DNA of 64,000 nt from Nannobrachium achirus. Taxonomy: Eukaryota > Chordata > Actinopteri > Myctophiformes > Myctophidae. A program made the position numbers and the translations under genes. Positions 1-64,000 of this stretch are shown here, piece by piece. The stretch is from the NCBI GenBank assembly GCA_963921795.1, contig OY997639.1:50841268-50905267 (forward strand). The letters are read 5' to 3'. The notes under the pieces were generated by a model that had not been told where the DNA came from, ran no database searches, and saw only the letters and a list, made by a program, of their open reading frames with translations. Position 1 is the first letter of the stretch. Every line of letters starts with the position of its first letter.

Positions 1-939
1 AAGGTATTGTATCGATTAAAAGGTGAACGATACCCATCCCTAGTGTTAATTGTACTTCTGTCCATGATATCATGTTATATAAACTTGACCACACCACCAC
101 CTAATATAAATTGTCTTGTCTCCTCATTTTCTCATGATTATTGATTGATCTGAATTCCACCACAGCACCTAGGCTGCTAATGCCTCTGGGCGACTGAAAT
201 TCCCCTGCAGTGTTGCTTTGAAGCCTCTCAAGGTTGAATCTGTGAGAATTATCTCCCTAAGCCATTTTTGGAGAGGCGTGTAGCGGTAGAAGCCTTCCAC
301 TCTATAAGAATTATTAGTCTGCGAAACTGTGAGAATGTTGACGTTTCTGGACCCCACTGATGACAGTTCAATCGTTTTCCACTAAAATGAATAGGCTGGG
401 CCAAGCTCTGCTTCATCTTTGTTTATATTATTTACACTAATGTTACAGTAAAATCCTTTTCTCCAGATCTAATTATATTAGATCCGGAGGAAGGGCCACA
501 CAGCCGAATATGAGATTCCTGTCTGGTTGATTAGTGCGATGGCATTTCCAATTTAATGGGGTTCGGCAGATGGTGTAAGAAGGCAGGAGGACATGATTCA
601 GTGAAACATGGAAGTGTGAGATTTATTCTGCACGCTCTGAGGAGCCACTGGAGGGAGTGGACGCCAGCCTACAGTGGGCGTCATAGGTCATAAGGTAATG
701 GTGAGGGGTAAGGTCCTCCCATAAGATCATATCTGTGTTGGGAAATGTCAAGCTATTTTAATCTGTGTTGTTAGGTAACGGTTAGTCTCGCGTAGCCAGA
801 AAACTATTCCACTATCTCCGAATGCTATATAGAGCTGATAGAATGTAACGGAAGTAGTCACTGCTGCACGGAACTGAAGTCCCATTGGAAACATAACCGA
901 AGCACACTAGCACAGACAGAGTCATTCGAGTGGCATATT

Positions 940-942
<3 letters not shown>
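1..942. other. Intergenic sequence, nothing recognised
   Basis: No long open frame, RNA gene or clear repeat structure is visible. The sequence is AT-rich with scattered short ORFs that look random. Confidence 0.5.
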
Positions 943-1004
<62 letters not shown>

Positions 1005-1020
1005 GAGAGAGAGAGGGAGA
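943..1020. repeat. (GA)n microsatellite
   Basis: An almost pure GA tract interrupted by two GGGA steps. Reading frames across it (Ser-Leu repeats) are artefacts. Confidence 0.95.
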
Positions 1021-2480
1021 GGCGACCATGGTTTCCCCAATGAACAGTGCAACTGTTACTATTCTGTCCATAACGGCTCATAACTCGGTATGAGCCGTCG
1101 CAACGCTCGATACGGCGACTCGCTCGCTACCGCTCGCTCGGCGGTGTCTCACATGGCTCATGGTTGCCTGAGACGGCGCGCCTCAGTCGTCATCACCCTG
1201 GCAGCCCCCCGCGCCCCCACCGTTGCGCTCAGGGTCATTGGGAAAACCGCAGTCGCGAGGGAGGGAGGGAAAGAGAGGGACAGCGGAATGAGGGGGAGAG
1301 GAAGAGGGAAGAGGGAGAAGACAGCGATGGAGAGGGAGGGAGAGTGAGAGGAGATGATGGGAGAGGGGAGACGGACTTAAATAGACTGATTAGAAAGACC
1401 TTTATTGATCCCATCAGGGAAGAAGTAAGTGAGGGAGAGAGAGACCCATGCATGCAGCCATGCATTCAATGCCAATAACCGCTACCGAAACCTGAACACA
1501 CTGAACGACAGCGCATTGAGCAATAACGCCGGTTAAGCTGATAGACAACAAACTAGGTGCAGGTGGAGAGAGGCAAATGCCCACTGAGAAAGAAATGACC
1601 TGTACCTGTACCCACCCGGGGGCCTGTTTCAGCTTATCAAAGAAAAGAGAGAACAGACATGCACATCCCCAACCCAAGCTTGGGCAGGTGCTGCTGAGCG
1701 ACGAAAAATGGAAGAATAAATTAAATAAACGCTCTCACACTGAGGGCTCCAACGCAACTTTATTGCACCAGATATCTCTGTAAAGTTTATCTAAAAGACA
1801 TTATTTAGACATCCAGTGTTTGGACTTTGAACTTGATCCTTCCTGAAAGAATTGGCTACTGTAGCCTTCATTCACGCTTCAACTCATTAATCTGCATTTT
1901 TGTATTTTTTTGAGAGAGAGGGAGTCGAGGCTGGTGATCTTCCAGTTACAGTCAATGTCAGTCATATCTATTTCAACAATAATTATCCCAGTATCCACAC
2001 TATGATGGGAATTAGGCCCAGAACAGAGAATTTTAAATACGCTCATGCCCCAAGGGGCCACCGAGACTTATCACACATTATGCATGCAGAGTTCAGCACA
2101 GCACAGGGGATTAAGGGTGACTGGGACTTACATTTGTTGTTCTAATGGGATAGTACAGCTAAGTAGAAACTACAGGGTTTATTTTCTTGTCTAATGAGTC
2201 CAAATAACTTTTTTGCTGAGCCCTGTTATCAAAATCGCATGCCTTCTTTGGTGTGACATCGCGTAGGTGGTCGGTGCAAACATCTAACAGGACGTTGATC
2301 CAATGCATGAGATGAGGTCAATTACATAAGGTCAATATTAATATAGCTAGGCGTAATAAATATGAGTATAGTATAGTAGCCTACAGTACTGCAACAAGTA
2401 AAAATGAATTATGTTTCTATCTTTCTCATTTTGGAATTAAGAGTTTTTACTTTGTCCCATCACACAGTGTGTGTGAATGG
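1021..2480. other. Gene-free stretch with a purine-rich tract
   Basis: A CpG-rich patch lies at about 1085-1245 and a G/A-rich tract at about 1255-1375. Short overlapping ORFs here follow base composition and have no recognisable domain. I see no convincing gene. Confidence 0.4.
1963..2118 (+). repeat. Interspersed repeat, copy 1
   Basis: This segment aligns by eye with 3526-3653. Both run from an AATAATTAT-like start through TGATGGGAA and CCCCAAGGG(G/A) to TCACACATTAT and ATGCAGAGTTCAG. They are diverged copies of one dispersed repeat of unknown class. Confidence 0.55.
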
Positions 2481-3066
2481 CGTGTATCAAAACAGCGGCG
2501 CAGTTCGGCCAGTGGAGACGCCCCTCTCGTTCCGCTTGCCTCTGATTGGCCTAAGCCCGTGGCGGCACCCGGGTGTGGACGCTGTCATCTCTGTCAGGCG
2601 CGTAGCGATTTACTTTAACAATAACCCGACACGTTATAAGTTATCTTGAGTATGAAAGTAGTTCGGGTTTAATGTTAAAGTAAAGGCGAATTCGAATAAG
2701 CTTTAAGGAAATGCTGAGTATGAACGTTAATTCACATTTTATGGTTTCCTTAATTGTTTCCTACAGCCCATGTTTTACAAATGTATTACATTTTTGGCTG
2801 TTGTAAATAAACAGTTATGTCTGCATTTTCTAAGTTATGTCTGCATTTTCTAGTAGTGAACAAAACAAGAAAGCACAGAAGATAAATAAAATGAGAGGCC
2901 TTTCACAGACAGTGTCAAGTTTATTTTGAGCACAGCACAAAAGTGTCAAGTGCAGGCTTTAACAGTTTTTTTTGTATATATATGCGTGTGTGTTGTTAAG
3001 AGGGGCGTCTCTATAGAGTATAGGGGCGTCTCCACTGGCCGAACTGCGCCGCTGTTTTGAATCACG
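2481..3066. mobile_element. Foldback element with ~44-bp inverted arms
   Basis: Arms at 2481-2525 and 3022-3066 are nearly perfect reverse complements containing CAGCGGCGCAGTTCGGCC. About 500 bp of AT-rich sequence lies between them. There is no transposase frame, so it is MITE-like, and the superfamily is not determined. Confidence 0.7.
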
Positions 3067-3289
3067 CGTGTGAATGGGACAGCATGATTTGGACAGTGCT
3101 TAAATGATCACCATTGCAACAGAGAACCACTGTGCTTGTGAGCAAAGCAGGTTTGGCTGCCAGCTCCCGAGACTATTTGGTCTAATGGTTTGGAGGTCAT
3201 GTTTGCCTGAATCAAATGATGTGTTCATCTGTTTGAAGGATAGTTTCTGATTTTTTTCCCTTTTTACTTTTAAATGCTCTGTATTATGT

Positions 3290-3390
3290 TAACCCTTTCA
3301 ACTGTTTTATTCATTTTTACACTTGCTTTGGCAAGTAAACGGAAGTTTTCTCATGCCAATAAAGCTCCTTTGAATTGAATTGAAATTGGG
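3290..3390 (+). mobile_element. LINE 3' end with (AATTG)n tail
   Basis: A short block ends in GCCAATAAAGCTCC followed by GAATTGAATTGAA. The same block occurs reverse-complemented at 19629-19725. This looks like the 3' terminus of a fish non-LTR retrotransposon truncated at its 5' side. Confidence 0.6.
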
Positions 3391-3525
3391 TTTGATGAGT
3401 ATGGTACTACAAGCATTTTTACCTAAATTGTTTGTGTGTTCAAAGATATTTCAGGGGAGAGAAGTATGGGTAGTTTGACAGTGAGTAAATGTAGCTACTG
3501 TGAACTTTAACCCCTGCAAAAATAT

Positions 3526-3653
3526 AATTATTCAATTAGCCCTCAATGATGGGAACAGAGAAGAATTGTAAATAATCATTCCCCAAGGGACCGTTTACAC
3601 CCAGACTGATCACACATTATTCATGCAGAGTTCAGAACAGCATGAATCACCCA
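3526..3653 (+). repeat. Interspersed repeat, copy 2
   Basis: Direct copy of the repeat at 1963-2118, sharing ATGCAGAGTTCAG and the TCACACATTAT block. The class is unknown. Confidence 0.55.
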
Positions 3654-3732
3654 TTGTACCAAAGACCTAATTAGGCTGCATCGTGAAGACGGCCAAAACA
3701 ATGTTGGTTAAGTCCTTTTCAATTACATCAAT

Positions 3733-4166
3733 TTAAAGAGGTGGTGCCATAGTTTTGTACTTTTTCTGTTTTTCATGTGTCTAGGAGGTTGAAAGTACTT
3801 CATTAGACCCCCTGATGTGTTTTTTTTTTAGAAATGATTTATTCTCTTAGTATTTGTTTGTTTTCTCTTGGAGGCTGCCCCTTGTGGTCAAAAGAGTCAG
3901 TTAAAAAACACAGATACTAAGTGTGTCACAGTATCAACTCCTCCCCAATTGCCATTCACCCAACACTGTGGGGTGTGGCTATATCAGCTGGGTCACCACC
4001 CACCATGCCATCCATGCATACTTAATGAACTGGGGGTGTGGCCACATAAAAACCCAATTTTAACTCTTTCTGTATACTTTTTTGGAAAAAATCTTCCTCC
4101 TAGTATAATCATAATACCTGATAATCATGTTTTAGAGGGGGGGGAATCATGGCACCACCTCTTTAA
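3733..4166. mobile_element. TTAA-flanked foldback MITE
   Basis: TTAA followed by AGAGGTGGTGCCAT on the left pairs with ATGGCACCACCTCT followed by TTAA on the right. TTAA duplication suggests a piggyBac-type target, but there is no coding capacity and the assignment rests on the termini alone. Confidence 0.7.
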
Positions 4167-4563
4167 GAAGTTCCACATTATAGTCTTATGAAACCTCTCT
4201 TGCTATAAAGCTGCCACTCAGTCATGTTGACATATTATCTATGGCTCAATGGATAACTGGACAAGACATAATCCTAAACTAGCTGCGCTGAGTCTTCGAT
4301 TGAAAAGCAAACAGAACATTAACATGCGATCCAATTAACCTATGCAGGCGTGAATAAATTAGTGCCACCAACGAACCAGCAGCCAATACACCTAATTAAG
4401 CTCAACCCGCAAGAGCTCAATAAATATGCGAGTCACACACACACGACAACAAAAAGCAAATTTAACAGCATGATTTAAACGGGTAGGCTAATTGTTTTGG
4501 TCTAATGTATATGTATGAGGAAATTCACCGGAAAGATAGTAGAACAATTACAGTAAATCTGTG

Positions 4564-4591
4564 CAGTGGTGTAAAGTAAAAGTACATTTAC
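4564..4591 (+). mobile_element. hAT-like terminus (CAGTGGTG...)
   Basis: The sequence opens with CAGTGGTGTAAAGTAAAAGT, typical of fish hAT MITE ends. A related right end (CCACCACTG) lies at 9530-9538. Later insertions at 4592-5011 and 5034-8046 apparently separate the two. No matching 8-bp target duplication was found, so the pairing is tentative. Confidence 0.4.
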
Positions 4592-5011
4592 TTAAAGGAG
4601 GACTTCACCACTTTTCAACCTATCTTCATATAATTGGTCCTCACTAAAAAATAGCCTTTTTTTCCTCAGAGGAGGGCTGTGAGCAGGTCAGAAACCCATT
4701 GTCTTGTGACATCATCGATTGGGAATCCAAGCTAATAGAAACTGCAGGCTTTCTATTCCTGAGAAGTTGCAATGTTAAAGTGGAAGCCATTGTTCTTGCG
4801 ATAATAAAAATCTAAATATTCTTTTAAAAAATATTGATAATTTTTTTTGGGGGGGGAAATGATGATGTCACAAGACGATGGATTCTGAACTTCCCACAGC
4901 TCTCCTAGGAGACTTGGACCGAGTAGAAAAAGATTGCGCTATTTTATTATGAACATTAGTGAGGATCTATTATATGAAGATAGGCTGAAAAGTGGTGAAG
5001 TCCTCCTTTAA
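4592..5011. mobile_element. TTAA-flanked foldback MITE
   Basis: TTAA plus AGGAGGACTTCACCACTTTT at the left end is mirrored exactly at the right end (AAAAGTGGTGAAGTCCTCCT plus TTAA). The length is about 420 bp with no coding frame. Confidence 0.8.
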
Positions 5012-5033
5012 GTACTGTAGGCGTTCACCAGCA

Positions 5034-8000
5034 CTTTTGCCTAAAACATATTCGCCTAAACACATTTGGTCCTTTCGCCTGGCACTTTCGCCGTGGAGGA
5101 GAGTCTTTTCCCCCACTGTTGAAGAGCCATTTCGCCTAAATGTTCTAGGGTCCGTCTTTTTTTTATTCGTTTTGCCTAAATTGTCCTTAAAATGTTAAGT
5201 CGGTTGTCTTTAACTAGGCAACAATGACACGCGGTGCGGCGCACTGGCCGGGCTGCCACGCTGTGGGCAGACAGAAAGACAGGTAGACAGACAGACAGAA
5301 TTTGGCACGGAGCAGAGGAGAGCGCACCAGAACCAGACACGGAAGATTTATGCTTGCAGGAGGATCTGCGCGCCTCCCTCCAGAACAATTTAGCTGCCTA
5401 TATATTTTCCAAACCTTCTTCACCATAAAGCATAGCAGCAGCATGATAGTCTTCCAAATCAAAATGCTATGAAGTATATCGGGACATGACTGATAGGGTA
5501 GAATTATGATACATAATTCTATGATTTGTGTATGAGGCTCATATGACCATATAAGGATATATTATGAACTGAACTTACAGTATAGGAGACCACATTTTGG
5601 TCGGATACTGTAAGCTCAGGCTAATAGATTACAGGTCATAGTAACTTTGGTTGCCCTGACTACGAAATCATGATATACTGTATGTCACTAGTGGAAAGTT
5701 ACCAACACTACGTGTCACTGTCTTCCTTGTTATGATCTGGGAACGAATGTATGAGTCCCACGACTTATACTGTTATAACTGTACTCTTTATATACTGCAT
5801 GTTAACTTCTTGGAAGAGAGAGAATTAATTAGCAAAGCTACCACTAGGATGGTACGCGCGCTGTCTGTATTCCTTGTCTGACTCTCTTCAAATACAGCAA
5901 TCTAAGATATAGTCCTTTGGCTCGTCTCCGTCTTATTTTGGTTATGGATTTCATCCATATTCCATACTTATTTAACTTTATTCATAATTTATTTTAACAA
6001 TAATGGTCCTTCTCGACTGGAAAAGCTGCAGTGCGTTTGACCAGCCAGGGGGGGACTTGAGGACCGGTACTGTACGGTCCTTCTCTCACCAGGGCTGGCC
6101 GAAACGCTCCGAAACGCTTCAAATGAACCAGACATTTGGACATCTCTATAATTGCTGTATTTTCAGACAAAGGTTTTTATTTGGACAACAGTGTTATCTT
6201 ATTTTGGATTAATGTGGACCCGCGTGGACATCCAGGAGCAGCACCGGACCGTGAATAAAGGTTGGATATTCCACCGATGCTCACCGCCTGGCTACGCTTG
6301 GATCTCCACACTCCTTCAAATTCCTAAGTTGATTAAGATAAGTACATATTTTACTTAGTCCGCGTAACGTGTCGTGTCTTTGAATTTTGAATTAACGATG
6401 TTAATGTAATGATAATTTATATGATTTGTGAATTATGTTCTCTCCCCGTCTGGAGGAGTCGGAAAGCTCCTAATAATGTTTTGGTTTGACACGCGTCGCA
6501 AATTAACCCTTATCTGCTATAGATACAGAATGGTCGTAAAACTCTTTGTTTCATCTTTGTATTTTCAGGGTGGAACGCGTACACCTTAAATCTATTTTTA
6601 ACTATCTCTCTGTTTGGTTTTCTCTCCCTCTCATTGCCATGAGGAAGCAGAGACAAATATTTTCAGACTTTTAACTTTTTCGGTACAGTCGTCGTCTTTT
6701 GTCTGGACCCACAAGTGAATTTGCAACTCATCTTGTTGAATGGTCATTATTTGTTGGCTTATAACCTAGGGCGAGTACTTCTAGTCAGCCTGAATTTAAC
6801 GAGTACTTCTAGTCAGTTGTGGTTATAGCTTTTTATTGTTTGTCTGGACTCAATGAATGGTCATTATTTGTCAGTTTATTACTGTTATGTTCACTGTATC
6901 GATAATAATTCCTGTTTACTCTATCTGTCCCTCACTCCCTTGCTGCAGTCGCGATGCAGGTGGGGGAGTCAGGAACAATGTTTATCTTTAAAACCGTTTT
7001 TATGGACCAGTTCTGTTTTCTGTAATATTAAATACTTTTAAGAAGTTTAAAAATATCTCTGAGAAATTAAAGTTAAGATTTTAAAATTAAGAACAACAAA
7101 CTCAAATTGTGATGTCTAAATTAATTTTAACTATTGTAATGTTAAGATATTTACCTAATGTTAAGATTGTATACCTGTCAGAGGCTTCTGACTGTGTTTG
7201 ATACTGTAATTGTCATTTATTTTTCTGATGACTATTCTGTGAAAATGAGTTTACTGTACTGTATGTGCGTGCATGCATGTGCGTGCGTGGGTTTGAGGTG
7301 GAGTGTGTGAGCTCAACCCCCCCTCTCTCTTCGTCAACGTGTGCGTGCCGTTCCAATACTGTATGTGAGTGAGTGCGTGAATGTCGCTTTGACCCTTATC
7401 TCTTTCACTCCCTCTCCCCCACTCTTGTGTGAGTGTGTGTGTAAGTGTGCGTGTGACTGTGATTCATGCCTGTTGAGGTGAGTGTGTGTGTGCGTGCACT
7501 TGCGTGTGCGTGTGTCTGTCTGCAGCGTATGTGTATTTGCGCAGTGCACGTATCAATTAGGCTAATTAATTATTATATGGACGCACCTGATTCCAATAGC
7601 TTATAGCTCTAATCTGTATTGATGTGATAGCTGTGTGTAATGGTCATCGTTTGACAGGTAACACCACTGTCTGTCACTGTCACTATAATATTTAAATGAC
7701 AAAGGGATAATATGCAAACATGGACAGTCTGACTGTGACAGCAACTTCACATAGGTCAGAAACGAGAATAGAGTCCGCAACACTGGTATACTCAGCTCTG
7801 TTTTATTGCTGTTTTATTGCTTTTTGAAGCAATAAAACAGAGCTGAGTATACCGGTGTTGCGGACTCTATTCTTCTCTTGTATTACCGTTTGTCCAGCAC
7901 CTGGGCTGAGTGGATTTTGTGCATGCACTATCACCCCTATATGACGAAATGGTTCGTCAGCGGCGGTGAAAAACACGCCTCCACGGCGAAAGCGCCAGGC

Positions 8001-8046
8001 GAAAGGACCAAATGTGTTTAGGTGAATACGTTTTAGGCGAATTTGC
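5034..8046. mobile_element. ~3-kb foldback element with ~100-bp inverted arms
   Basis: Arms at about 5034-5136 and 7942-8046 share blocks such as CATTTGGTCCTTTCGCC in inverted orientation. The interior holds no transposase. At 6003 there is a TGGTCCTTC motif resembling the primer-binding site of the LTR element at 30.25 kb, so a decayed LTR element may lie within. The interior is otherwise unrecognised. Confidence 0.6.
7765..7874. repeat. Near-perfect hairpin, ~46-bp arms
   Basis: The left arm (7765-7811) and right arm (7829-7874) are reverse complements with one or two mismatches, around a short loop. It sits inside the larger foldback at 5.0-8.0 kb. Confidence 0.85.
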
Positions 8047-8067
8047 CAAGACGAAAATGTGATTATA

Positions 8068-8218
8068 GCGGAATCAATGGGGGTAGCCTACATTTAGCCT
8101 TGTAATCAAATTATTGTCTTAGGAATGCAACAAAAAACTAAAAATATTATTGAACTCTAGTCTCCATGGCGTGAGTAATCAATAGGGAAAAAAATCATTT
8201 TGGGGTGAACTACTTTAA
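8068..8218. mobile_element. Truncated copy of the 27.9-kb MITE family
   Basis: Aligns with the right half of the element at 27914-28237, including TTGTCTTAGGAATGC, GAGTAATCAATAG and the GAACTACT...TTAA terminus. The left half is missing. Confidence 0.7.
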
Positions 8219-8462
8219 GTACAGTTTTGAGATAATTTTACTTTACTGGATTATTTCCAATTTTCAATACTTTTACTTCTAGGCTACTCCACAACTTAGA
8301 GGCAAAATGTTGTAGGCTACTGCTACTCCACTACAATTTTTTGAAAACGTTAGTTACTCGTTATTTTGCAGATATAAATTATAATATTATAAAACATAAA
8401 TTAATTACTTTGGCCCTATTTTATACCTATGGTATTTGAAAATAGCCAATTTGCCAGCTCAC

Positions 8463-9353
8463 ATACCGTAAATGCTCTAATAATATCCTATATTTAATAA
8501 AGAACCGGACCTGCTTTAATTTCCGGGTGCGCAATTGAATTAAGTAATTAAGAGCCGACGCTCCAATAAGAGCCTCCTTTTTCCTCTTTTTTTTACGTTA
8601 CGTATCATTCAGGAGTACCTTTCTCCACTCTGTCTGACTGTCACTCACATCCCAAGCCAGCTGTTACGGTGATTTACCGTACACTGTCTACAAACTGCGC
8701 AGCGATATTTGGACGCCGCTCATTTCACGTTCCGTTTGGCAAAGACGGATGACTTTGGCAACTTACCGGGGCGCGTGCGTGTGCGTAGTCCTCGCGAACA
8801 TCGGCCGCACATGAGATCTTTAGCGTGGAAGTTTAATCCAAACAGTAAATGAAGCTCAATGAAGCTAATGCGGCTATACTAGTATCCATGCTAGTATCCT
8901 GTGGTTCCTGTTTACCAGGGAGAGTCGCATCTGAATGACGAAACGAGCCGCTGAGCTTGATGGGAAATGTAGTGTTTTTTATTCCCCAGCAGTATGCTGT
9001 GTGGACTGTATTCTATTCTGATACACATTATGAGGAGCTGATTTTCAGTATGAATTGGTTAATGCAATACAATACAGCAGAATGTTATCTCTGTATGAGC
9101 CTTTCTATGATGATTTTCCAATAAAAACGCTTTTCTTTATAAATAACCTAATATATAATATATAATATTTATATTTTTTTTCCAAAAATACGGTATCTAA
9201 TAAAAAAAATCTGATCTGAATCATTCTGATATTTTTGAGAAATAGGAATAAAAGCCTTGTCTCTTATACTGTCCTGCTTCCAACAAGAGCCTGGTGCCCG
9301 CTACTCTTGAGACAAATAATAGCCCGGGTTCCTATAAGAGAATTTACGGTATG
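8463..9353. mobile_element. ~890-bp DNA element with ACCGTAAAT termini
   Basis: ACCGTAAATGCTCT at the left is mirrored by AGAGAATTTACGGT at the right. The interior contains a CpG-rich stretch (about 8680-8810) without a long frame. This is a non-autonomous DNA transposon of undetermined superfamily. Confidence 0.55.
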
Positions 9354-9540
9354 CAGGGTTGTGTTGGGAGCTTGTTTGTAGATCTTCTATTTTCAAATAT
9401 ATAGCCTATATGATATGCCTACTTTTGGTAACCTACTTTAAGTACGGTATATTTTGATACCAATACTTTCCTACTTTAACTAAAGTAGCCTAAATTTTGA
9501 ATTCTGGACTTCTTGCCAGCCTACTTTTTCCACCACTGAA

Positions 9541-10360
9541 CCAGTGAAATAGGCTACGCTACTGAGTGAGGCACGGACGCTGAGAATTGCCTACACTGTA
9601 CACGGTTAACGGATAGTCTATTCATGGTCTATTTTTCACACGCACTTCATGATGTATAGTAGCCTATCGATGCTATAAGGCAGAGAGCATAACCTGGTGA
9701 CTGTAGCCTGCTACTGTAGGCTACTGTACAGGTCTGTCTATGATCCATGGACAGTGCATGGTGCGCGTTGGCAGATCAGAGTTTGAATCAGCTGCATGGA
9801 CCATGTTGCAACAATAAATGTGAATGGCACAAGATTTAGTGACTAAATAATAATAAATAATAACAATAATCATCCTAATCATCATCATCATACTTATATT
9901 ATATTGTGCCTATATAGCCATTATTTTTTTTATTTTTTTCACATGGGTGGCTTTATTTTTAATATCATTAAAAAAAGAATAATAAACACGTTGGCCATAT
10001 TGCAGTGAGCCAGAGGGTGACTGAAACAAACATGACAAAATCATAAATGCACACAAAGTCGCATATTAGTCTATTAGGCGGTTACCGGTAGTCTAATCTT
10101 CAATAGCCTTATCTAATAGTGCACACAGTCGGTATTGAGTTTGAAGAAAAAACGACGGGAACAGCGTATGAGATAATGTTAAAATGAGCAGTTATGTCTT
10201 ACCTGTCATGTCAAGGCTCAAGCAGGGATCCTTCCTTTCACGTGGGTCGTTGGTCTTTTGCAATGTGTGCCTGTTTTTGTTTGTCGATTTAATCAGGAGG
10301 ACCTTCCGCCAAGTAGCCTATTGGCTGCTGTCAGTCTAAACGCAGATATGACGTCTCCTC

Positions 10361-10364
<4 letters not shown>
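9541..10364. other. Gene-free AT-rich sequence
   Basis: Contains short (ATA)n and poly-T stretches and no supportable gene or structured repeat. Confidence 0.5.
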
Positions 10365-10410
<46 letters not shown>

Positions 10411-10567
10411 GGGGAGGGAGAATGGAGAAAGGAAGAAAGAGAGAGAGAGAGGGAGAAAGGGAAAAAGAGAGAGAGAGAGAGGGAGAGAGGGAGAGAGAGA
10501 AGAGAAGAGAAAGAAAAAAAGAGAGAGAGAGAGAGAGAGGGAGGGAGGGAGAATGGGAGAAAGAGAG
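10365..10567. repeat. (GA)n / purine tract
   Basis: About 200 bp of purine-only GA/GGGA/AAAG sequence on the + strand. Open frames through it are compositional. Confidence 0.95.
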
Positions 10568-10596
10568 AGCTAGGGTTTTTTTAATTGAAATGAGAG

Positions 10597-10597
<1 letters not shown>

Positions 10598-10694
<97 letters not shown>

Positions 10695-10721
10695 TGCGTG
10701 CGTGCGTGCGTGCGTGCGTGT
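10598..10721. repeat. (GT)n then (GCGT)n microsatellite
   Basis: A pure GT tract of about 90 bp passes into GCGT repeats. Alternating purine-pyrimidine sequence of this length can adopt Z-DNA. Confidence 0.95.
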
Positions 10722-10869
10722 GAGTGGGTGGTGAATGAGAGCTAAAGCTCCTTTGAAATGAGAGCAATTCGAAGGAGCAATGCGTAGGAGCCAGGGAAGA
10801 TTTACTATTACAGTATGTATATGGACTGCATTTAGGCTGTAAGAACCACACCTCTCATCAACAAGTAGA

Positions 10870-10872
<3 letters not shown>

Positions 10873-10951
<79 letters not shown>
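10873..10951. repeat. (GA)n microsatellite
   Basis: A pure GA tract ending in GCGA repeats. Confidence 0.95.
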
Positions 10952-10953
<2 letters not shown>

Positions 10954-12616
10954 GTGCACCTGTTCTGCCATCATCATCACAGCTGGATGAAAGCAGCCTA
11001 TGTCGTTTGCACAAATGCTCAGCATGTTGTTACATACATTCCCTGCATTCTTTTATGTCAATTGGGGCTTTTCAACCAATATCCAATAGAATACATTATG
11101 TCCAAGACTACTATGATTCTTGGTCTGCTTTCACAAGAGAACAGTCTCCACCTTGTTGTCTGGTTATCCCATAAAAAAAATCAAATATAATTTAGCCAAA
11201 ATGAATTAAAGGCTTTTTAACTTTTAAGAAGAGTGCCTTGGTTTCCATTTTCTTTTTGATCATTCAGTTCCCTACCTTCTAAGAAGAAGCACCTTCAGCA
11301 CACTTTTTTTAAATCTTCCTGTCCACCTTGTTGATGTAAACTTGGAACACAATACACAATTACACTGGGCAGTTGCCCAGTGCAAACATGTTTTGAGTGA
11401 CACACACAATAGAATAGATTGTGCCAAGACCTTTAAACCTGCAAACGCGTATGTTTTATGTGCTCTCCCAAAGGAGAGGTAATTGCAATACCTAGGATTT
11501 GAGTATTTGCTTTGAAGACCACATCTAGGCCTGCCACTCAGTCAAGAAGGAATCCCCGCTTGGCCAGGGGAGATATTGGGCTTATATGAGCTTAACCACT
11601 AACCACCGCATGCAGTATGCATATTCAGGGGCAAAAGATTTATACATATTTCGGAGCCAAAAACAGCAATCGACAAGCTCACAACGTGTCACAGCGCTTG
11701 TAGATTGGCAATTTCATTGCAAAGAAATTTCGGTGTACTGTAGACAGAAAAAGGTGTCCAACAGAGACAAACCAGGTCCAGTTTATTACACATCTTGTCA
11801 AACAATAGCCGTCCTACCCTAAACCAGTGTCTTCGTTTCTCAGTGTAATAGCAGGGAGGCCACCTTTATATAACTACTGGATATATGCTAATTATATTAA
11901 CCTACCATCTACCGGATTCGTAAACATGTTTTATTCATTGAAATAAGTACCAAGATTTCAGGTTTAAGTCACATTCGTATATTTCAGTTTGAGGCTACTC
12001 CCTTGTCATACTGTATAATAAGACGTTATGGGAACGCTGCCAGGCAATCATTCATGATTGGAGACATTGACATCTGTTACCTGATGTGTTAGGCTTCTTT
12101 TGAGACACCTGATTTAACAGCTTACTGACTCCTCTCCTCTTTCATCCATAGCCAGTGAGTGAGCTAAAACATGTCAGTCACTGCTCAGTAATGAGGTAGG
12201 ATGCCAACTCCCTTGAGGCTCGCCACTATCAGTTTACTGGGCTACTCGCGACTTGCCTCAGGGTGATGGAGTCAGCAACCTTCTCCTTCCCTCCTCACTC
12301 TCCTATGCCAACTGGTTTATTGAATATTAAGTGAGTGTAAAATGACCAAAATAAAATGTCTCACTTTGTTTTTCTAAAATATATAATAGAGAGGTTATTT
12401 TATGTTTTGTTTTTCTACTTAAAATCGTGTTGAGAACTTCTGTAAACTAGGATTGTTACTGAAAACACTAGATTATCCACAATGTAAGAACAAAAATCCT
12501 TTGAGAAAAATGTAATTAGTTTAGACCATTTGTGCGAAGCACGGGTGAAGTATCTTCCTAAAATAATTTATCATCTTTTGATCTTGCAGAGGACAGGAGT
12601 GCTTGGTCTTGTAGGG
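10952..12616. other. Gene-free stretch with one hairpin repeat
   Basis: Apart from the palindromic repeat at 11656-11713, no recognisable feature is visible. ORFs are below 80 codons and have no motif. Confidence 0.45.
11656..11713 (+). repeat. Dispersed palindrome, copy 1 (diverged)
   Basis: The arms GACAAGCTCACAACG and GCTTGTAGATTGGC match the dispersed palindrome described at 31160-31243. The stem is imperfect. Confidence 0.65.
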
Positions 12617-12782
12617 GACAGCCCATAAGTTCGAAGGTTCATTAGTCTACATCTCATGAGTCCGAATTTAGTTAGGGTTACTGAGGTTAGGGTTAGGGTT
12701 ACGGTTACGGTTACGGTTACGGTTAGGGTTAGGGTTAGGGTTAGGCATAGTATTCTTAACAGATTCAGACTAATGGGCTGTC
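12617..12782. repeat. Interstitial telomere-like array within an inverted repeat
   Basis: About ten TTAGGG/TTACGG units (12672-12745) are bracketed by a 10-bp inverted repeat (GACAGCCCAT at 12617, ATGGGCTGTC at 12773) and a second 9-bp pair (CATTAGTCT / AGACTAATG). It is internal, so not a chromosome end. Confidence 0.85.
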
Positions 12783-13282
12783 GGAAAAAAGAGGTTTCGG
12801 ACCAATGCCATGGCACCAGTCTTGTATCCTAGACATGTATCCTATCCTAGACACTACACTAGGATGTTTCGAGGTTGAATGTATTCAACCTCAACACATG
12901 CCAGCTGGCTCACACTTCTAAAGAAAGTTACAATCACAATAGCATGTTGGGACCGGGACATAGGCTAGACTTTTGTTATTCTTAAACAACAAGAGTACTG
13001 TCTGTCAATATCTTGTTTGTGCGTGCATGCACGTTCTTATGTTCCTGTCTTCCTGCACTTTAATGTGAGGAAGCAATCAGAGATGGCATTACAGTGCAAT
13101 GCCTAGCCAAAGGCCCCACAGAGTGCCACAGTTTGTTTTTGGCTTGACTTCAAACTGCCATTGTAGGGATTTAATCTTTTGATAACATAAGGATGCAAGC
13201 TTTGTTCAATTTAGTTTTCTTTCTGCGTCATTCTTCATTATCTGCCTCTACTATGTTCTAATAAAAGCTAAATGTGACTAAA

Positions 13283-13500
13283 GGGCAGCAGTGGCTCAGT
13301 CTCAGGAGGTAGAGCTGCCAACTTAGAACTGGAAGGTTCGATCCCTGGCTCCTACTTGTTTTATGTCCACTGTCCTTCAGCAAGACGCTGAACCCCTAAC
13401 TGCTCCTGACAAGCCCTGTGTGGCTGACTCCAACATCGATTGGTGAATGTACATTGTAAAGGGCTTTGGGGCTTTGGGGAAGAATCTGTTGTAGGATCTG
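13283..13500 (+). mobile_element. tRNA-derived SINE
   Basis: The head resembles a tRNA, with an A-box-like TGGCTCAGTCTC segment and a B box GGTTCGATCCC. A body follows with the CCTTCAGCAAGACGCTGAACC block common in fish SINEs. It is transcribed on the + strand and is not a functional tRNA. Confidence 0.7.
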
Positions 13501-13581
13501 ATCGTTTATCAACAGGAGTGCACTGAGGCATGCACTAAGGAGGACTCTAGCCGGAGCCCTCATTAGCTGGACTCACATAAA

Positions 13582-13757
13582 AAGCATGCTACCTTTGTTT
13601 TACCTGGGTAAAGCAGCTTCAATTACAGTAATTCCCTGGAAGTCACATGGTTTTGAAGAGGCAGGCAGCCTCTTCAAAACCATGTGTCTTCAATAGGGAA
13701 CGAATTTAAGCTGTATTACCCCCCACCTCCCCCCAGGTAAAAAAAGGTAGCATGCTT
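13582..13757. mobile_element. Foldback with strong internal hairpin
   Basis: The outer arms AAGCATGCTACCTTTGTTTTACC and GGTAAAAAAAGGTAGCATGCTT bracket an inner hairpin at 13644-13686 (19-bp perfect stem, 5-nt loop). It directly abuts the LTR fragment that begins at 13757. Confidence 0.75.
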
Positions 13758-13984
13758 GATAAATAGGATGTTTTTGTTTAAACATGTTTGTATTTCTTAT
13801 ATTAGTAGGCTATACAGTATGTCTCAACTGTAAAACTATAGTTTGCTACAATCTGAACTGTCTTCACAACAGCTGTAACAGCTGTCACTATGTCCCATTG
13901 GTGTCAATGTCGTCTGAGGGATGTTGATTGCAATCTGCTGTGACCTGAGGAGACCACACCTACAGTATCTTTGATCTATCAGGA
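13757..13984 (+). mobile_element. LTR fragment (same family as 30.25 kb)
   Basis: About 228 bp aligning with the first part of the LTR at 30251-30852, from TGATAAATAGGAT to TTTGATCTATCAGGA. It is truncated on the 3' side, with no second LTR nearby. Confidence 0.8.
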
Positions 13985-14092
13985 TCAGGGGTCCACGTCA
14001 ATATGCCGACGGGCTGGTATGCCGACCACCTAAACCTAGCCGTAGGCTCTAAAAGTGGAGTATGAATCGACCCTAACCTCAGTAAAACTAAC

Positions 14093-14208
14093 GCTGGTGA
14101 ACGCTAACCTGGTGAAATGCTAACCTGCCGACGCTGGTGAATGCTAACCTGGTGAAATGCTAACCTGCAGATGCTGGTCAATGCTAACCTGGTGAATGAT
14201 AACCTGGT
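14093..14208. repeat. Minisatellite, three 40-bp units
   Basis: Units start at 14093, 14133 and 14173 with GCTGGTGAAYGCTAACCTGG. The third is slightly diverged and shortened. Confidence 0.9.
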
Positions 14209-14279
14209 TGGTCGGACCAACGGACTTTCGAACCAATGAGCGGACCCCTCCATGGCACCTCGAGCTAAATTCAGGAAGG

Positions 14280-14383
14280 AAGGCACTGGAGCAAACTCTG
14301 ACAATTAAAGCCTTTTTAATTACAGATGAAACTTGCACCCTGTAATTAAAGGTTTTAATTGTCAGAGTTTGCTCGAGTGCCTT
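14280..14383. repeat. Foldback hairpin
   Basis: Arms containing GCAAACTCTGACAATTAAA and its complement pair across about 45 bp. Confidence 0.85.
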
Positions 14384-14492
14384 CGTTTTTCTAACCCCAG
14401 ATCCCTTTGCTAGGCTTGGGGTGGCTCAAGGTGTTAGACAGTGTACTCTACAACAACTTACAAAGGTCTTTAAAATACTCAGAGGAACAGAA

Positions 14493-14625
14493 ACAGTGCC
14501 CATGTACCTATGAAACTAGTGGGCCTAGTCTTGTAACGAGACATCTCGCTCAAATTATTACAAAACCGGGGTTACATTTGTAACCTATAGCTTGACAGGT
14601 ACATGGGTATGGGCACTGCACTGTT
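14493..14625. repeat. Inverted repeat
   Basis: AACAGTGCCCATGTACCT at 14493 pairs with the complementary block at 14597-14625, which has one 5-nt interruption. No coding content lies between. Confidence 0.75.
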
Positions 14626-15017
14626 AGAAAATACTTCTCTAGAGTCAGAGTGAGAGATGCTGATGGGCACAACACCAGAAGAAGCTCCTCTGACCTTGTT
14701 CTCCTTATATTCGGCACAAACATGGGGAAAATGCAAACTGTCTAGGCCTGTCAAATACCCCTTCCAGGTGAAAAGAATCAGCTGGCGATGCTGATGTGGG
14801 TGATGTGGGTATCAAAGGTGACACCTGGTTGTTTACACCTAATTCCAGTGCCTCCATCTCAGTGGTAAACGTCCGAGCTTTCAGCTGTTCAGCTCAAATT
14901 TCCATTTGAGCTGAAAATCCAGCTGGTGAGTGAAAAATAGAGGCGGGACGTTCACGAATGAATCGAGTCTTTGGGGATCCGGTTCGCAGTATAGGGAGAC
15001 GTTCCTTTTTTTTCTGA

Positions 15018-15040
15018 GGGGGGGGGGGGGGGGGGGGGGG
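15018..15040. repeat. Poly-G tract (23 bp)
   Basis: An uninterrupted G run. A second of about 18 bp lies at 16185-16202. Both are prone to length error and to G-quadruplex formation. Confidence 0.9.
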
Positions 15041-15251
15041 AATGCTTTACTTAAGTAAAAGTATCAATACTGTAATGTGGAAGGAAATACTCTGCCACAC
15101 GTAGAAGTTCGGAATTAAAATGTACTTGGGTAAAAGTACAAAAGTATTGGTATCAAAATGTACTTAAAGTACCAATAGTAGAAAGTACTCATTATGCTCA
15201 TAATGTCCCATTTCACAAGTTTTCCAATGAATAAAATGTAGAAAAATCTGT

Positions 15252-15326
15252 TGAAAATAGCAGATCTACAAGCTCACAATACGTCACAACGCGACGCATT
15301 GTGAGCTTGTAGATCGGCTATTTTCA
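15252..15326 (+). repeat. Dispersed palindrome, copy 2
   Basis: A near-perfect 75-bp palindrome. Its left arm contains AATAGCAGATCTACAAGC and its right arm is the complement with GCC in place of GCA, the same asymmetric mismatch as at 31160-31243. The loop is CpG-rich. Confidence 0.9.
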
Positions 15327-15687
15327 AATGGCCGAAATGTATAGTATATAGGGTTGAAGTGATTTGTAATTATAATAATCAAAATCTACAAAGTAACTGG
15401 TAACCAAAATGAGTCTTTTGAACGGCTCTTTTTTTCCCATCTCTATAGTGAAAAACTCTCTTCAAGTTCAAAGTAAAAGTCTCTGATTGTTATGCCCTCT
15501 CTTCGAGAAAGTAAGAGCACACATTTCACTTTGAGCTGAAAATCCAGCTGGTGAGTGAAAAACATAAGAGCACACACTGCTTTTCCCTCACTGATTAAAA
15601 CAGGATGGTTCAACTTGACAGAACTTATTTTTTAACCATTTAAACTCCATATGGTTAAGAGGAGTCTCTCAGGGATCTATTTCCTTT

Positions 15688-15758
15688 GCTGTCCTCACAA
15701 TGCGACACAAATGCGACACGTTGCGTCGCATTGTGAGCTTGTCTATATGATATTTTCA
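15688..15758 (+). repeat. Dispersed palindrome, copy 3
   Basis: CTCACAATGCGAC pairs with GTCGCATTGTGAG across a loop of GCGACAC repeats. The outer arm is preserved only on the right. Confidence 0.7.
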
Positions 15759-15774
15759 GCGAAAGCTTTCCCCA

Positions 15775-16048
15775 CAATTAGTGACGCTGCAATCTTGATT
15801 TTTCACTTTTGATCCGATATGGCAGCATCGAAATTGATTCCATACCAATACCGATCCGATACAGTTACCGATCCGATATAGCACATATTTGATATACTTA
15901 TAAATATGATTTATAAATAATAAGTGCAATCAAATAAAAATAAAATAAAAGCACAAATTTATGATCTGTCATTTTAGCTGCGATCCGATCTACGTTTTTT
16001 TGTGTGGCTGATATCGAGCCGATATCCGATCTACCGATCTGCATCTCT
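15775..16048 (-). mobile_element. Degenerate hAT-like repeat
   Basis: The right end reads TAGAGATGCAGATCGG on the minus strand, and the body is rich in GATCCGATA. It resembles the common fish hAT repeat that begins with an AGGGATGCA-type end. The left end is not defined. Confidence 0.35.
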
Positions 16049-17160
16049 ACCCACAATACAGATGCTGGGTTTTAAGTGGTTATGAGAATGAAGCACACAT
16101 ACTGTACAATTGCTAATTGTGCATGGCTTTGTTTTCCTCTTCTTTTAATCCTATTAGGAGTGTGTGTATTCATGCGGTGGCTGTGGGGGGGGGGGGGGGG
16201 GGAACTCTCCCTCATCTGGCAATTAGTTTGGAATATAAAACGTTACTGTGAGTAGTAGTGAGTATTAAGGGTTGTTCCTAAACCTGTTCAGAGTGCTTTC
16301 CATGACAACCACATCCTGTTTGGTAAAACATAATTATGGTCTGTTGAATACCCCTAGGTAATGATGCACTCCAGGAGCAAATGGATGCCTACTGTACTAC
16401 AGGGAGAGTTGTAAAATGTATTATGTATTATGTATACAGTATGTCGCTGCAGAGCTCCAGGCAGTCATCGGGAGGTTGTTATCAATCACTGCTGGTCAAG
16501 ATAAAATATATAATACTAGTTATCTGCATTGGGACTGACTGATATATCACCAGTGAATAAATGCCTGAATGAATATACATCTTTTATCAAATTATCCATG
16601 GTACAGTCTATCAACAGTGAATATACAGTATTGTAGACTCAGGGATTGATTAATGAGCTGAAGAGTGGACTCAGAGTGATTCCAGAGTGGGGGGCGGTGC
16701 CCTCGTTTCCCCTGTGCACACGCCTGCCCCGCCTATAGGCTCTCTCGAGTTGGGAGGCCTGTGTGAGCCCCTGTACGTTTTGGGGATTATGTGATGGATG
16801 GCCTGATGTGATGAATACATGCCACTGTATTTTCTGTTTTTCTGTAGTTTTTGTTTAGTTTTTGATTAATCTGTTCTCAGGGATGTGCCATGTTTGCACC
16901 TTTATGAAAGTTCTCGCTTGTGCCATGTGAAATTTTGAATGTATGTGTATTCAGGTTACATCAGAGTTGGGTTGTGGGATTTTACAGTACCGCTTGGTTC
17001 CATATGGTTTGGTTTCATGCATATTTGTATTTTCTTTATTTTATTTCCTTTGGTCATGACCGTCATCTGTTGTATTGTGTTCCCTTGCTGGAGGATGTAT
17101 TTGTGTTGAGGGAGAAGAGAAAACTATTTAAAAAAGTGAAATGAAAGAATGCTGGGTTTA
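16049..17160. other. Gene-free stretch
   Basis: Contains the poly-G run at 16185-16202. No supportable gene; the short ORFs here lack motifs. Confidence 0.45.
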
Positions 17161-17169
17161 ACACATTAT

Positions 17170-17368
17170 TATTATTATTATTTTTTAAAGATTTGTTTTG
17201 GGGCTTTTATGCCTTTATTGGATAGTACAGTAGACTGAGGAAATGGGGGGAGAGATGGGGAGAGATATGCGGCAAAGGTCGTCCGGATCGGGAATCGAAC
17301 CAGCGACGCCGCCAGGCATCAATGCCTATATGGTATGCGCTTAGACCAGTAGGCCACCGGGCGCCCCT
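17170..17368 (-). mobile_element. tRNA-derived SINE, minus strand
   Basis: Read on the minus strand it starts with a tRNA-like head (GGTGGCCTACTGGTCTAAGC as the A-box region, GGTTCGATTCCCGAT as B box), followed by a pyrimidine-rich body and an AT-rich tail at 17160-17185. It shares its head and body style with 62225-62440. Confidence 0.75.
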
Positions 17369-17789
17369 AACACATTATTGAATACATGGAAATCGGAACA
17401 TTTCTTTTTGTAAGGGGGGACGTATGTAGGCTCAATGATTGATTAGTGATGACTGTTAGCTGAAGACTGGTGAGGTGGCGACGATATTGTTGTTCTGCCG
17501 GCAAGTTGGCCGCATGTGTGGAAATAAATAAATAAATGGAATAGCTCTGCTGGCTTTCCAAAGAGAGAAGTTCCTGGTCATCTGTCTTTATAAAGAGAGT
17601 CTAAAAAGCCTATACCCATACAGGCCTACAGTCTTGGATGCTACAGTATGAGTATAACAAGTATAATAAGAAAACAGTCTATCAACAATAAATATATTAA
17701 GCAGAGTGTAAATTATACAATGACAATTGGGGGGGCGTAAGGGCCGGGGAACTCATTACAGCGCAGGCGTGTTACAATTCTCACAGAGT

Positions 17790-18020
17790 AGTCTTTAGAG
17801 GGTAGTTATGTCCGATATGGTCCAAAGAGTCTCCCTCTTGATGTCCAAAAATCATTATAATCATCTCTATGGTCACGTGATCAAGATGATTTATCAGATT
17901 CCAATGGCTTTCATAATTTGCGGGAGGAGATAATTTTGCACAAAATGGCAAAAATCATGAACGCAAGCATCTGATTCTAACTACACGCACAGTCGCACAC
18001 ACATCCCATTGTTTCATATC
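17790..18020 (+). repeat. Partial copy of the 33.3-34.2 kb repeat
   Basis: TCACGTGATCAAGAT followed by a CCAAT..GCTT block and an AATTTGC..ATGAACGCA block matches the repeated units at 33.6-34.1 kb. Confidence 0.5.
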
Positions 18021-18416
18021 AGCCGGCCCTCATATAGCAGCCTGCCTCATGGTTGGGCGTATAACTAACAATTTCTTTTTTTCAGGACTCTAAGATGTGT
18101 GCTATCGGAAGCGGGGACGGGCCATGGGGCGGGTACACAGATAGGTGAACCGATCAGTGAATAGGATCCACCGTCTGTTTTCAGCCAGAATCGAGCAGCC
18201 CCCAGCTGCAGACCGAATCCGCCCCTCTAAACCAAATCAGCCTGTGTTTGGAGAGGTTTAGGGCAGGCTACTGTAGGCTACTTGAATTGTGACGCAAATC
18301 CCAAATAGGCCTCATCCATTTGTCCCAGACTACATTTTCCTACCAAGTATTCTTCTAAACACAGTTTTCACCACTACCCTTACAAAATACCAAAACTCAC
18401 CCTAATCGGTACCCAT

Positions 18417-18671
18417 GGGGCTTTTAAGCCGTGACATCATTTTGTATTCAGACCTCCAAGCGGATTTATTATCAATATCTGTCCCTCGCTATTGCAACAG
18501 ATCCGAGACAAAAATAACGACTAAAGTATAATTCTACCACTTTCCTTTCAACAACAAAGAGAAGAAAAATTACTAAATAGTAAAAATAGTAAAAAGATTC
18601 ACAGGCGCTGGGGCCTTTTGGCCCCAAAAGTTCTCCTCTGCCTACAAAATGATGTCAGACTTAACAGCCCC
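18417..18671. mobile_element. Foldback element ~255 bp
   Basis: GGGGCTTTTAAGCCGTGACA at the left pairs with the complement ending at 18671. Both arms include CATCATTTTGTA or its complement. No coding capacity. Confidence 0.7.
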
Positions 18672-19628
18672 ATTATCTCTGGAGTCAAGTGATTTCCATA
18701 TTCAATTCCATTTCGCTATAACTTCAAAAGTTTGTGGATCCTGGGTAGGCAACCTAGCATAGCTGACACAGACCTATACTCAGAGGAATGCATTATTCTA
18801 GTTTAAAGGAAATTATATAGGGATCAGGCTATAGGTTCAAAAGCCTAACCTTAGAGTAAATGCTATCTTTTCCATTAAAATCTGTAGGGAAAACCTAATG
18901 GCACCTAGATCCCATGGAAATGGAATAGTACTGGACACATGACGTGACCATAAAGGGCTGTCCATACTGTCTCCAACCACCCAACATTTCATCTGAGAGT
19001 TCCGACTTTTCGACGTGCAGCTTTCGGAACTCTAATTCGGGGTAATGCTTTTCAGAAGTTGTGAGTGACGTAATTTTGTAGTTGAACCGGAAGTTTCCGA
19101 CGAAAGGTTCGGTGGTCGTAGAGAGAGTATGGACATGCTTTCAGATAATGGAACAGAACAGAATGAGTAAAAAAACAACAGATGCATTATGTAACGTTGT
19201 GTGTGTAGGTGTCTGAAAAATCAGTTAATGGCCATGGTGTCAAGTGTATCAGTATGTGTTTACACAGATGAGAGTGAATCAACACATATCATTTACTGGT
19301 TCAAACAGATAAATGTCTGTCGATATAACAAGTAACAACAAGTAAATCGTACAACAGTTATCCTTCCAACTTAAAGTGTCAGGACACCCTGCCTCTTTAT
19401 TTATTTTATCATAATTCAGATATGAAAAGTAATCTAAAATGTAGGCGTGATTATCCGTTGTTGAGGGGGGAGGGGTGGAGTTGAGCGTGCATATCATTAT
19501 ATTCTGAAACTATGCCACAAAAAGCTGACCGCAGTGAAAATGCTAATTCTGATATCAAAAATTAAAACCAGCAGTTGCAGGTGTAAAAATTATAAAGATT
19601 CCGCAACTTCGTGTGTGTGTGTGTGTGA

Positions 19629-19725
19629 CAATTCAATTCAATTAAAAGGAGCTTTATTGGCATGAGAAAACATACGTTTACATTTCCAAAGCAAGTCTCA
19701 AAATATAAAAACAGTTGAAAATGGG
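19629..19725 (-). mobile_element. LINE 3' end, minus strand
   Basis: Reverse-complement copy of the LINE terminus at 3290-3390, with a CAATTCAATTCAATT tail. Confidence 0.6.
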
Positions 19726-19796
19726 GAACATATATACAGTTGGAGGGGGTAGTTGGTGACAGTTCGTGCACACGCGTTCACAACGTTCACATGCAC

Positions 19797-19864
19797 AGAA
19801 AATAGCCCATCTACAAGCTCACAAGTTGTTAATAACAAGTTGTTAGCATGTAAATTGGCTATTG
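19797..19864 (+). repeat. Dispersed palindrome, copy 4 (diverged)
   Basis: AATAGCCCATCTACAAGCTC on the left is matched by GCATGTAAATTGGCTATT on the right. Confidence 0.75.
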
Positions 19865-20511
19865 TCCATGTTTGTGGCCCTTAGCACGAATAGTAAAGCT
19901 CTGAATCCACAAGCCTTTGAAGTTACAATGTGTAGGAGGAGGGGAGCGTTGATCAAAACAAGCCATTGTTCTTTATCGCTGATTTAATATATTTTTATAG
20001 AAAAGTGATTTTGGGTTTCATGACCCTTTAAGAGGCATCGAGGCATATCTGTTACAGTTCTGTAGTGCACATCCTAGAAGTGTGCCAGAGTCAAGCAGAA
20101 GTATGTAATTGCAGGGCACAAAAAAGCATTGAGACATAAGCAGATTCATTGAGATGTAAGGAGATTCACAAAGTAGGCTGTACTGGTGCGTTCATAATAT
20201 TAATATGGACAGTTGAAGAAAATGTTCTCATGAGGCTCGAGGCATGAAATACTAAAATGTCACACTCGTGTCACAAGTTTATCTCAATATAGCTGTGTGG
20301 TTTCACTTGTTTGGTGTGGTGCCTGCGGCTTGGGCAGGTTGAAGAGGCATATTAACCATAACCAGAGGCATGGCCAGGGTTGGAAGCTCATCAGTGACAT
20401 CTCCGGCAGAAGCATTTCTCAGTCTGCCAAGACTCTGGCATTAAGTGCAGAGGAACGTGTGGAAACTTGCTGGAATGGCTTGTGAGATTAGTTCCGGACA
20501 CACAGACAAAC

Positions 20512-20630
<119 letters not shown>

Positions 20631-20935
20631 AGCTCACCGGACCACCGGACAGATCAGCCCTAAACTTTGTATGCACGCTATGTAGGCCAAGGAAGAACCT
20701 AGATTGTAAACCTGTACATGTTTGCCTCACCTTTTGGCCTTTAACTCTTGAACTGTACTGTACACTCAAAATAGTGTTAATTACGTTTAAATTAGCAATA
20801 ATTGTCTCATCTTAACACTGGTTTCTGTTGTCTGTGTTGGACTGTATACAGGGAAGTAAAAATGATAACGCTGTCTTTGAAGAGGATTTACTTTTTTCAA
20901 CAACATGGCCTTTCTCTCTCTCTAGGTCGTTTGAT

Positions 20936-22145
20936 TGATTGATTGAAGAATTTATTAGAAGTTTGCAATAGAAAAAAGTACAGTTTCATGACAGTACAAA
21001 TCACTGGTACAAGGTCAACTAAAAGGAGATCCTAGAAAGCCGAGGCTTATTTCCACAGGAACCACACTTTAAGTATCTCATATAACATTGAAAGACAGAC
21101 GGATAGAACATAGTACTTTATCTAGGATAATATCAGTTTCAAAAGCATAACATCAAATACAAAGGCAGAAAAAAGAAAAAAAAGGGGGAGGGGGGGAGCA
21201 TGGGGGCTTAATCTATTTACAAGTCACGGGTAGCAGCTGTCTGAAGGTGACTTTTCATACCAATTTTGAAGGAGGCTAGGGATTTGCTCTCCTTTAGGGC
21301 TTGAGGAAGGGCGTTCCACATGTTGATGGTGTAGCAGGAGAACGAGTTAGAGCCTTGTTTAGTGTTAAATCTACGTTGATGATGATTAGTGGAGCTGCCT
21401 CTGGTGTTGTGATCGTGAACATCCTTGACCTTTAAGAAGTAGTTTGTCAGGTACATGGGAATCTTGGAGGTGTAGTGTATCTTGTACACCAGGCCCATTG
21501 CAAGATGCTGTACTCTGTCAGCTACTTTGAGCCATCCCACGCTTTCGTGGTGATGATCGGTAAGGTGGGTCAGAGGAGGGAGACCAAGCACAACCCTAAT
21601 TAGTTTGTTTTGGGCTGTTTGGAGCTTTAACTTTAAGGCAGCTGGGGCGTCGCGATACCAGACAAGGACTCCGTAATCAATGAGGGGCCCAATAAGAGCA
21701 CCTCCTAGTGTCTTTCGGGATTTAATATTGATCAGCGGGGCAACCCTTTGCAAGAAGCGAATTCGTTGGTTGACTTTATTGATTACCTTGGTGGTCATTT
21801 TTTCACTGGATAGGTTAGCCTCCAGGATGCAACCCAGGTAGCAGATGTAGTTTTTTCTTTCTATCACAGTGTCACCTACTTTAATTGTGAAGTTCTCAAC
21901 TAGGCTAAGTTTCTGACTAGATCCAAAGAGGATACATTCAGTTTTGCCTAGGTGAATTGAGAGTCTGTTGTGAGCCAGGTGCAGATCTTGTTAAGTTCAC
22001 AGTTAAGGGCCTTTTCAACCTGCGATATGTCTCTGCCTGAGACTAGGAGAGCAGAGTCATCCGCGAACAGAAACAGATTGCAGTCACAAGCAGATGACAT
22101 GTCGTTTACGTATATATTAAGAACAACAGTGGTCCTAGTATACTA
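20936..22145 (-). pseudogene. Decayed LINE ORF2 (reverse transcriptase C-terminal part)
   Basis: The minus-strand translation from 22145 gives LGPLLFLIYVNDM, then LFLFADDSALL, an RT motif with FADD as the catalytic core, then a typical post-RT region. A frameshift near 21960 separates this from the downstream frame (21867-21217), which carries YLGCIL and a conserved FIDYG-like segment (LIDYGVLVW). The 3' end is a (GATT)n tail at 20936-20950. The 5' part, including any endonuclease, is absent. The (GATT)n tail recurs at 36150 and 46425 with similar 3' sequence, so this family is dispersed locally. The clade is not assigned from sequence alone. Confidence 0.85.
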
Positions 22146-22422
22146 TACTAGTCGTCCTCAGACGAACCTTCCAGTCATCCCGGTTCTCCATACATCTGGC
22201 CAGCTCGTTGGTGCTTTGTGCTCCTACGTCTTTCTTGAGTACATCCACGTATGTTATTGTGGGACATCCTCGTGACTGGTGCCCATGCGCTGGTTCCCAC
22301 AGCACCAGTTTGCTGGCAGGAAGCTCCTGGTGTCTTTGGCAGTGTCCTGCTAGTCTCATTCTTCTGGCAGCAATTTTCTCGCTCACCCTTGGCTTTCCCT
22401 TTAATGTATCAATGTATGACAT
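22146..22422 (-). pseudogene. Second LINE ORF2 C-terminal fragment
   Basis: The minus-strand frame carries RRMRLAGHC, LVLWEPAHG and RGCPTITYVD, the pattern found at the C-terminus of fish non-LTR reverse-transcriptase proteins (RRxRxAGHC ... LW.P.HG...RGRP..TY.D). It is truncated at both ends and abuts the first LINE at 22145. A related fragment lies at 50518-50844. Confidence 0.75.
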
Positions 22423-24740
22423 GGCCTTTCACTTAAATACCTGATTGAGCTGTTTTGTATACCAGGAAAAGGTTTTTGATTAAAAGGCTGACCGGGTGGT
22501 GAAGGGCCCAGTGTGATGGGGCCTAAAAAAATAGTCAATGCCACCACCTTTATATAGTGTTATTGCGTAAGACCAAAATGAGAATGCTTCATCAATATCA
22601 TTACGCAACATCACATATTGAGGGGCCGCTATAGAGCAAATGCTAAAGGTTGCACTGTATGTAAATGAAATGTAATTTCCTCCCACAGCTTCCTCAGCAC
22701 AGCCCTGGGTATAGGCTTACTGTAGCAGGCGTATAGGCCACGTAGCAGAGATACTGTATAAGCTCCGGCCGAAGCCTAAAGGCAAGGGGAAGATTATATT
22801 TTTGCCTCTCTCTGTGTTTGTGTCTGTCCACATCTAATCTCGCAAACCATAGACCGATCAGTGCCAAATCTATTGTGGACACTGCCAGCAGGCCAAGAAA
22901 GTCAATCGCTGAATATTGCTCAAATCCGAACAGCTTTTTGTCTGGTGGACAAATATGGCTGAACTTGTGATCACAGAATATTTTGTTTGCATATTTGTGA
23001 ATAAATATTCCTCACATTTTCAGAAGTGTGACAGATCTCCACAGATTCCACCACCGTCCCTCCATATTTAGACAAGATTGTAATCATTCATAAAGTCATC
23101 ATTATGAGATTCCCAGTTGGAAATATATAACATATAACATTTCTAGTATTCATGTTGTTTTGCATCACTTGCAAAACTTAAAAGGTGGTTGCTACTGTTC
23201 AGTACACTGACTGAGCAAATTATCACAAAAAAAAAAGTCATAACCAACAAGGACATCTAGAGGTGTGCATATTTTATTTCATTTGGGCACAGTCCAGTAG
23301 AAGGTTCTTCTCCAGTGTGGACAGACACACTGGCATCTGTTTAGAGTACTTAAACGACAGAAACTCTTGTGACACTGTTTAGAGATGTTTGTTTTCCTTC
23401 CTGAGTAAATCAGCACATGCATCTCCTGATTGAGTTAAAGTCTTGGTAAACCTCTGATTAGTGTACAATCTAGGTTCATCTGTGTCTCTTCTTTCTGTCT
23501 GGTTATAGATATAGATGGTGATTTGCTGATAGAGGGGATCTGTCCATTCCTCAGTATTTGGTTGTCATGATCCACAAATATCTGTGTTTACAGGTTTCCT
23601 CTTATAGGACCACTCACTCTGAATCTCTTCAGCAGAGTGTGCAAGTAGGGTGATGAGTGCTTTCTGTATGTGGGTATGTGGGTGGAGGGGCGTCGCACCA
23701 AATTCTGGGCCCTGGGTACAAGGACTCACTGTGGGACCCCCATTAATGTTCTTCATAGGGGGAGGGGGTTTAACCCATTTAGACTGGGAACGCATTATTA
23801 TGCATTATTTTATGCTTTAACTATTGAAAAATATAACTATTGAAAAATAATCTACAAGCGCACCGAGTGCCGCGCTACGAGCTTGTAGATCTGATATTTT
23901 TGAAAAATTGTGAACATTTGTGTCTTTGAATATGACGTTTTTTTGTTTCTATGTCAGTGGTGCTCAAACCTTTTCATGTGAAGGACCCCCAAAATGATAT
24001 GTATTTGGCCGCGGACCCCCATCTCAAAATATTTAGTTCCAGGGACCCCCCAGAAGCAAAATTTTAGTTACAAATTTAGCTAAAGTATAAATAATAAAGG
24101 CCCCTCCACCTTGGGCCCTATAGTAACTCAGTTCCACTTCCCCCCCTTGTGACGCCCCTGTGTGAGTGGGTATGTGGCTGACAGTACAAAGGCAGGGCCT
24201 TTAGCCAATGAGGGAGCAGCGTTGTCTGTGACGTCGCACACCAACCAACAAGTGTCGTCACATACCCACATACAGCTCATCACACTACTTGCGTGCTCTG
24301 CTGGCGCACACAAGTAGGCCATATTTGGCTATGAGTGCACAAGCTACCAGAACGCTTGTGTCATCACTATGATGTGAGCTATGTCCTGATTTTGCAACTG
24401 CCCAAATATGGAGTTCCATGTCAATCGTGACCAAATATGGAGGTCCATGACATCAGACTGGCCTCCGAGTACTGTGATTGGCAATATGGGTTAACCATAA
24501 TTATGTAACAGAGGTGAATCACTCTATTGACAATATACCTCTTTGCTAATAGTGATATCAGCCAGCAGTCTCTGAGTTGTGTTTAGAATAGATGATGGTG
24601 ATGAACGATAGATTGACAGCGAGTTAACTCCAATGAAGAGACAAATAGATCAGACGTAGATTTATTTAATAATTATTTATTGCATAAAAGCAGTCTGGCA
24701 TTAAGTCTGTTTAATCATTATTATATTATTATATTTTATT
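22423..24740. other. Gene-free stretch upstream of the RNF40-like gene
   Basis: Contains a palindrome copy at 23841-23908 and a hAT-like end (CAGTGGTGCTCAAAC) at about 23956. Inverted blocks at 23640-23690 and 24245-24300 share TATGTGGGTATGTG. CCAAATATGG boxes lie near 24407 and 24433. No gene supported. Confidence 0.45.
23841..23908 (+). repeat. Dispersed palindrome, copy 5
   Basis: TGAAAAATAATCTACAAGCG pairs with GCTTGTAGATCTGATATTTT around a CpG-rich loop. Confidence 0.8.
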
Positions 24741-24741
24741 T

Positions 24742-24798
24742 TATATAAAAGCGCTTTGGGATAAAGCCTGTTCTCAGTCAAAGTTATTCAGTATAAAA
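24742..24798 (+). promoter_or_regulatory. Candidate TATA boxes upstream of the RNF40-like frame
   Basis: TATATAAAA at 24742-24750 and TATAAAA at 24792-24798 lie about 130 and 85 bp before the ATG at 24881. This is positional evidence only. If the copy is a retrogene it would have had to acquire its own promoter, and these are the obvious candidates. Confidence 0.3.
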
Positions 24799-24880
24799 GA
24801 CAATCCAGGTCACAGTAATTTCTCCGTAGCAACTAGATGCTGCACTTAGGGTCTTTGCTGCTACTGGTGAAGAAGTAAAC

Positions 24881-27694
24881 ATGTCAGGTGCTGGAAGGAG
24901 GAAGCGACCCACAGGAGGAGACAGTACCTTTGGCCCACCTGAGAAGAAGAAGGGCAAAAAGGAAAAGACAACAACCACCCTCATTGAACCCTTTCGCAAA
25001 GGGAAAGAGGAAATGGACATGAAGGTGATTGCGTTCAAGAACAAGAAGCTGTGTGAGCACTTGGGGCAGCGTCAGGTGATGGAGGACGAGCTGCGAGGGA
25101 AGATTGAGAAGCTGGAGAAAAGACAAACCACTGATGACACCATACTGCTGATTGTCAACCGCTACTGGTCCCAGTTGGAAGAGAGCGTTCATGTACTGAG
25201 CCAGCGCCTCAAGCCGGAACCTCAGGGGTGTCAGCCCCCTGGTCCTCCTGGCGGCATGGTGGAGACGCCTGCACCCACAGAGCTGGTGTGGGAACACGCA
25301 ACCGATGCTTTGGTACTTCCTCCCCTAAGTGAGAATGTCAGGGCCTACCTGGCCACACTGGACCACAGCAGTGAGGAGGAGCTCAGTCTGCAGCTGCAGG
25401 ACCTCATGCAGTTCAGCAAAGAGGCCATCGCCTGCCTGGTGTGTGCCTTCGACAGGCTGCACAGCTGCATTTATGAGCTCTGCCACCATGTTCAGGCTGC
25501 AGTGTGTGAGGATGACAGCCAATCTGACATCGTCTGTCTGAACCGCACACTGATGGAGGAAAATGGCCGGCTGCAGGACCTCGCCTTCTTCCTGCAGGGG
25601 CGACACCACAAAATGTCTATGGAGTACAACAAGCTGGTGGATAAGGTTACCAGCTCAGAAACCAGGGTGTCTGAGATGGAGGCGACAGTAGGGCACCTAC
25701 AGTGGGACATAGAGAAGCTGAGCGAAAGGGAGCAAAAGCTCAAACAACATCTGACTGAGGCCCTAGATCAGGTGAACACTGCATCCAACAGTATTGGCAG
25801 CTCAGGAGGCCTACCTGGTGGCCAGAAGATCACTCTCACTATTCAGACGTTTCAGAGTCTGAATTTTGAGTTGGAGCACAACCAGAAGTTGGCTAACAGC
25901 CGCATGGCGGAGATAGAGAAGCTACACCTAGAGCTCCAAGAGGCTGTGAGGGAGAGGGAGAAACTGGAGATGGACCTGCGAAACATTCCTGAGGAGGTGG
26001 TGAAGGAGACCACAGAGTTCAAGTGTCTCCAGTTCCAGTTCTCCCTGCTGTTCAGCGAGTCTGTGGGGGTGAAGACACAGCTGGACAAGGCCCAGGCCCT
26101 GCTGCTCTCAGCCAAGAATTCCCACCTCCAACAGATCAAACGTATGAAGAGTGACGAGCTATCCTTTCAAAAGAAGCTAAGGACTAAGGTCGTCCAGCTG
26201 GAGGACATGCTGGCCCAGGTGTGCAAAGAGTATGTGATGCTGCACATGGAGTTTGAACTGCACCTAGCTGCTAACGAACAAGCAGGGCCCACCAGCAGAG
26301 AGGAGAGACACCTCATCAGCAGTCTTCAAAACTACAACCTGCACCTAACGGGTGATGTGCATCACTACAAGAGGAAGCTGCTGGAGACACAGTTGGAGAT
26401 TAACAAACTGCGGTGCCTGAGTGGAGACACAGCCGCCGTCCTTATCCTGGGGGAGATGACCAGTGATAGCACTAATGAGAAGAAAGTGAACAAGGAGCTG
26501 GAACATGAGGAGAAAAGGAGGAAGGAGCTGGAGAGGCAGCATGCCCATGAGAGAGAGCGGGATGCCAAGAGGGAGCACGAGCGTGAGTGTGAGAGAGAGA
26601 GGCAGCGCAGCGAGGAGCTGAAGTGGAAGGACTCCAACACGTTGAAGATGATGAGAGCTGAACTCAAGAAAGCCCAGGAATCCCAGAAGGAAATTAAGCT
26701 ATTGTTGGACATGTACGAGTCTGGCCCCAAAGGCAAGAGGGACAAAGTCCACCTGATGGCAGCCGAACGTAAGTCCAAAGATGAGCTGGATGAACTGAGG
26801 ATGAGTGTGCGAGAGGCGGAGGAGCGAGAGAGGAAGGAGAGCAAGAAGCTAGCCAATGAAGACACCCCGGGGAAGATCAGGGTGGCAGAAGAGACTATCG
26901 TCCACCTCCAAAAGAAACTGACTGCCACCAAGAAGGAGCAGGAGGCCTTGATGAGCGAGCTGGATGTGACAGGCCAGGCATTTGAATACATGCACGAGCA
27001 GAACAAGCGTCTAATGTTGCAGCTCAAGGAAAAAGACAACACCAACTTCCAGCTGATGAGCGAGCTTAATAAGTCCAACCAGTTCTACAAGCAGCTGAGA
27101 GAGCAGAAGGAGGAGCTAGGCAAGCAGGTCTTAACCTTCAAGACCCAGATGGACACACAGCAGCTGGTTGTACAGAAGCTAGAGGAGAAAAAGGTCATCC
27201 TCCAGAACTCACTGGCTGCTCTGGAAAACGAGCTGGGGGTCCGGACTCAAGCAGTGGAATCCAGCAAGAGAAAGGCGGTGGAAGCTGCCCAGCTGGTGGA
27301 GGAACTAAAGGTGCAACTGGAACACACCCAGACCAAGCTCAAGGAGATCCACGTTTCTGTAGCTGAGAAACGCTCTGCCCGAGAAAGGGAGAGTGGAAAC
27401 CTCAAGCGAGCACAGGAGGTTTTGTCCAGGCTGAGAAGGAAGCTGGAGAAACAGAAGAAGGTGGAGTTTTACCAAGACGCTGATGAGATCCTGCAGGAAG
27501 AGATCAACCAGTACAAGGCTAAGCTGCAATGTCCGTGCTGCAACACGCGAGACAAGGACACGGTTCTCACCAAGTGTTTCCATGTGTTTTGCTACGAGTG
27601 TCTGAAGACACGTTACGACACTCGGCAGAGAAAGTGCCCCATGTGCAACTGCGCCTTCGGAGCCAGCGATTTCCACCGCATCTACATCTCCTAA
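24881..27694 (+). CDS. rnf40: RNF40-like E3 ubiquitin-protein ligase (Bre1 family), intronless
   Basis: RNF40 and RNF20 form the nuclear Bre1 complex, which with UBE2A/B monoubiquitinates histone H2B to promote transcription elongation. The uninterrupted frame encodes 937 residues. The basic N-terminus ([10 protein letters not shown]) is followed by the Bre1-type [15 protein letters not shown] segment and [11 protein letters not shown]. Long coiled coils fill about residues 60-870, with a highly charged E/R/K stretch near 550-575. A C-terminal C3HC4 RING spans about 884-923 with all ligands in place: C884, C887, C899, H901, C904, C907, C919, C922. It ends FHRIYIS; the RNF40 ending, rather than RNF20's G, and the SSGGLPGGQ segment favour RNF40. 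Human RNF40 is about 1,000 residues, and the difference lies mainly in a missing acidic, Pro/Ser/Thr-rich linker. Vertebrate RNF40 is split by many introns, so a single frame here points to a retrocopy that has kept its coding potential. I infer it is functional. Expression is not shown. Confidence 0.9.
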
Positions 27695-27913
27695 TTCCCA
27701 GAGATACAGGAGAGGGGGAAAAATTGTCGGTGCATAGAACCAATGGAGAGGAAATGTACTGAGGATGTATTCAGAGAGGCAAGCATTCTCTCACACTCTC
27801 TCTCTCTCTGTCTCTCACCAGAAAATGTTTTGTTCATCACTACCAGTTGGTGAATATTGGTGACCAAACAGATGGATAGTAAGAAGATTTATGGCATAAG
27901 AGAGTCACTCATC

Positions 27914-28237
27914 TTAAAGGAGTAGTTTACCCCCAAAATGCCTTTTTTTCTATTGAGTACTCATGCAATGGAGACTTGAGTTCAATAATATTTTTTAGCT
28001 TTATTCGCATTCCTAAGACAATAATTTCATTACAATAAATCTTCCTCCATTGATTCTGGATGGGGACCCAAATGCATTTTGGTCCCCATCCGGAATCAAT
28101 GGGGGTAAATTTACTATAATCAATTTTTTTGTCTTAGGAATGCGAAAAATACAAAAAATATATTATTGAACTCAGGTCTCCATTGCATGAGTAATCAATA
28201 GAAAAAAAGTCATTTTGGAAGTGAACTACTCCTTTAA
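27914..28237. mobile_element. TTAA-flanked foldback MITE
   Basis: TTAA plus AGGAGTAGTTTACCCCC at the left is mirrored by GAACTACTCCT plus TTAA at the right. The arms extend to the centre, where the GGGGACC blocks pair. A truncated relative lies at 8068-8218. It lies 220 bp past the RNF40-like stop codon. Confidence 0.85.
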
Positions 28238-30088
28238 CCACCCGTGAACAATTAGAATAACGTTCAACACAAAGAATACATCTGAAAATAGCCATACATT
28301 GGACTAAACATGAATGGCATTAGCAAGCTGATATAATATCATACAATAACTCACTTTTACACTCATCCAACAAGCATGAGGAGACACGTGGCAGAGAAAA
28401 CAGGCTTTAGTTGTCAGGCCTACTGATTCAGGGCATATTGGTTTGGTCTGGCTGACTCCAGGGCCTGCTGCTCCTCCCAAAGCTCAACAGGGTCATAGCA
28501 TAAAGAATAGCCTTTAAACACAGACTATTATTACTTGTGAAAGCAGAGCACGCAAGTCAGTGTCAGTGTCTCATCATTAACCAATGAGGGACCAGCATTC
28601 CTGGTGATGCCACTGGTGACGTCAGCATAGTTTGGTATATACTGTAAGAGTGTTCTTGGTAATGTCTTCATTAACATCCAATGAGGCCAGCAGCGCACAC
28701 CTCGTGGCGCGCTCTGCTTGTTCACAAATAAGCAATGTGTGGCCTGCCTTTAGGTGAGGCGCAAGTTGGCACCTCGACAGAGTGCAGTTCTAGTTTGTTA
28801 TGTAATTGCTATCCAGCATTTTATTGCGACTGTAGGGAGAATTTACCATAAAACCCGGGAGAACTTTGACGCCTCAATGTCTTTAGCTGACCTGTTGTGA
28901 CATCATCACATTGTTGACTCACTGAACAAGGAGCTTAACACTTCAATGTCTATAGTTTACCTGTTGTGACATCACATTGTTGACCCATATTTGGCAATGC
29001 CCAAATATGGACGCATCATATATGGCCAAGACAGAATTAATCTACAAAATGCCTCAATGTCTATAGCTGACCTGCCCATATATGGAGATCCCTGATGTCA
29101 TCAATATTAAGGCTATAGCTATATTTTTTCCATATTTTATTCAACTTAAACAACCAAACCGTAACTCGAATCACACTTGCAAATAAATGAATTCCGTCCT
29201 GTGCGCCCTTTAGGGTGACTTACTGGTATTATAGAAAAGACACATTCACATTAATCTGTATATCTGCTTCATGCACTCTCCAATGATGACCAGTTTGCCA
29301 GCTTAATTGTCTGTGCTCCTCATTTCTACTCCAGCTAATGCATTTCCTTTGTCTGTCTGCTTTGTTTGTCTTTCACTGCCACTCGTTTGTTGTCCGAATG
29401 GATCTGTATGGCATTGTTTGGTACAGCTTCATGCATCAACCTGCACCCATAGTGCAGAACCTCATTGTTGTTATCATGGCCATGTGTGTGGTTACCGACA
29501 CATGTGCTGCCTTTATTCTTTATTCGGATCCCCATTAGCTTCTACTGCCGCGGTCGCTAATCTTCCTGGGGGCCTGAAGGCCTTTCTTTAACCTGCACTG
29601 CAGCTAGTGTAAAAACATCAAACTGAATATAGGCTACCTATACTAATACCTAATGCATGCACTATATTCAATATACAACACAATGGATTAGCACACTAAA
29701 TGGTTTCATGCACACTGCACAGGCTTATATAAGACACATTACTCATGTTTATTTCACATCCGGCTTGATTCTGATTGGTCACTGAGGTATGTTATTTCTG
29801 GAACTGCCTAATCAAAGATGCAGAGCACCTGCTGTGCCGCTTGATTGTATGCTGTATCCAACATAGCACGATGGCATCCATGTAAACAAACACACAATAT
29901 AATTATTTGCAGCTAAACATTGCTCTCAAGAATGTTTTTGAAAACATTTGAGCGAGAAAAAGGAGAAACCGAAAATGTATTCTATTTGATCAACACTTCC
30001 TGATGTTTTCTGAGGCGTGCTGGGACACAATATGCATATTAATGGAATACCTTCATTAGCATAAGCAAGGGAATACTTTGTTTTGTTG
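28238..30088. other. Gene-free stretch with short tandem and inverted blocks
   Basis: At 28530-28735 a loose inverted repeat carries AGCAGAGC and its complement. At 28865-29095 the phrase TCAATGTCTATAG(C/T)TGACCTG recurs three times, with interleaved CCATATTTGG, CCAAATATGG and CCATATATGG. No gene found. Confidence 0.5.
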
Positions 30089-31054
30089 TTAAAGGGATCC
30101 CTGCAGGCTAATACGACAAATATGCCTTAATACATTATAATTGTCCTCTATAAATACAATGTAAAATTAAAAACACCTTAATTATTTTATTTCCTCTAGA
30201 AATAGCTAATCTTTCACTCAATAGGGGAAATGCCTGTCGCAAGTTGATGATGTTGATAAATAGGATATTTTTGTTTTAACATGTATGTATTTTCTTTTTA
30301 TATTAGTAGGCTATACAGTATGTCTCAACTGTAAAACTATAGTTTGCTAAAATCTGAACTGTCCTAACAGCTCTAACAGCTGTCACTATGTCCAATTGAG
30401 GTGTCAATGTCCGTCTGAGGGATGTTGATTGCAATCTGCTGTGACCTGAGGAGACCACACCTACAGTATATTTGATCTATCAGGACTTTGCCTAAACTTC
30501 TCTTGATCTATTGTTGCTCCCTGTGTCCATTGATCAACGTCTTGCCTCCTGTTTGAACAGCTCTGTCTGTAGGCCATGTGATTTGTTCATTGGAAATACT
30601 GTAGGCCTATTTAAGGTCATTGTACATTGAAGTTAGGACTCGGTATTAGCCTGACACTGCCGTGAGGTGGTGGTTCAGTGCTGGAGGACCTTCTCCTGTA
30701 TCCTCTATACTTGATTTTATGCTATCCTGGACTTGTTCTGTGATGCCGGAAACTTCTACCTCATCAACTTCTCGGATCCTATATTCTTTTATATTTTAGT
30801 TAAGGTTCTATATTTCTTTTATTTATATTTAGAGTGAATTTCTTTTTTATCAATGGTCCTTCAAGCCGGATACAATATATCGGATAAAGCTGTCAGAGTA
30901 GTGTGCCGATTGACGTTTCAACGAACCAGCTGAGAGAGAGAGGAGAATGGACAATGAGGTGATGTAGTGTAGTTGTTTTTTCAGCTATAGTTTTGGAGGA
31001 TGACAATAACTGCCAGGATGGCTCTTGTTATTTTAACCGGAAAGAATCAAGGCC

Positions 31055-31451
31055 TAGGGCTGTCACAATTATTACATAATCGTCTAATCGTGATTATTTG
31101 ACATTATCACAATTATTTTGTCATAATCGTCATAATCGTGAATGTTGAAAAATGTCCAAAATAGTGGAAATAGCAGATCTACAAGCTCACAACGCGTCGC
31201 ATCGCGACGCGTTGTGAGCTTGTAGATCGGCTATTTCCACTATCAAAGTTATTTTTTAAGTAGTAAGTTGTCAAATATGTCAGTAATTTCTTTGTATATT
31301 TAGGTTATGTGTCATATCTACCATGTAAAACTTCAAAGCCTAAAAGCCAAACAGAAATGTAATTATCAACGACAAAAACACAATTAAATTGTTAATCGCC
31401 AATTATTTGAGAGACAATCGTCATGTAAAATGTCATATCGTGACAGCCCTA
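31055..31451. mobile_element. hAT MITE with 8-bp target duplication
   Basis: Perfect 12-bp terminal inverted repeats (TAGGGCTGTCAC / GTGACAGCCCTA) are flanked by TCAAGGCC on both sides (31047-31054 and 31452-31459). The 8-bp duplication is diagnostic of hAT. The 397-bp body has no transposase and holds the palindrome at 31160-31243. Confidence 0.93.
31160..31243 (+). repeat. Dispersed palindrome, copy 6 (best preserved)
   Basis: An 84-bp palindrome with about 41-bp arms and a single internal A/C asymmetry (GCAGATC on the left, GCCGATC when the right arm is reversed). The centre is CpG-rich (GCGTCGC / GCGACGC). It would extrude as a cruciform with almost no loop. It is centred inside the hAT MITE. 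Confidence 0.95.
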
Positions 31452-31523
31452 TCAAGGCCTGCTTCAAAGGATTGCTTTACTTGAAGCAGAAATATTCCAG
31501 TTAGGACAAGAACTGGATAAGGC

Positions 31524-31833
31524 AACCGCCTGTCCGCCTCTCAGAACATTTTGAGAGGCCAATTAACGGGACGAACTCGGACCCCAGCCGTCATTGATTG
31601 TGACCGGCCTGCTTTTTCAAGAGACATCGCTGCTCCCATCCCACGTCAAGTACAGGGCCGTTTGAATGCAGAGGAGTGTGAACGTCGCAGAGTACACAGG
31701 CTCTGTTTCTGTTGTGCCTCTTCAGAGCACACTGTTAAATCCTGCTCAAGGCTACACTCAAAGTTATCACGTCGACGCACCAAAGTTTCCTGTGAATCAT
31801 CAGCTGTCTTAACTTGTATCGCTACGCCAGAGC
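31524..31833 (+). pseudogene. gag remnant with CCHC zinc knuckle
   Basis: This is the only coding relic inside the deleted LTR element. The frame includes a C-x2-C-x4-H-x4-C nucleic-acid-binding knuckle, preceded by an Arg-rich segment. After about 94 codons it runs directly into the 3' LTR, so the terminal residues of the open frame are LTR-derived. Capsid, protease and polymerase are absent. The Gag lineage (Ty3 or BEL type) cannot be decided from this fragment. Confidence 0.7.
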
Positions 31834-32829
31834 TGTTGATTGCAATCTGCTGTGACCTGAGGAGACCACACCTACGGTATATTTGATCTATCAGGACTTT
31901 GCCTAAACTTCTCTTCTCTATCTATTGTTGTCTCCCTGTGTCCTTTGATCAACGTCTTGCCTCCTGTTTGAACAGCTCTGTCTGTAGGCCATGTGATTTG
32001 CTCATTGGAAATACTGTAGGCCTATTTAAGGTCATTGTAAATTGAAGTTAGGACTCAGTATTAGCCTGACACTGCCGTGAGGTGGTGGTTTAGTGCTGGA
32101 GGACCTTCTCCTGTACCCTGACTTCTATGCTGGAAACTTCTACCTCATCAACTTCTCGGATCTTATATTCTTTTATATTTTAGTTAAGGTTCTATATTTC
32201 TTTTATTTATATTTAGAGTGAATTTCTTATTTATCAGATGTATCCCTATGGAATTTATGGCATGCATGTGCAAATAAAAACAAACGTAATACTTCCTATG
32301 GTTAATATGAGCATCAAATCAATATTTCAAATGTGTTTGTGTTTTGTTTTTTTGCACATGCATGCCATAAAAATGACACATGACTTGTGACAGGCATTTC
32401 CCCTATTGAGTGAAAGATTAGCTATTTCTAGAAGAAATAAAATATAGGTGTTTTTAAATTTACATTGTAGTTATAGAGGACAATTATAATGTATTAAGGC
32501 ATATTTGTTGTTGTAGCCAGGGATCCTTTTAATTTTTTTATTTCTTGATGAATGAATGAATTATTTTATTTAAGTGTCATGCCACCTTGTGGCCCATCCC
32601 TCATGCCCATCCCTATGACACCTTTTCAAACAAGATTACAATATACAAAGTACATTCCTTTCTTCCTTTTGAGTGGTGGTCACACCGTCTCCTATACGTG
32701 GCTGTGTGTGTATGCGTACGTGTCTGTCTGTATGTAGCCCGAGTCTGTATGTAGCCTGAGCATCAACTGCAATACCAGTGGCAGCCTGGGTGAGCAAGTA
32801 TGGCTCACACACTGGGTGAGCGAGTATGG

Positions 32830-32831
<2 letters not shown>

Positions 32832-32889
<58 letters not shown>
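32832..32889. repeat. (CA)n microsatellite
   Basis: A pure CA tract of about 58 bp. It is preceded by a duplicated TGAGCRAGTATGGCTCACACAC phrase at 32791-32830. Confidence 0.95.
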
Positions 32890-32891
<2 letters not shown>

Positions 32892-33294
32892 GCGTCTTAG
32901 AGTCACAACATCAACTTGTAAATTGTTCTAATCTGAGGAACACGTCTTCCACTCCATATTTACAGAACATAACACACATGTCCTCTATCCAGGGTCCATT
33001 CTGCTGTCTCTCCCAATTATACTTTCTTTGTTAGCCTATTATCATTCATAGACAACCTGGCGGTGCACACCTTCCACCGAACCTCACAAGGTTACTGCTG
33101 CCATTGGCTCATATCTACATGTACCGGTGTGTACACCCAGGAAATATCGGAAATATTGGATAATATCTTTATTATGTAGCCATGTAATAAACCCTGACAG
33201 GGTGATTTGGCCCTGACAAGTAGCGGATATGCAAGGGTCAATCCCTTGCATATTTATTTAGCTAATACAATTGGTTATCTTATTGTCTCCACCA

Positions 33295-34200
33295 GCCGAA
33301 GGCATGGGGGAGAGTATGTTTTCCCCTCCGTCCGTCCGTCCGTCCGTCCGTCCGTCCGTCCGTCCGTCCGTCCGTGCGTGCGTACGTCCGTCCGTCCGTC
33401 CGTTACTAACTAATCTCCGGCACCGTTGGCCCGGTCACTGCCAAACTGTGCACACACACTCCCTGGATACCAATTCAGAACCTCTGCCCCACATTTTTCA
33501 CATGGGCCTGTTCTAGCGCCACCAGGAGGCCGTTTTTTGCAAAACTAACTATTGCCAGTACTCCTACAGATTTTGTCCAAAAATCACGCAAATCGTGAAA
33601 AAAAAATAGTCATGTGATCGACATGGATCTGTCCGATTTTCCATATTCCATCCCAATAGGCAGAGGATTAAATGCCACTTAATATTTTCAAATCAGCCTC
33701 ATGGTGGCGTGATAACAGGCCGATTCGTGTTTTTAATTATATCTCCACTAATCAGTGTACAACTTTGTATGTGCACTCCCTAGAGGCCAAGGAAAAACCT
33801 TTGCCCTGCTTTTTTCATATCTGCCTTTTATAGCGCCACCAGGAGGCCGACTTATGAAAAACATTTTTTTTCCTATTATTCCTTGAGAGTTTATCAAAAA
33901 ATCATGCAAATCACTACACAGTATCTCTATAGTCATGTGATCAAGACAGATCTGTCCGATATTTCATATTCCATCATAATTGGCTAACATTGGCTTCCAG
34001 ACAAAGTTTGCAGGATTGGTCCATTTTGAACAAAATCACTTAAATTATGAACGCAGCTTGTGATTACAGAGAAATTCTGCACGCACATTCCCACTAGGTC
34101 AAGGAACAAATGCCACTCTTTTCACATTGCGCCACCAGCATGGCACCCTTTTCACATTTTGCGGCACCAGGACCTACCTGACCTGGTGGAGACCTGTGCT
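33295..34200. repeat. Composite repeat with (CCGT)n and ~300-bp internal units
   Basis: A (CCGT)n tract at about 33327-33375 is followed by three diverged units. Each contains GCGCCACCAG (33515, 33833, 34131) and CATGTGATCRA-type text. The period is about 300-320 bp. A partial relative is at 17790-18020. It belongs to a dispersed fish repeat whose class I cannot name. Confidence 0.65.
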
Positions 34201-35231
34201 CGGAAGAGCACTGCTTCTAGTTAATAAGTAATTTTGAAAACTTTGCCTTGGTGTATGTGTGAGAGACTTCTAAGCATAATAATGATGAACTACCGGTAGT
34301 TAGTAATTATTTCATTAAATGAGGTTAATTTAAATCATACATGTTGTAATTTCATCTCATAAACCCATTTTCTTCAGAGGCTATTTGTGTTCCTTGATGA
34401 TTATGTCGGAAGGCAGCTGAGGATGAACCTGTCAACCTGCCATGGATAGGTCGATGTAAATGCTACGGTACCTACTTCACTTTATTATTATTATGTAAAG
34501 AGAATAGCACATCTATACATACATCTAACCTTTCGTGGAGTTTGTCAACAGTCAAAAAGGGAGGAGAGGCGGATATGTAATTGTATGATAAACATGTTTT
34601 GTGGTGAATTGTTACATTATTCAATAATTTCTTTGTTTGTTTTTTTAATCCATTTTGAGACTTAGCCTTTACCCTCATTTTATTGTTGGCCCACTGCCAA
34701 GTCCAGCCATCATGGCATATTGGATTGTGCATATTATTACATATGTTGTCACTAGAGAGGCACAACAGTACTGTAGTCTTCTGTTTTCATGAAGCATGAA
34801 ACTCCACTGGAACAATTGGGGTTAAGTGCCACCAGCCACCAGGGCCTCTTGTCAGTTATTATTGAAGGAAGAGAATGTGTTTTTCCATCACTAACACTGC
34901 TCAAGAAAGTTTGCCCAAGTTTTTTCTAAACTGTATCCTGCTGGTCACAAGGCTGCATGAGCAATGATTAGTATACTGTTCTCCTGTCCTGATCCAGTAG
35001 ATATACAGAATATTATTTTTTCCTCTGCTTGCCATTGTATTAGTCCGTGCTGTTTGGCAATCTTTATCACATGACTACAAAATGTATACGGATTATCATG
35101 AGGTTTGGACAAAATATGTAGAGTTGTAACAAAACAAGTGTTTTGTGCACGGAGATTAGCTGCTCACAGACAGAAGGGCGGGCGAACACGCTGATGGACA
35201 AGGGCGAAAACATTGTGTCTGCCCAAAAAAT
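34201..35231. other. Gene-free AT-rich stretch
   Basis: No supportable gene, RNA or structured repeat. Confidence 0.5.
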
Positions 35232-35239
35232 TATTAGAG

Positions 35240-35293
35240 CAGGGGTTCCCAAACGTCCTTATTATTATGAAATAATACCCTTAAACCCATTTA

Positions 35294-35358
<65 letters not shown>

Positions 35359-35565
35359 ATGCATGCTTTATAGTAGATCTGCTATTTACACTAATTATGA
35401 TATTTTTTTTCTTTTAAAAAAGAATGTATGGATGTTTTTGTTTCGTTTTTTGTGAAATGTCTGAAATACTTTTTATAGATACCGGTATCTTCTTGAAATA
35501 TTTTCCAGCAACCACGGGCCATGACCCGAATATGGGTGCCGACCAAATGTTTGGGAAACACACTG
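35240..35565. mobile_element. hAT element with (AT)n interior
   Basis: CAGGGGTTCCCAAAC at the left and GTTTGGGAAACACACTG at the right are inverted ends. The 8-bp flanks TATTAGAG and CATTAGAG differ at one base. An (AT)n tract fills 35302-35355, and a fragment resembling the dispersed palindrome arm (AGATCTGCTATTT) is at 35375-35390. Confidence 0.8.
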
Positions 35566-35861
35566 CATTAGAGAACACTTTTGTTATTGGAAAATAATGC
35601 ATAGAACATAGAGTCGTCATTGAAGAGGAGGAATGGCTGGATGGGAATAGAATGAAGAGAAAAAGAACAAACATTCCATGAAGAAAGACAAAGAACAAAA
35701 AGGAAAGAAAAATACACGGATTCCACCGGTGAGCTCTGAAAGCGGAGCCCCAGGTTCATTATGCCCTTCATCCTGTTGCTGTAGCATGAGGTGCTATACT
35801 TGGAATTATTCCACAGTTATTTATGTCACATTGTAGGTTAACCAAAGTACTCTTTGTGTGT

Positions 35862-35862
<1 letters not shown>

Positions 35863-35896
<34 letters not shown>

Positions 35897-35897
35897 C
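35863..35897. repeat. (ACGC)n microsatellite
   Basis: About eight tandem CACG units. Confidence 0.95.
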
Positions 35898-36149
35898 CTT
35901 TTCATTTCCATGTACATTTCACAGAGGACCTCAATCCTAGGAGTCCTACCATGAATGAAAACAAAAGTGTCATCTCATTATTGCTTTCTAAGTAGCCTAT
36001 ACATTTATTGGTTTTGACTTGAACAAGTAAATGTAGTAGTGGTACAAAAACAGAACTGCAATGAATGAAATTAGTCTGCCCTCTGCAGGTAGCCGCAGAT
36101 CAGTGAAGACTGTATTTTGTGTGTACAGTTACAGTATGTTTATGCTCAT

Positions 36150-36345
36150 TGATTGATTGATTGATTGATTGTAGACTATGGGTTTACATAGGAAAGGTTA
36201 CAGTTTCATGACAGTACAGTTCACTACAAGGTCAACTTAAAGGATACACCCAAAAAAGCCTATGGCTTGTTTCAATTGAGATCCTTTTTTTTTTTTAACT
36301 CATATAACATTGAATTACAGACAGATGTGTGCATACACAACACAC
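36150..36345 (-). mobile_element. LINE 3' fragment with (GATT)n tail
   Basis: The GATTGATTGATTG tail is followed by TACAGTTTCATGACAGTACA, which also occurs at 20980-20999 in the LINE at 20.9 kb. It is 5' truncated. Confidence 0.75.
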
Positions 36346-36560
36346 TGCATTCTTGTTGGTTGTAAAAAGAAAAAAAGACCAAATCATGTTTCCCCTGCTT
36401 TCCTCAACGCTGTGTCCAAATATGGAAATCTGCATCATATTGATCACCCAATTGCCTAAATATTGATGTTCACAGGTGACGTCATGCCTACACCAGAATG
36501 TCCAAATATAGACACCATGGAGTATACTGTATGTCGTAAGACATAACTATGTCTTATGTC

Positions 36561-36620
36561 TTCCCTTCTACTCATCCCGTTGACCTGAACTTCCCTTCTA
36601 CTCATCCCGTTGACCTGAAC
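36561..36620 (+). repeat. Perfect 30-bp tandem duplication before ALDH4A1
   Basis: Positions 36561-36590 and 36591-36620 are identical 30-mers (TTCCCTTCTACTCATCCCGT...). The second copy ends 17 bp before the ATG, so it lies in the presumed 5' leader. Confidence 0.97.
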
Positions 36621-36637
36621 GTCTCTCCAGTGTAATC

Positions 36638-38311
36638 ATGCTGCGAATGAGGCCGCTCCTGTGCCAGTCTTGGAGAAGAGGATTGAAGACTTTTCCATAT
36701 GCAACTGTTGAAGTAAAGAATGAACCAATCCTGGGATTCAAGGAGGGCAGTCCAGAAAGAACGGCGCTCCTGAAGGCCTTGGATGACCTGAAAGGGACAA
36801 CAGAGGAGATTCCCTGTGTGGTTGGAGATGAACATGTGTGGACCAAAGACATCAGATACCAGCTATGTCCTTTCAATCACTCACATAAGGTTGCCAAGTT
36901 CTGCTATGCTGACAAGGAGTTGCTCAACAAAGCCATCTTGGCCTCGGTGGCAGCACGGAGAGAGTGGGACCTTACGCCAGTCCAGGACAGAGCCCAGATT
37001 TTCTTCAAGGCTGCGGATGTCATCAGTGGACCCAAGAGAGCTGAGATCATAGCCAAGACCATGATTGGACAGGGTAAAACAGTGGTACAGGCAGAGATTG
37101 ATGCTGCTGCAGAGCTGATTGACTTCTTCAGGTTCAACGCCAAACACGCCATCGAGCTGGAAGGCCAGCAGCCATTAGCAACTCCAGGGGTCACAAACAC
37201 TGCTCTGTATCGTGGACAGGAGGGTTTTGTAGCTGCCATTGCTCCTTTTAACTTCACAGCTATTGGCGGGAATCTGGCTGGCACCCCCGCTCTCATGGGT
37301 AATGTAGTACTGTGGAAGCCCAGTGACACAGCTATGTCAGCTAGCTATGCGGTCTACAAGGTCCTGCGGGAGTGTGGCCTTCCCCCCAACATCATCCAGT
37401 TTGTCCCTGCTGATGGACCTGTGTTTGGAGACACGGTCACCTCCTCAGAGGACTTGGCAGGCATCAACTTCACTGGCAGCGTCTCAACATTCAAACGTCT
37501 ATGGAAACAGGTAGCTCAGAACCTGGACATCTATAAGAACTTCCCTCGTGTAGCAGGAGAGTGCGGTGGGAAGAACTTCCACTTTGTTCACTCATCCGCG
37601 GACATTCAGAGCGTGGCGACTGGAACTATACGCTCAGCATTTGAATACGGCGGCCAGAAGTGCTCGGCCTGCTCCAGGATGTATGTACCTGACAGCAAGT
37701 GGCCCCAAATCAAAGACCAGCTCCTGGCCATCCACAAACAGATCAAAGTGGGAGATCCTGTGGAAGACTTCAGCAGTTTCTTCTCAGCTGTGATTGATGA
37801 TAAGTCTTTTGCACGTATAAAGAAATGGCTTGATCAGGCAAAGTCCTCCCCTAACTTGACCGTCATTGCTGGGGGAAACTGTGATGATAAAAAAGGCTAC
37901 TTTGTGGAGCCCACCATCATCGAGACCAAAGACCCACAGGACGCCATCATGTGCGAGGAAATCTTTGGGCCTGTTCTGTCGGTCTACGTTTACCCTGAGA
38001 AAAACTACAAGGAAGTGCTTCATCTGATAGACAACACCTCCCCATATGCTTTGACAGGGGCTGTGTTTTCTCAGGACCAGTCTGTTATTGATGAGGCAGC
38101 CAAGGCCTTAAGAAATGCTGCAGGGAACTACTATGTGAATGACAAATCCACTGGCTCTGTTGTCGCTCAGCAGCCATTTGGTGGTGCCAGAGCTTCAGGG
38201 ACCAATGACAAACCGGGAGGTCCCCACTACATTTTGAGGTGGACATCGCCACAGATAGTCAAGCAGACCCACGTCCCACTCACAGAATGGAAGTACCCCT
38301 ACATGGGTTGA
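36638..38311 (+). CDS. aldh4a1: Delta-1-pyrroline-5-carboxylate dehydrogenase, intronless
   Basis: ALDH4A1 oxidises P5C (glutamate semialdehyde) to glutamate with NAD+ in the mitochondrial matrix, the second step of proline breakdown. The frame encodes 557 residues against 563 in human, colinear throughout. The first ~25 residues are Arg-rich without acidic residues, fitting a mitochondrial presequence. The aldehyde dehydrogenase fold covers the rest. The oxyanion-hole segment APFNFTA, general base E308 (AGECGGKN) and nucleophile C342 (GGQKCSACSR) are present, as is S346, equivalent to human S352. The C-terminal block GGARASGTNDKPGG, important for oligomer formation, is intact. Vertebrate ALDH4A1 genes have many introns, so one uninterrupted frame indicates a retrocopy with preserved coding capacity. 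A foldback transposon begins 4 bp after the stop. Activity and expression are inferred, not shown. Confidence 0.93.
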   Translation: MLRMRPLLCQSWRRGLKTFPYATVEVKNEPILGFKEGSPERTALLKALDDLKGTTEEIPCVVGDEHVWTKDIRYQLCPFNHSHKVAKFCYADKELLNKAILASVAARREWDLTPVQDRAQIFFKAADVISGPKRAEIIAKTMIGQGKTVVQAEIDAAAELIDFFRFNAKHAIELEGQQPLATPGVTNTALYRGQEGFVAAIAPFNFTAIGGNLAGTPALMGNVVLWKPSDTAMSASYAVYKVLRECGLPPNIIQFVPADGPVFGDTVTSSEDLAGINFTGSVSTFKRLWKQVAQNLDIYKNFPRVAGECGGKNFHFVHSSADIQSVATGTIRSAFEYGGQKCSACSRMYVPDSKWPQIKDQLLAIHKQIKVGDPVEDFSSFFSAVIDDKSFARIKKWLDQAKSSPNLTVIAGGNCDDKKGYFVEPTIIETKDPQDAIMCEEIFGPVLSVYVYPEKNYKEVLHLIDNTSPYALTGAVFSQDQSVIDEAAKALRNAAGNYYVNDKSTGSVVAQQPFGGARASGTNDKPGGPHYILRWTSPQIVKQTHVPLTEWKYPYMG

Positions 38312-38502
38312 GAAGTTAAAGGGATACTTACAAAAAAACTTTTGGTCATTTTATCGTCTAATCAGGCTTTTATGAACACCCTGAACAGTTTTTAAGTTGC
38401 TTGATTCAATATTTAGAAATGTAAATCTTATCAGGCCCTCCTTCTCCAGGGCCGCTCCCCATAGACACCAATTGTAACTTCAAACTCTATTTTAACACCC
38501 AT

Positions 38503-38575
38503 TATTGTTTTCTGGTGACTCATAATACTCCCCTAATAATATTAGGAGAGTATTATGAGTCACCAGAAAACAATA
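38503..38575. repeat. Near-perfect hairpin in left outer arm
   Basis: TTGTTTTCTGGTGACTCATA and its complement form about 32-bp arms around a short AT-rich centre. Confidence 0.9.
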
Positions 38576-38831
38576 ATATTATGTGAGCAGGCTGTGTTTG
38601 CCAGACCCATGAAATGGGTAGGCCTACATAAGCAAATGTCGGTCCGGGTTTTCTATATAAAGGGTATATATGATGATGACATGATGATGACATGCCTACA
38701 AAAGGCATGATGTCATAAATGATGATGACAGACAGGGGGTCTGGCACAACCAGGTTGACCTGGTCTAGTTTTTGATACATTTTTGAAGCGGTGAAAACCG
38801 CTTCCTATGAGTGGCTTTGTGTGTATCACAC

Positions 38832-40018
38832 CCATATATGGTCATTTTAGTCCAGAATGAACAGGCTTTTTCAAAAACAGAATGTCCGTTTAATTACCAT
38901 ATATGGTGATCTCAGTCCAGAATGAACAGGGTTTTTCAAAAACACAATGTATGTCACCTCATGTCCATATATGGTCACTCCAGGCCAGAATGAACAGGTT
39001 TTTCCTGTCCCGTACGTGCAAAATTTCAGTTCAGAATGAATAGGCTTTATCTGTCCTGTACGTCCAGAATATGTGTGCGGTGTCCCTCCCGGTCAGATGA
39101 ATGGATACTTTGAGGATTGGTCAAGCTTCACATGATAATTTGGCCTTCAGGTTTTATCTGTCTTGTACATGCAATTAGGTCTCACTCACCTATTGCAGCA
39201 ATGCTAAATAGCCGCATAAGAGCAAAAGCAAAGGCACAATAAGAATATACAGATGCTAACAGAATGGTAAAAATCAAACCTCGGTTCGAAGTGAAGCGGT
39301 GAATCTTAGTATAGAATTGTCTGGAGAGCCGGTATGACAGCCGGTATAATAGGTTTTAAAAAAAGATATAAAAAGTCCTGCTTGCTGGTCTCTTAGTTGT
39401 TTGTCAACTGCATCCCTCTATAATTATTTCAGTTTCTGTTATCTTTGTGGCCTACTACATTTTTCAACTTCTGCTAGATTTTCAATGTATTTACTCTTGT
39501 CTGCCTTAATGCTCCTTTTTACCATTCTGTTAGCATCTGTATATTCTTATTGTGCCTTTGCTTTTGCTCTTATGCGGCTATTTGTCATTGCTGCAATAGG
39601 TGAGACCTATTGCATGTACAAGACAGATAAAACCTGAAGGCCAAATTATCATGTGAAGCTTGACCAATCCTCAAAGTATCCATTCATCTGACCGGGAGGG
39701 ACACCGCACACATATTCTGGACGTACAGGACAGATAAAGCCTATTCATTCTGAACTGAAATGACCATATATGGACATGGGACACACATTTTGCTTTTTGA
39801 AAAAGCCTATTCATTCTGGACTGATATTTTGCACGTACGGGACAGGAAAAACCTGTTCATTCTGGCCTGGAGTGACCATATATGGACATGAGGTGACATA
39901 CATTGTGTTTTTGAAAAACCCTGTTCATTCTGGACTGAGATCACCATATATGGTAATTAAACGGACATTCTGTTTTTGAAAAAGCCTGTTCATTCTGGAC
40001 TAAAATGACCATATATGG
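38832..40018. promoter_or_regulatory. Seven CCATATATGG boxes inside the foldback
   Basis: The palindrome CCATATATGG starts at 38832, 38897, 38965, 39764, 39876, 39944 and 40009. It fits the CC(A/T)6GG serum-response-factor site. Each is followed by a TCTGG(A/C)CT / AGTCCAGA block in a repeat of roughly 65 bp. Binding is not shown; the match may be incidental to the repeat. Confidence 0.4.
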
Positions 40019-40631
40019 GCGTGATACACACAAAGCCACTCATAGGAAGCGGTTTTCACCGCTTCAAAAAGGAGCATTAAGGCAGACAAGAGTAAATACA
40101 TTGAAAATCTAGCAGAAGTTGAAAAATGTAGTAGGCCACACAAAGATAACAGAAACTGAAATAATTATAGAGGGATGCAGTTGACAAACAACTAAGAGAC
40201 CAGCAAGCAGGACTTTTTATATATTTTTTTAAAACCTATTATACCGGCTGTCATACCGGCTCTCCAGACAATTCTATATTAAGATTCACCGCTTCACTTC
40301 GAACCGAGGTTTGATTTTTTCATTTATTTTTAATAATTCTTTGGGAAAATGGAAAAAATGTAATACAAAAATGAATTATTAAAAATAAACGAAAAAACGC
40401 GGCCTGCTCACTTATTAGGAGGGTATTATGAGTCACCAGAAATAATAATGGTTGGTGTTTTTAATGAATCTATCATGGTTAAAATGGAGTTTGAAGTTAC
40501 AATGGGTGTGTATGGAGAGAGGCCCTGGGCCCGGAGGGCCTTATAACATTTACATCAAATATCTAAATACTATCATAAAAGCCTGATTAGACGATAAAAT
40601 GACCAAAAGCTTTTTTGAAAGATCTCTTGAA

Positions 40632-42139
40632 CAGTACTATAAGTACTAACCCCATCCCCAACCCTGTACCTCCATCCTTATCTAACCTGAAACCTCTACC
40701 CTCATCATAAGCCATCATAGCAGGCTGCAATCATTCAGCCTTTGGCCCAGCCTGTGATGTCAGCCAGCATCTCTGGCATCTCCTGTCATACTGTACCTTT
40801 GGACCATCAAAATCACAGGTGCATTGCAATATCAATAGTTGTAACTTGTAAGTCACTCATCTGTGTTGTGAATAAAACAAAAACAATTCAGCCTTTTCAT
40901 CACATACATTCACTGCATTGCTATTATATGTATAATATACAGCCTAATAAATTGAATTTCATTCAAGTGTCAGTGTAGCCAAATATAACCAGGTGTGAAA
41001 ACTTCTACCCAAAAAAAGCCTTTCTAATTCACACACACTCAGAAATGTCAATATGACAGTATGAATTTCACATGACTATACTGGCCATGTCATAACACTT
41101 TACAATGTAATACATCAATACATCAAATGCATAGAAATATCAATCTAGAAAAGAAAAAAATACAACGTAGGTAGACCAAGCACCTAATCAGTAAAAAAAA
41201 CTTTATATAAACCTAAAACTGCTATTTAGCTTTCATGTAACCTCGCCTCACCAGACTTTCTAGCTTTCATGTATGGTAGTAAATAATGCATTTAAGAAGG
41301 AAGCTGCGGGCCATGTAAAATGCCCTTGTGACGCTACAGACATATAGGGACATACCCACACACGCTGCAAACAGACATAGGGACATACCCTCAACTTTCA
41401 AGTCCAAGAATAGAGGTTTAGTAAACTAGAAAAACGGCGCTCCTCTGAGCACAGGTCTTCACCAGACTGGGTGGCCTACCCAGGGTTACATTCATTCATT
41501 CATTCATTCATTCAATATTTATTTTCTAAGAAATATATTGAGGGCAGAGTTCTCATTTTCAATGATGCAGAGATTACAGAAACAGAAAAGTGTAATAATA
41601 TTACACTTTTCAATAATATTGAATTAAGAACAGCAGGATAAGTTATATATTGTAAAAAAAGAAGATAAATAATGAGGATAACATAGTGTTCTCGCCTTTC
41701 AGGCGAGCCCACAATGAAAGTTTCTAAATTGCCCCAGGTAATTTTTAAAGTTACCTAGCTCGGTACCTCTGTGTCGGCCTTGGAGACCAATAATGGTATG
41801 TAATACTGAGAGCTGTTTGATGAATATAATTATTCGGTTTTAACAGTGTAGACGTGTAGAAATCTTACTTTGACCGCAATGACTGGCCAAAAAGAAAGAA
41901 AAAAATGTTTTGTGTAAAAAATGAATGTTTTCTACTTTCAAGCCTACTTCACAGTTTCAACGCCAGGTGTTCTAAGGTCACATGCATGACAACACAGTTT
42001 TCAAGATAAAGGGGGTGGTTCGGGTTCAACTTACCCACTGGCTCATACCACGTTCTCCCCAGACTCCCCTACAATCAGAATATAACTGTATACCTCTTCA
42101 AAAAGAAAAGGGTGAAAAAACACTAAACTGTGAAATGTT
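40632..42139. other. Gene-free stretch
   Basis: Contains (ATTC)n at 41488-41512. No supportable gene. Confidence 0.5.
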
Positions 42140-42540
42140 GTTTTGGCTCCATCGAGTACGTCACGACCATAGGGTCACGACTTGACCCAATGACTCCCCC
42201 TTTACTACAAGTCCCGTCGAGCACTGCGCGGTCGGCGTACATGTCGAGCCCCATGCATGCGTTCCGCTCACTGGATGCAGCAGACCAGACAGTACCAAAT
42301 GAGCTGCGTCTTGAATGACAACTCCGGCGGGCATGCTTATATGGCTCTCAGGACACCGTTTTGTCCATAATTTGAAACGTATGTATTTTTTGTTTCGGAT
42401 CCTCCGATTTAGAGTATATTAAAATGTTTTTTTTTTTTGCTAACTCAGTGTCCCTGTCTGTTCTAGGAGCTAGGCTAGCTAGCTCGTTAGCAGCTAATGT
42501 TAAACGTCAAGGAGTTGTTCAGCAAGCCAAAGTTGGCATG
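42140..42540 (+). promoter_or_regulatory. Candidate promoter / 5' noncoding region of FAM210A
   Basis: CpG density rises locally (about 42160-42340). A leader-like GCTAGCTAGCTCGTTAGC stretch follows at 42475-42500. No gene with a recognisable product starts here, and FAM210A's first coding exon begins at 45389 behind an acceptor-like AG at 45320. An upstream noncoding exon is therefore plausible. Not proven. Confidence 0.25.
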
Positions 42541-42607
42541 ATCATAACCAGGCCTTTGTCCGCCTGTCAGACAGCTACTGTGGAACAACACAGTCACTGG
42601 CTGAGCC

Positions 42608-42706
42608 ATGGAGACGCTTTCCAAACTGGAAGAAAAACTAGCTGTTAGCTTCTTGTCCTCTAGGCAGTACAGCCCAATGTCAACTAGGATGCCAAGCGTG
42701 GCGTGA
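42608..42706 (+). other. Short ORF in the putative FAM210A leader
   Basis: A 32-codon frame with a favourable start context (GCCATGG) begins METLSKLEEKL. It could be an upstream ORF or chance. I do not recognise it as a known protein start. Confidence 0.15.
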
Positions 42707-43269
42707 AAACTCTGTATCTGACTGTAACCTTTGCATAAGCCACCCTTGTTTACTGTGTTGTTGCAGCATTGTGATAACACAGTGAGCCTTTACTTAACCG
42801 TCAGTTCCACTTTGTGTTTAGGTGTAAATACGATATTTTACTCCCTAAGCCTAAATCATCTTTATATTGTACTTAGTCTTTTTTTCCCCTCTGTCTTTTT
42901 TTAGGTGCGGTATGAGTATCCATGTTTCTTGAACCATAATCAAAGGTACGTGGGTACTGATATCATGTGCAGAATGAGGAAGTGAGTTATTATGACGTCA
43001 GGATTCCAGAGTGCACCCACACATCTGTCCAGGGCAACTAAACTCTTAACACAGTGGCTGGTGTCATAAAGATAAATACTGGGTCAAGTTGTAAATATTA
43101 TTAGATCAACTAGGAAATAACTAAATTATCTCAAAATGCGCCATTGAGTGGATGAGGCATAGCCACAACTTGCAACATTCAACACCAACCATTGACAGCC
43201 ATACATCAAAACAGAAAAGTCCTAATCAGATGTAATTACTAACTCACCAACATTTCAGCTATCGGAGAC

Positions 43270-43976
43270 CTTGAATTATTCTCTTTCTATCTGCTAAAGT
43301 GTTTGTTTCATTAAAATCCACCTTAGACTGACAAATGCAATGCACCGGAAGCGCTCTCTGATATTTTGGACACCCAAATTGACCCTGACCCAATACTAAT
43401 TAATATTTATCTTAGGCACATCAGACCCCATCTCCAACTTCACAAGTTTACAACGACATCTCCTTTCATATGGTCTGATTACAGCAAAGAAGCTGATTTT
43501 AACTCCTTGTAAAAAAGAGGAAGCACCTGCATTTTAACACTGGCTTAATGAAATGACTAGTACACTTCATCTTGAGAGAATACGATATTCACTTAAAGAC
43601 AGAGAGGCACAATTTGATAAGATCTGGCTGCCCCTTGTCCGTTACCTGAGTAGAAGGATGATGTTATTTTAAACTGACTCTCTATTCTAATGCATATACA
43701 TGGTTCTAGTATGTCCATGGAACAATTCATTTTGATTCTCTAGTATGTGTTACGTCACTGAGCAGTACGGGTGGGAGGGTATGAAGGGGTTGTTTTTATG
43801 TCATATGTTATTTTGTTTTGTATTTAATTTCTTGTTTGTTTTCTGCTCTTTTCTCTCTCTCTTTCTTTTTTCTTCCTTTAATTATGCTGAAACAGAAAAT
43901 TGTTAATCTGATATCATGTCCATTCAATTGTTGATAATCTGTTGGCAATAAAACTTATTTGACAAAAAAAGACATG
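43270..43976 (+). pseudogene. L1-type LINE ORF2 3' fragment
   Basis: The + strand translation around 43481-43630 gives ITAKKLILTPCKK, one stop, then HWLNEMTSTLHLERIRYSLK and FDKIWLPL, matching the tail of L1/Tx1 ORF2 proteins (ITAKK..L..W, W..EM). It ends with AATAAAA and a short poly-A at 43969. Stops show it is dead. Confidence 0.65.
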
Positions 43977-43985
43977 TTAGACATG

Positions 43986-44368
43986 TTATGAGCTACTTTT
44001 GGTCATAATTCCATGCAAATGTTCTGAGTTTTCAATAATGCAACGCCCACTGCCTCCTGCATTATGTGCAGTTTCGAAACAGGTGGTACGCAGGACCGTT
44101 GAGGGATTGCCAACAAGCCTTTCCAAATCCCAACAATCACCTGCATGAAATCTAATGACAGAAAGTAGCTCATAACGGGCAACAGTCCGCCATTCCGAAA
44201 CACCGCTATTCCGAAGCAGGTTTAGGGTTAGGGTTAGGGTTAGGGGTAGGGTTAGGGGTAGGGTTAGGGTTAGTTAGGGTTAGGGTAAGGGTTAGGGTTA
44301 GGGGTAGGGTTAGGGGTAGGGTTAGGGTTAGAAGTCAACGTTCGGAATAGCGGTGTTTCGGAATGGCG
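43986..44368. repeat. Interstitial TTAGGG array inside nested inverted repeats
   Basis: TTAGGG and TAGGGG units fill 44221-44332. A perfect 28-bp inverted repeat brackets it (44188-44215 and 44341-44368, core GAAACACCGCTATTCCGAA). An additional 14-bp pair, TTATGAGCTACTTT at 43986 and its complement at 44162, lies on the left. Confidence 0.93.
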
Positions 44369-45388
44369 GGGTGTAACCCTCATAACGGTATGTCTACGGC
44401 AGTGGTGTGTTCTAGATTATAATTTTTTTGGATGGCATTTAATTATTCCCTCCCTTCCACACACGCGTGGTCAGTGGTCACCAAATGAATTTGAATGGTT
44501 TGAATACTATGAAGTGTGGCAAGTCTATTTAAGTATGATTTCCTTCACCAGCTGCCATCACAATAAAGACAATAGCCACACATCTTCACCTCAGACTAGG
44601 CTGAAGTCCACATTATTACTACCCCAGCCCCTCTCTTGTGTATCAGATGTGTATCAGATACGGTTTCTCAGACGGTTTTTGAATGGCTACACTTGGCTGC
44701 AAAAAAAATCACACTATGTTGTATATTGTGTATCACGGTAGAACACCACTGGTCTACGGTGAATTTTTATTAAACAAATACTTTGCCGATAGAGGATAAT
44801 TTAAGCTTTCCATACAGCTGCAATGTTGGTGAGTTTAACGTTGTTGAATACAATCAGATAGTACTTTTCTGTTTGGATGCATGGGCTGTCAAGGGTTGGT
44901 GCAAAATATTTAAAACAAATCTAGAGTTGCAAGTTGTGGCTAGATGAGGCATACTGTATTCAGTTCCAATGCACAGCCAGTTGGCTTAAAGTCATACTGT
45001 GTAACAATCATGGCACTTTCAGCAAGTCTGAAGCATTGAGTTCAACATTCGTGAACTTTGACAGGGTGTCATAGGAAAGAAGCACCATTGTTGGCACTTG
45101 GCAGTGATTTTGCTCGTATTTTTTTTTTTTTTGTGTGCCAACCTCTCCCGATGTAAGTCAAATGAACTACACACCAGTAAACCGTCACTGCCCGCAACCC
45201 GCTAGACATCATGGGAAATGGATGTGTTTGGCACGTGTCTAACGCAGATGTGTGACCGTACCCTAAAGCCGGCTTTATCTGTGTTTTACAATGTGTGTTT
45301 TCTATTCATCTCAAACCTAGGACCCTGTGAGTGTACGTCACAGCAGTGAGCACCACAGAGGCGACTGCTGGAGGCGACTACGAGGATA
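44369..45388 (+). other. Intergenic or 5' leader of FAM210A
   Basis: No other gene visible. CAAACCTAG at 45312-45320 could be a splice acceptor for the exon that contains the FAM210A start codon. Confidence 0.35.
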
Positions 45389-45846
45389 ATGATGCAGCGT
45401 GTCCTATCCCAGAAGATTTTGCGGCAGGCGGCCGCGGCACGCTTGTTGCTGGTTGGCGTGTCCGATCCTCCCTTGGCAGTGTGTAGCTGTATAAAACGCC
45501 TGTCCCCCTCCACAGCTCATCGCTGGTTATCAACCTCTGCCACCAGCAAGGCAGCCCAACACCCAAAACAGCATCAGGAACCACCAGATGAGCCTCGTCC
45601 CAGCTCCACTCCTCAGGCCCAGGCAGGCAGTAAGCCTGGGGAGCAATCTGGGACAGAGGTCTCCCCCACGACTGCTACCTCCTCCACAACTGAAGACTCT
45701 TTGGAGTTGGACCCCCTGCAGGACAAGTCCGTTGGTCTTTACCAGAGATTTAAGAGAATGTTTAAACAATATGGAAAGGTGATGATACCTGTACATCTAG
45801 TGACATCCTCTGCCTTCCTGGGAACGTACTACTATGCTGCTATGAA
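45389..45846 (+). CDS. fam210a: FAM210A coding exon 1
   Basis: Encodes the presequence, linker and start of DUF1279. It ends after two bases of a Lys codon (AA|GTGAGT). Confidence 0.95.
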
Positions 45847-47830
45847 GTGAGTTTTCTCTTCATGTCTGAGGTTAATGGCTCAACTGGTCAAATAATTCAA
45901 TTCCTGTGTTCCTTGTAATTGAATTAATTTAGAGTAGACAATGGTTTCAGTTTTCAAGGGCTTCACAGCTGTCACCTTCTAAACAGCTGTCAGTTTGTTT
46001 TTACTATATAATTATTATATTTTCATTATGTTTTGTACTGCTCGTTGAAGTCACTTGGCTACTTTGTTGTTTATGATAGTCTAAAACTCTTGCCTGTTTA
46101 TTTTTTTCACAGAGGTGTGAATGTTGTGCCATTCTTGGAGATGATAGGTTTACCGGACTCAATAGTTGACCTTATGAGAAATTCTTCTAGTACCTATCTC
46201 ATAACTGCCTACGCCTTGTATAAGGTACATTATAAGTCTTTATTACAGCATTTATAGTCTTTATTACAGCATTTCACAAATACAGATCAATCTTAAAGAA
46301 AATGTAATATTGTGTAAAAAGTATATTTACTTGAAACTTTCATATATTCTAGATACATTGCACATTCATCGAATTATTCCAAACCATTTTTGTTAAAATG
46401 TTGAATTCTTATGGCATACAGCTCATTGATTGATTGATTGATTATTTTATTACAGGTAGACAAAAATGGAGAACAGTACAAGTATAGTCAATACAATATA
46501 AATGTAGTACAGTACAAGTACAGTTAAACAACCTGCCTAAAAAGAACATCCCAAGTAAGACCTTTTACAGTCTTTTTTACGTTGGAAGTCCTGGGTATTT
46601 AATTCATGTACATAACAAATAGCAAGCAAAGAAAACAAGGGGGTGGGGCTAAGGTAGGGAGGGAGTGCTCACCTACCTCCTCCTCTGGCCTCCTGGAAGA
46701 TGAGTTTTCAGGGCAGTTTTGAAGGATGCCAGCAAGCTACATGTATTAAGGGAGGTAGTTAAGGAATTCCACACATAGGTGGCATTCCTTGACATGAATA
46801 TCAAAAGTCCATATTTCAAAATATTACAATAATACACGAGACCACTCAAAACAAGGATTTATAATAGAAAAGTAGACCTTCTGAAGTCAGAGTTGCTTGA
46901 AGACCAGTGGGAAGTTTCCTCAGTCAGTTATGAGTTGGGCTGCCGCTGCTATGGCATCTGCAATGCTTTTTTACACAATATTCAATTGTTTTTAGATTGA
47001 TCTGTATATCTGAATGCAAAGGTTTTGGTGTTCCACAATAATTGATGCTCATTTACTTGAATGGCAGGAAAGAAAACGTATACCATCTCTGTCGGGTGGA
47101 AACCTCATATGTCCAAAACTGTTACTTTTCAGGATTCAACACTAGCAGAACGACAAGCTCATAATGCGCCACTTCGCGCCATGTTTCGACCTTGTAGACC
47201 TGCTATTTTTGATACGGCATTCACTGAAGAAAGAACACACAATGTTAAAATATGTAGTTAGAGGTTCTGCCCAACAGTGATGAATATTCCAAATGTTTCA
47301 AATGATTTATTTAAAAAAAGCTGATCTACAAGCTCACTATAGCCAATGTATATAGAGTTAAAGTCATTAAACTCATTTTGCTTGGGAACCCCTGGAACCC
47401 ACTTTGAGAACCACTGATTTAAGGAGTTGGATCCAGGAAGTCCAACCAAAGGTATAAGCAGTCTTTTTTTAACTTGACTTTTGTTTTCCTTTAGATTACC
47501 ACCCCAATCAGATACACAGTTACCCTGGGTGGAACATCACTTGCAGTGCAGTATCTCAGGAGGCATGGCTACATGGTCACACCGCCTTCCGTCAAAGAGT
47601 ACTTCCAGGTCCGGATGGAGGAGAACAAGGAGAAACTGAGCGAAAAAATGGAGGAGACGAAAGAGAGGTTTTCGGAAAAAATCGACGAAACCAAGGAACT
47701 CTTAGAGGAAACAAAAGAACGATTGTCTGAAAAAATGGAGGAAACGAAAGAGAAGTTGTCAGAGAAACTGCAGGAAACCAAAGAAAAGGTCTCTGATGGA
47801 AAATCATTATTTAGAAATAAGAAAAAATAA
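45389..47830 (+). CDS. fam210a: FAM210A, mitochondrial DUF1279 membrane protein (3 coding exons)
   Basis: FAM210A is a mitochondrial inner-membrane protein linked to mitochondrial translation and to muscle and bone maintenance. Coding exons are 45389-45846, 46113-46224 and 47495-47830. Donors are GTGAGT and GTACAT; acceptors are TTTTTTCACAG and TTCCTTTAG. The joined product is 301 residues (human 272). The N-terminus is Arg/Ala-rich without acidic residues for about 25 residues (presequence), followed by a low-complexity Pro/Ser/Thr/Gln linker. DUF1279 runs from about residue 115 (LYQRFKRMFKQYGKV) with a membrane segment near 133-150, GVNVVPFLEMIGLPDS encoded by exon 2, and RYTVTLGGTS opening exon 3. 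The C-terminus is a coiled coil of METKE-RLSEK-type repeats, longer than in human. It faces LDLRAD4 tail to tail, as in human. Identity is very secure; the start is the first ATG of a tandem MM pair. Confidence 0.96.
46113..46224 (+). CDS. fam210a: FAM210A coding exon 2
   Basis: 112 bp. The first base completes the Lys codon, then 37 codons (GVNVVPF...ALYK) end in phase 0 before GTACAT. Confidence 0.95.
46425..46800 (-). mobile_element. LINE 3' fragment in FAM210A intron 2
   Basis: A (GATT)n tail at 46427-46445 and a minus-strand relic resembling the post-RT region (AT.VWNSLT..L...SLLASFKTALK) match the LINE at 20.9 kb in type. It is truncated and dead. Confidence 0.6.
47140..47213 (+). repeat. 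Dispersed palindrome, copy 7
   Basis: AGAACGACAAGCTCATAATGCGCC pairs with the right arm CTTGTAGACCTGCTATTTTT. The centre is CpG-rich. In FAM210A intron 2. Confidence 0.7.
47312..47425. mobile_element. hAT right end with half palindrome
   Basis: The half arm GCTGATCTACAAGCTCAC at 47320 is followed by the hAT-type end TTTGAGAACCACTG at 47407-47420. No matching left end was identified. In FAM210A intron 2. Confidence 0.5.
47495..47830 (+). CDS. fam210a: FAM210A coding exon 3
   Basis: 111 codons plus stop. Encodes the end of DUF1279 and the repeat-built C-terminal coiled coil. Confidence 0.95.
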   Translation: MTTPIRYTVTLGGTSLAVQYLRRHGYMVTPPSVKEYFQVRMEENKEKLSEKMEETKERFSEKIDETKELLEETKERLSEKMEETKEKLSEKLQETKEKVSDGKSLFRNKKK

Positions 47831-48109
47831 GAAAACTGATTAGTTTACAGGCACAACTGGCTCTCAATATAGTAAATCAACCTCAATATCTCAATGTTTG
47901 GAGTCAGTTGGGGGCAAGCGTGGGCACTTGAGAATTAAAAAAAAATGGGGATTTGCACTATCATTGTCCTAAAATTTCACCATACACATCTTATTACATA
48001 TTGCCTGTTATGTCCTTGGATAACATCCCCAGATGCCCATATCCTACCATGATCCACCGTGGACTAGACTGATTAGCAGGTTACTAGGTACATGACTATA
48101 AGACACTTA

Positions 48110-48332
48110 GGGCCCTATTATGATCCAGGTCTTATGCCTTATGCCTTAACTTCTTTGCCTTTTTTTACTATTTTGTTTTTGTTTTTTAAATATTTCAAAT
48201 AGCTGATCTGCAAGTTCACAACGTGCAGATGTAGATCAGCATTTGAAGTATTTAAAAATGTTTTTGAAAATAGTGAGAAAAAGGTAAAGAAGTTAAGGCA
48301 TAAGGCATAAGAACTGGATCATAATAGGGCCC
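48110..48332. mobile_element. PIF/Harbinger-type MITE in the FAM210A 3' region
   Basis: GGGCCCTATTATGATCC at the left and its exact complement at the right are flanked by TTA on both sides (48107-48109, 48333-48335). The 3-bp TTA duplication and GGG terminus are diagnostic of PIF/Harbinger. The arms continue through CTTATGCCTTA repeats, and the palindrome at 48186-48256 occupies the centre. It lies 280 bp past the FAM210A stop, probably within its 3'UTR. Confidence 0.92.
48186..48256 (+). repeat. Dispersed palindrome, copy 8
   Basis: TTTCAAATAGCTGATCTGCA pairs with GTAGATCAGCATTTGAA. It occupies the exact middle of the Harbinger MITE. Confidence 0.85.
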
Positions 48333-48582
48333 TTAGGCTTCTATTTATCCAAGACTTAACAAGCACAAAAGATGTGGTTTGTAATTCTTATGTGGTAACA
48401 TCTCGATGGCCACTTTAAAGTAGTGAGAAAACATTTCTCAGATCATTTGCTTATGCTGACATTGATGGAATGAATGGTCTGAGTTGCTGTGTTGAAATGA
48501 AAATCTCTTAAAAAGAATTGCCTTTGTAAAAATGCAGTCCTGGAGACTTGGACAAATGCTAATGCTTCAGATGGTTAAGGAA

Positions 48583-48588
48583 AATAAA
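48583..48588 (+). terminator. fam210a: Candidate FAM210A poly(A) signal
   Basis: AATAAA about 750 bp past the stop codon. The downstream GT-rich context is only moderate, so other sites are possible. Confidence 0.35.
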
Positions 48589-48890
48589 AGGTGAAGATCA
48601 TGGTTCCCTCTACGTTGTAGTCCATCCAAGCCTTTCTGAAGGCTGTTATCACCCTGTTCTTGTTATATGAGAAATTACGTTTTCTAATGTGTTTAATCTG
48701 ATAGCAAAATATAATATATTGCATTATTTTGTCTGTACTTCCTGATCATTGACTGAAAATTGGGATTAAAATGGGATGTGCTAAAGCGTCAGTTGATTGT
48801 GTGAAAGCTACCTGGTGTGAAAATTGTCAAAATGTCAACTTTACATGGAGTTATGATTTGCATGTATGATCATTATAAATTATGATGTTA

Positions 48891-48953
48891 ATGGGTTTGT
48901 AGTCCTTTAATGGAAAATATGAGTTGCAATGACCTGCTGTCCAACCTTATGAA
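48891..48953 (+). repeat. 63-bp direct repeat, copy 1
   Basis: Matches 49911-49974 (ATGGGTTTGTAGTCC... TGCTGTCCAACCTT) with a few differences. Confidence 0.85.
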
Positions 48954-49044
48954 TTTGTTGATGACCGTTTATAGGGCACATATACTGTATATATATTATA
49001 CATTATAATATATTATGCCCTAATAAACGGTCATCAACAAATTC
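48951..49044. repeat. Hairpin with ~30-bp arms
   Basis: GAATTTGTTGATGACCGTTT and its complement flank an AT-rich loop of about 35 bp. Confidence 0.9.
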
Positions 49045-50517
49045 AAGTGGTGTTGAAAGTATGTACACAGGTTAAACTATATTGGTATTTCGAAAATGGG
49101 CAGTACAGCTGTTATAAATCTAAAGAGACATTTTTCTTGAAAGCAAAACTGGTGGAGCGGTTGAACCATCTGTTTCTGCTTTTTAAGTAGGGTAAATGAG
49201 TTATTTCAACTTTGTGAAAATTATGGCAATTTAATGGCTGGATTAAAAAAAACTCTTTAAAGCTGCAATTCATAAATGTAGCGTTTTACCTGAGAATTTA
49301 ACCCAGGTATCCCTTGTGGGAGATGGCTCTTCTAAGAGGAAAGTATGAGCTTCAAGCAGTATTCCAGCAGATTTCCCAATGGAAGAGTAGGGAGACCATC
49401 TCCAACTAGGGCCTAGGCCTACTGCAGATGTATCAGTTTCAGTTATAATGAATGAACATGGGCTATTCTACATACAGATTGATTAAAATAACCTTTTATT
49501 CAATAAAATAAGTTCCAGTTTGCACCATTAAACATTGAGGCACTGACCTGTTTAGCTATGAGTCTTTCCACTGTGTACATTCATTCAAAAGACAAATACC
49601 TTTTAAAAAACATTGGTCAATATTGGACAATGATGTCCTGTCCCATTTCTAGGTGTGCTGGATACTTGGAATATTTCTATTGAATTTACTTTATCATGGG
49701 GTGCCCCGGTCCCTTTATGGCTGAGCATTCCCAATATCTCATGGCTCTTCAGTCGGATACATTAGTTGCATGTCATTCTCCATATCACGCTCCCCTGGGT
49801 AGAATCCACATCAGAAATGCAAAAACAAATATGTAAATTGTGTTGTCACACTCATGCTGTGCAATACACTTTTGTGTTATGACACTTTCCATTGTGTCGC
49901 ATTGCTGTTCATGGGTTTGTAGTCCTCCAATGGAAAATATGAGTTACAGTGACCTCTGCTGTCCAACCTTGTGAACAACTGATTCCACAATCCCACTGCA
50001 GGAGCCAGGTATTCAGAGCCCTAGGGGTTCATAATCATAAATGAATTCATCATTAACATGCTTGAATGCCATTTGATATGTTTGAGACTATGAGACCTAG
50101 TGTAATGACTTTAAAAAAAATGTGTTTGTTTTTATTTTATTTTTATTTTTTCATACAGGCTACTACTGCTGTTGGCCAGAGGAATTGCGAACACTCACGG
50201 AAATGTCCTTTTTTTGTGACTGTAGGTCGCTATTTAGTATGAAAACCTCCAGCTCATGTCTGCTGTCTGTCCCACCTTGTGCTCTTCTGACATCACAATG
50301 ATGTTGAAAATGAATGGCCAACACAGAATTCATTTGCACTGACCTGTTCTGACATCACAATGATGACTTGACCAGCTCAGCAGGATATAGCTGACCTGTT
50401 CTGACATCACAATGAGCTCAGCGTTCTCAACAGGCTCGAAAATGAAGGCCTGACCTGGCCCTAACTGGGCCCTAACTGGACCGGCCAGAGACCGGCCCGA
50501 GGCCCTGTCTGGCCTTA
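49045..50517. other. Gene-free stretch with a short minisatellite
   Basis: Between 50285 and 50415 the phrase CTGACCTGTTCTGACATCAC recurs, related to the tandem block at 28.9 kb. Nothing else recognisable. Confidence 0.5.
49911..49974 (+). repeat. 63-bp direct repeat, copy 2
   Basis: Second copy of the block at 48891-48953, about 1 kb downstream. Confidence 0.85.
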
Positions 50518-50844
50518 CTAATTAGCATACATTTTACGCCCTACCCGGCCCGAAAACAAAATATTAATTCCCAGATATATTACAGTGTTGTTAGCTCCAC
50601 TGTCATGCCTCAGTGTGTCTATGTAGCTGGTGCGCCTGAGCACCTCCCCTCTTAGCTGTGCCTTGGGTTCGCTCGCAGTGTCAGTTTCCAGTTCTGGGTG
50701 CCTGACGCAGTGCCCAGCCAACCTCATCCTTCTCTCTCTGACCTTGTCTGTGACCTGTTGGCTGTTGCAAGCCCCTGTAGAGGTCCACATGTCTGATGTG
50801 GTAGATGGAATAAACCATGGTAGTTTGGACTGGGAGGGGGTCAT
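50518..50844 (-). pseudogene. LINE ORF2 C-terminal fragment
   Basis: The minus-strand frame carries RERRMRLAGHCVRHPE and TSYIDTLRHDSG, the same C-terminal reverse-transcriptase module as 22146-22422. No RT core remains. Confidence 0.7.
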
Positions 50845-52234
50845 TGATGGTTATTGGTTAATATAAAATAAGCGCTCTTGGGGCATTCGATTTTTGAGGG
50901 TTCTATACTGGAATGAAAAGCTGTAAACTCTCACAGGAGCCCCTGGCCCTGACTTTTGGGACACCGGCCATTACCTACTTTGCCTAATGGGTGCATCTTC
51001 TCTATGTGCGCTACAAGCTCGCAACAGATCAGTTCATTCTGGCGCCTGACACTGTCAACTCTTAGGTGCAGCATAAACTGGGCTTTTAAGTTCTTTCTAA
51101 AACAACTACCTCATCACTTCCTTCCTTCTTTCTTTCCTTCTCTGTCATCTCTTAGCTTAATAGGACTGGCATATGCATGATACCCTTTCCAGCACTCTCA
51201 CTACTCTTCTTGTCGAAGGAAGTGCGGGGGAGAAGGAAAAATGCAAACATTATTGGAAGGGTTCCAACTCACAGATCCTCTCTTCCAATGTTTTTTTTTT
51301 CTTTCCTCATAAGTGGGTTCATAGAAAGGACACAGAATATGCCAAGGTTTTCCCCTCCCTGTATGTTTGTAAGTGAGGCTAAGTGCTTTGAACATTAGCT
51401 TTGTTTCATTCCACTGCAAATATTATGATTGGTTGCCAGATGGGTCTTTCTATAAACAAGCTAGTTTTACTGCTGAAATGTACAGTAACTTTAAAAGACG
51501 TTTTAGGGCTGGTTGAGTCTTGTCTTCTTCTGTAAGGTCCAGGGACTCGATAACATTTTGACAAAAACAAAATTTAATTGAAAGTTATTCTGTCCATGTG
51601 TAAAAACAGTGGTGTGTTTATAACTCTTGATAGCAAATTTACAGACACGACAGACAAATGTACGTGTTTTTGCATGTTGCTGCTCTAATGTCCTACCAGG
51701 GGTCATCACCATTCTGGTGGTCATTTTTTCCACGGGCATACAAAATGAGTACCCAAACAGAAAGACCTATAGCCCCAAATGACCATTACAGGTCTGTAAC
51801 TCTGAGAGTGTACAAATGAAACCAGTTGTATATTCTCAGAGTTATGGGGGTCCATAAAGGAAATAAAATGTCTGAGCCTCTGAGTAGTGGACTGTCAAAG
51901 TAAATCAGCGTCATACATTCTGAAGCAAATCTGGAGACTGACATTCAGTAATTGGGACTTATGATCAAAATAATAACATTATAATGGAGTGTAAAAACAA
52001 ATGTGCCATGGACAAGGCGAAGTCTTGCCACGGACACATTTGACCGGGTACGGACCTCTGGTCCCACCACTTAAGAGTGCTGATTTCACCAATAATCTGC
52101 ATCCAACTATGACATGCATGGTTCTAGCTGCATTGATAACGGTCTAGTAGTGTGATCCACCACATATTCATAATTACCAAAATCACATTGACACAAACTA
52201 ATACTAAAAACACAATAAAAACAAAACACCAAAG
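50845..52234. other. Intergenic sequence between FAM210A and LDLRAD4
   Basis: No supportable gene. A short GCTACAAGCTCGCAACAGATC block at about 51008 resembles half of the dispersed palindrome. Confidence 0.4.
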
Positions 52235-52250
52235 TAATCACTTTTAAAGT

Positions 52251-52256
52251 TTTATT
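52251..52256 (-). terminator. ldlrad4: Candidate LDLRAD4 poly(A) signal
   Basis: AATAAA on the minus strand, followed about 20-45 nt downstream by TTTGGTGTTTTG and TTGTGTTTTT. This is a good signal plus GU/U-rich element arrangement. Confidence 0.55.
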
Positions 52257-52918
52257 CATTACGCTGCAGTTTGACTACAGCATAAGTACAAGCATCAAAT
52301 CTTTGACTACAACAGCACTTAGAGCAACATTTTTTGATTTTTTTTTCTTCTTTTCTGTAAAAGTATTGCAATAACAGACCTTAGGCCTAAAACCTATTAC
52401 ATCACAATTGCTTAAATAAACAAAGAGGCAAAAATACAGAACAATTTTACCTCTGTGTGTTTCCATATATATACTGTATATGTATTGTTTGTATACAGTC
52501 ATATATATTTTCAATATATGTTCTGTATATGTATATATATATACAGTCATACAGTATATAGCTCAACACAGAGGGGGCGCAGGGCGGGTGGGGTGAGCGG
52601 GACCAGAAGGATTCTTTTTTGTAAATAAAGCAAACCAATGTTACAAAAAAAAAAAAATCCATAATGGAAGCAGTCCTGTGGTAACTGTCAAGACAGAGAA
52701 TACCAAATTGTTGAGACATTATCATTGTTATTATTATTATTAAAATCTGGAACAATAAAAACGGCTACTTTGTTGTCAGCAGTTCAGTACAGACTTCTGA
52801 TAAGTGGAAAGAAGGAGCACGCTGAAGAAAAAACCAAAACAAACAAAAGTATTCAGTCTGAGCCCAAGTTAGTTCTTCAAGCTAGTGCAGGAAACATAAG
52901 AATGTCTAAAAAGAATAA

Positions 52919-53070
52919 AGCCTGATTTATACTTCGCCATACGACAGAGGCTCCAAAAAATAGCAGATGTACAAGTCCACAATGCCTCGCGATGCGAGGC
53001 ATTGTGAACCCCACAGATCTGCTATTTTTGACGCATGACCGTCCGTCGCACGACAGAAAATAAATTAAGC
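52919..53070. mobile_element. Harbinger-like MITE, degenerate ends
   Basis: GCCTGATTTATACTTC at the left is mirrored imperfectly by the right end (GCTTAATTTAT when reversed), with CGTCGCACGAC-type inner arms. The target duplication is not clear. The palindrome at 52955-53030 occupies the middle. Confidence 0.55.
52955..53030 (+). repeat. Dispersed palindrome, copy 9
   Basis: AATAGCAGATGTACAAG on the left, CAGATCTGCTATTTTT on the right, and a perfectly self-complementary centre (CAATGCCTCGC / GCGAGGCATTG) that differs in sequence from copy 6. Confidence 0.9.
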
Positions 53071-55901
53071 ATATCAAGAAGAGCCAGTGGCGCTCCAGCC
53101 AGTTTACAATAGAGATCTCTCCAAATAAAAACTACACAACTGCCACTTATTTGGTGCTTTGAAAAAAATGGCGCGTTGCTATGTACATAGTCTATAGATA
53201 AGAATGAACATGCTCTGCGGTTATTGTACAGTGGAGTTATTTTTCAGTACATACTGTAAATAAATGACTGCAGATTAAACATGACTTTGTTCCAATATAC
53301 TGTGCCACAAATAACATTGTAATGTATAAAACAAAACAAAAAAAAATATTTTTTTAAAAGGAGAAAAGTTAAAATGACAAGTTTGTTAAACATTATTCAT
53401 CATTCAGCTCCACTCACTTAGCTTTTTTGATGATGGTGCACTTTTCCCAATCTTAAGAGGGAAAAAAAGACAGAAAAAAGGAATGACCGCTTTCTTTTGA
53501 TACTTCAGACTTCCTATTTAGCAACCTCTTGGAAATACATTGCCTGTGACTCACATTCGCTCATATGATCAAAAGTTCCTCTGTCACTATTGTTGAAATG
53601 TTGACTGACACAATCAAACTGCAAAAACTCTAGCCAGATCTATAGCGATGATGAACAAAGCCCAATATTTTACTGCAAATCAATTACTTTACCATTGATG
53701 AAATATGAGCAATATATTTTGGCAGATATACAAAATAAGTATTGTTGAAAATAAAATATAAGACTCACAAATATCGATTCAGCTTTCCAAAATAGGAACT
53801 GGCAATAGTCATATAAATGGTTCTTCCAGTACTATTCTGATTACCATTTGTTCACTGATTTAGAAATCAAGTTAAGAGTTTAAACTGAGAAGCTTTTTGA
53901 AAAATACCCCCCCCCATCTAAACTTGTGTCAAGACCTTTGTAAATGATGTGTATGAAACATCATTTGATGAAACTCTAAGTTGATTGTGGTAAATTATAG
54001 TCGGTGCAACTGATCAATGACCCAAGTGATGACAAGCACTGTGCAGTTGTTCTTAGATGAGAAACAAAATAAACAAGTCATCAATATAATAACCACTTCC
54101 TTAATCCAGAGGTTATTTCATCCTTATCAAGACAGACTGTTCTTTATAGGAAAATATTATACGTAGTAATTTGTATTTGTTTTGCAACCATATTTCTAAG
54201 CATACTTTGCAAACCATGTTTTATCATTAAAAAAAAGAAAAAGAAAAGAAAGACAAAGCACATATGTACTGTAGGCATTTACAAAGTTGATGCTGCCTTC
54301 TTAAAATTCTTATATTGTCTATACATTATATTACATTATTCACAACATTTTTTGTGGTTTTCTACCCATTGGGTAGGATATGTGCATAATATATTCAAGT
54401 TATATACAGCACCTTACAAACAAACATAAAGAAAGACAGACTACTGAAAAAAGCACCGTTGGAAGTGAGGCACAACGAAGGTGGGAGCTTTTGAGTGCAA
54501 GTGGGTTCCTATGTCTGCTCCACACATGGGTCAAATTACTGTTTGAAATGGCTTCAGTTTCAGCTCTGGGAGTGATTGCTCTTGTCTGGCAAGATGGAAC
54601 CAATCAGACTGTTGGAAAAATGCAAACCTTGCCAATCAATACATTCCGGTAGATGCAAGCAAGTGCTCAGAGTAACTGACTGACAACACCTTTGTTTACT
54701 CGAGGTGCCCAAATAACAAGGTTGAGTTGAGATTCAGGGAATTTAATAATCGTGGATCACACAGGACCGACCTGTACAATATTGAGCAGTTAAGAGCCTG
54801 ACTTTCTCTTGACCGTGAAATGATCCATGATCCGGTTTTCTCCAGGAAGAACTTTTCACACTTGACAACATAAACATTCTAAATGGATTCAAGTTTATTT
54901 CCCGTTGCTGTGTTTGTGAATATCAGTAACTGACAGGAAATAAACGTGGACCCAAGCTGTTCCCTAGCAACGCAATTCCACTGACAAGGTCTATACTCAG
55001 CGCTACAAGAGTTTATACCTTTTATGGACTTGGCCCACTTTTCTTGAAAGCACGTAGCTCTGTAAAGTATGCAATCAATTTTGTCTACTGGCCCACAAAA
55101 AAGGATAAGGATCACCAAGTTTTGGGGGTAACTATGGACCAATGTTATTCATCCACTTTTGTTTTGTTTTGCTTTTTTTGTTTTGTAGTTTTTTTTTTGA
55201 CAAACTGTAGAAAAGATTCCATCCTCACAGACTCCCTCAGTCAATCTCAGATTAACTAACTGGAAGGATTCCAAACAATAATTTGACAGAGGTGTGGTCT
55301 GCTCAAACATGAACATTAGGCACCTTATTTACTCACATAATAGTAACATGCAAACCTCCTCGTAGAAAACATGAAGTTCATCTTAATATCCTCCTTTTAC
55401 AAGCTATGACCGCGCAGACAGAACAAGCCAAGAAAACAGAAAGGAAGAAGGAAGAAAAGGAGGGAGAAAGCCAATACAGAAGAGCAGGGTTTTTTCTTTT
55501 CTTTTCTTTTTTAACATACAGTCAAAATCTTAAGTATTGGATAAAGATAACTTGATTGGTAAGATAACTTTATGGCAACAGGTCACAGACAGTGGAAATG
55601 TTTTTTTTTTTTACATAAATTCATTAACGAGGCAAAACAACTATTTTAGATTTTGACTTCATGGGCCTCTGATTTGGAACCACTTTAAAACAATACTGGC
55701 ATTAAAATTAAACAAACCATAGCTTTAAATCTTTACCCCAAAACTTAAGCTTTTGACTGGAGACACTAGAATCTTTTTATGCATCTATCCATCACTTTGT
55801 GTTTGATGAGGGGATGGACATAAGGAAAGTGGACTGAGGACGCAAGCAGCAGCAGTAGCAACAATAGTAGCAGCAGCAGCGATAGCAGCAGCAATGTAGT
55901 A

Positions 55902-55923
55902 ACACACACACACACACACACAC
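55902..55923. repeat. Short (CA)n
   Basis: Eleven CA units, directly preceded by an interrupted (GCA)n tract at 55845-55893. Confidence 0.95.
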
Positions 55924-56023
55924 GTTGAGACGTATGAACATATTGACCAAAATGTACTACTGGGGAACATATATATGTACATTCATACAGTACATATATA
56001 TGCATGCATACAGCACACGCACA

Positions 56024-56176
<153 letters not shown>

Positions 56177-56784
56177 TTATGCACTGATAATAAAATAGAA
56201 GTGTTCTGAGCCTCTATGAAATCAAGTCTAAACAAACTGCACAGACAAATTATCAGTGCCAAAACAGTAAAATTGGCAGTATTAATTTAACTGAGAGTAA
56301 GAGTTAAGTTAACACCAACACATTTTCTTTTCTTCAACAGGGTGATCTCTTAAGTCAGGTGCTCTATTAGTAGCAGTTCCAGGAAGCCTGATCTTTACAC
56401 TTTGCAGTTGGACAGCTGACAGTTTGCCTCTTCAACATTAATGTGTGACGCCTCACATAGAATTCAACATTTCACAGTTTTCCATTTTGGATAGCATATA
56501 AAAAGGGGATTCAAGACCTCTCTGTTGTACTAGCAGTAGCTGAAACACGCATGAATTTGGCATGTAATTGTTAGACAAACGTTTCAATAGGCCTCATCCG
56601 TACAGCTGTAACCATTGATATCTGTATCTATATAACTGTCTGTTTATAGAGAAGCTCCATTATAAATACAAACATTGCAAGATAGTGTAATGTGTCCTTA
56701 AATCTAAAAAGATACAGTCAGCTTCCTGCAGGAACACTAAGAGCTTTTCTGTGTTTGGCAAAAGGTCTGACAGACACACACTCT

Positions 56785-56958
<174 letters not shown>

Positions 56959-59009
56959 AGACTGCACTCACACATCGGCAAACAAGGGCTCCACTCCAGT
57001 CTCCACTTTAAAGGGCTCAGCGTACTTTTTTTTAACACACTTTTTCTGCACATAGATGGAGGGATGGAATGAGGGATAACAAACAGCTGGTAAACACCGT
57101 TAGGAAGCTTGGGGCATTGGCTTCGAATGTTAACAACAGAGAAAGAGAAAGACAGAAAGACAGAGAGAGAGAGAAAGAGAGGGAGACAGAGAAAGCACAA
57201 GAGCAGAGGAGAAGGCAACGATGAGCAGAGAAAAAGGCTAGGTTTTCTATTTTTTAAAAAGGTTTTACAAAAGGGACCCTCCCATAGCCCTTGACTTCGA
57301 CCACAGACAGTTTCATTAAACCTGATTACTCTGGTGGCAGACAGGATTCTTCACTTTGTCGTGGGCTTTGTGGCTTTAAGAACGTGAAGACAGAAAGTTG
57401 AGCGCTCTGTTTCGATATATATATATATTTATAACTTCCTTCGTTGTCATGGCGATGGACTTTTTGTTTGGTTGTTTGAGTGACAGTTGGCAGAATGCAC
57501 TGTGCATGTGTGGATGGAGAGTTTGTTGAGGGACAGTAGGAAGAGTGGGGACAGATGGACGCGTAGGGCTGTAAAGTACTCCAACGTTCACATAGAAGGA
57601 CCTGCTGAAACTAGGCTGCTGGATGGACAAACGCATATGTTTTTCTCACCTGCTCCGGAGATGTACTTTGTTTAAATTAAAACTCAAACTACATACACGA
57701 AGTTTAGTCATTGAGGGTTCGGAATATGATTTCATGGTTACCGAAACACATTCTTCCAAGGCTGTGTTGAACTCCTGGTCAGCTTAACCAACTGACAAAC
57801 AAGGTTTTTGCAAACAATTACTTTTCTTTTTATCAGGCAGTTGTTTGTTCCTTCTACAGGTGGACAGTCTCCCAAAGCTTCAAAGTGACTCGTTGGGAAG
57901 GCCATCCTCCATCGGAGGAACATAGTTCATCCATCCAGTGGTTTAGTTACAAAGCAGAAGTTTTGTTTTCCTGCAGGGCTAAAGTGTACATCGATGTGAA
58001 AGGGTAGAAGTCATTCTCTTACTAAGTCTCACTGTGCCTGTGGTGTAAGCAGACAGGGATATCGTAGGCTGGGTACGAGTATTTCTTGCGGTTTCGAGGG
58101 AAAAAAAAGAAGGAAGGACATAAGCTTATAATACTATTTGCTCCCAACTGTTGAAACAACTTTGGAGCCAAAGTTCAGTCAGTCCATTCATGAAAAGGAC
58201 AAAAAAACAACAAAAAAACAACAACAACAAAGAAACAAAAACAAGAAAAACACGCATTGTCATCATTCTCATCATCATCATCATCACATACGTAGAGCAT
58301 CGTTTCCCTCTTCTCTTTTACAACAAATAGATAGTGCAACTTTTAGATAACTTTTCTTTTTGTGTGTGTGTTGTTTTGTCTTGAATGTTAGAGTTGTTGA
58401 GTCACTTCCTCCTGAACCTTGGCACTAAGATTTGGATTTTGTGAGTCTCTGTTTGTTGTGTTCTCTAGTTCTCCATTCTCAGTCCTAGCTTGTGCACAGA
58501 TCCCGGTCCAAAAACAAACAAAAAAGGAACATCCTCAGTCCCAGGGACAGTGCCATCCCGGGGGGCAAAAAAACAAAAGCAACAACAAACGAGTGTGTCA
58601 TTTCAATCTGTGCTAGTATTATATATATATTTTTATATGAAGGAAATATAAAAAAGAAAAAAAGATAGCTAGAAAGCTGAAAAAAGCCCTCCTCACGCAG
58701 TGCATACGTCTCGCCCCAGCAGTGCTAGCTATTTTAATTAATCATAATAAAAAGAAAACAGGAAAAACAAAGAAGAAATCATTTTCAATGCTTGGTTCCT
58801 CTCTTTTCCTTTTTTTTTCTTCGCTTCGTTGTAGCTAAGGTTGATATTTAGTTGTGCATGGGAGTGTGGAGAGAAGACAGGTGAGAGAGAGAGATAGAGA
58901 GATAGAGAGAGACCACTCCTTACAGGTGGTCACTGAAAACAAGGGTGCAGAGGAGCAGGAGACGTCATACTCCAAGTTTCGACGGCTGCTCGGCCCCTCC
59001 CCTCGTTCC

Positions 59010-59594
59010 TCACACCAGGTCATCCGGTTGGCCGTCCTTGGCCTTGGCAGGTACTATTGTGCTTTCTGATTGGCTATGCTGCTGGATCGTCCTACTGCCC
59101 TGCCCGCCCTGCCCCGCCCTCTGGTTATTGCTGTGCTGGTGTAAAAAGAACGCAGCTCCGGGGTAGTGTCCCATCACCTCGCTGTACGCAGGCGGCGGGC
59201 CTTCCATGCGTCCGTGACTGCTCGAGTTCGCCGCACTGATGCCCGAGTTACTGCTGGGCGGCCGCGGGCCTCCGCCTCCTCCCACGCCCGCCATGCCCCC
59301 AACTCCCCCGCCGCCGCCCCCCATGTCGATCAAGTCACTGTCGTAGATGGTCCGGTTGGGCGGGGCCCGCACCGATTCGCGGTTGAGCTCCATCTGCTGC
59401 TCTGGGTCGCGGAGCTGCAGGGTGCAGGGGCCCTGGTAGGGAGGGGGCTCCTCTCCGTCTGATAGGGAGATGGTGGGTGGCAGGTCGATCTGGTGCTGCA
59501 GGTACGGGTAGGTGGGCTGGAAGCGGCTAAAGCGATCTCTCTGCATGAAAGAGGGCGCTGTGAAGCGCTCTCTGGCCTGGGGGGCATACAAGAC
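59010..59594 (-). CDS. ldlrad4: LDLRAD4 terminal coding exon
   Basis: LDLRAD4 is an endosomal/membrane protein of the PMEPA1 family. It lowers TGF-beta signalling by sequestering SMAD2/3 and recruits NEDD4-type E3 ligases. The exon begins after TCTCTACAG (minus strand) in phase 0 with [16 protein letters not shown] and runs 194 codons to the stop. It contains a PPPY motif (EEPPPYQGP), the SMAD-interacting PPNRT block and a second PY motif ([15 protein letters not shown]). The ending [11 protein letters not shown]...NLV-type is characteristic of LDLRAD4 rather than PMEPA1. A glycine-rich stretch of about 20 residues is inserted between DSDLIDM and PPSSNSGIS, where human has only a few residues. 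The exon is GC-rich compared with its surroundings. Confidence 0.95.
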
Positions 59595-60793
59595 CTGTAG
59601 AGACACACACACATGTTCATGAAGCATTAACAGAGCAGAATAGCTTTTGAGAGAGCATGAAGAGAGAGAAACAGTGATATGGAAAGTAAGCAAAGACAGG
59701 TGGTGGATGGGTTAACATCAGCAATAGGGGTCAGAATTACATGTATAACATATACAGGTATATGTCATGTCATATATTTATAACTGGTTCTATGAAAAAC
59801 AAACAGCGTAATACATGGATGCCTTAACTATACTAGTGAAATGCCTTTCATTGCCTGTTCATAATGATTCCATATGGGAAATACATGATACAGTATATGA
59901 TAAATGAGGTATATTTTAAAACGGCTAATTTGAGTCATTACTGTGGCACAACCACAACATATCAATGAGATATAGTACAGAAGTGGACAAGGCAACAGCA
60001 GAACTGATGTTGCAATAAAGAACAAGAATGACCACTGGCCATTTTCTTTTCAACCAGTCGATATTTTGTGTGACTCTGAGGAATGATGGGCTTGCCTGGC
60101 AGCAACAGCATTTAAAATTTTGCTACAATTTGTTACTCTCTAATTGCACTGCAATTATTGCTAAAAGGGAGCTGTAATCCGAAGTGGTAAGGAATCATTT
60201 CAAAGCATAGCTTCTTGTCTGCACCCTAAAACATCACGCTCAATACTTCACGCTATTAGTCGAGTCCATGTTCCCCGCCATATTACTTCTCGGCCGTCGC
60301 CAATCTCGTTCTGACACCACAGTTAATGTTTCCCCCTCACACTGTTCCAGTTTCAACACACCACAGTCACAGCCAACCATTATCAGAGGAAAATGATTTC
60401 AATTAGCGGCCGTGGCTCTAATAGGCGGCCCCTACTGACATGACTGGGGAGCATGACAGACTGAAAAATAAACAGCACAGACACACAGAGAGAGAGAGGA
60501 GGGGGCAGAGAGAGAGAGAGAGAGAGAGAGACTAGAGCAGAGCAGAGCGGGGCAGCTCTCAGACAGCCGTCTAGACAGTGTCAGGGGAGGTGTTGGTGAT
60601 TAATGACGCACCAAAAAGCATCCCCCCTCAGGCAGAAAGACACCCCCCCTGCATCTCACTGCCACCCACACTCTCTCTCTCCATCTCTGTGTCTGCCTCT
60701 CTCTGGCCCTGTCTTTTTCTAGGTCTCTCAGGGTTGTGCCACGTTGCCACGTCCTCTCTCTCTCTCTCTCTGGCTCAGACTGTGTCTGGGTGG

Positions 60794-60836
<43 letters not shown>

Positions 60837-61186
60837 CTGACAGACAGACAGACCTGACGTTCCTGTCAGCCGGATACCTCGTATCTTTATATTTCAACTT
60901 TTTAGTCCCCCCTCCCCCTTTCCTCGTAGCTGCATACCCTACAACAAGCTCACTTGTAAATTGGCTATTTTTACAATATTTCTTTATGAAAGTGAAAGTG
61001 GTTAAGTGTGAGGGTTTTACAAATATTTAACCAATGAAAAGAATTAAGAAGATAGTGTGACTGAATGATAAATACATTGGATCCAAATGGAACTGCACAG
61101 GCTCTTCTTTTCCTTTCTGAAAAGTTAAGAGTTTCTTTCTGTCCGACAGAGACGATGACAGACAGGGTCGGTGGCAGCAGTCTTAC
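59595..61186 (-). other. ldlrad4: LDLRAD4 intron between microexon and last exon
   Basis: Bounded by GTAAGA (donor, 61186 side) and CTACAG (acceptor, 59595-59600). Contains a (CAGA)n tract at 60797-60860, GA and CT tracts around 60490-60770, and a half palindrome at about 60942-60975. Confidence 0.8.
60797..60860. repeat. (CAGA)n microsatellite
   Basis: Tandem CAGA units interrupted twice by CCTGA. Confidence 0.95.
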
Positions 61187-61237
61187 CTCAGAGGCACCTT
61201 GTCGAGAACCACCCTCCGAAGGCCACAAGCAGCCGTC
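61187..61237 (-). CDS. ldlrad4: LDLRAD4 51-bp microexon
   Basis: The minus-strand sequence between CACTCTGCAG and GTAAGA encodes exactly 17 residues in phase 0: DGCLWPSEGGSRQGASE. Human LDLRAD4 and PMEPA1 carry the counterpart EGCLWPS(D/E)S at the same place, between the juxtamembrane segment and the APR/APQ-RERF block. It joins ...HALQQ from the upstream exon to VLYAPQ... in the last exon without a frame shift. The LWPS core and both splice sites make it a real exon despite its size. Confidence 0.92.
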
Positions 61238-61415
61238 CTGCAGAGTGACACAGGAGAGAACAGCACAGTCACCAGGCTGAGCTTCATGCTTGGATGCACA
61301 TCAGAAACACATGCAACAGGGCTACGACATTAAACACTTAAAGACCTGAGGCCAATTCTACATAACGCCTTCTAAAAATCAGTAGTCTCTCACTCTTTGA
61401 AGATTTTTCAAAAAT

Positions 61416-61461
61416 GTTCAAAAATAGCAGATGTATGAGCTTACGTCTGCTATTTTTCAAT
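61416..61461 (+). repeat. Dispersed palindrome, copy 10 (short)
   Basis: AAAAATAGCAGATGTATGAGC pairs with the right arm TACGTCTGCTATTTTT. The central CpG-rich part is missing. Confidence 0.75.
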
Positions 61462-62224
61462 AGCCAAAGTGGAAATCTAAAATGACACAGATGCCATCTT
61501 CTGTTTTCATTATGTTGGAAAAGCCTTGGACATTTTCACCTTCAGGTATGCCAGGTTGAAAGTGGTTATGGTTTGCTGGAATGTCTTGTGATGCATGTTG
61601 AAGAGAATGCCAATTTCACTATTTGAAAACACCATACCATCAGATTACATTTATGTCTATTTGAGCATTCATAATGACACAAAGTCCCTTTTAAATCACC
61701 TTGAAAAGCTATAAATGCCAACTGCCTCAGCGTCTTATGGAGGATTAAACTGGCCCTGAATTTCATGGACAATCTAAAAGTCAGACTGCAACACCAAAGA
61801 GACCGGGCAGACTTTTATCCAAGACAGGGAGGTACTGCAGTGCAGACAAAAACAAACATCTTAACTAGGAAGTGGGAGATGAAACACAAGTGCTGGGGAA
61901 AGCTTGCCGCTTCAAACCCAAGTCTGGTCCCCTTTCTTAGTTGCAGGGACCACAAATGGCAGGCAGACCCAGCACACAAAAAAACCTACAGGATGAAAGC
62001 CACAACAAAAGAAAAGGACTATCAAATAATTGCTGTTTTTCTCCCACTATGATTGACTCCAGGACCTTGTCTCTGTTAAACACATATCAAAGACAAAGGA
62101 GAAAGAAATAACAGAGAACGGAAGAAGAATTGAGACACATTAGCTACATTTCTAGTTGTTTTTAAGTCGGTTTGGAGCAAAAGCCTCAAGCTATTCTTCA
62201 CTCCTTCTTTCTCTGCCCTGGCTG

Positions 62225-62440
62225 ATTTATTTTGTATTTAAAAAAAAAAATTGGGCTGCCTTTATTTGGATAGTTCAGTGTAGATTGACAGGATACAGGA
62301 GCGAGAGACGGGGAGGGACACTGACAAGCCGCAAAGGTCGTCGACTCGTCGGGCTTGGGAATCGAACCCGCGACTTGTGGTCAGGCTGCATTAGAGCATA
62401 TATGTGGTATGCACCATTGGCCCTGGCAGATTTCTGACAT
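62225..62440 (-). mobile_element. tRNA-derived SINE, minus strand
   Basis: On the minus strand, B box GGTTCGATTCCCAAG precedes a CGACCTTTGCGGC body and an A/T tail at 62235-62250. Same family style as 17170-17368. Confidence 0.7.
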
Positions 62441-63278
62441 TATTTTCATGGTGTGACTCTGCAAAAGGCTAGCTACAAATATGCATGCATAAATGCATGT
62501 GTTCGTTAGTGTTAGTGTGTGGATGTGTGCTTAAATGTAAGCTGTGTGTATGCCAGTGCATAAGAGTCTATGTATGTATGTATGGGGTGTTGTGTGTGTG
62601 TGCGCGCGAGCGCGTACCGTGTCCTGTGTGTCGTCATGTTTGCACGGGGGCAAAGCAGCCAGCTGTCTAGACACACGGCTGCGGTGAATTAAACATCAAG
62701 GCCTGGCTGCCAGTAGAGTGTGGCTCTACACGGGAGGAGCTACTGCTGCACTTCAACGGGTTCACCTGCAGACTGGAGCCAGCCTCAGCTGCTCTCTGCT
62801 CTTAACTGGGGCAGGGACACTGGCTCTGTTAAAAAGCACTGATTGTGCTCAACAGAGCCCCGGCGGATGCAAAGTAGTTTAACTATGCCTTGGCCGTACC
62901 GGAGGCGTGGAAAAAGCACTGCTAGTATTACCACGGGATCTTCTCTCTGTGTCTCTCTCTCTGGCTGGAATTTATACTTAGATGCGTGCCAGTGTTGCAT
63001 ACCTAAAGTGTTTTCGGTGCACTGCACGACACGATGTGCAACAGAGTATAAATCAGGCTCTACTCCTCTCTCTCTCGTACACTCAAGAACAGTGGTTCCC
63101 AAACAGTGGGTCGGGACCCAATGTGTGGGTCACGGAACAATTTTCTTTTCCTACATTTAAGTTTTATGTTAAATACAAACAAACAAATCTAAGAAATTCC
63201 ATATACTATATACAGTATATATATATACCTGTTTCCGCGAGAATTTACTGTAGCATTATCTGTGGGACACTTCCGGAG

Positions 63279-63340
63279 AACAGCAGACATACAAGCTCAC
63301 GTCGCGTCACATATGCAACCGCTGTGAGCTTGTAAATCAC
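63279..63340 (+). repeat. Dispersed palindrome, copy 11
   Basis: CAGCAGACATACAAGCTCAC pairs with GTGAGCTTGTAAATC around a CpG-rich centre. It lies inside the hAT element. Confidence 0.8.
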
Positions 63341-63417
63341 ACTCGGCTGCGGCGCCGGAAGCTGCCGCACACCTTAATTTAATTTTAACTAATTTAACTA
63401 CTATATAAATAATAGTA

Positions 63418-63455
63418 GTTAAAATAGCCGATCTACAAGCTCAACACGGCGTGGA
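63418..63455 (+). repeat. Dispersed palindrome, half copy 12
   Basis: AAAATAGCCGATCTACAAGC is followed by CTCAACACGGCG. The right arm is missing. Inside the same hAT element. Confidence 0.75.
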
Positions 63456-63540
63456 GCGATGCACTATGCTTTTTTCTCAACCTGAAAAGTTTGGGAACTA
63501 TTGCTCAAGAACATCACACGCATGTTGCACACGTGTGCGC

Positions 63541-63672
<132 letters not shown>

Positions 63673-63682
63673 TTCCTCTGAC

Positions 63683-63837
63683 CTGTTGCAGGGCGTGGTC
63701 GTGCCGGCGGGCCTGGCTCTGTCTGGTTATGAAGGACCATGTGGAGAGCTTGTAGTGGTTCAGGAGACAGATGATCACCACCACCATCACCGTCATCACC
63801 ACGATGATGATGACAATCTGGACAAACTCCAGTTCAG
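63683..63837 (-). CDS. ldlrad4: LDLRAD4 transmembrane exon
   Basis: 155 bp between TTTGCAG and GTCAGAG on the minus strand. Two bases complete a codon started upstream, followed by 51 codons. It opens ELEFVQ and continues with a hydrophobic segment of about 19 residues ([19 protein letters not shown]), then the basic juxtamembrane stretch [20 protein letters not shown]. This is the single-pass membrane anchor shared by LDLRAD4 and PMEPA1; NHYK and the last exon favour LDLRAD4. The upstream exons for the extracellular LDL-receptor class A domain lie beyond the right edge of the window. Confidence 0.95.
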
Positions 63838-64000
63838 CTGCAAACACACACACAGAGAAAGACATCATGTTAGAAAAGGAGACTGCCATAAAAGCAAAAA
63901 AAAAAGAAAAAAGAAAGTACCCCCCACCACCAACATTTATTTCCTGACTAAATAAAAGTTAAGTCTTCTGAAGAGGCATTGCCAAAGAGCAGAAATTACC

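Follow-up and report, generated by a model that had tools for sequence, protein, structure and literature searches.

A short palindromic module inside several unrelated MITEs of Nannobrachium achirus, with arms that covary between families

The palindrome at 31 kb and its copies in the window

How can the copies of one palindrome differ in their centers and still be self-complementary, each within itself? This question is raised by a dispersed sequence in the window, by which we mean the whole stretch of 64,000 nucleotides of Nannobrachium achirus DNA analyzed here. An earlier note on this DNA had listed 14 whole or partial copies and proposed that their centers diverge independently while pairing is maintained, either through correction by intrastrand template switching or because the hairpin itself is required. 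The copy at 31 kb is a genuine palindrome: folded as single-stranded DNA, it reaches -48.2 kcal/mol compared with -10.0 for shuffled versions (z -18.6), and its sole unpaired position is arm position 9, with A against G. The module measures about 83 bp and is built from an outer arm (about 8 nt), a conserved arm (24 nt), a center (8 nt), and a loop (3 nt).

With one mismatch allowed, the arm pattern GATCTACAAGC has 13 matches in the window where 0.92 are expected, and 0 of 100 shuffles scored as high. A weight-matrix scan found the arm at all 14 listed places, in agreement with the earlier note, although the arm at 60942, with a score of 12.9, is weak by itself (at score 12, about 2 chance matches are expected per window). 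The same scan added arms at 8439 (score 24.0) and 9368 (score 14.2). The copies are as follows, palindromes being given without strand.

31161..31243: palindrome under study, 83 nt, with 40-nt arms, 3-nt loop ATC, and one unpaired position
15248..15330: full palindrome copy with the same position-9 mismatch as the 31 kb copy; in family F6
52956..53029: palindrome copy, center TGCCTCGC/GCGAGGCA
19798..19866: palindrome copy with an AT-rich center, unlike the others
23838..23910: palindrome copy, one arm lost in part
47136..47213: palindrome copy, center pairing poorly (3/8), left flank like that of family F3
47314..47339, plus strand: single arm
63277..63345: decayed palindrome copy, center pairing 3/8, inside the MITE at 63090..63503
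63421..63446, plus strand: single arm with damaged center, inside the same MITE
11656..11724: palindrome copy with deleted center
15694..15758: palindrome copy, one arm shortened, with an additional inner repeat
61417..61460: collapsed short palindrome
60946..60971, minus strand: single arm, weak match
8439..8464, plus strand: single arm, outside the earlier list
9368..9393, minus strand: single arm, outside the earlier list, with a flank (9434-9513) matching that of the 15248 copy

Contrary to the earlier note, not every copy has a self-complementary center. With arms aligned by hand, all eight center pairs form in the 31 kb and 53 kb copies, compared with three of eight in each of the copies at 47140 and 63279, and the copies at 47312, 60942, 63418, 61416, 48186, and 11656 are halves or collapsed. 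A covariance model built from the raw alignment of 12 copies contained zero base pairs, and anchored arms were used instead.

Palindromic elements are common in this region. Near-perfect palindromes at 38501-38577, 7765-7873, and 28020-28129 (arms 97%, 98%, and 82% complementary) are by eye unrelated to the module. The window also holds long uninterrupted, intronless frames on the plus strand. One at 24830-27694 (954 codons) encodes a nearly whole BRE1B/RNF40 ubiquitin ligase (matches to PDB 8gui, RING domain) and resembles a retrocopy whose frame has stayed intact; another at 36614-38311 (565 amino acids), a close match to mitochondrial delta-1-pyrroline-5-carboxylate dehydrogenase, is an apparent second retrocopy. 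The plus-strand stretch 45350-47830 includes a reading frame with a FAM210A/B-like domain at 45350. The module copies at 47136 and 47314 may be intronic, since they shortly precede the next long frame at 47495.

Elements that carry the module

Short inverted ends and an 8-bp target duplication are the marks of a hAT-type MITE, and the 31 kb palindrome lies within such an element. Two further elements of the window carry the module as well.

31055..31451, plus strand: hAT-type MITE of 397 bp containing the 31 kb palindrome; target duplication TCAAGGCC at 31047-31054 and 31452-31459
48110..48332, plus strand: Harbinger-like MITE with ends GGGCCCTATTATGATCC and TTA flanks; collapsed core at about 48183-48258, near the middle of the element
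63090..63503, plus strand: hAT-type MITE with a CAGTGGTTCCCAAAC end and the 8-bp duplication CTCAAGAA; two module copies inside

The target duplications of the three are identical at 8/8, 3/3, and 8/8 positions, respectively. The element at 31055-31451 has the short terminal inverted repeats TAGGGCTGTCAC and GTGACAGCCCTA and contains zero open reading frames of at least 110 amino acids; hAT-type MITEs lack their own transposase and are mobilized by that of a related hAT element. The best 40 of its 2,914 candidate relatives in the genome are the window element itself and 39 others of 97 to 98% identity, all 39 of which also show a self-complementary match over the palindrome, and its family comprises 2,591 exact end-to-core pairs genome-wide. 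On both grounds, the 31 kb palindrome was inherited with its element.

The core was found in six element types, namely, the window hAT type and five with other ends; of these five, three have 8-bp duplications, one is Harbinger-like with TTA, and one has 4-bp duplications. In the sampled genome, family F1 has CAGGGGTCTTCAACG ends and a duplication that is perfect (8/8) in two of four copies and 5/8 and 4/8 in the others, and F5 has TAGGGATGGGACGAT ends with duplications of 8/8 and 7/8. F3 has the ends CGTCG(C/T)TGTCGGG and a duplication of 4/4 in two of three copies and 2/4 in the third; the end patterns were written by eye, copy by copy, and a fourth F3 copy (L059), which failed the pattern, has no row. 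Families F2, F4, F6, and F7 were recognized through common flanks. Repeated DNA flanks both sides of 27 of 37 palindromes (33 from the samples and 4 in the window), compared with 61 of 400 random positions (Fisher P 3e-13, copies within a family being non-independent). In the sequence compared, the other 10 have repeated DNA on one flank only (5) or on neither (5), and some palindromes may thus stand alone. Taken together, the module sits within several unrelated non-autonomous DNA transposons that have their own ends and target duplications, and many copies spread along with their host element, since whole families carry the module.

The earlier note had allowed that all copies might turn out to be internal parts of one known transposon. 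What we find instead are several elements with different ends, as judged by comparing the elements with one another. A related reading, in which all copies are the inside of a single ancestral transposon with diverged ends, strikes us as very improbable. The core is plainly homologous, and F1 and F5 have some sequence beyond it in common, but host families that differ in their ends and in duplication length (8, 4, and 3 bp) would require that ends were replaced later.

The module is abundant. The exact 17-nt arm GATCTACAAGCTCACAA occurs 122,021 times in the species' own 1.66-Gb assembly, whereas the reversed control occurs 0 times, and 18,482 palindromes have both 17-nt arms exact with a spacer of 5 to 35 nt, a count in which each site is found once per strand, the search pattern itself being palindromic. 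Twenty 10-kb samples taken along one chromosome contained 104 arms, spread over 16 of the 20 samples (simulated controls, 0, 0, and 0), and 33 paired palindromes. Extrapolation from these 200 kb of a single chromosome gives, roughly, 270,000 palindromes, and a copy number of the magnitude of 10^5 is probable. In one sampled locus (L052, about 1440-1610; G000 C1, near 469.9 kb), half-palindromes are joined in a tandem array of GATCTACAAGCTCACA...TTAGCTTGTA units, and the module can therefore also expand in tandem.

Arms that differ between families and decay within them

Nine family representatives, picked by us for a full 19-nt center, align without gaps over 83 nt, and 91.7% of their 360 cells pair, a value that is high by that choice. 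Both sides have changed in 17 of the 40 pairs, compared with 8.5 in shuffles and 3 to 7 in slid versions. Counted by cell, there are 36 double changes, whereas shuffles give 12.9 (0 of 500 reach the observed value) and slid controls 3 to 10. Arms and centers do covary, then, beyond both kinds of control. Two doubled transversions are visible in the genome counts themselves: at arm position 21, there are 22,149 T/T and 22,693 A/A copies but only 430 mixed ones (205 + 225), and at arm position 18, there are 22,149 A/A and 7,828 T/T copies but only 455 mixed ones (211 + 244). Among the 40 pairs of the nine families, outer pairs 1 to 6 are the most variable; the outermost 5 to 7 nt vary by family and yet pair within most, F4, F7, and F8 pairing less well there. 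As read from these alignments, the arms appear to have changed in step when families arose. Two equal protein sites would also produce such covariation, even if no hairpin formed, and sequence cannot separate the two possibilities.

Within young families, the behavior is different. In F3, the center was left free in the search pattern, and 47 copies were scored among the 50 listed: these show 28 one-sided center changes, of which 25 are C to T or G to A and 21 fall at two CpG sites, and one same-pair hit, which is non-compensatory (0.71 expected by chance). In F2 (39 scored among 50 listed), there are 35 one-sided changes and three same-pair hits, with 1.19 expected by chance. Hence, none of the 67 changed center pairs in these two families (63 one-sided and 4 same-pair; 86 copies of 100 listed) is compensatory. 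A mixed-age sample (38 scored among 50 listed) leans toward correction per copy, in that pairing is slightly better within copies than between copies (6.18 of 8 pairs versus 5.62; reached in 1 of 5,000 shuffles); two inherited center types, accounting for 17 (CT/CT) and 10 (GT/GT) of the 38, can explain this result. Scoring required a 19-nt center, which retained 38 of 50 copies in the both-arms-exact sample, 47 of 50 for the position-21 A/A pattern, and 39 of 50 for the position-18 T/T pattern; the remainder were dropped.

Correction per copy is thus not seen in the young families, where single copies decay like ordinary dead repeats, and the different centers that had been taken for independent divergence are mostly inherited types of whole families. 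The earlier note had proposed to set compensatory against unpaired substitutions; the excess exists between families and is lacking within the two young ones. Because compensatory changes are absent there, any requirement that the arms match is confined to the founding or amplification of a family, and it is in this restricted form that the proposed requirement for the hairpin survives, with no upkeep in young copies.

Arm position 9, which is located between the covarying outer and inner parts of the arm, bears on the same issue. One arm has A and the other C in 6 of 9 F1 copies, 2 of 4 F2 copies, 4 of 4 F3 copies, 2 of 3 F5 copies, 2 of 2 F7 copies, and the window hAT element, whereas all 10 F4 copies are A/A. 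Across 60 paired palindromes (each arm with at least 17 of 23 matches; half copies left out, and 35 more plus-strand arms unpaired), 23 are A/C and 20 are A/A, and the position is unpaired in seven of the nine representatives. Genome-wide, 13,737 F3 copies are A/C (6,999 + 6,738), a count rather than a share, as the patterns compared differ in length. The mismatch shared by the 15 kb and 31 kb copies is confirmed and proves common to most families, and the descent of these two copies from one oriented ancestor, as proposed in the earlier note, is upheld. The common mismatch argues against copying of whole arms, which would have erased the mismatch: either arm changes are local and stepwise, or the mismatch itself is kept. 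The idea that every family originated by de novo fold-back of one arm is disfavored by the same mismatch.

In light of these results, we consider it quite improbable that intrastrand template switching maintains the symmetry of each copy. Centers that differ and yet pair in many copies, together with the slight advantage of pairing within copies, would fit this mechanism, and template switching is known to perfect stems (PMC8794818). The 67 changed pairs without a compensatory change and the persistence of the position-9 mismatch in thousands of F3 copies speak against it. Template switching as a rare event in founders is possible. The paired multibase stem changes reported in hairpins perfected by template switching (PMC8794818) resemble those of the module, but the paired changes of the module separate families and are absent within young copies. 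That the module is a structured RNA under selection, for instance, a microRNA precursor, is extremely improbable. The hairpin is stable and matches MIR2600, among several hairpin families, below threshold, but 0 Rfam families reach the gathering score in the window, and pairing is not maintained in young copies.

Routes into the host elements and comparison with known palindromes

The reading that we favor, with moderate confidence, is that of a short hairpin module carried inside several unrelated MITEs, its arms matched at founding, which may have entered its hosts one by one. The host ends, the duplications, and the identity among copies show that the module travels inside host MITEs and is multiplied with them. 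Given covariation between families and none within two families, we infer that matching of the two inverted arms is needed or favored when a lineage is founded or amplified, possibly because they form a cruciform or a snap-back hairpin or because they serve as a pair of equal protein sites; the match would not be kept up afterward. The module may have come into its hosts as a very small mobile palindrome, or it may have inserted where short palindromes have their axis. The latter would explain family-specific outermost nucleotides that pair within most families. Exchange during gap repair might be a further route into unrelated hosts.

Shape and abundance recall MADE1 and Angel, a likeness to both by description. 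MADE1 is a human palindromic MITE of the mariner type, about 80 bp long with two 37-bp repeats, and shares with the module a near-perfect palindrome of about 80 bp, a short loop, a stable hairpin, and many copies (PMC1784062). It stands alone with mariner ends, however, whereas the module is embedded in hosts of several kinds, hAT-type and Harbinger-like ones among them, and has outermost nucleotides that vary by family; no constant duplication was found around it. A TA duplication directly flanking the palindrome marks a MADE1-like mariner MITE. Read by eye, a symmetric TA suits the 31 kb copy but seems inconstant, F2 copies, for example, lacking it on at least one side, and the idea was not kept.

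A possible but less probable origin is a MADE1-like palindromic MITE that is independent, with its own transposase, and that landed in other MITEs because these are common and was then copied along; its arms would covary as one enzyme recognizes both ends. The match to MADE1 in size and shape (80 bp, two 37-bp repeats; PMC1784062) is in keeping with this origin, as are 4-bp direct repeats at equal distance in two families: 8 nt outside AATAGC, two of four F2 copies have TTCT, and the hAT element of the window has CAAA. These repeats are absent from other families, and some are expected by chance, many offsets having been tried. Ordinary transposons are most conserved at their outermost ends, whereas the outer 5 to 7 pairs of the module are its most variable ones. 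Empty sites help neither this reading nor, as regards entry into the hosts, the favored one: an exact-flank search for the window host gave two shortened copies (gaps near 30 nt) and none with the predicted empty site, and a joined-flank search of the sampled sequence gave shortened copies only, with no clean empty site. F1 copies with a shortened center (189 matches) present a picture of repeated deletion rather than of one clean empty site. Among the 100 of these matches that were listed, 99 were scored; 14 share a single recurrent form, while 80 distinct junctions occur in the remaining 85. A few junctions fall at direct repeats (7 of the 99 scored of the TTTGGCTA kind and 2 of the 99 at CAAAGTT) and could be read as empty sites. 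A recurrent F1 form without the palindrome (CCCTCTACACTCTACTCCTCAGAATA, G000 C1; 13 of the 99 scored) seems to be a separate amplified subfamily.

Angel, a zebrafish MITE with long inverted repeats, is likewise an abundant fish repeat able to form a stem-loop, and compensatory changes have been reported for two of its lncRNA copies (PMC3636048). Our comparison with Angel is by description. Its arms are longer than those of the module, and Angel-like repeats also lie within Tol2, a hAT element. Bacterial REP palindromes, very abundant short palindromes proposed to be non-autonomous mobile units (PMC2817692, PMC8266576), offer another parallel; the module differs in being eukaryotic and inside MITEs. 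In the literature searched, in which coverage of subscription journals was limited, we found neither the arm letters nor a description of such a module, and a Repbase name may exist. Pattern matches in viral contigs (8 and 1 stretches) and in bacterial contigs (14) were set aside as chance, as their contexts do not continue into the palindrome.

A bolder version of the favored reading, which we regard as unlikely, sees the hairpin as a portable part for amplification, able to pass from one transposon superfamily to another. A small DNA transposon would pick it up through insertion at a palindrome axis (cruciform tip) and would then multiply strongly, since the snap-back or cruciform form would aid replication or re-integration; the position-9 mismatch would be a functional part that sets orientation.

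Palindromic MITEs are already known. What is unusual here is one short hairpin common to transposons with different ends and duplication lengths, the arms of which differ in step between families. The module offers a very large natural data set on the role of hairpins or cruciforms in MITE amplification, and its copies bear on the deletion of palindromes in a vertebrate and on the movement of sequence modules between unrelated transposons.
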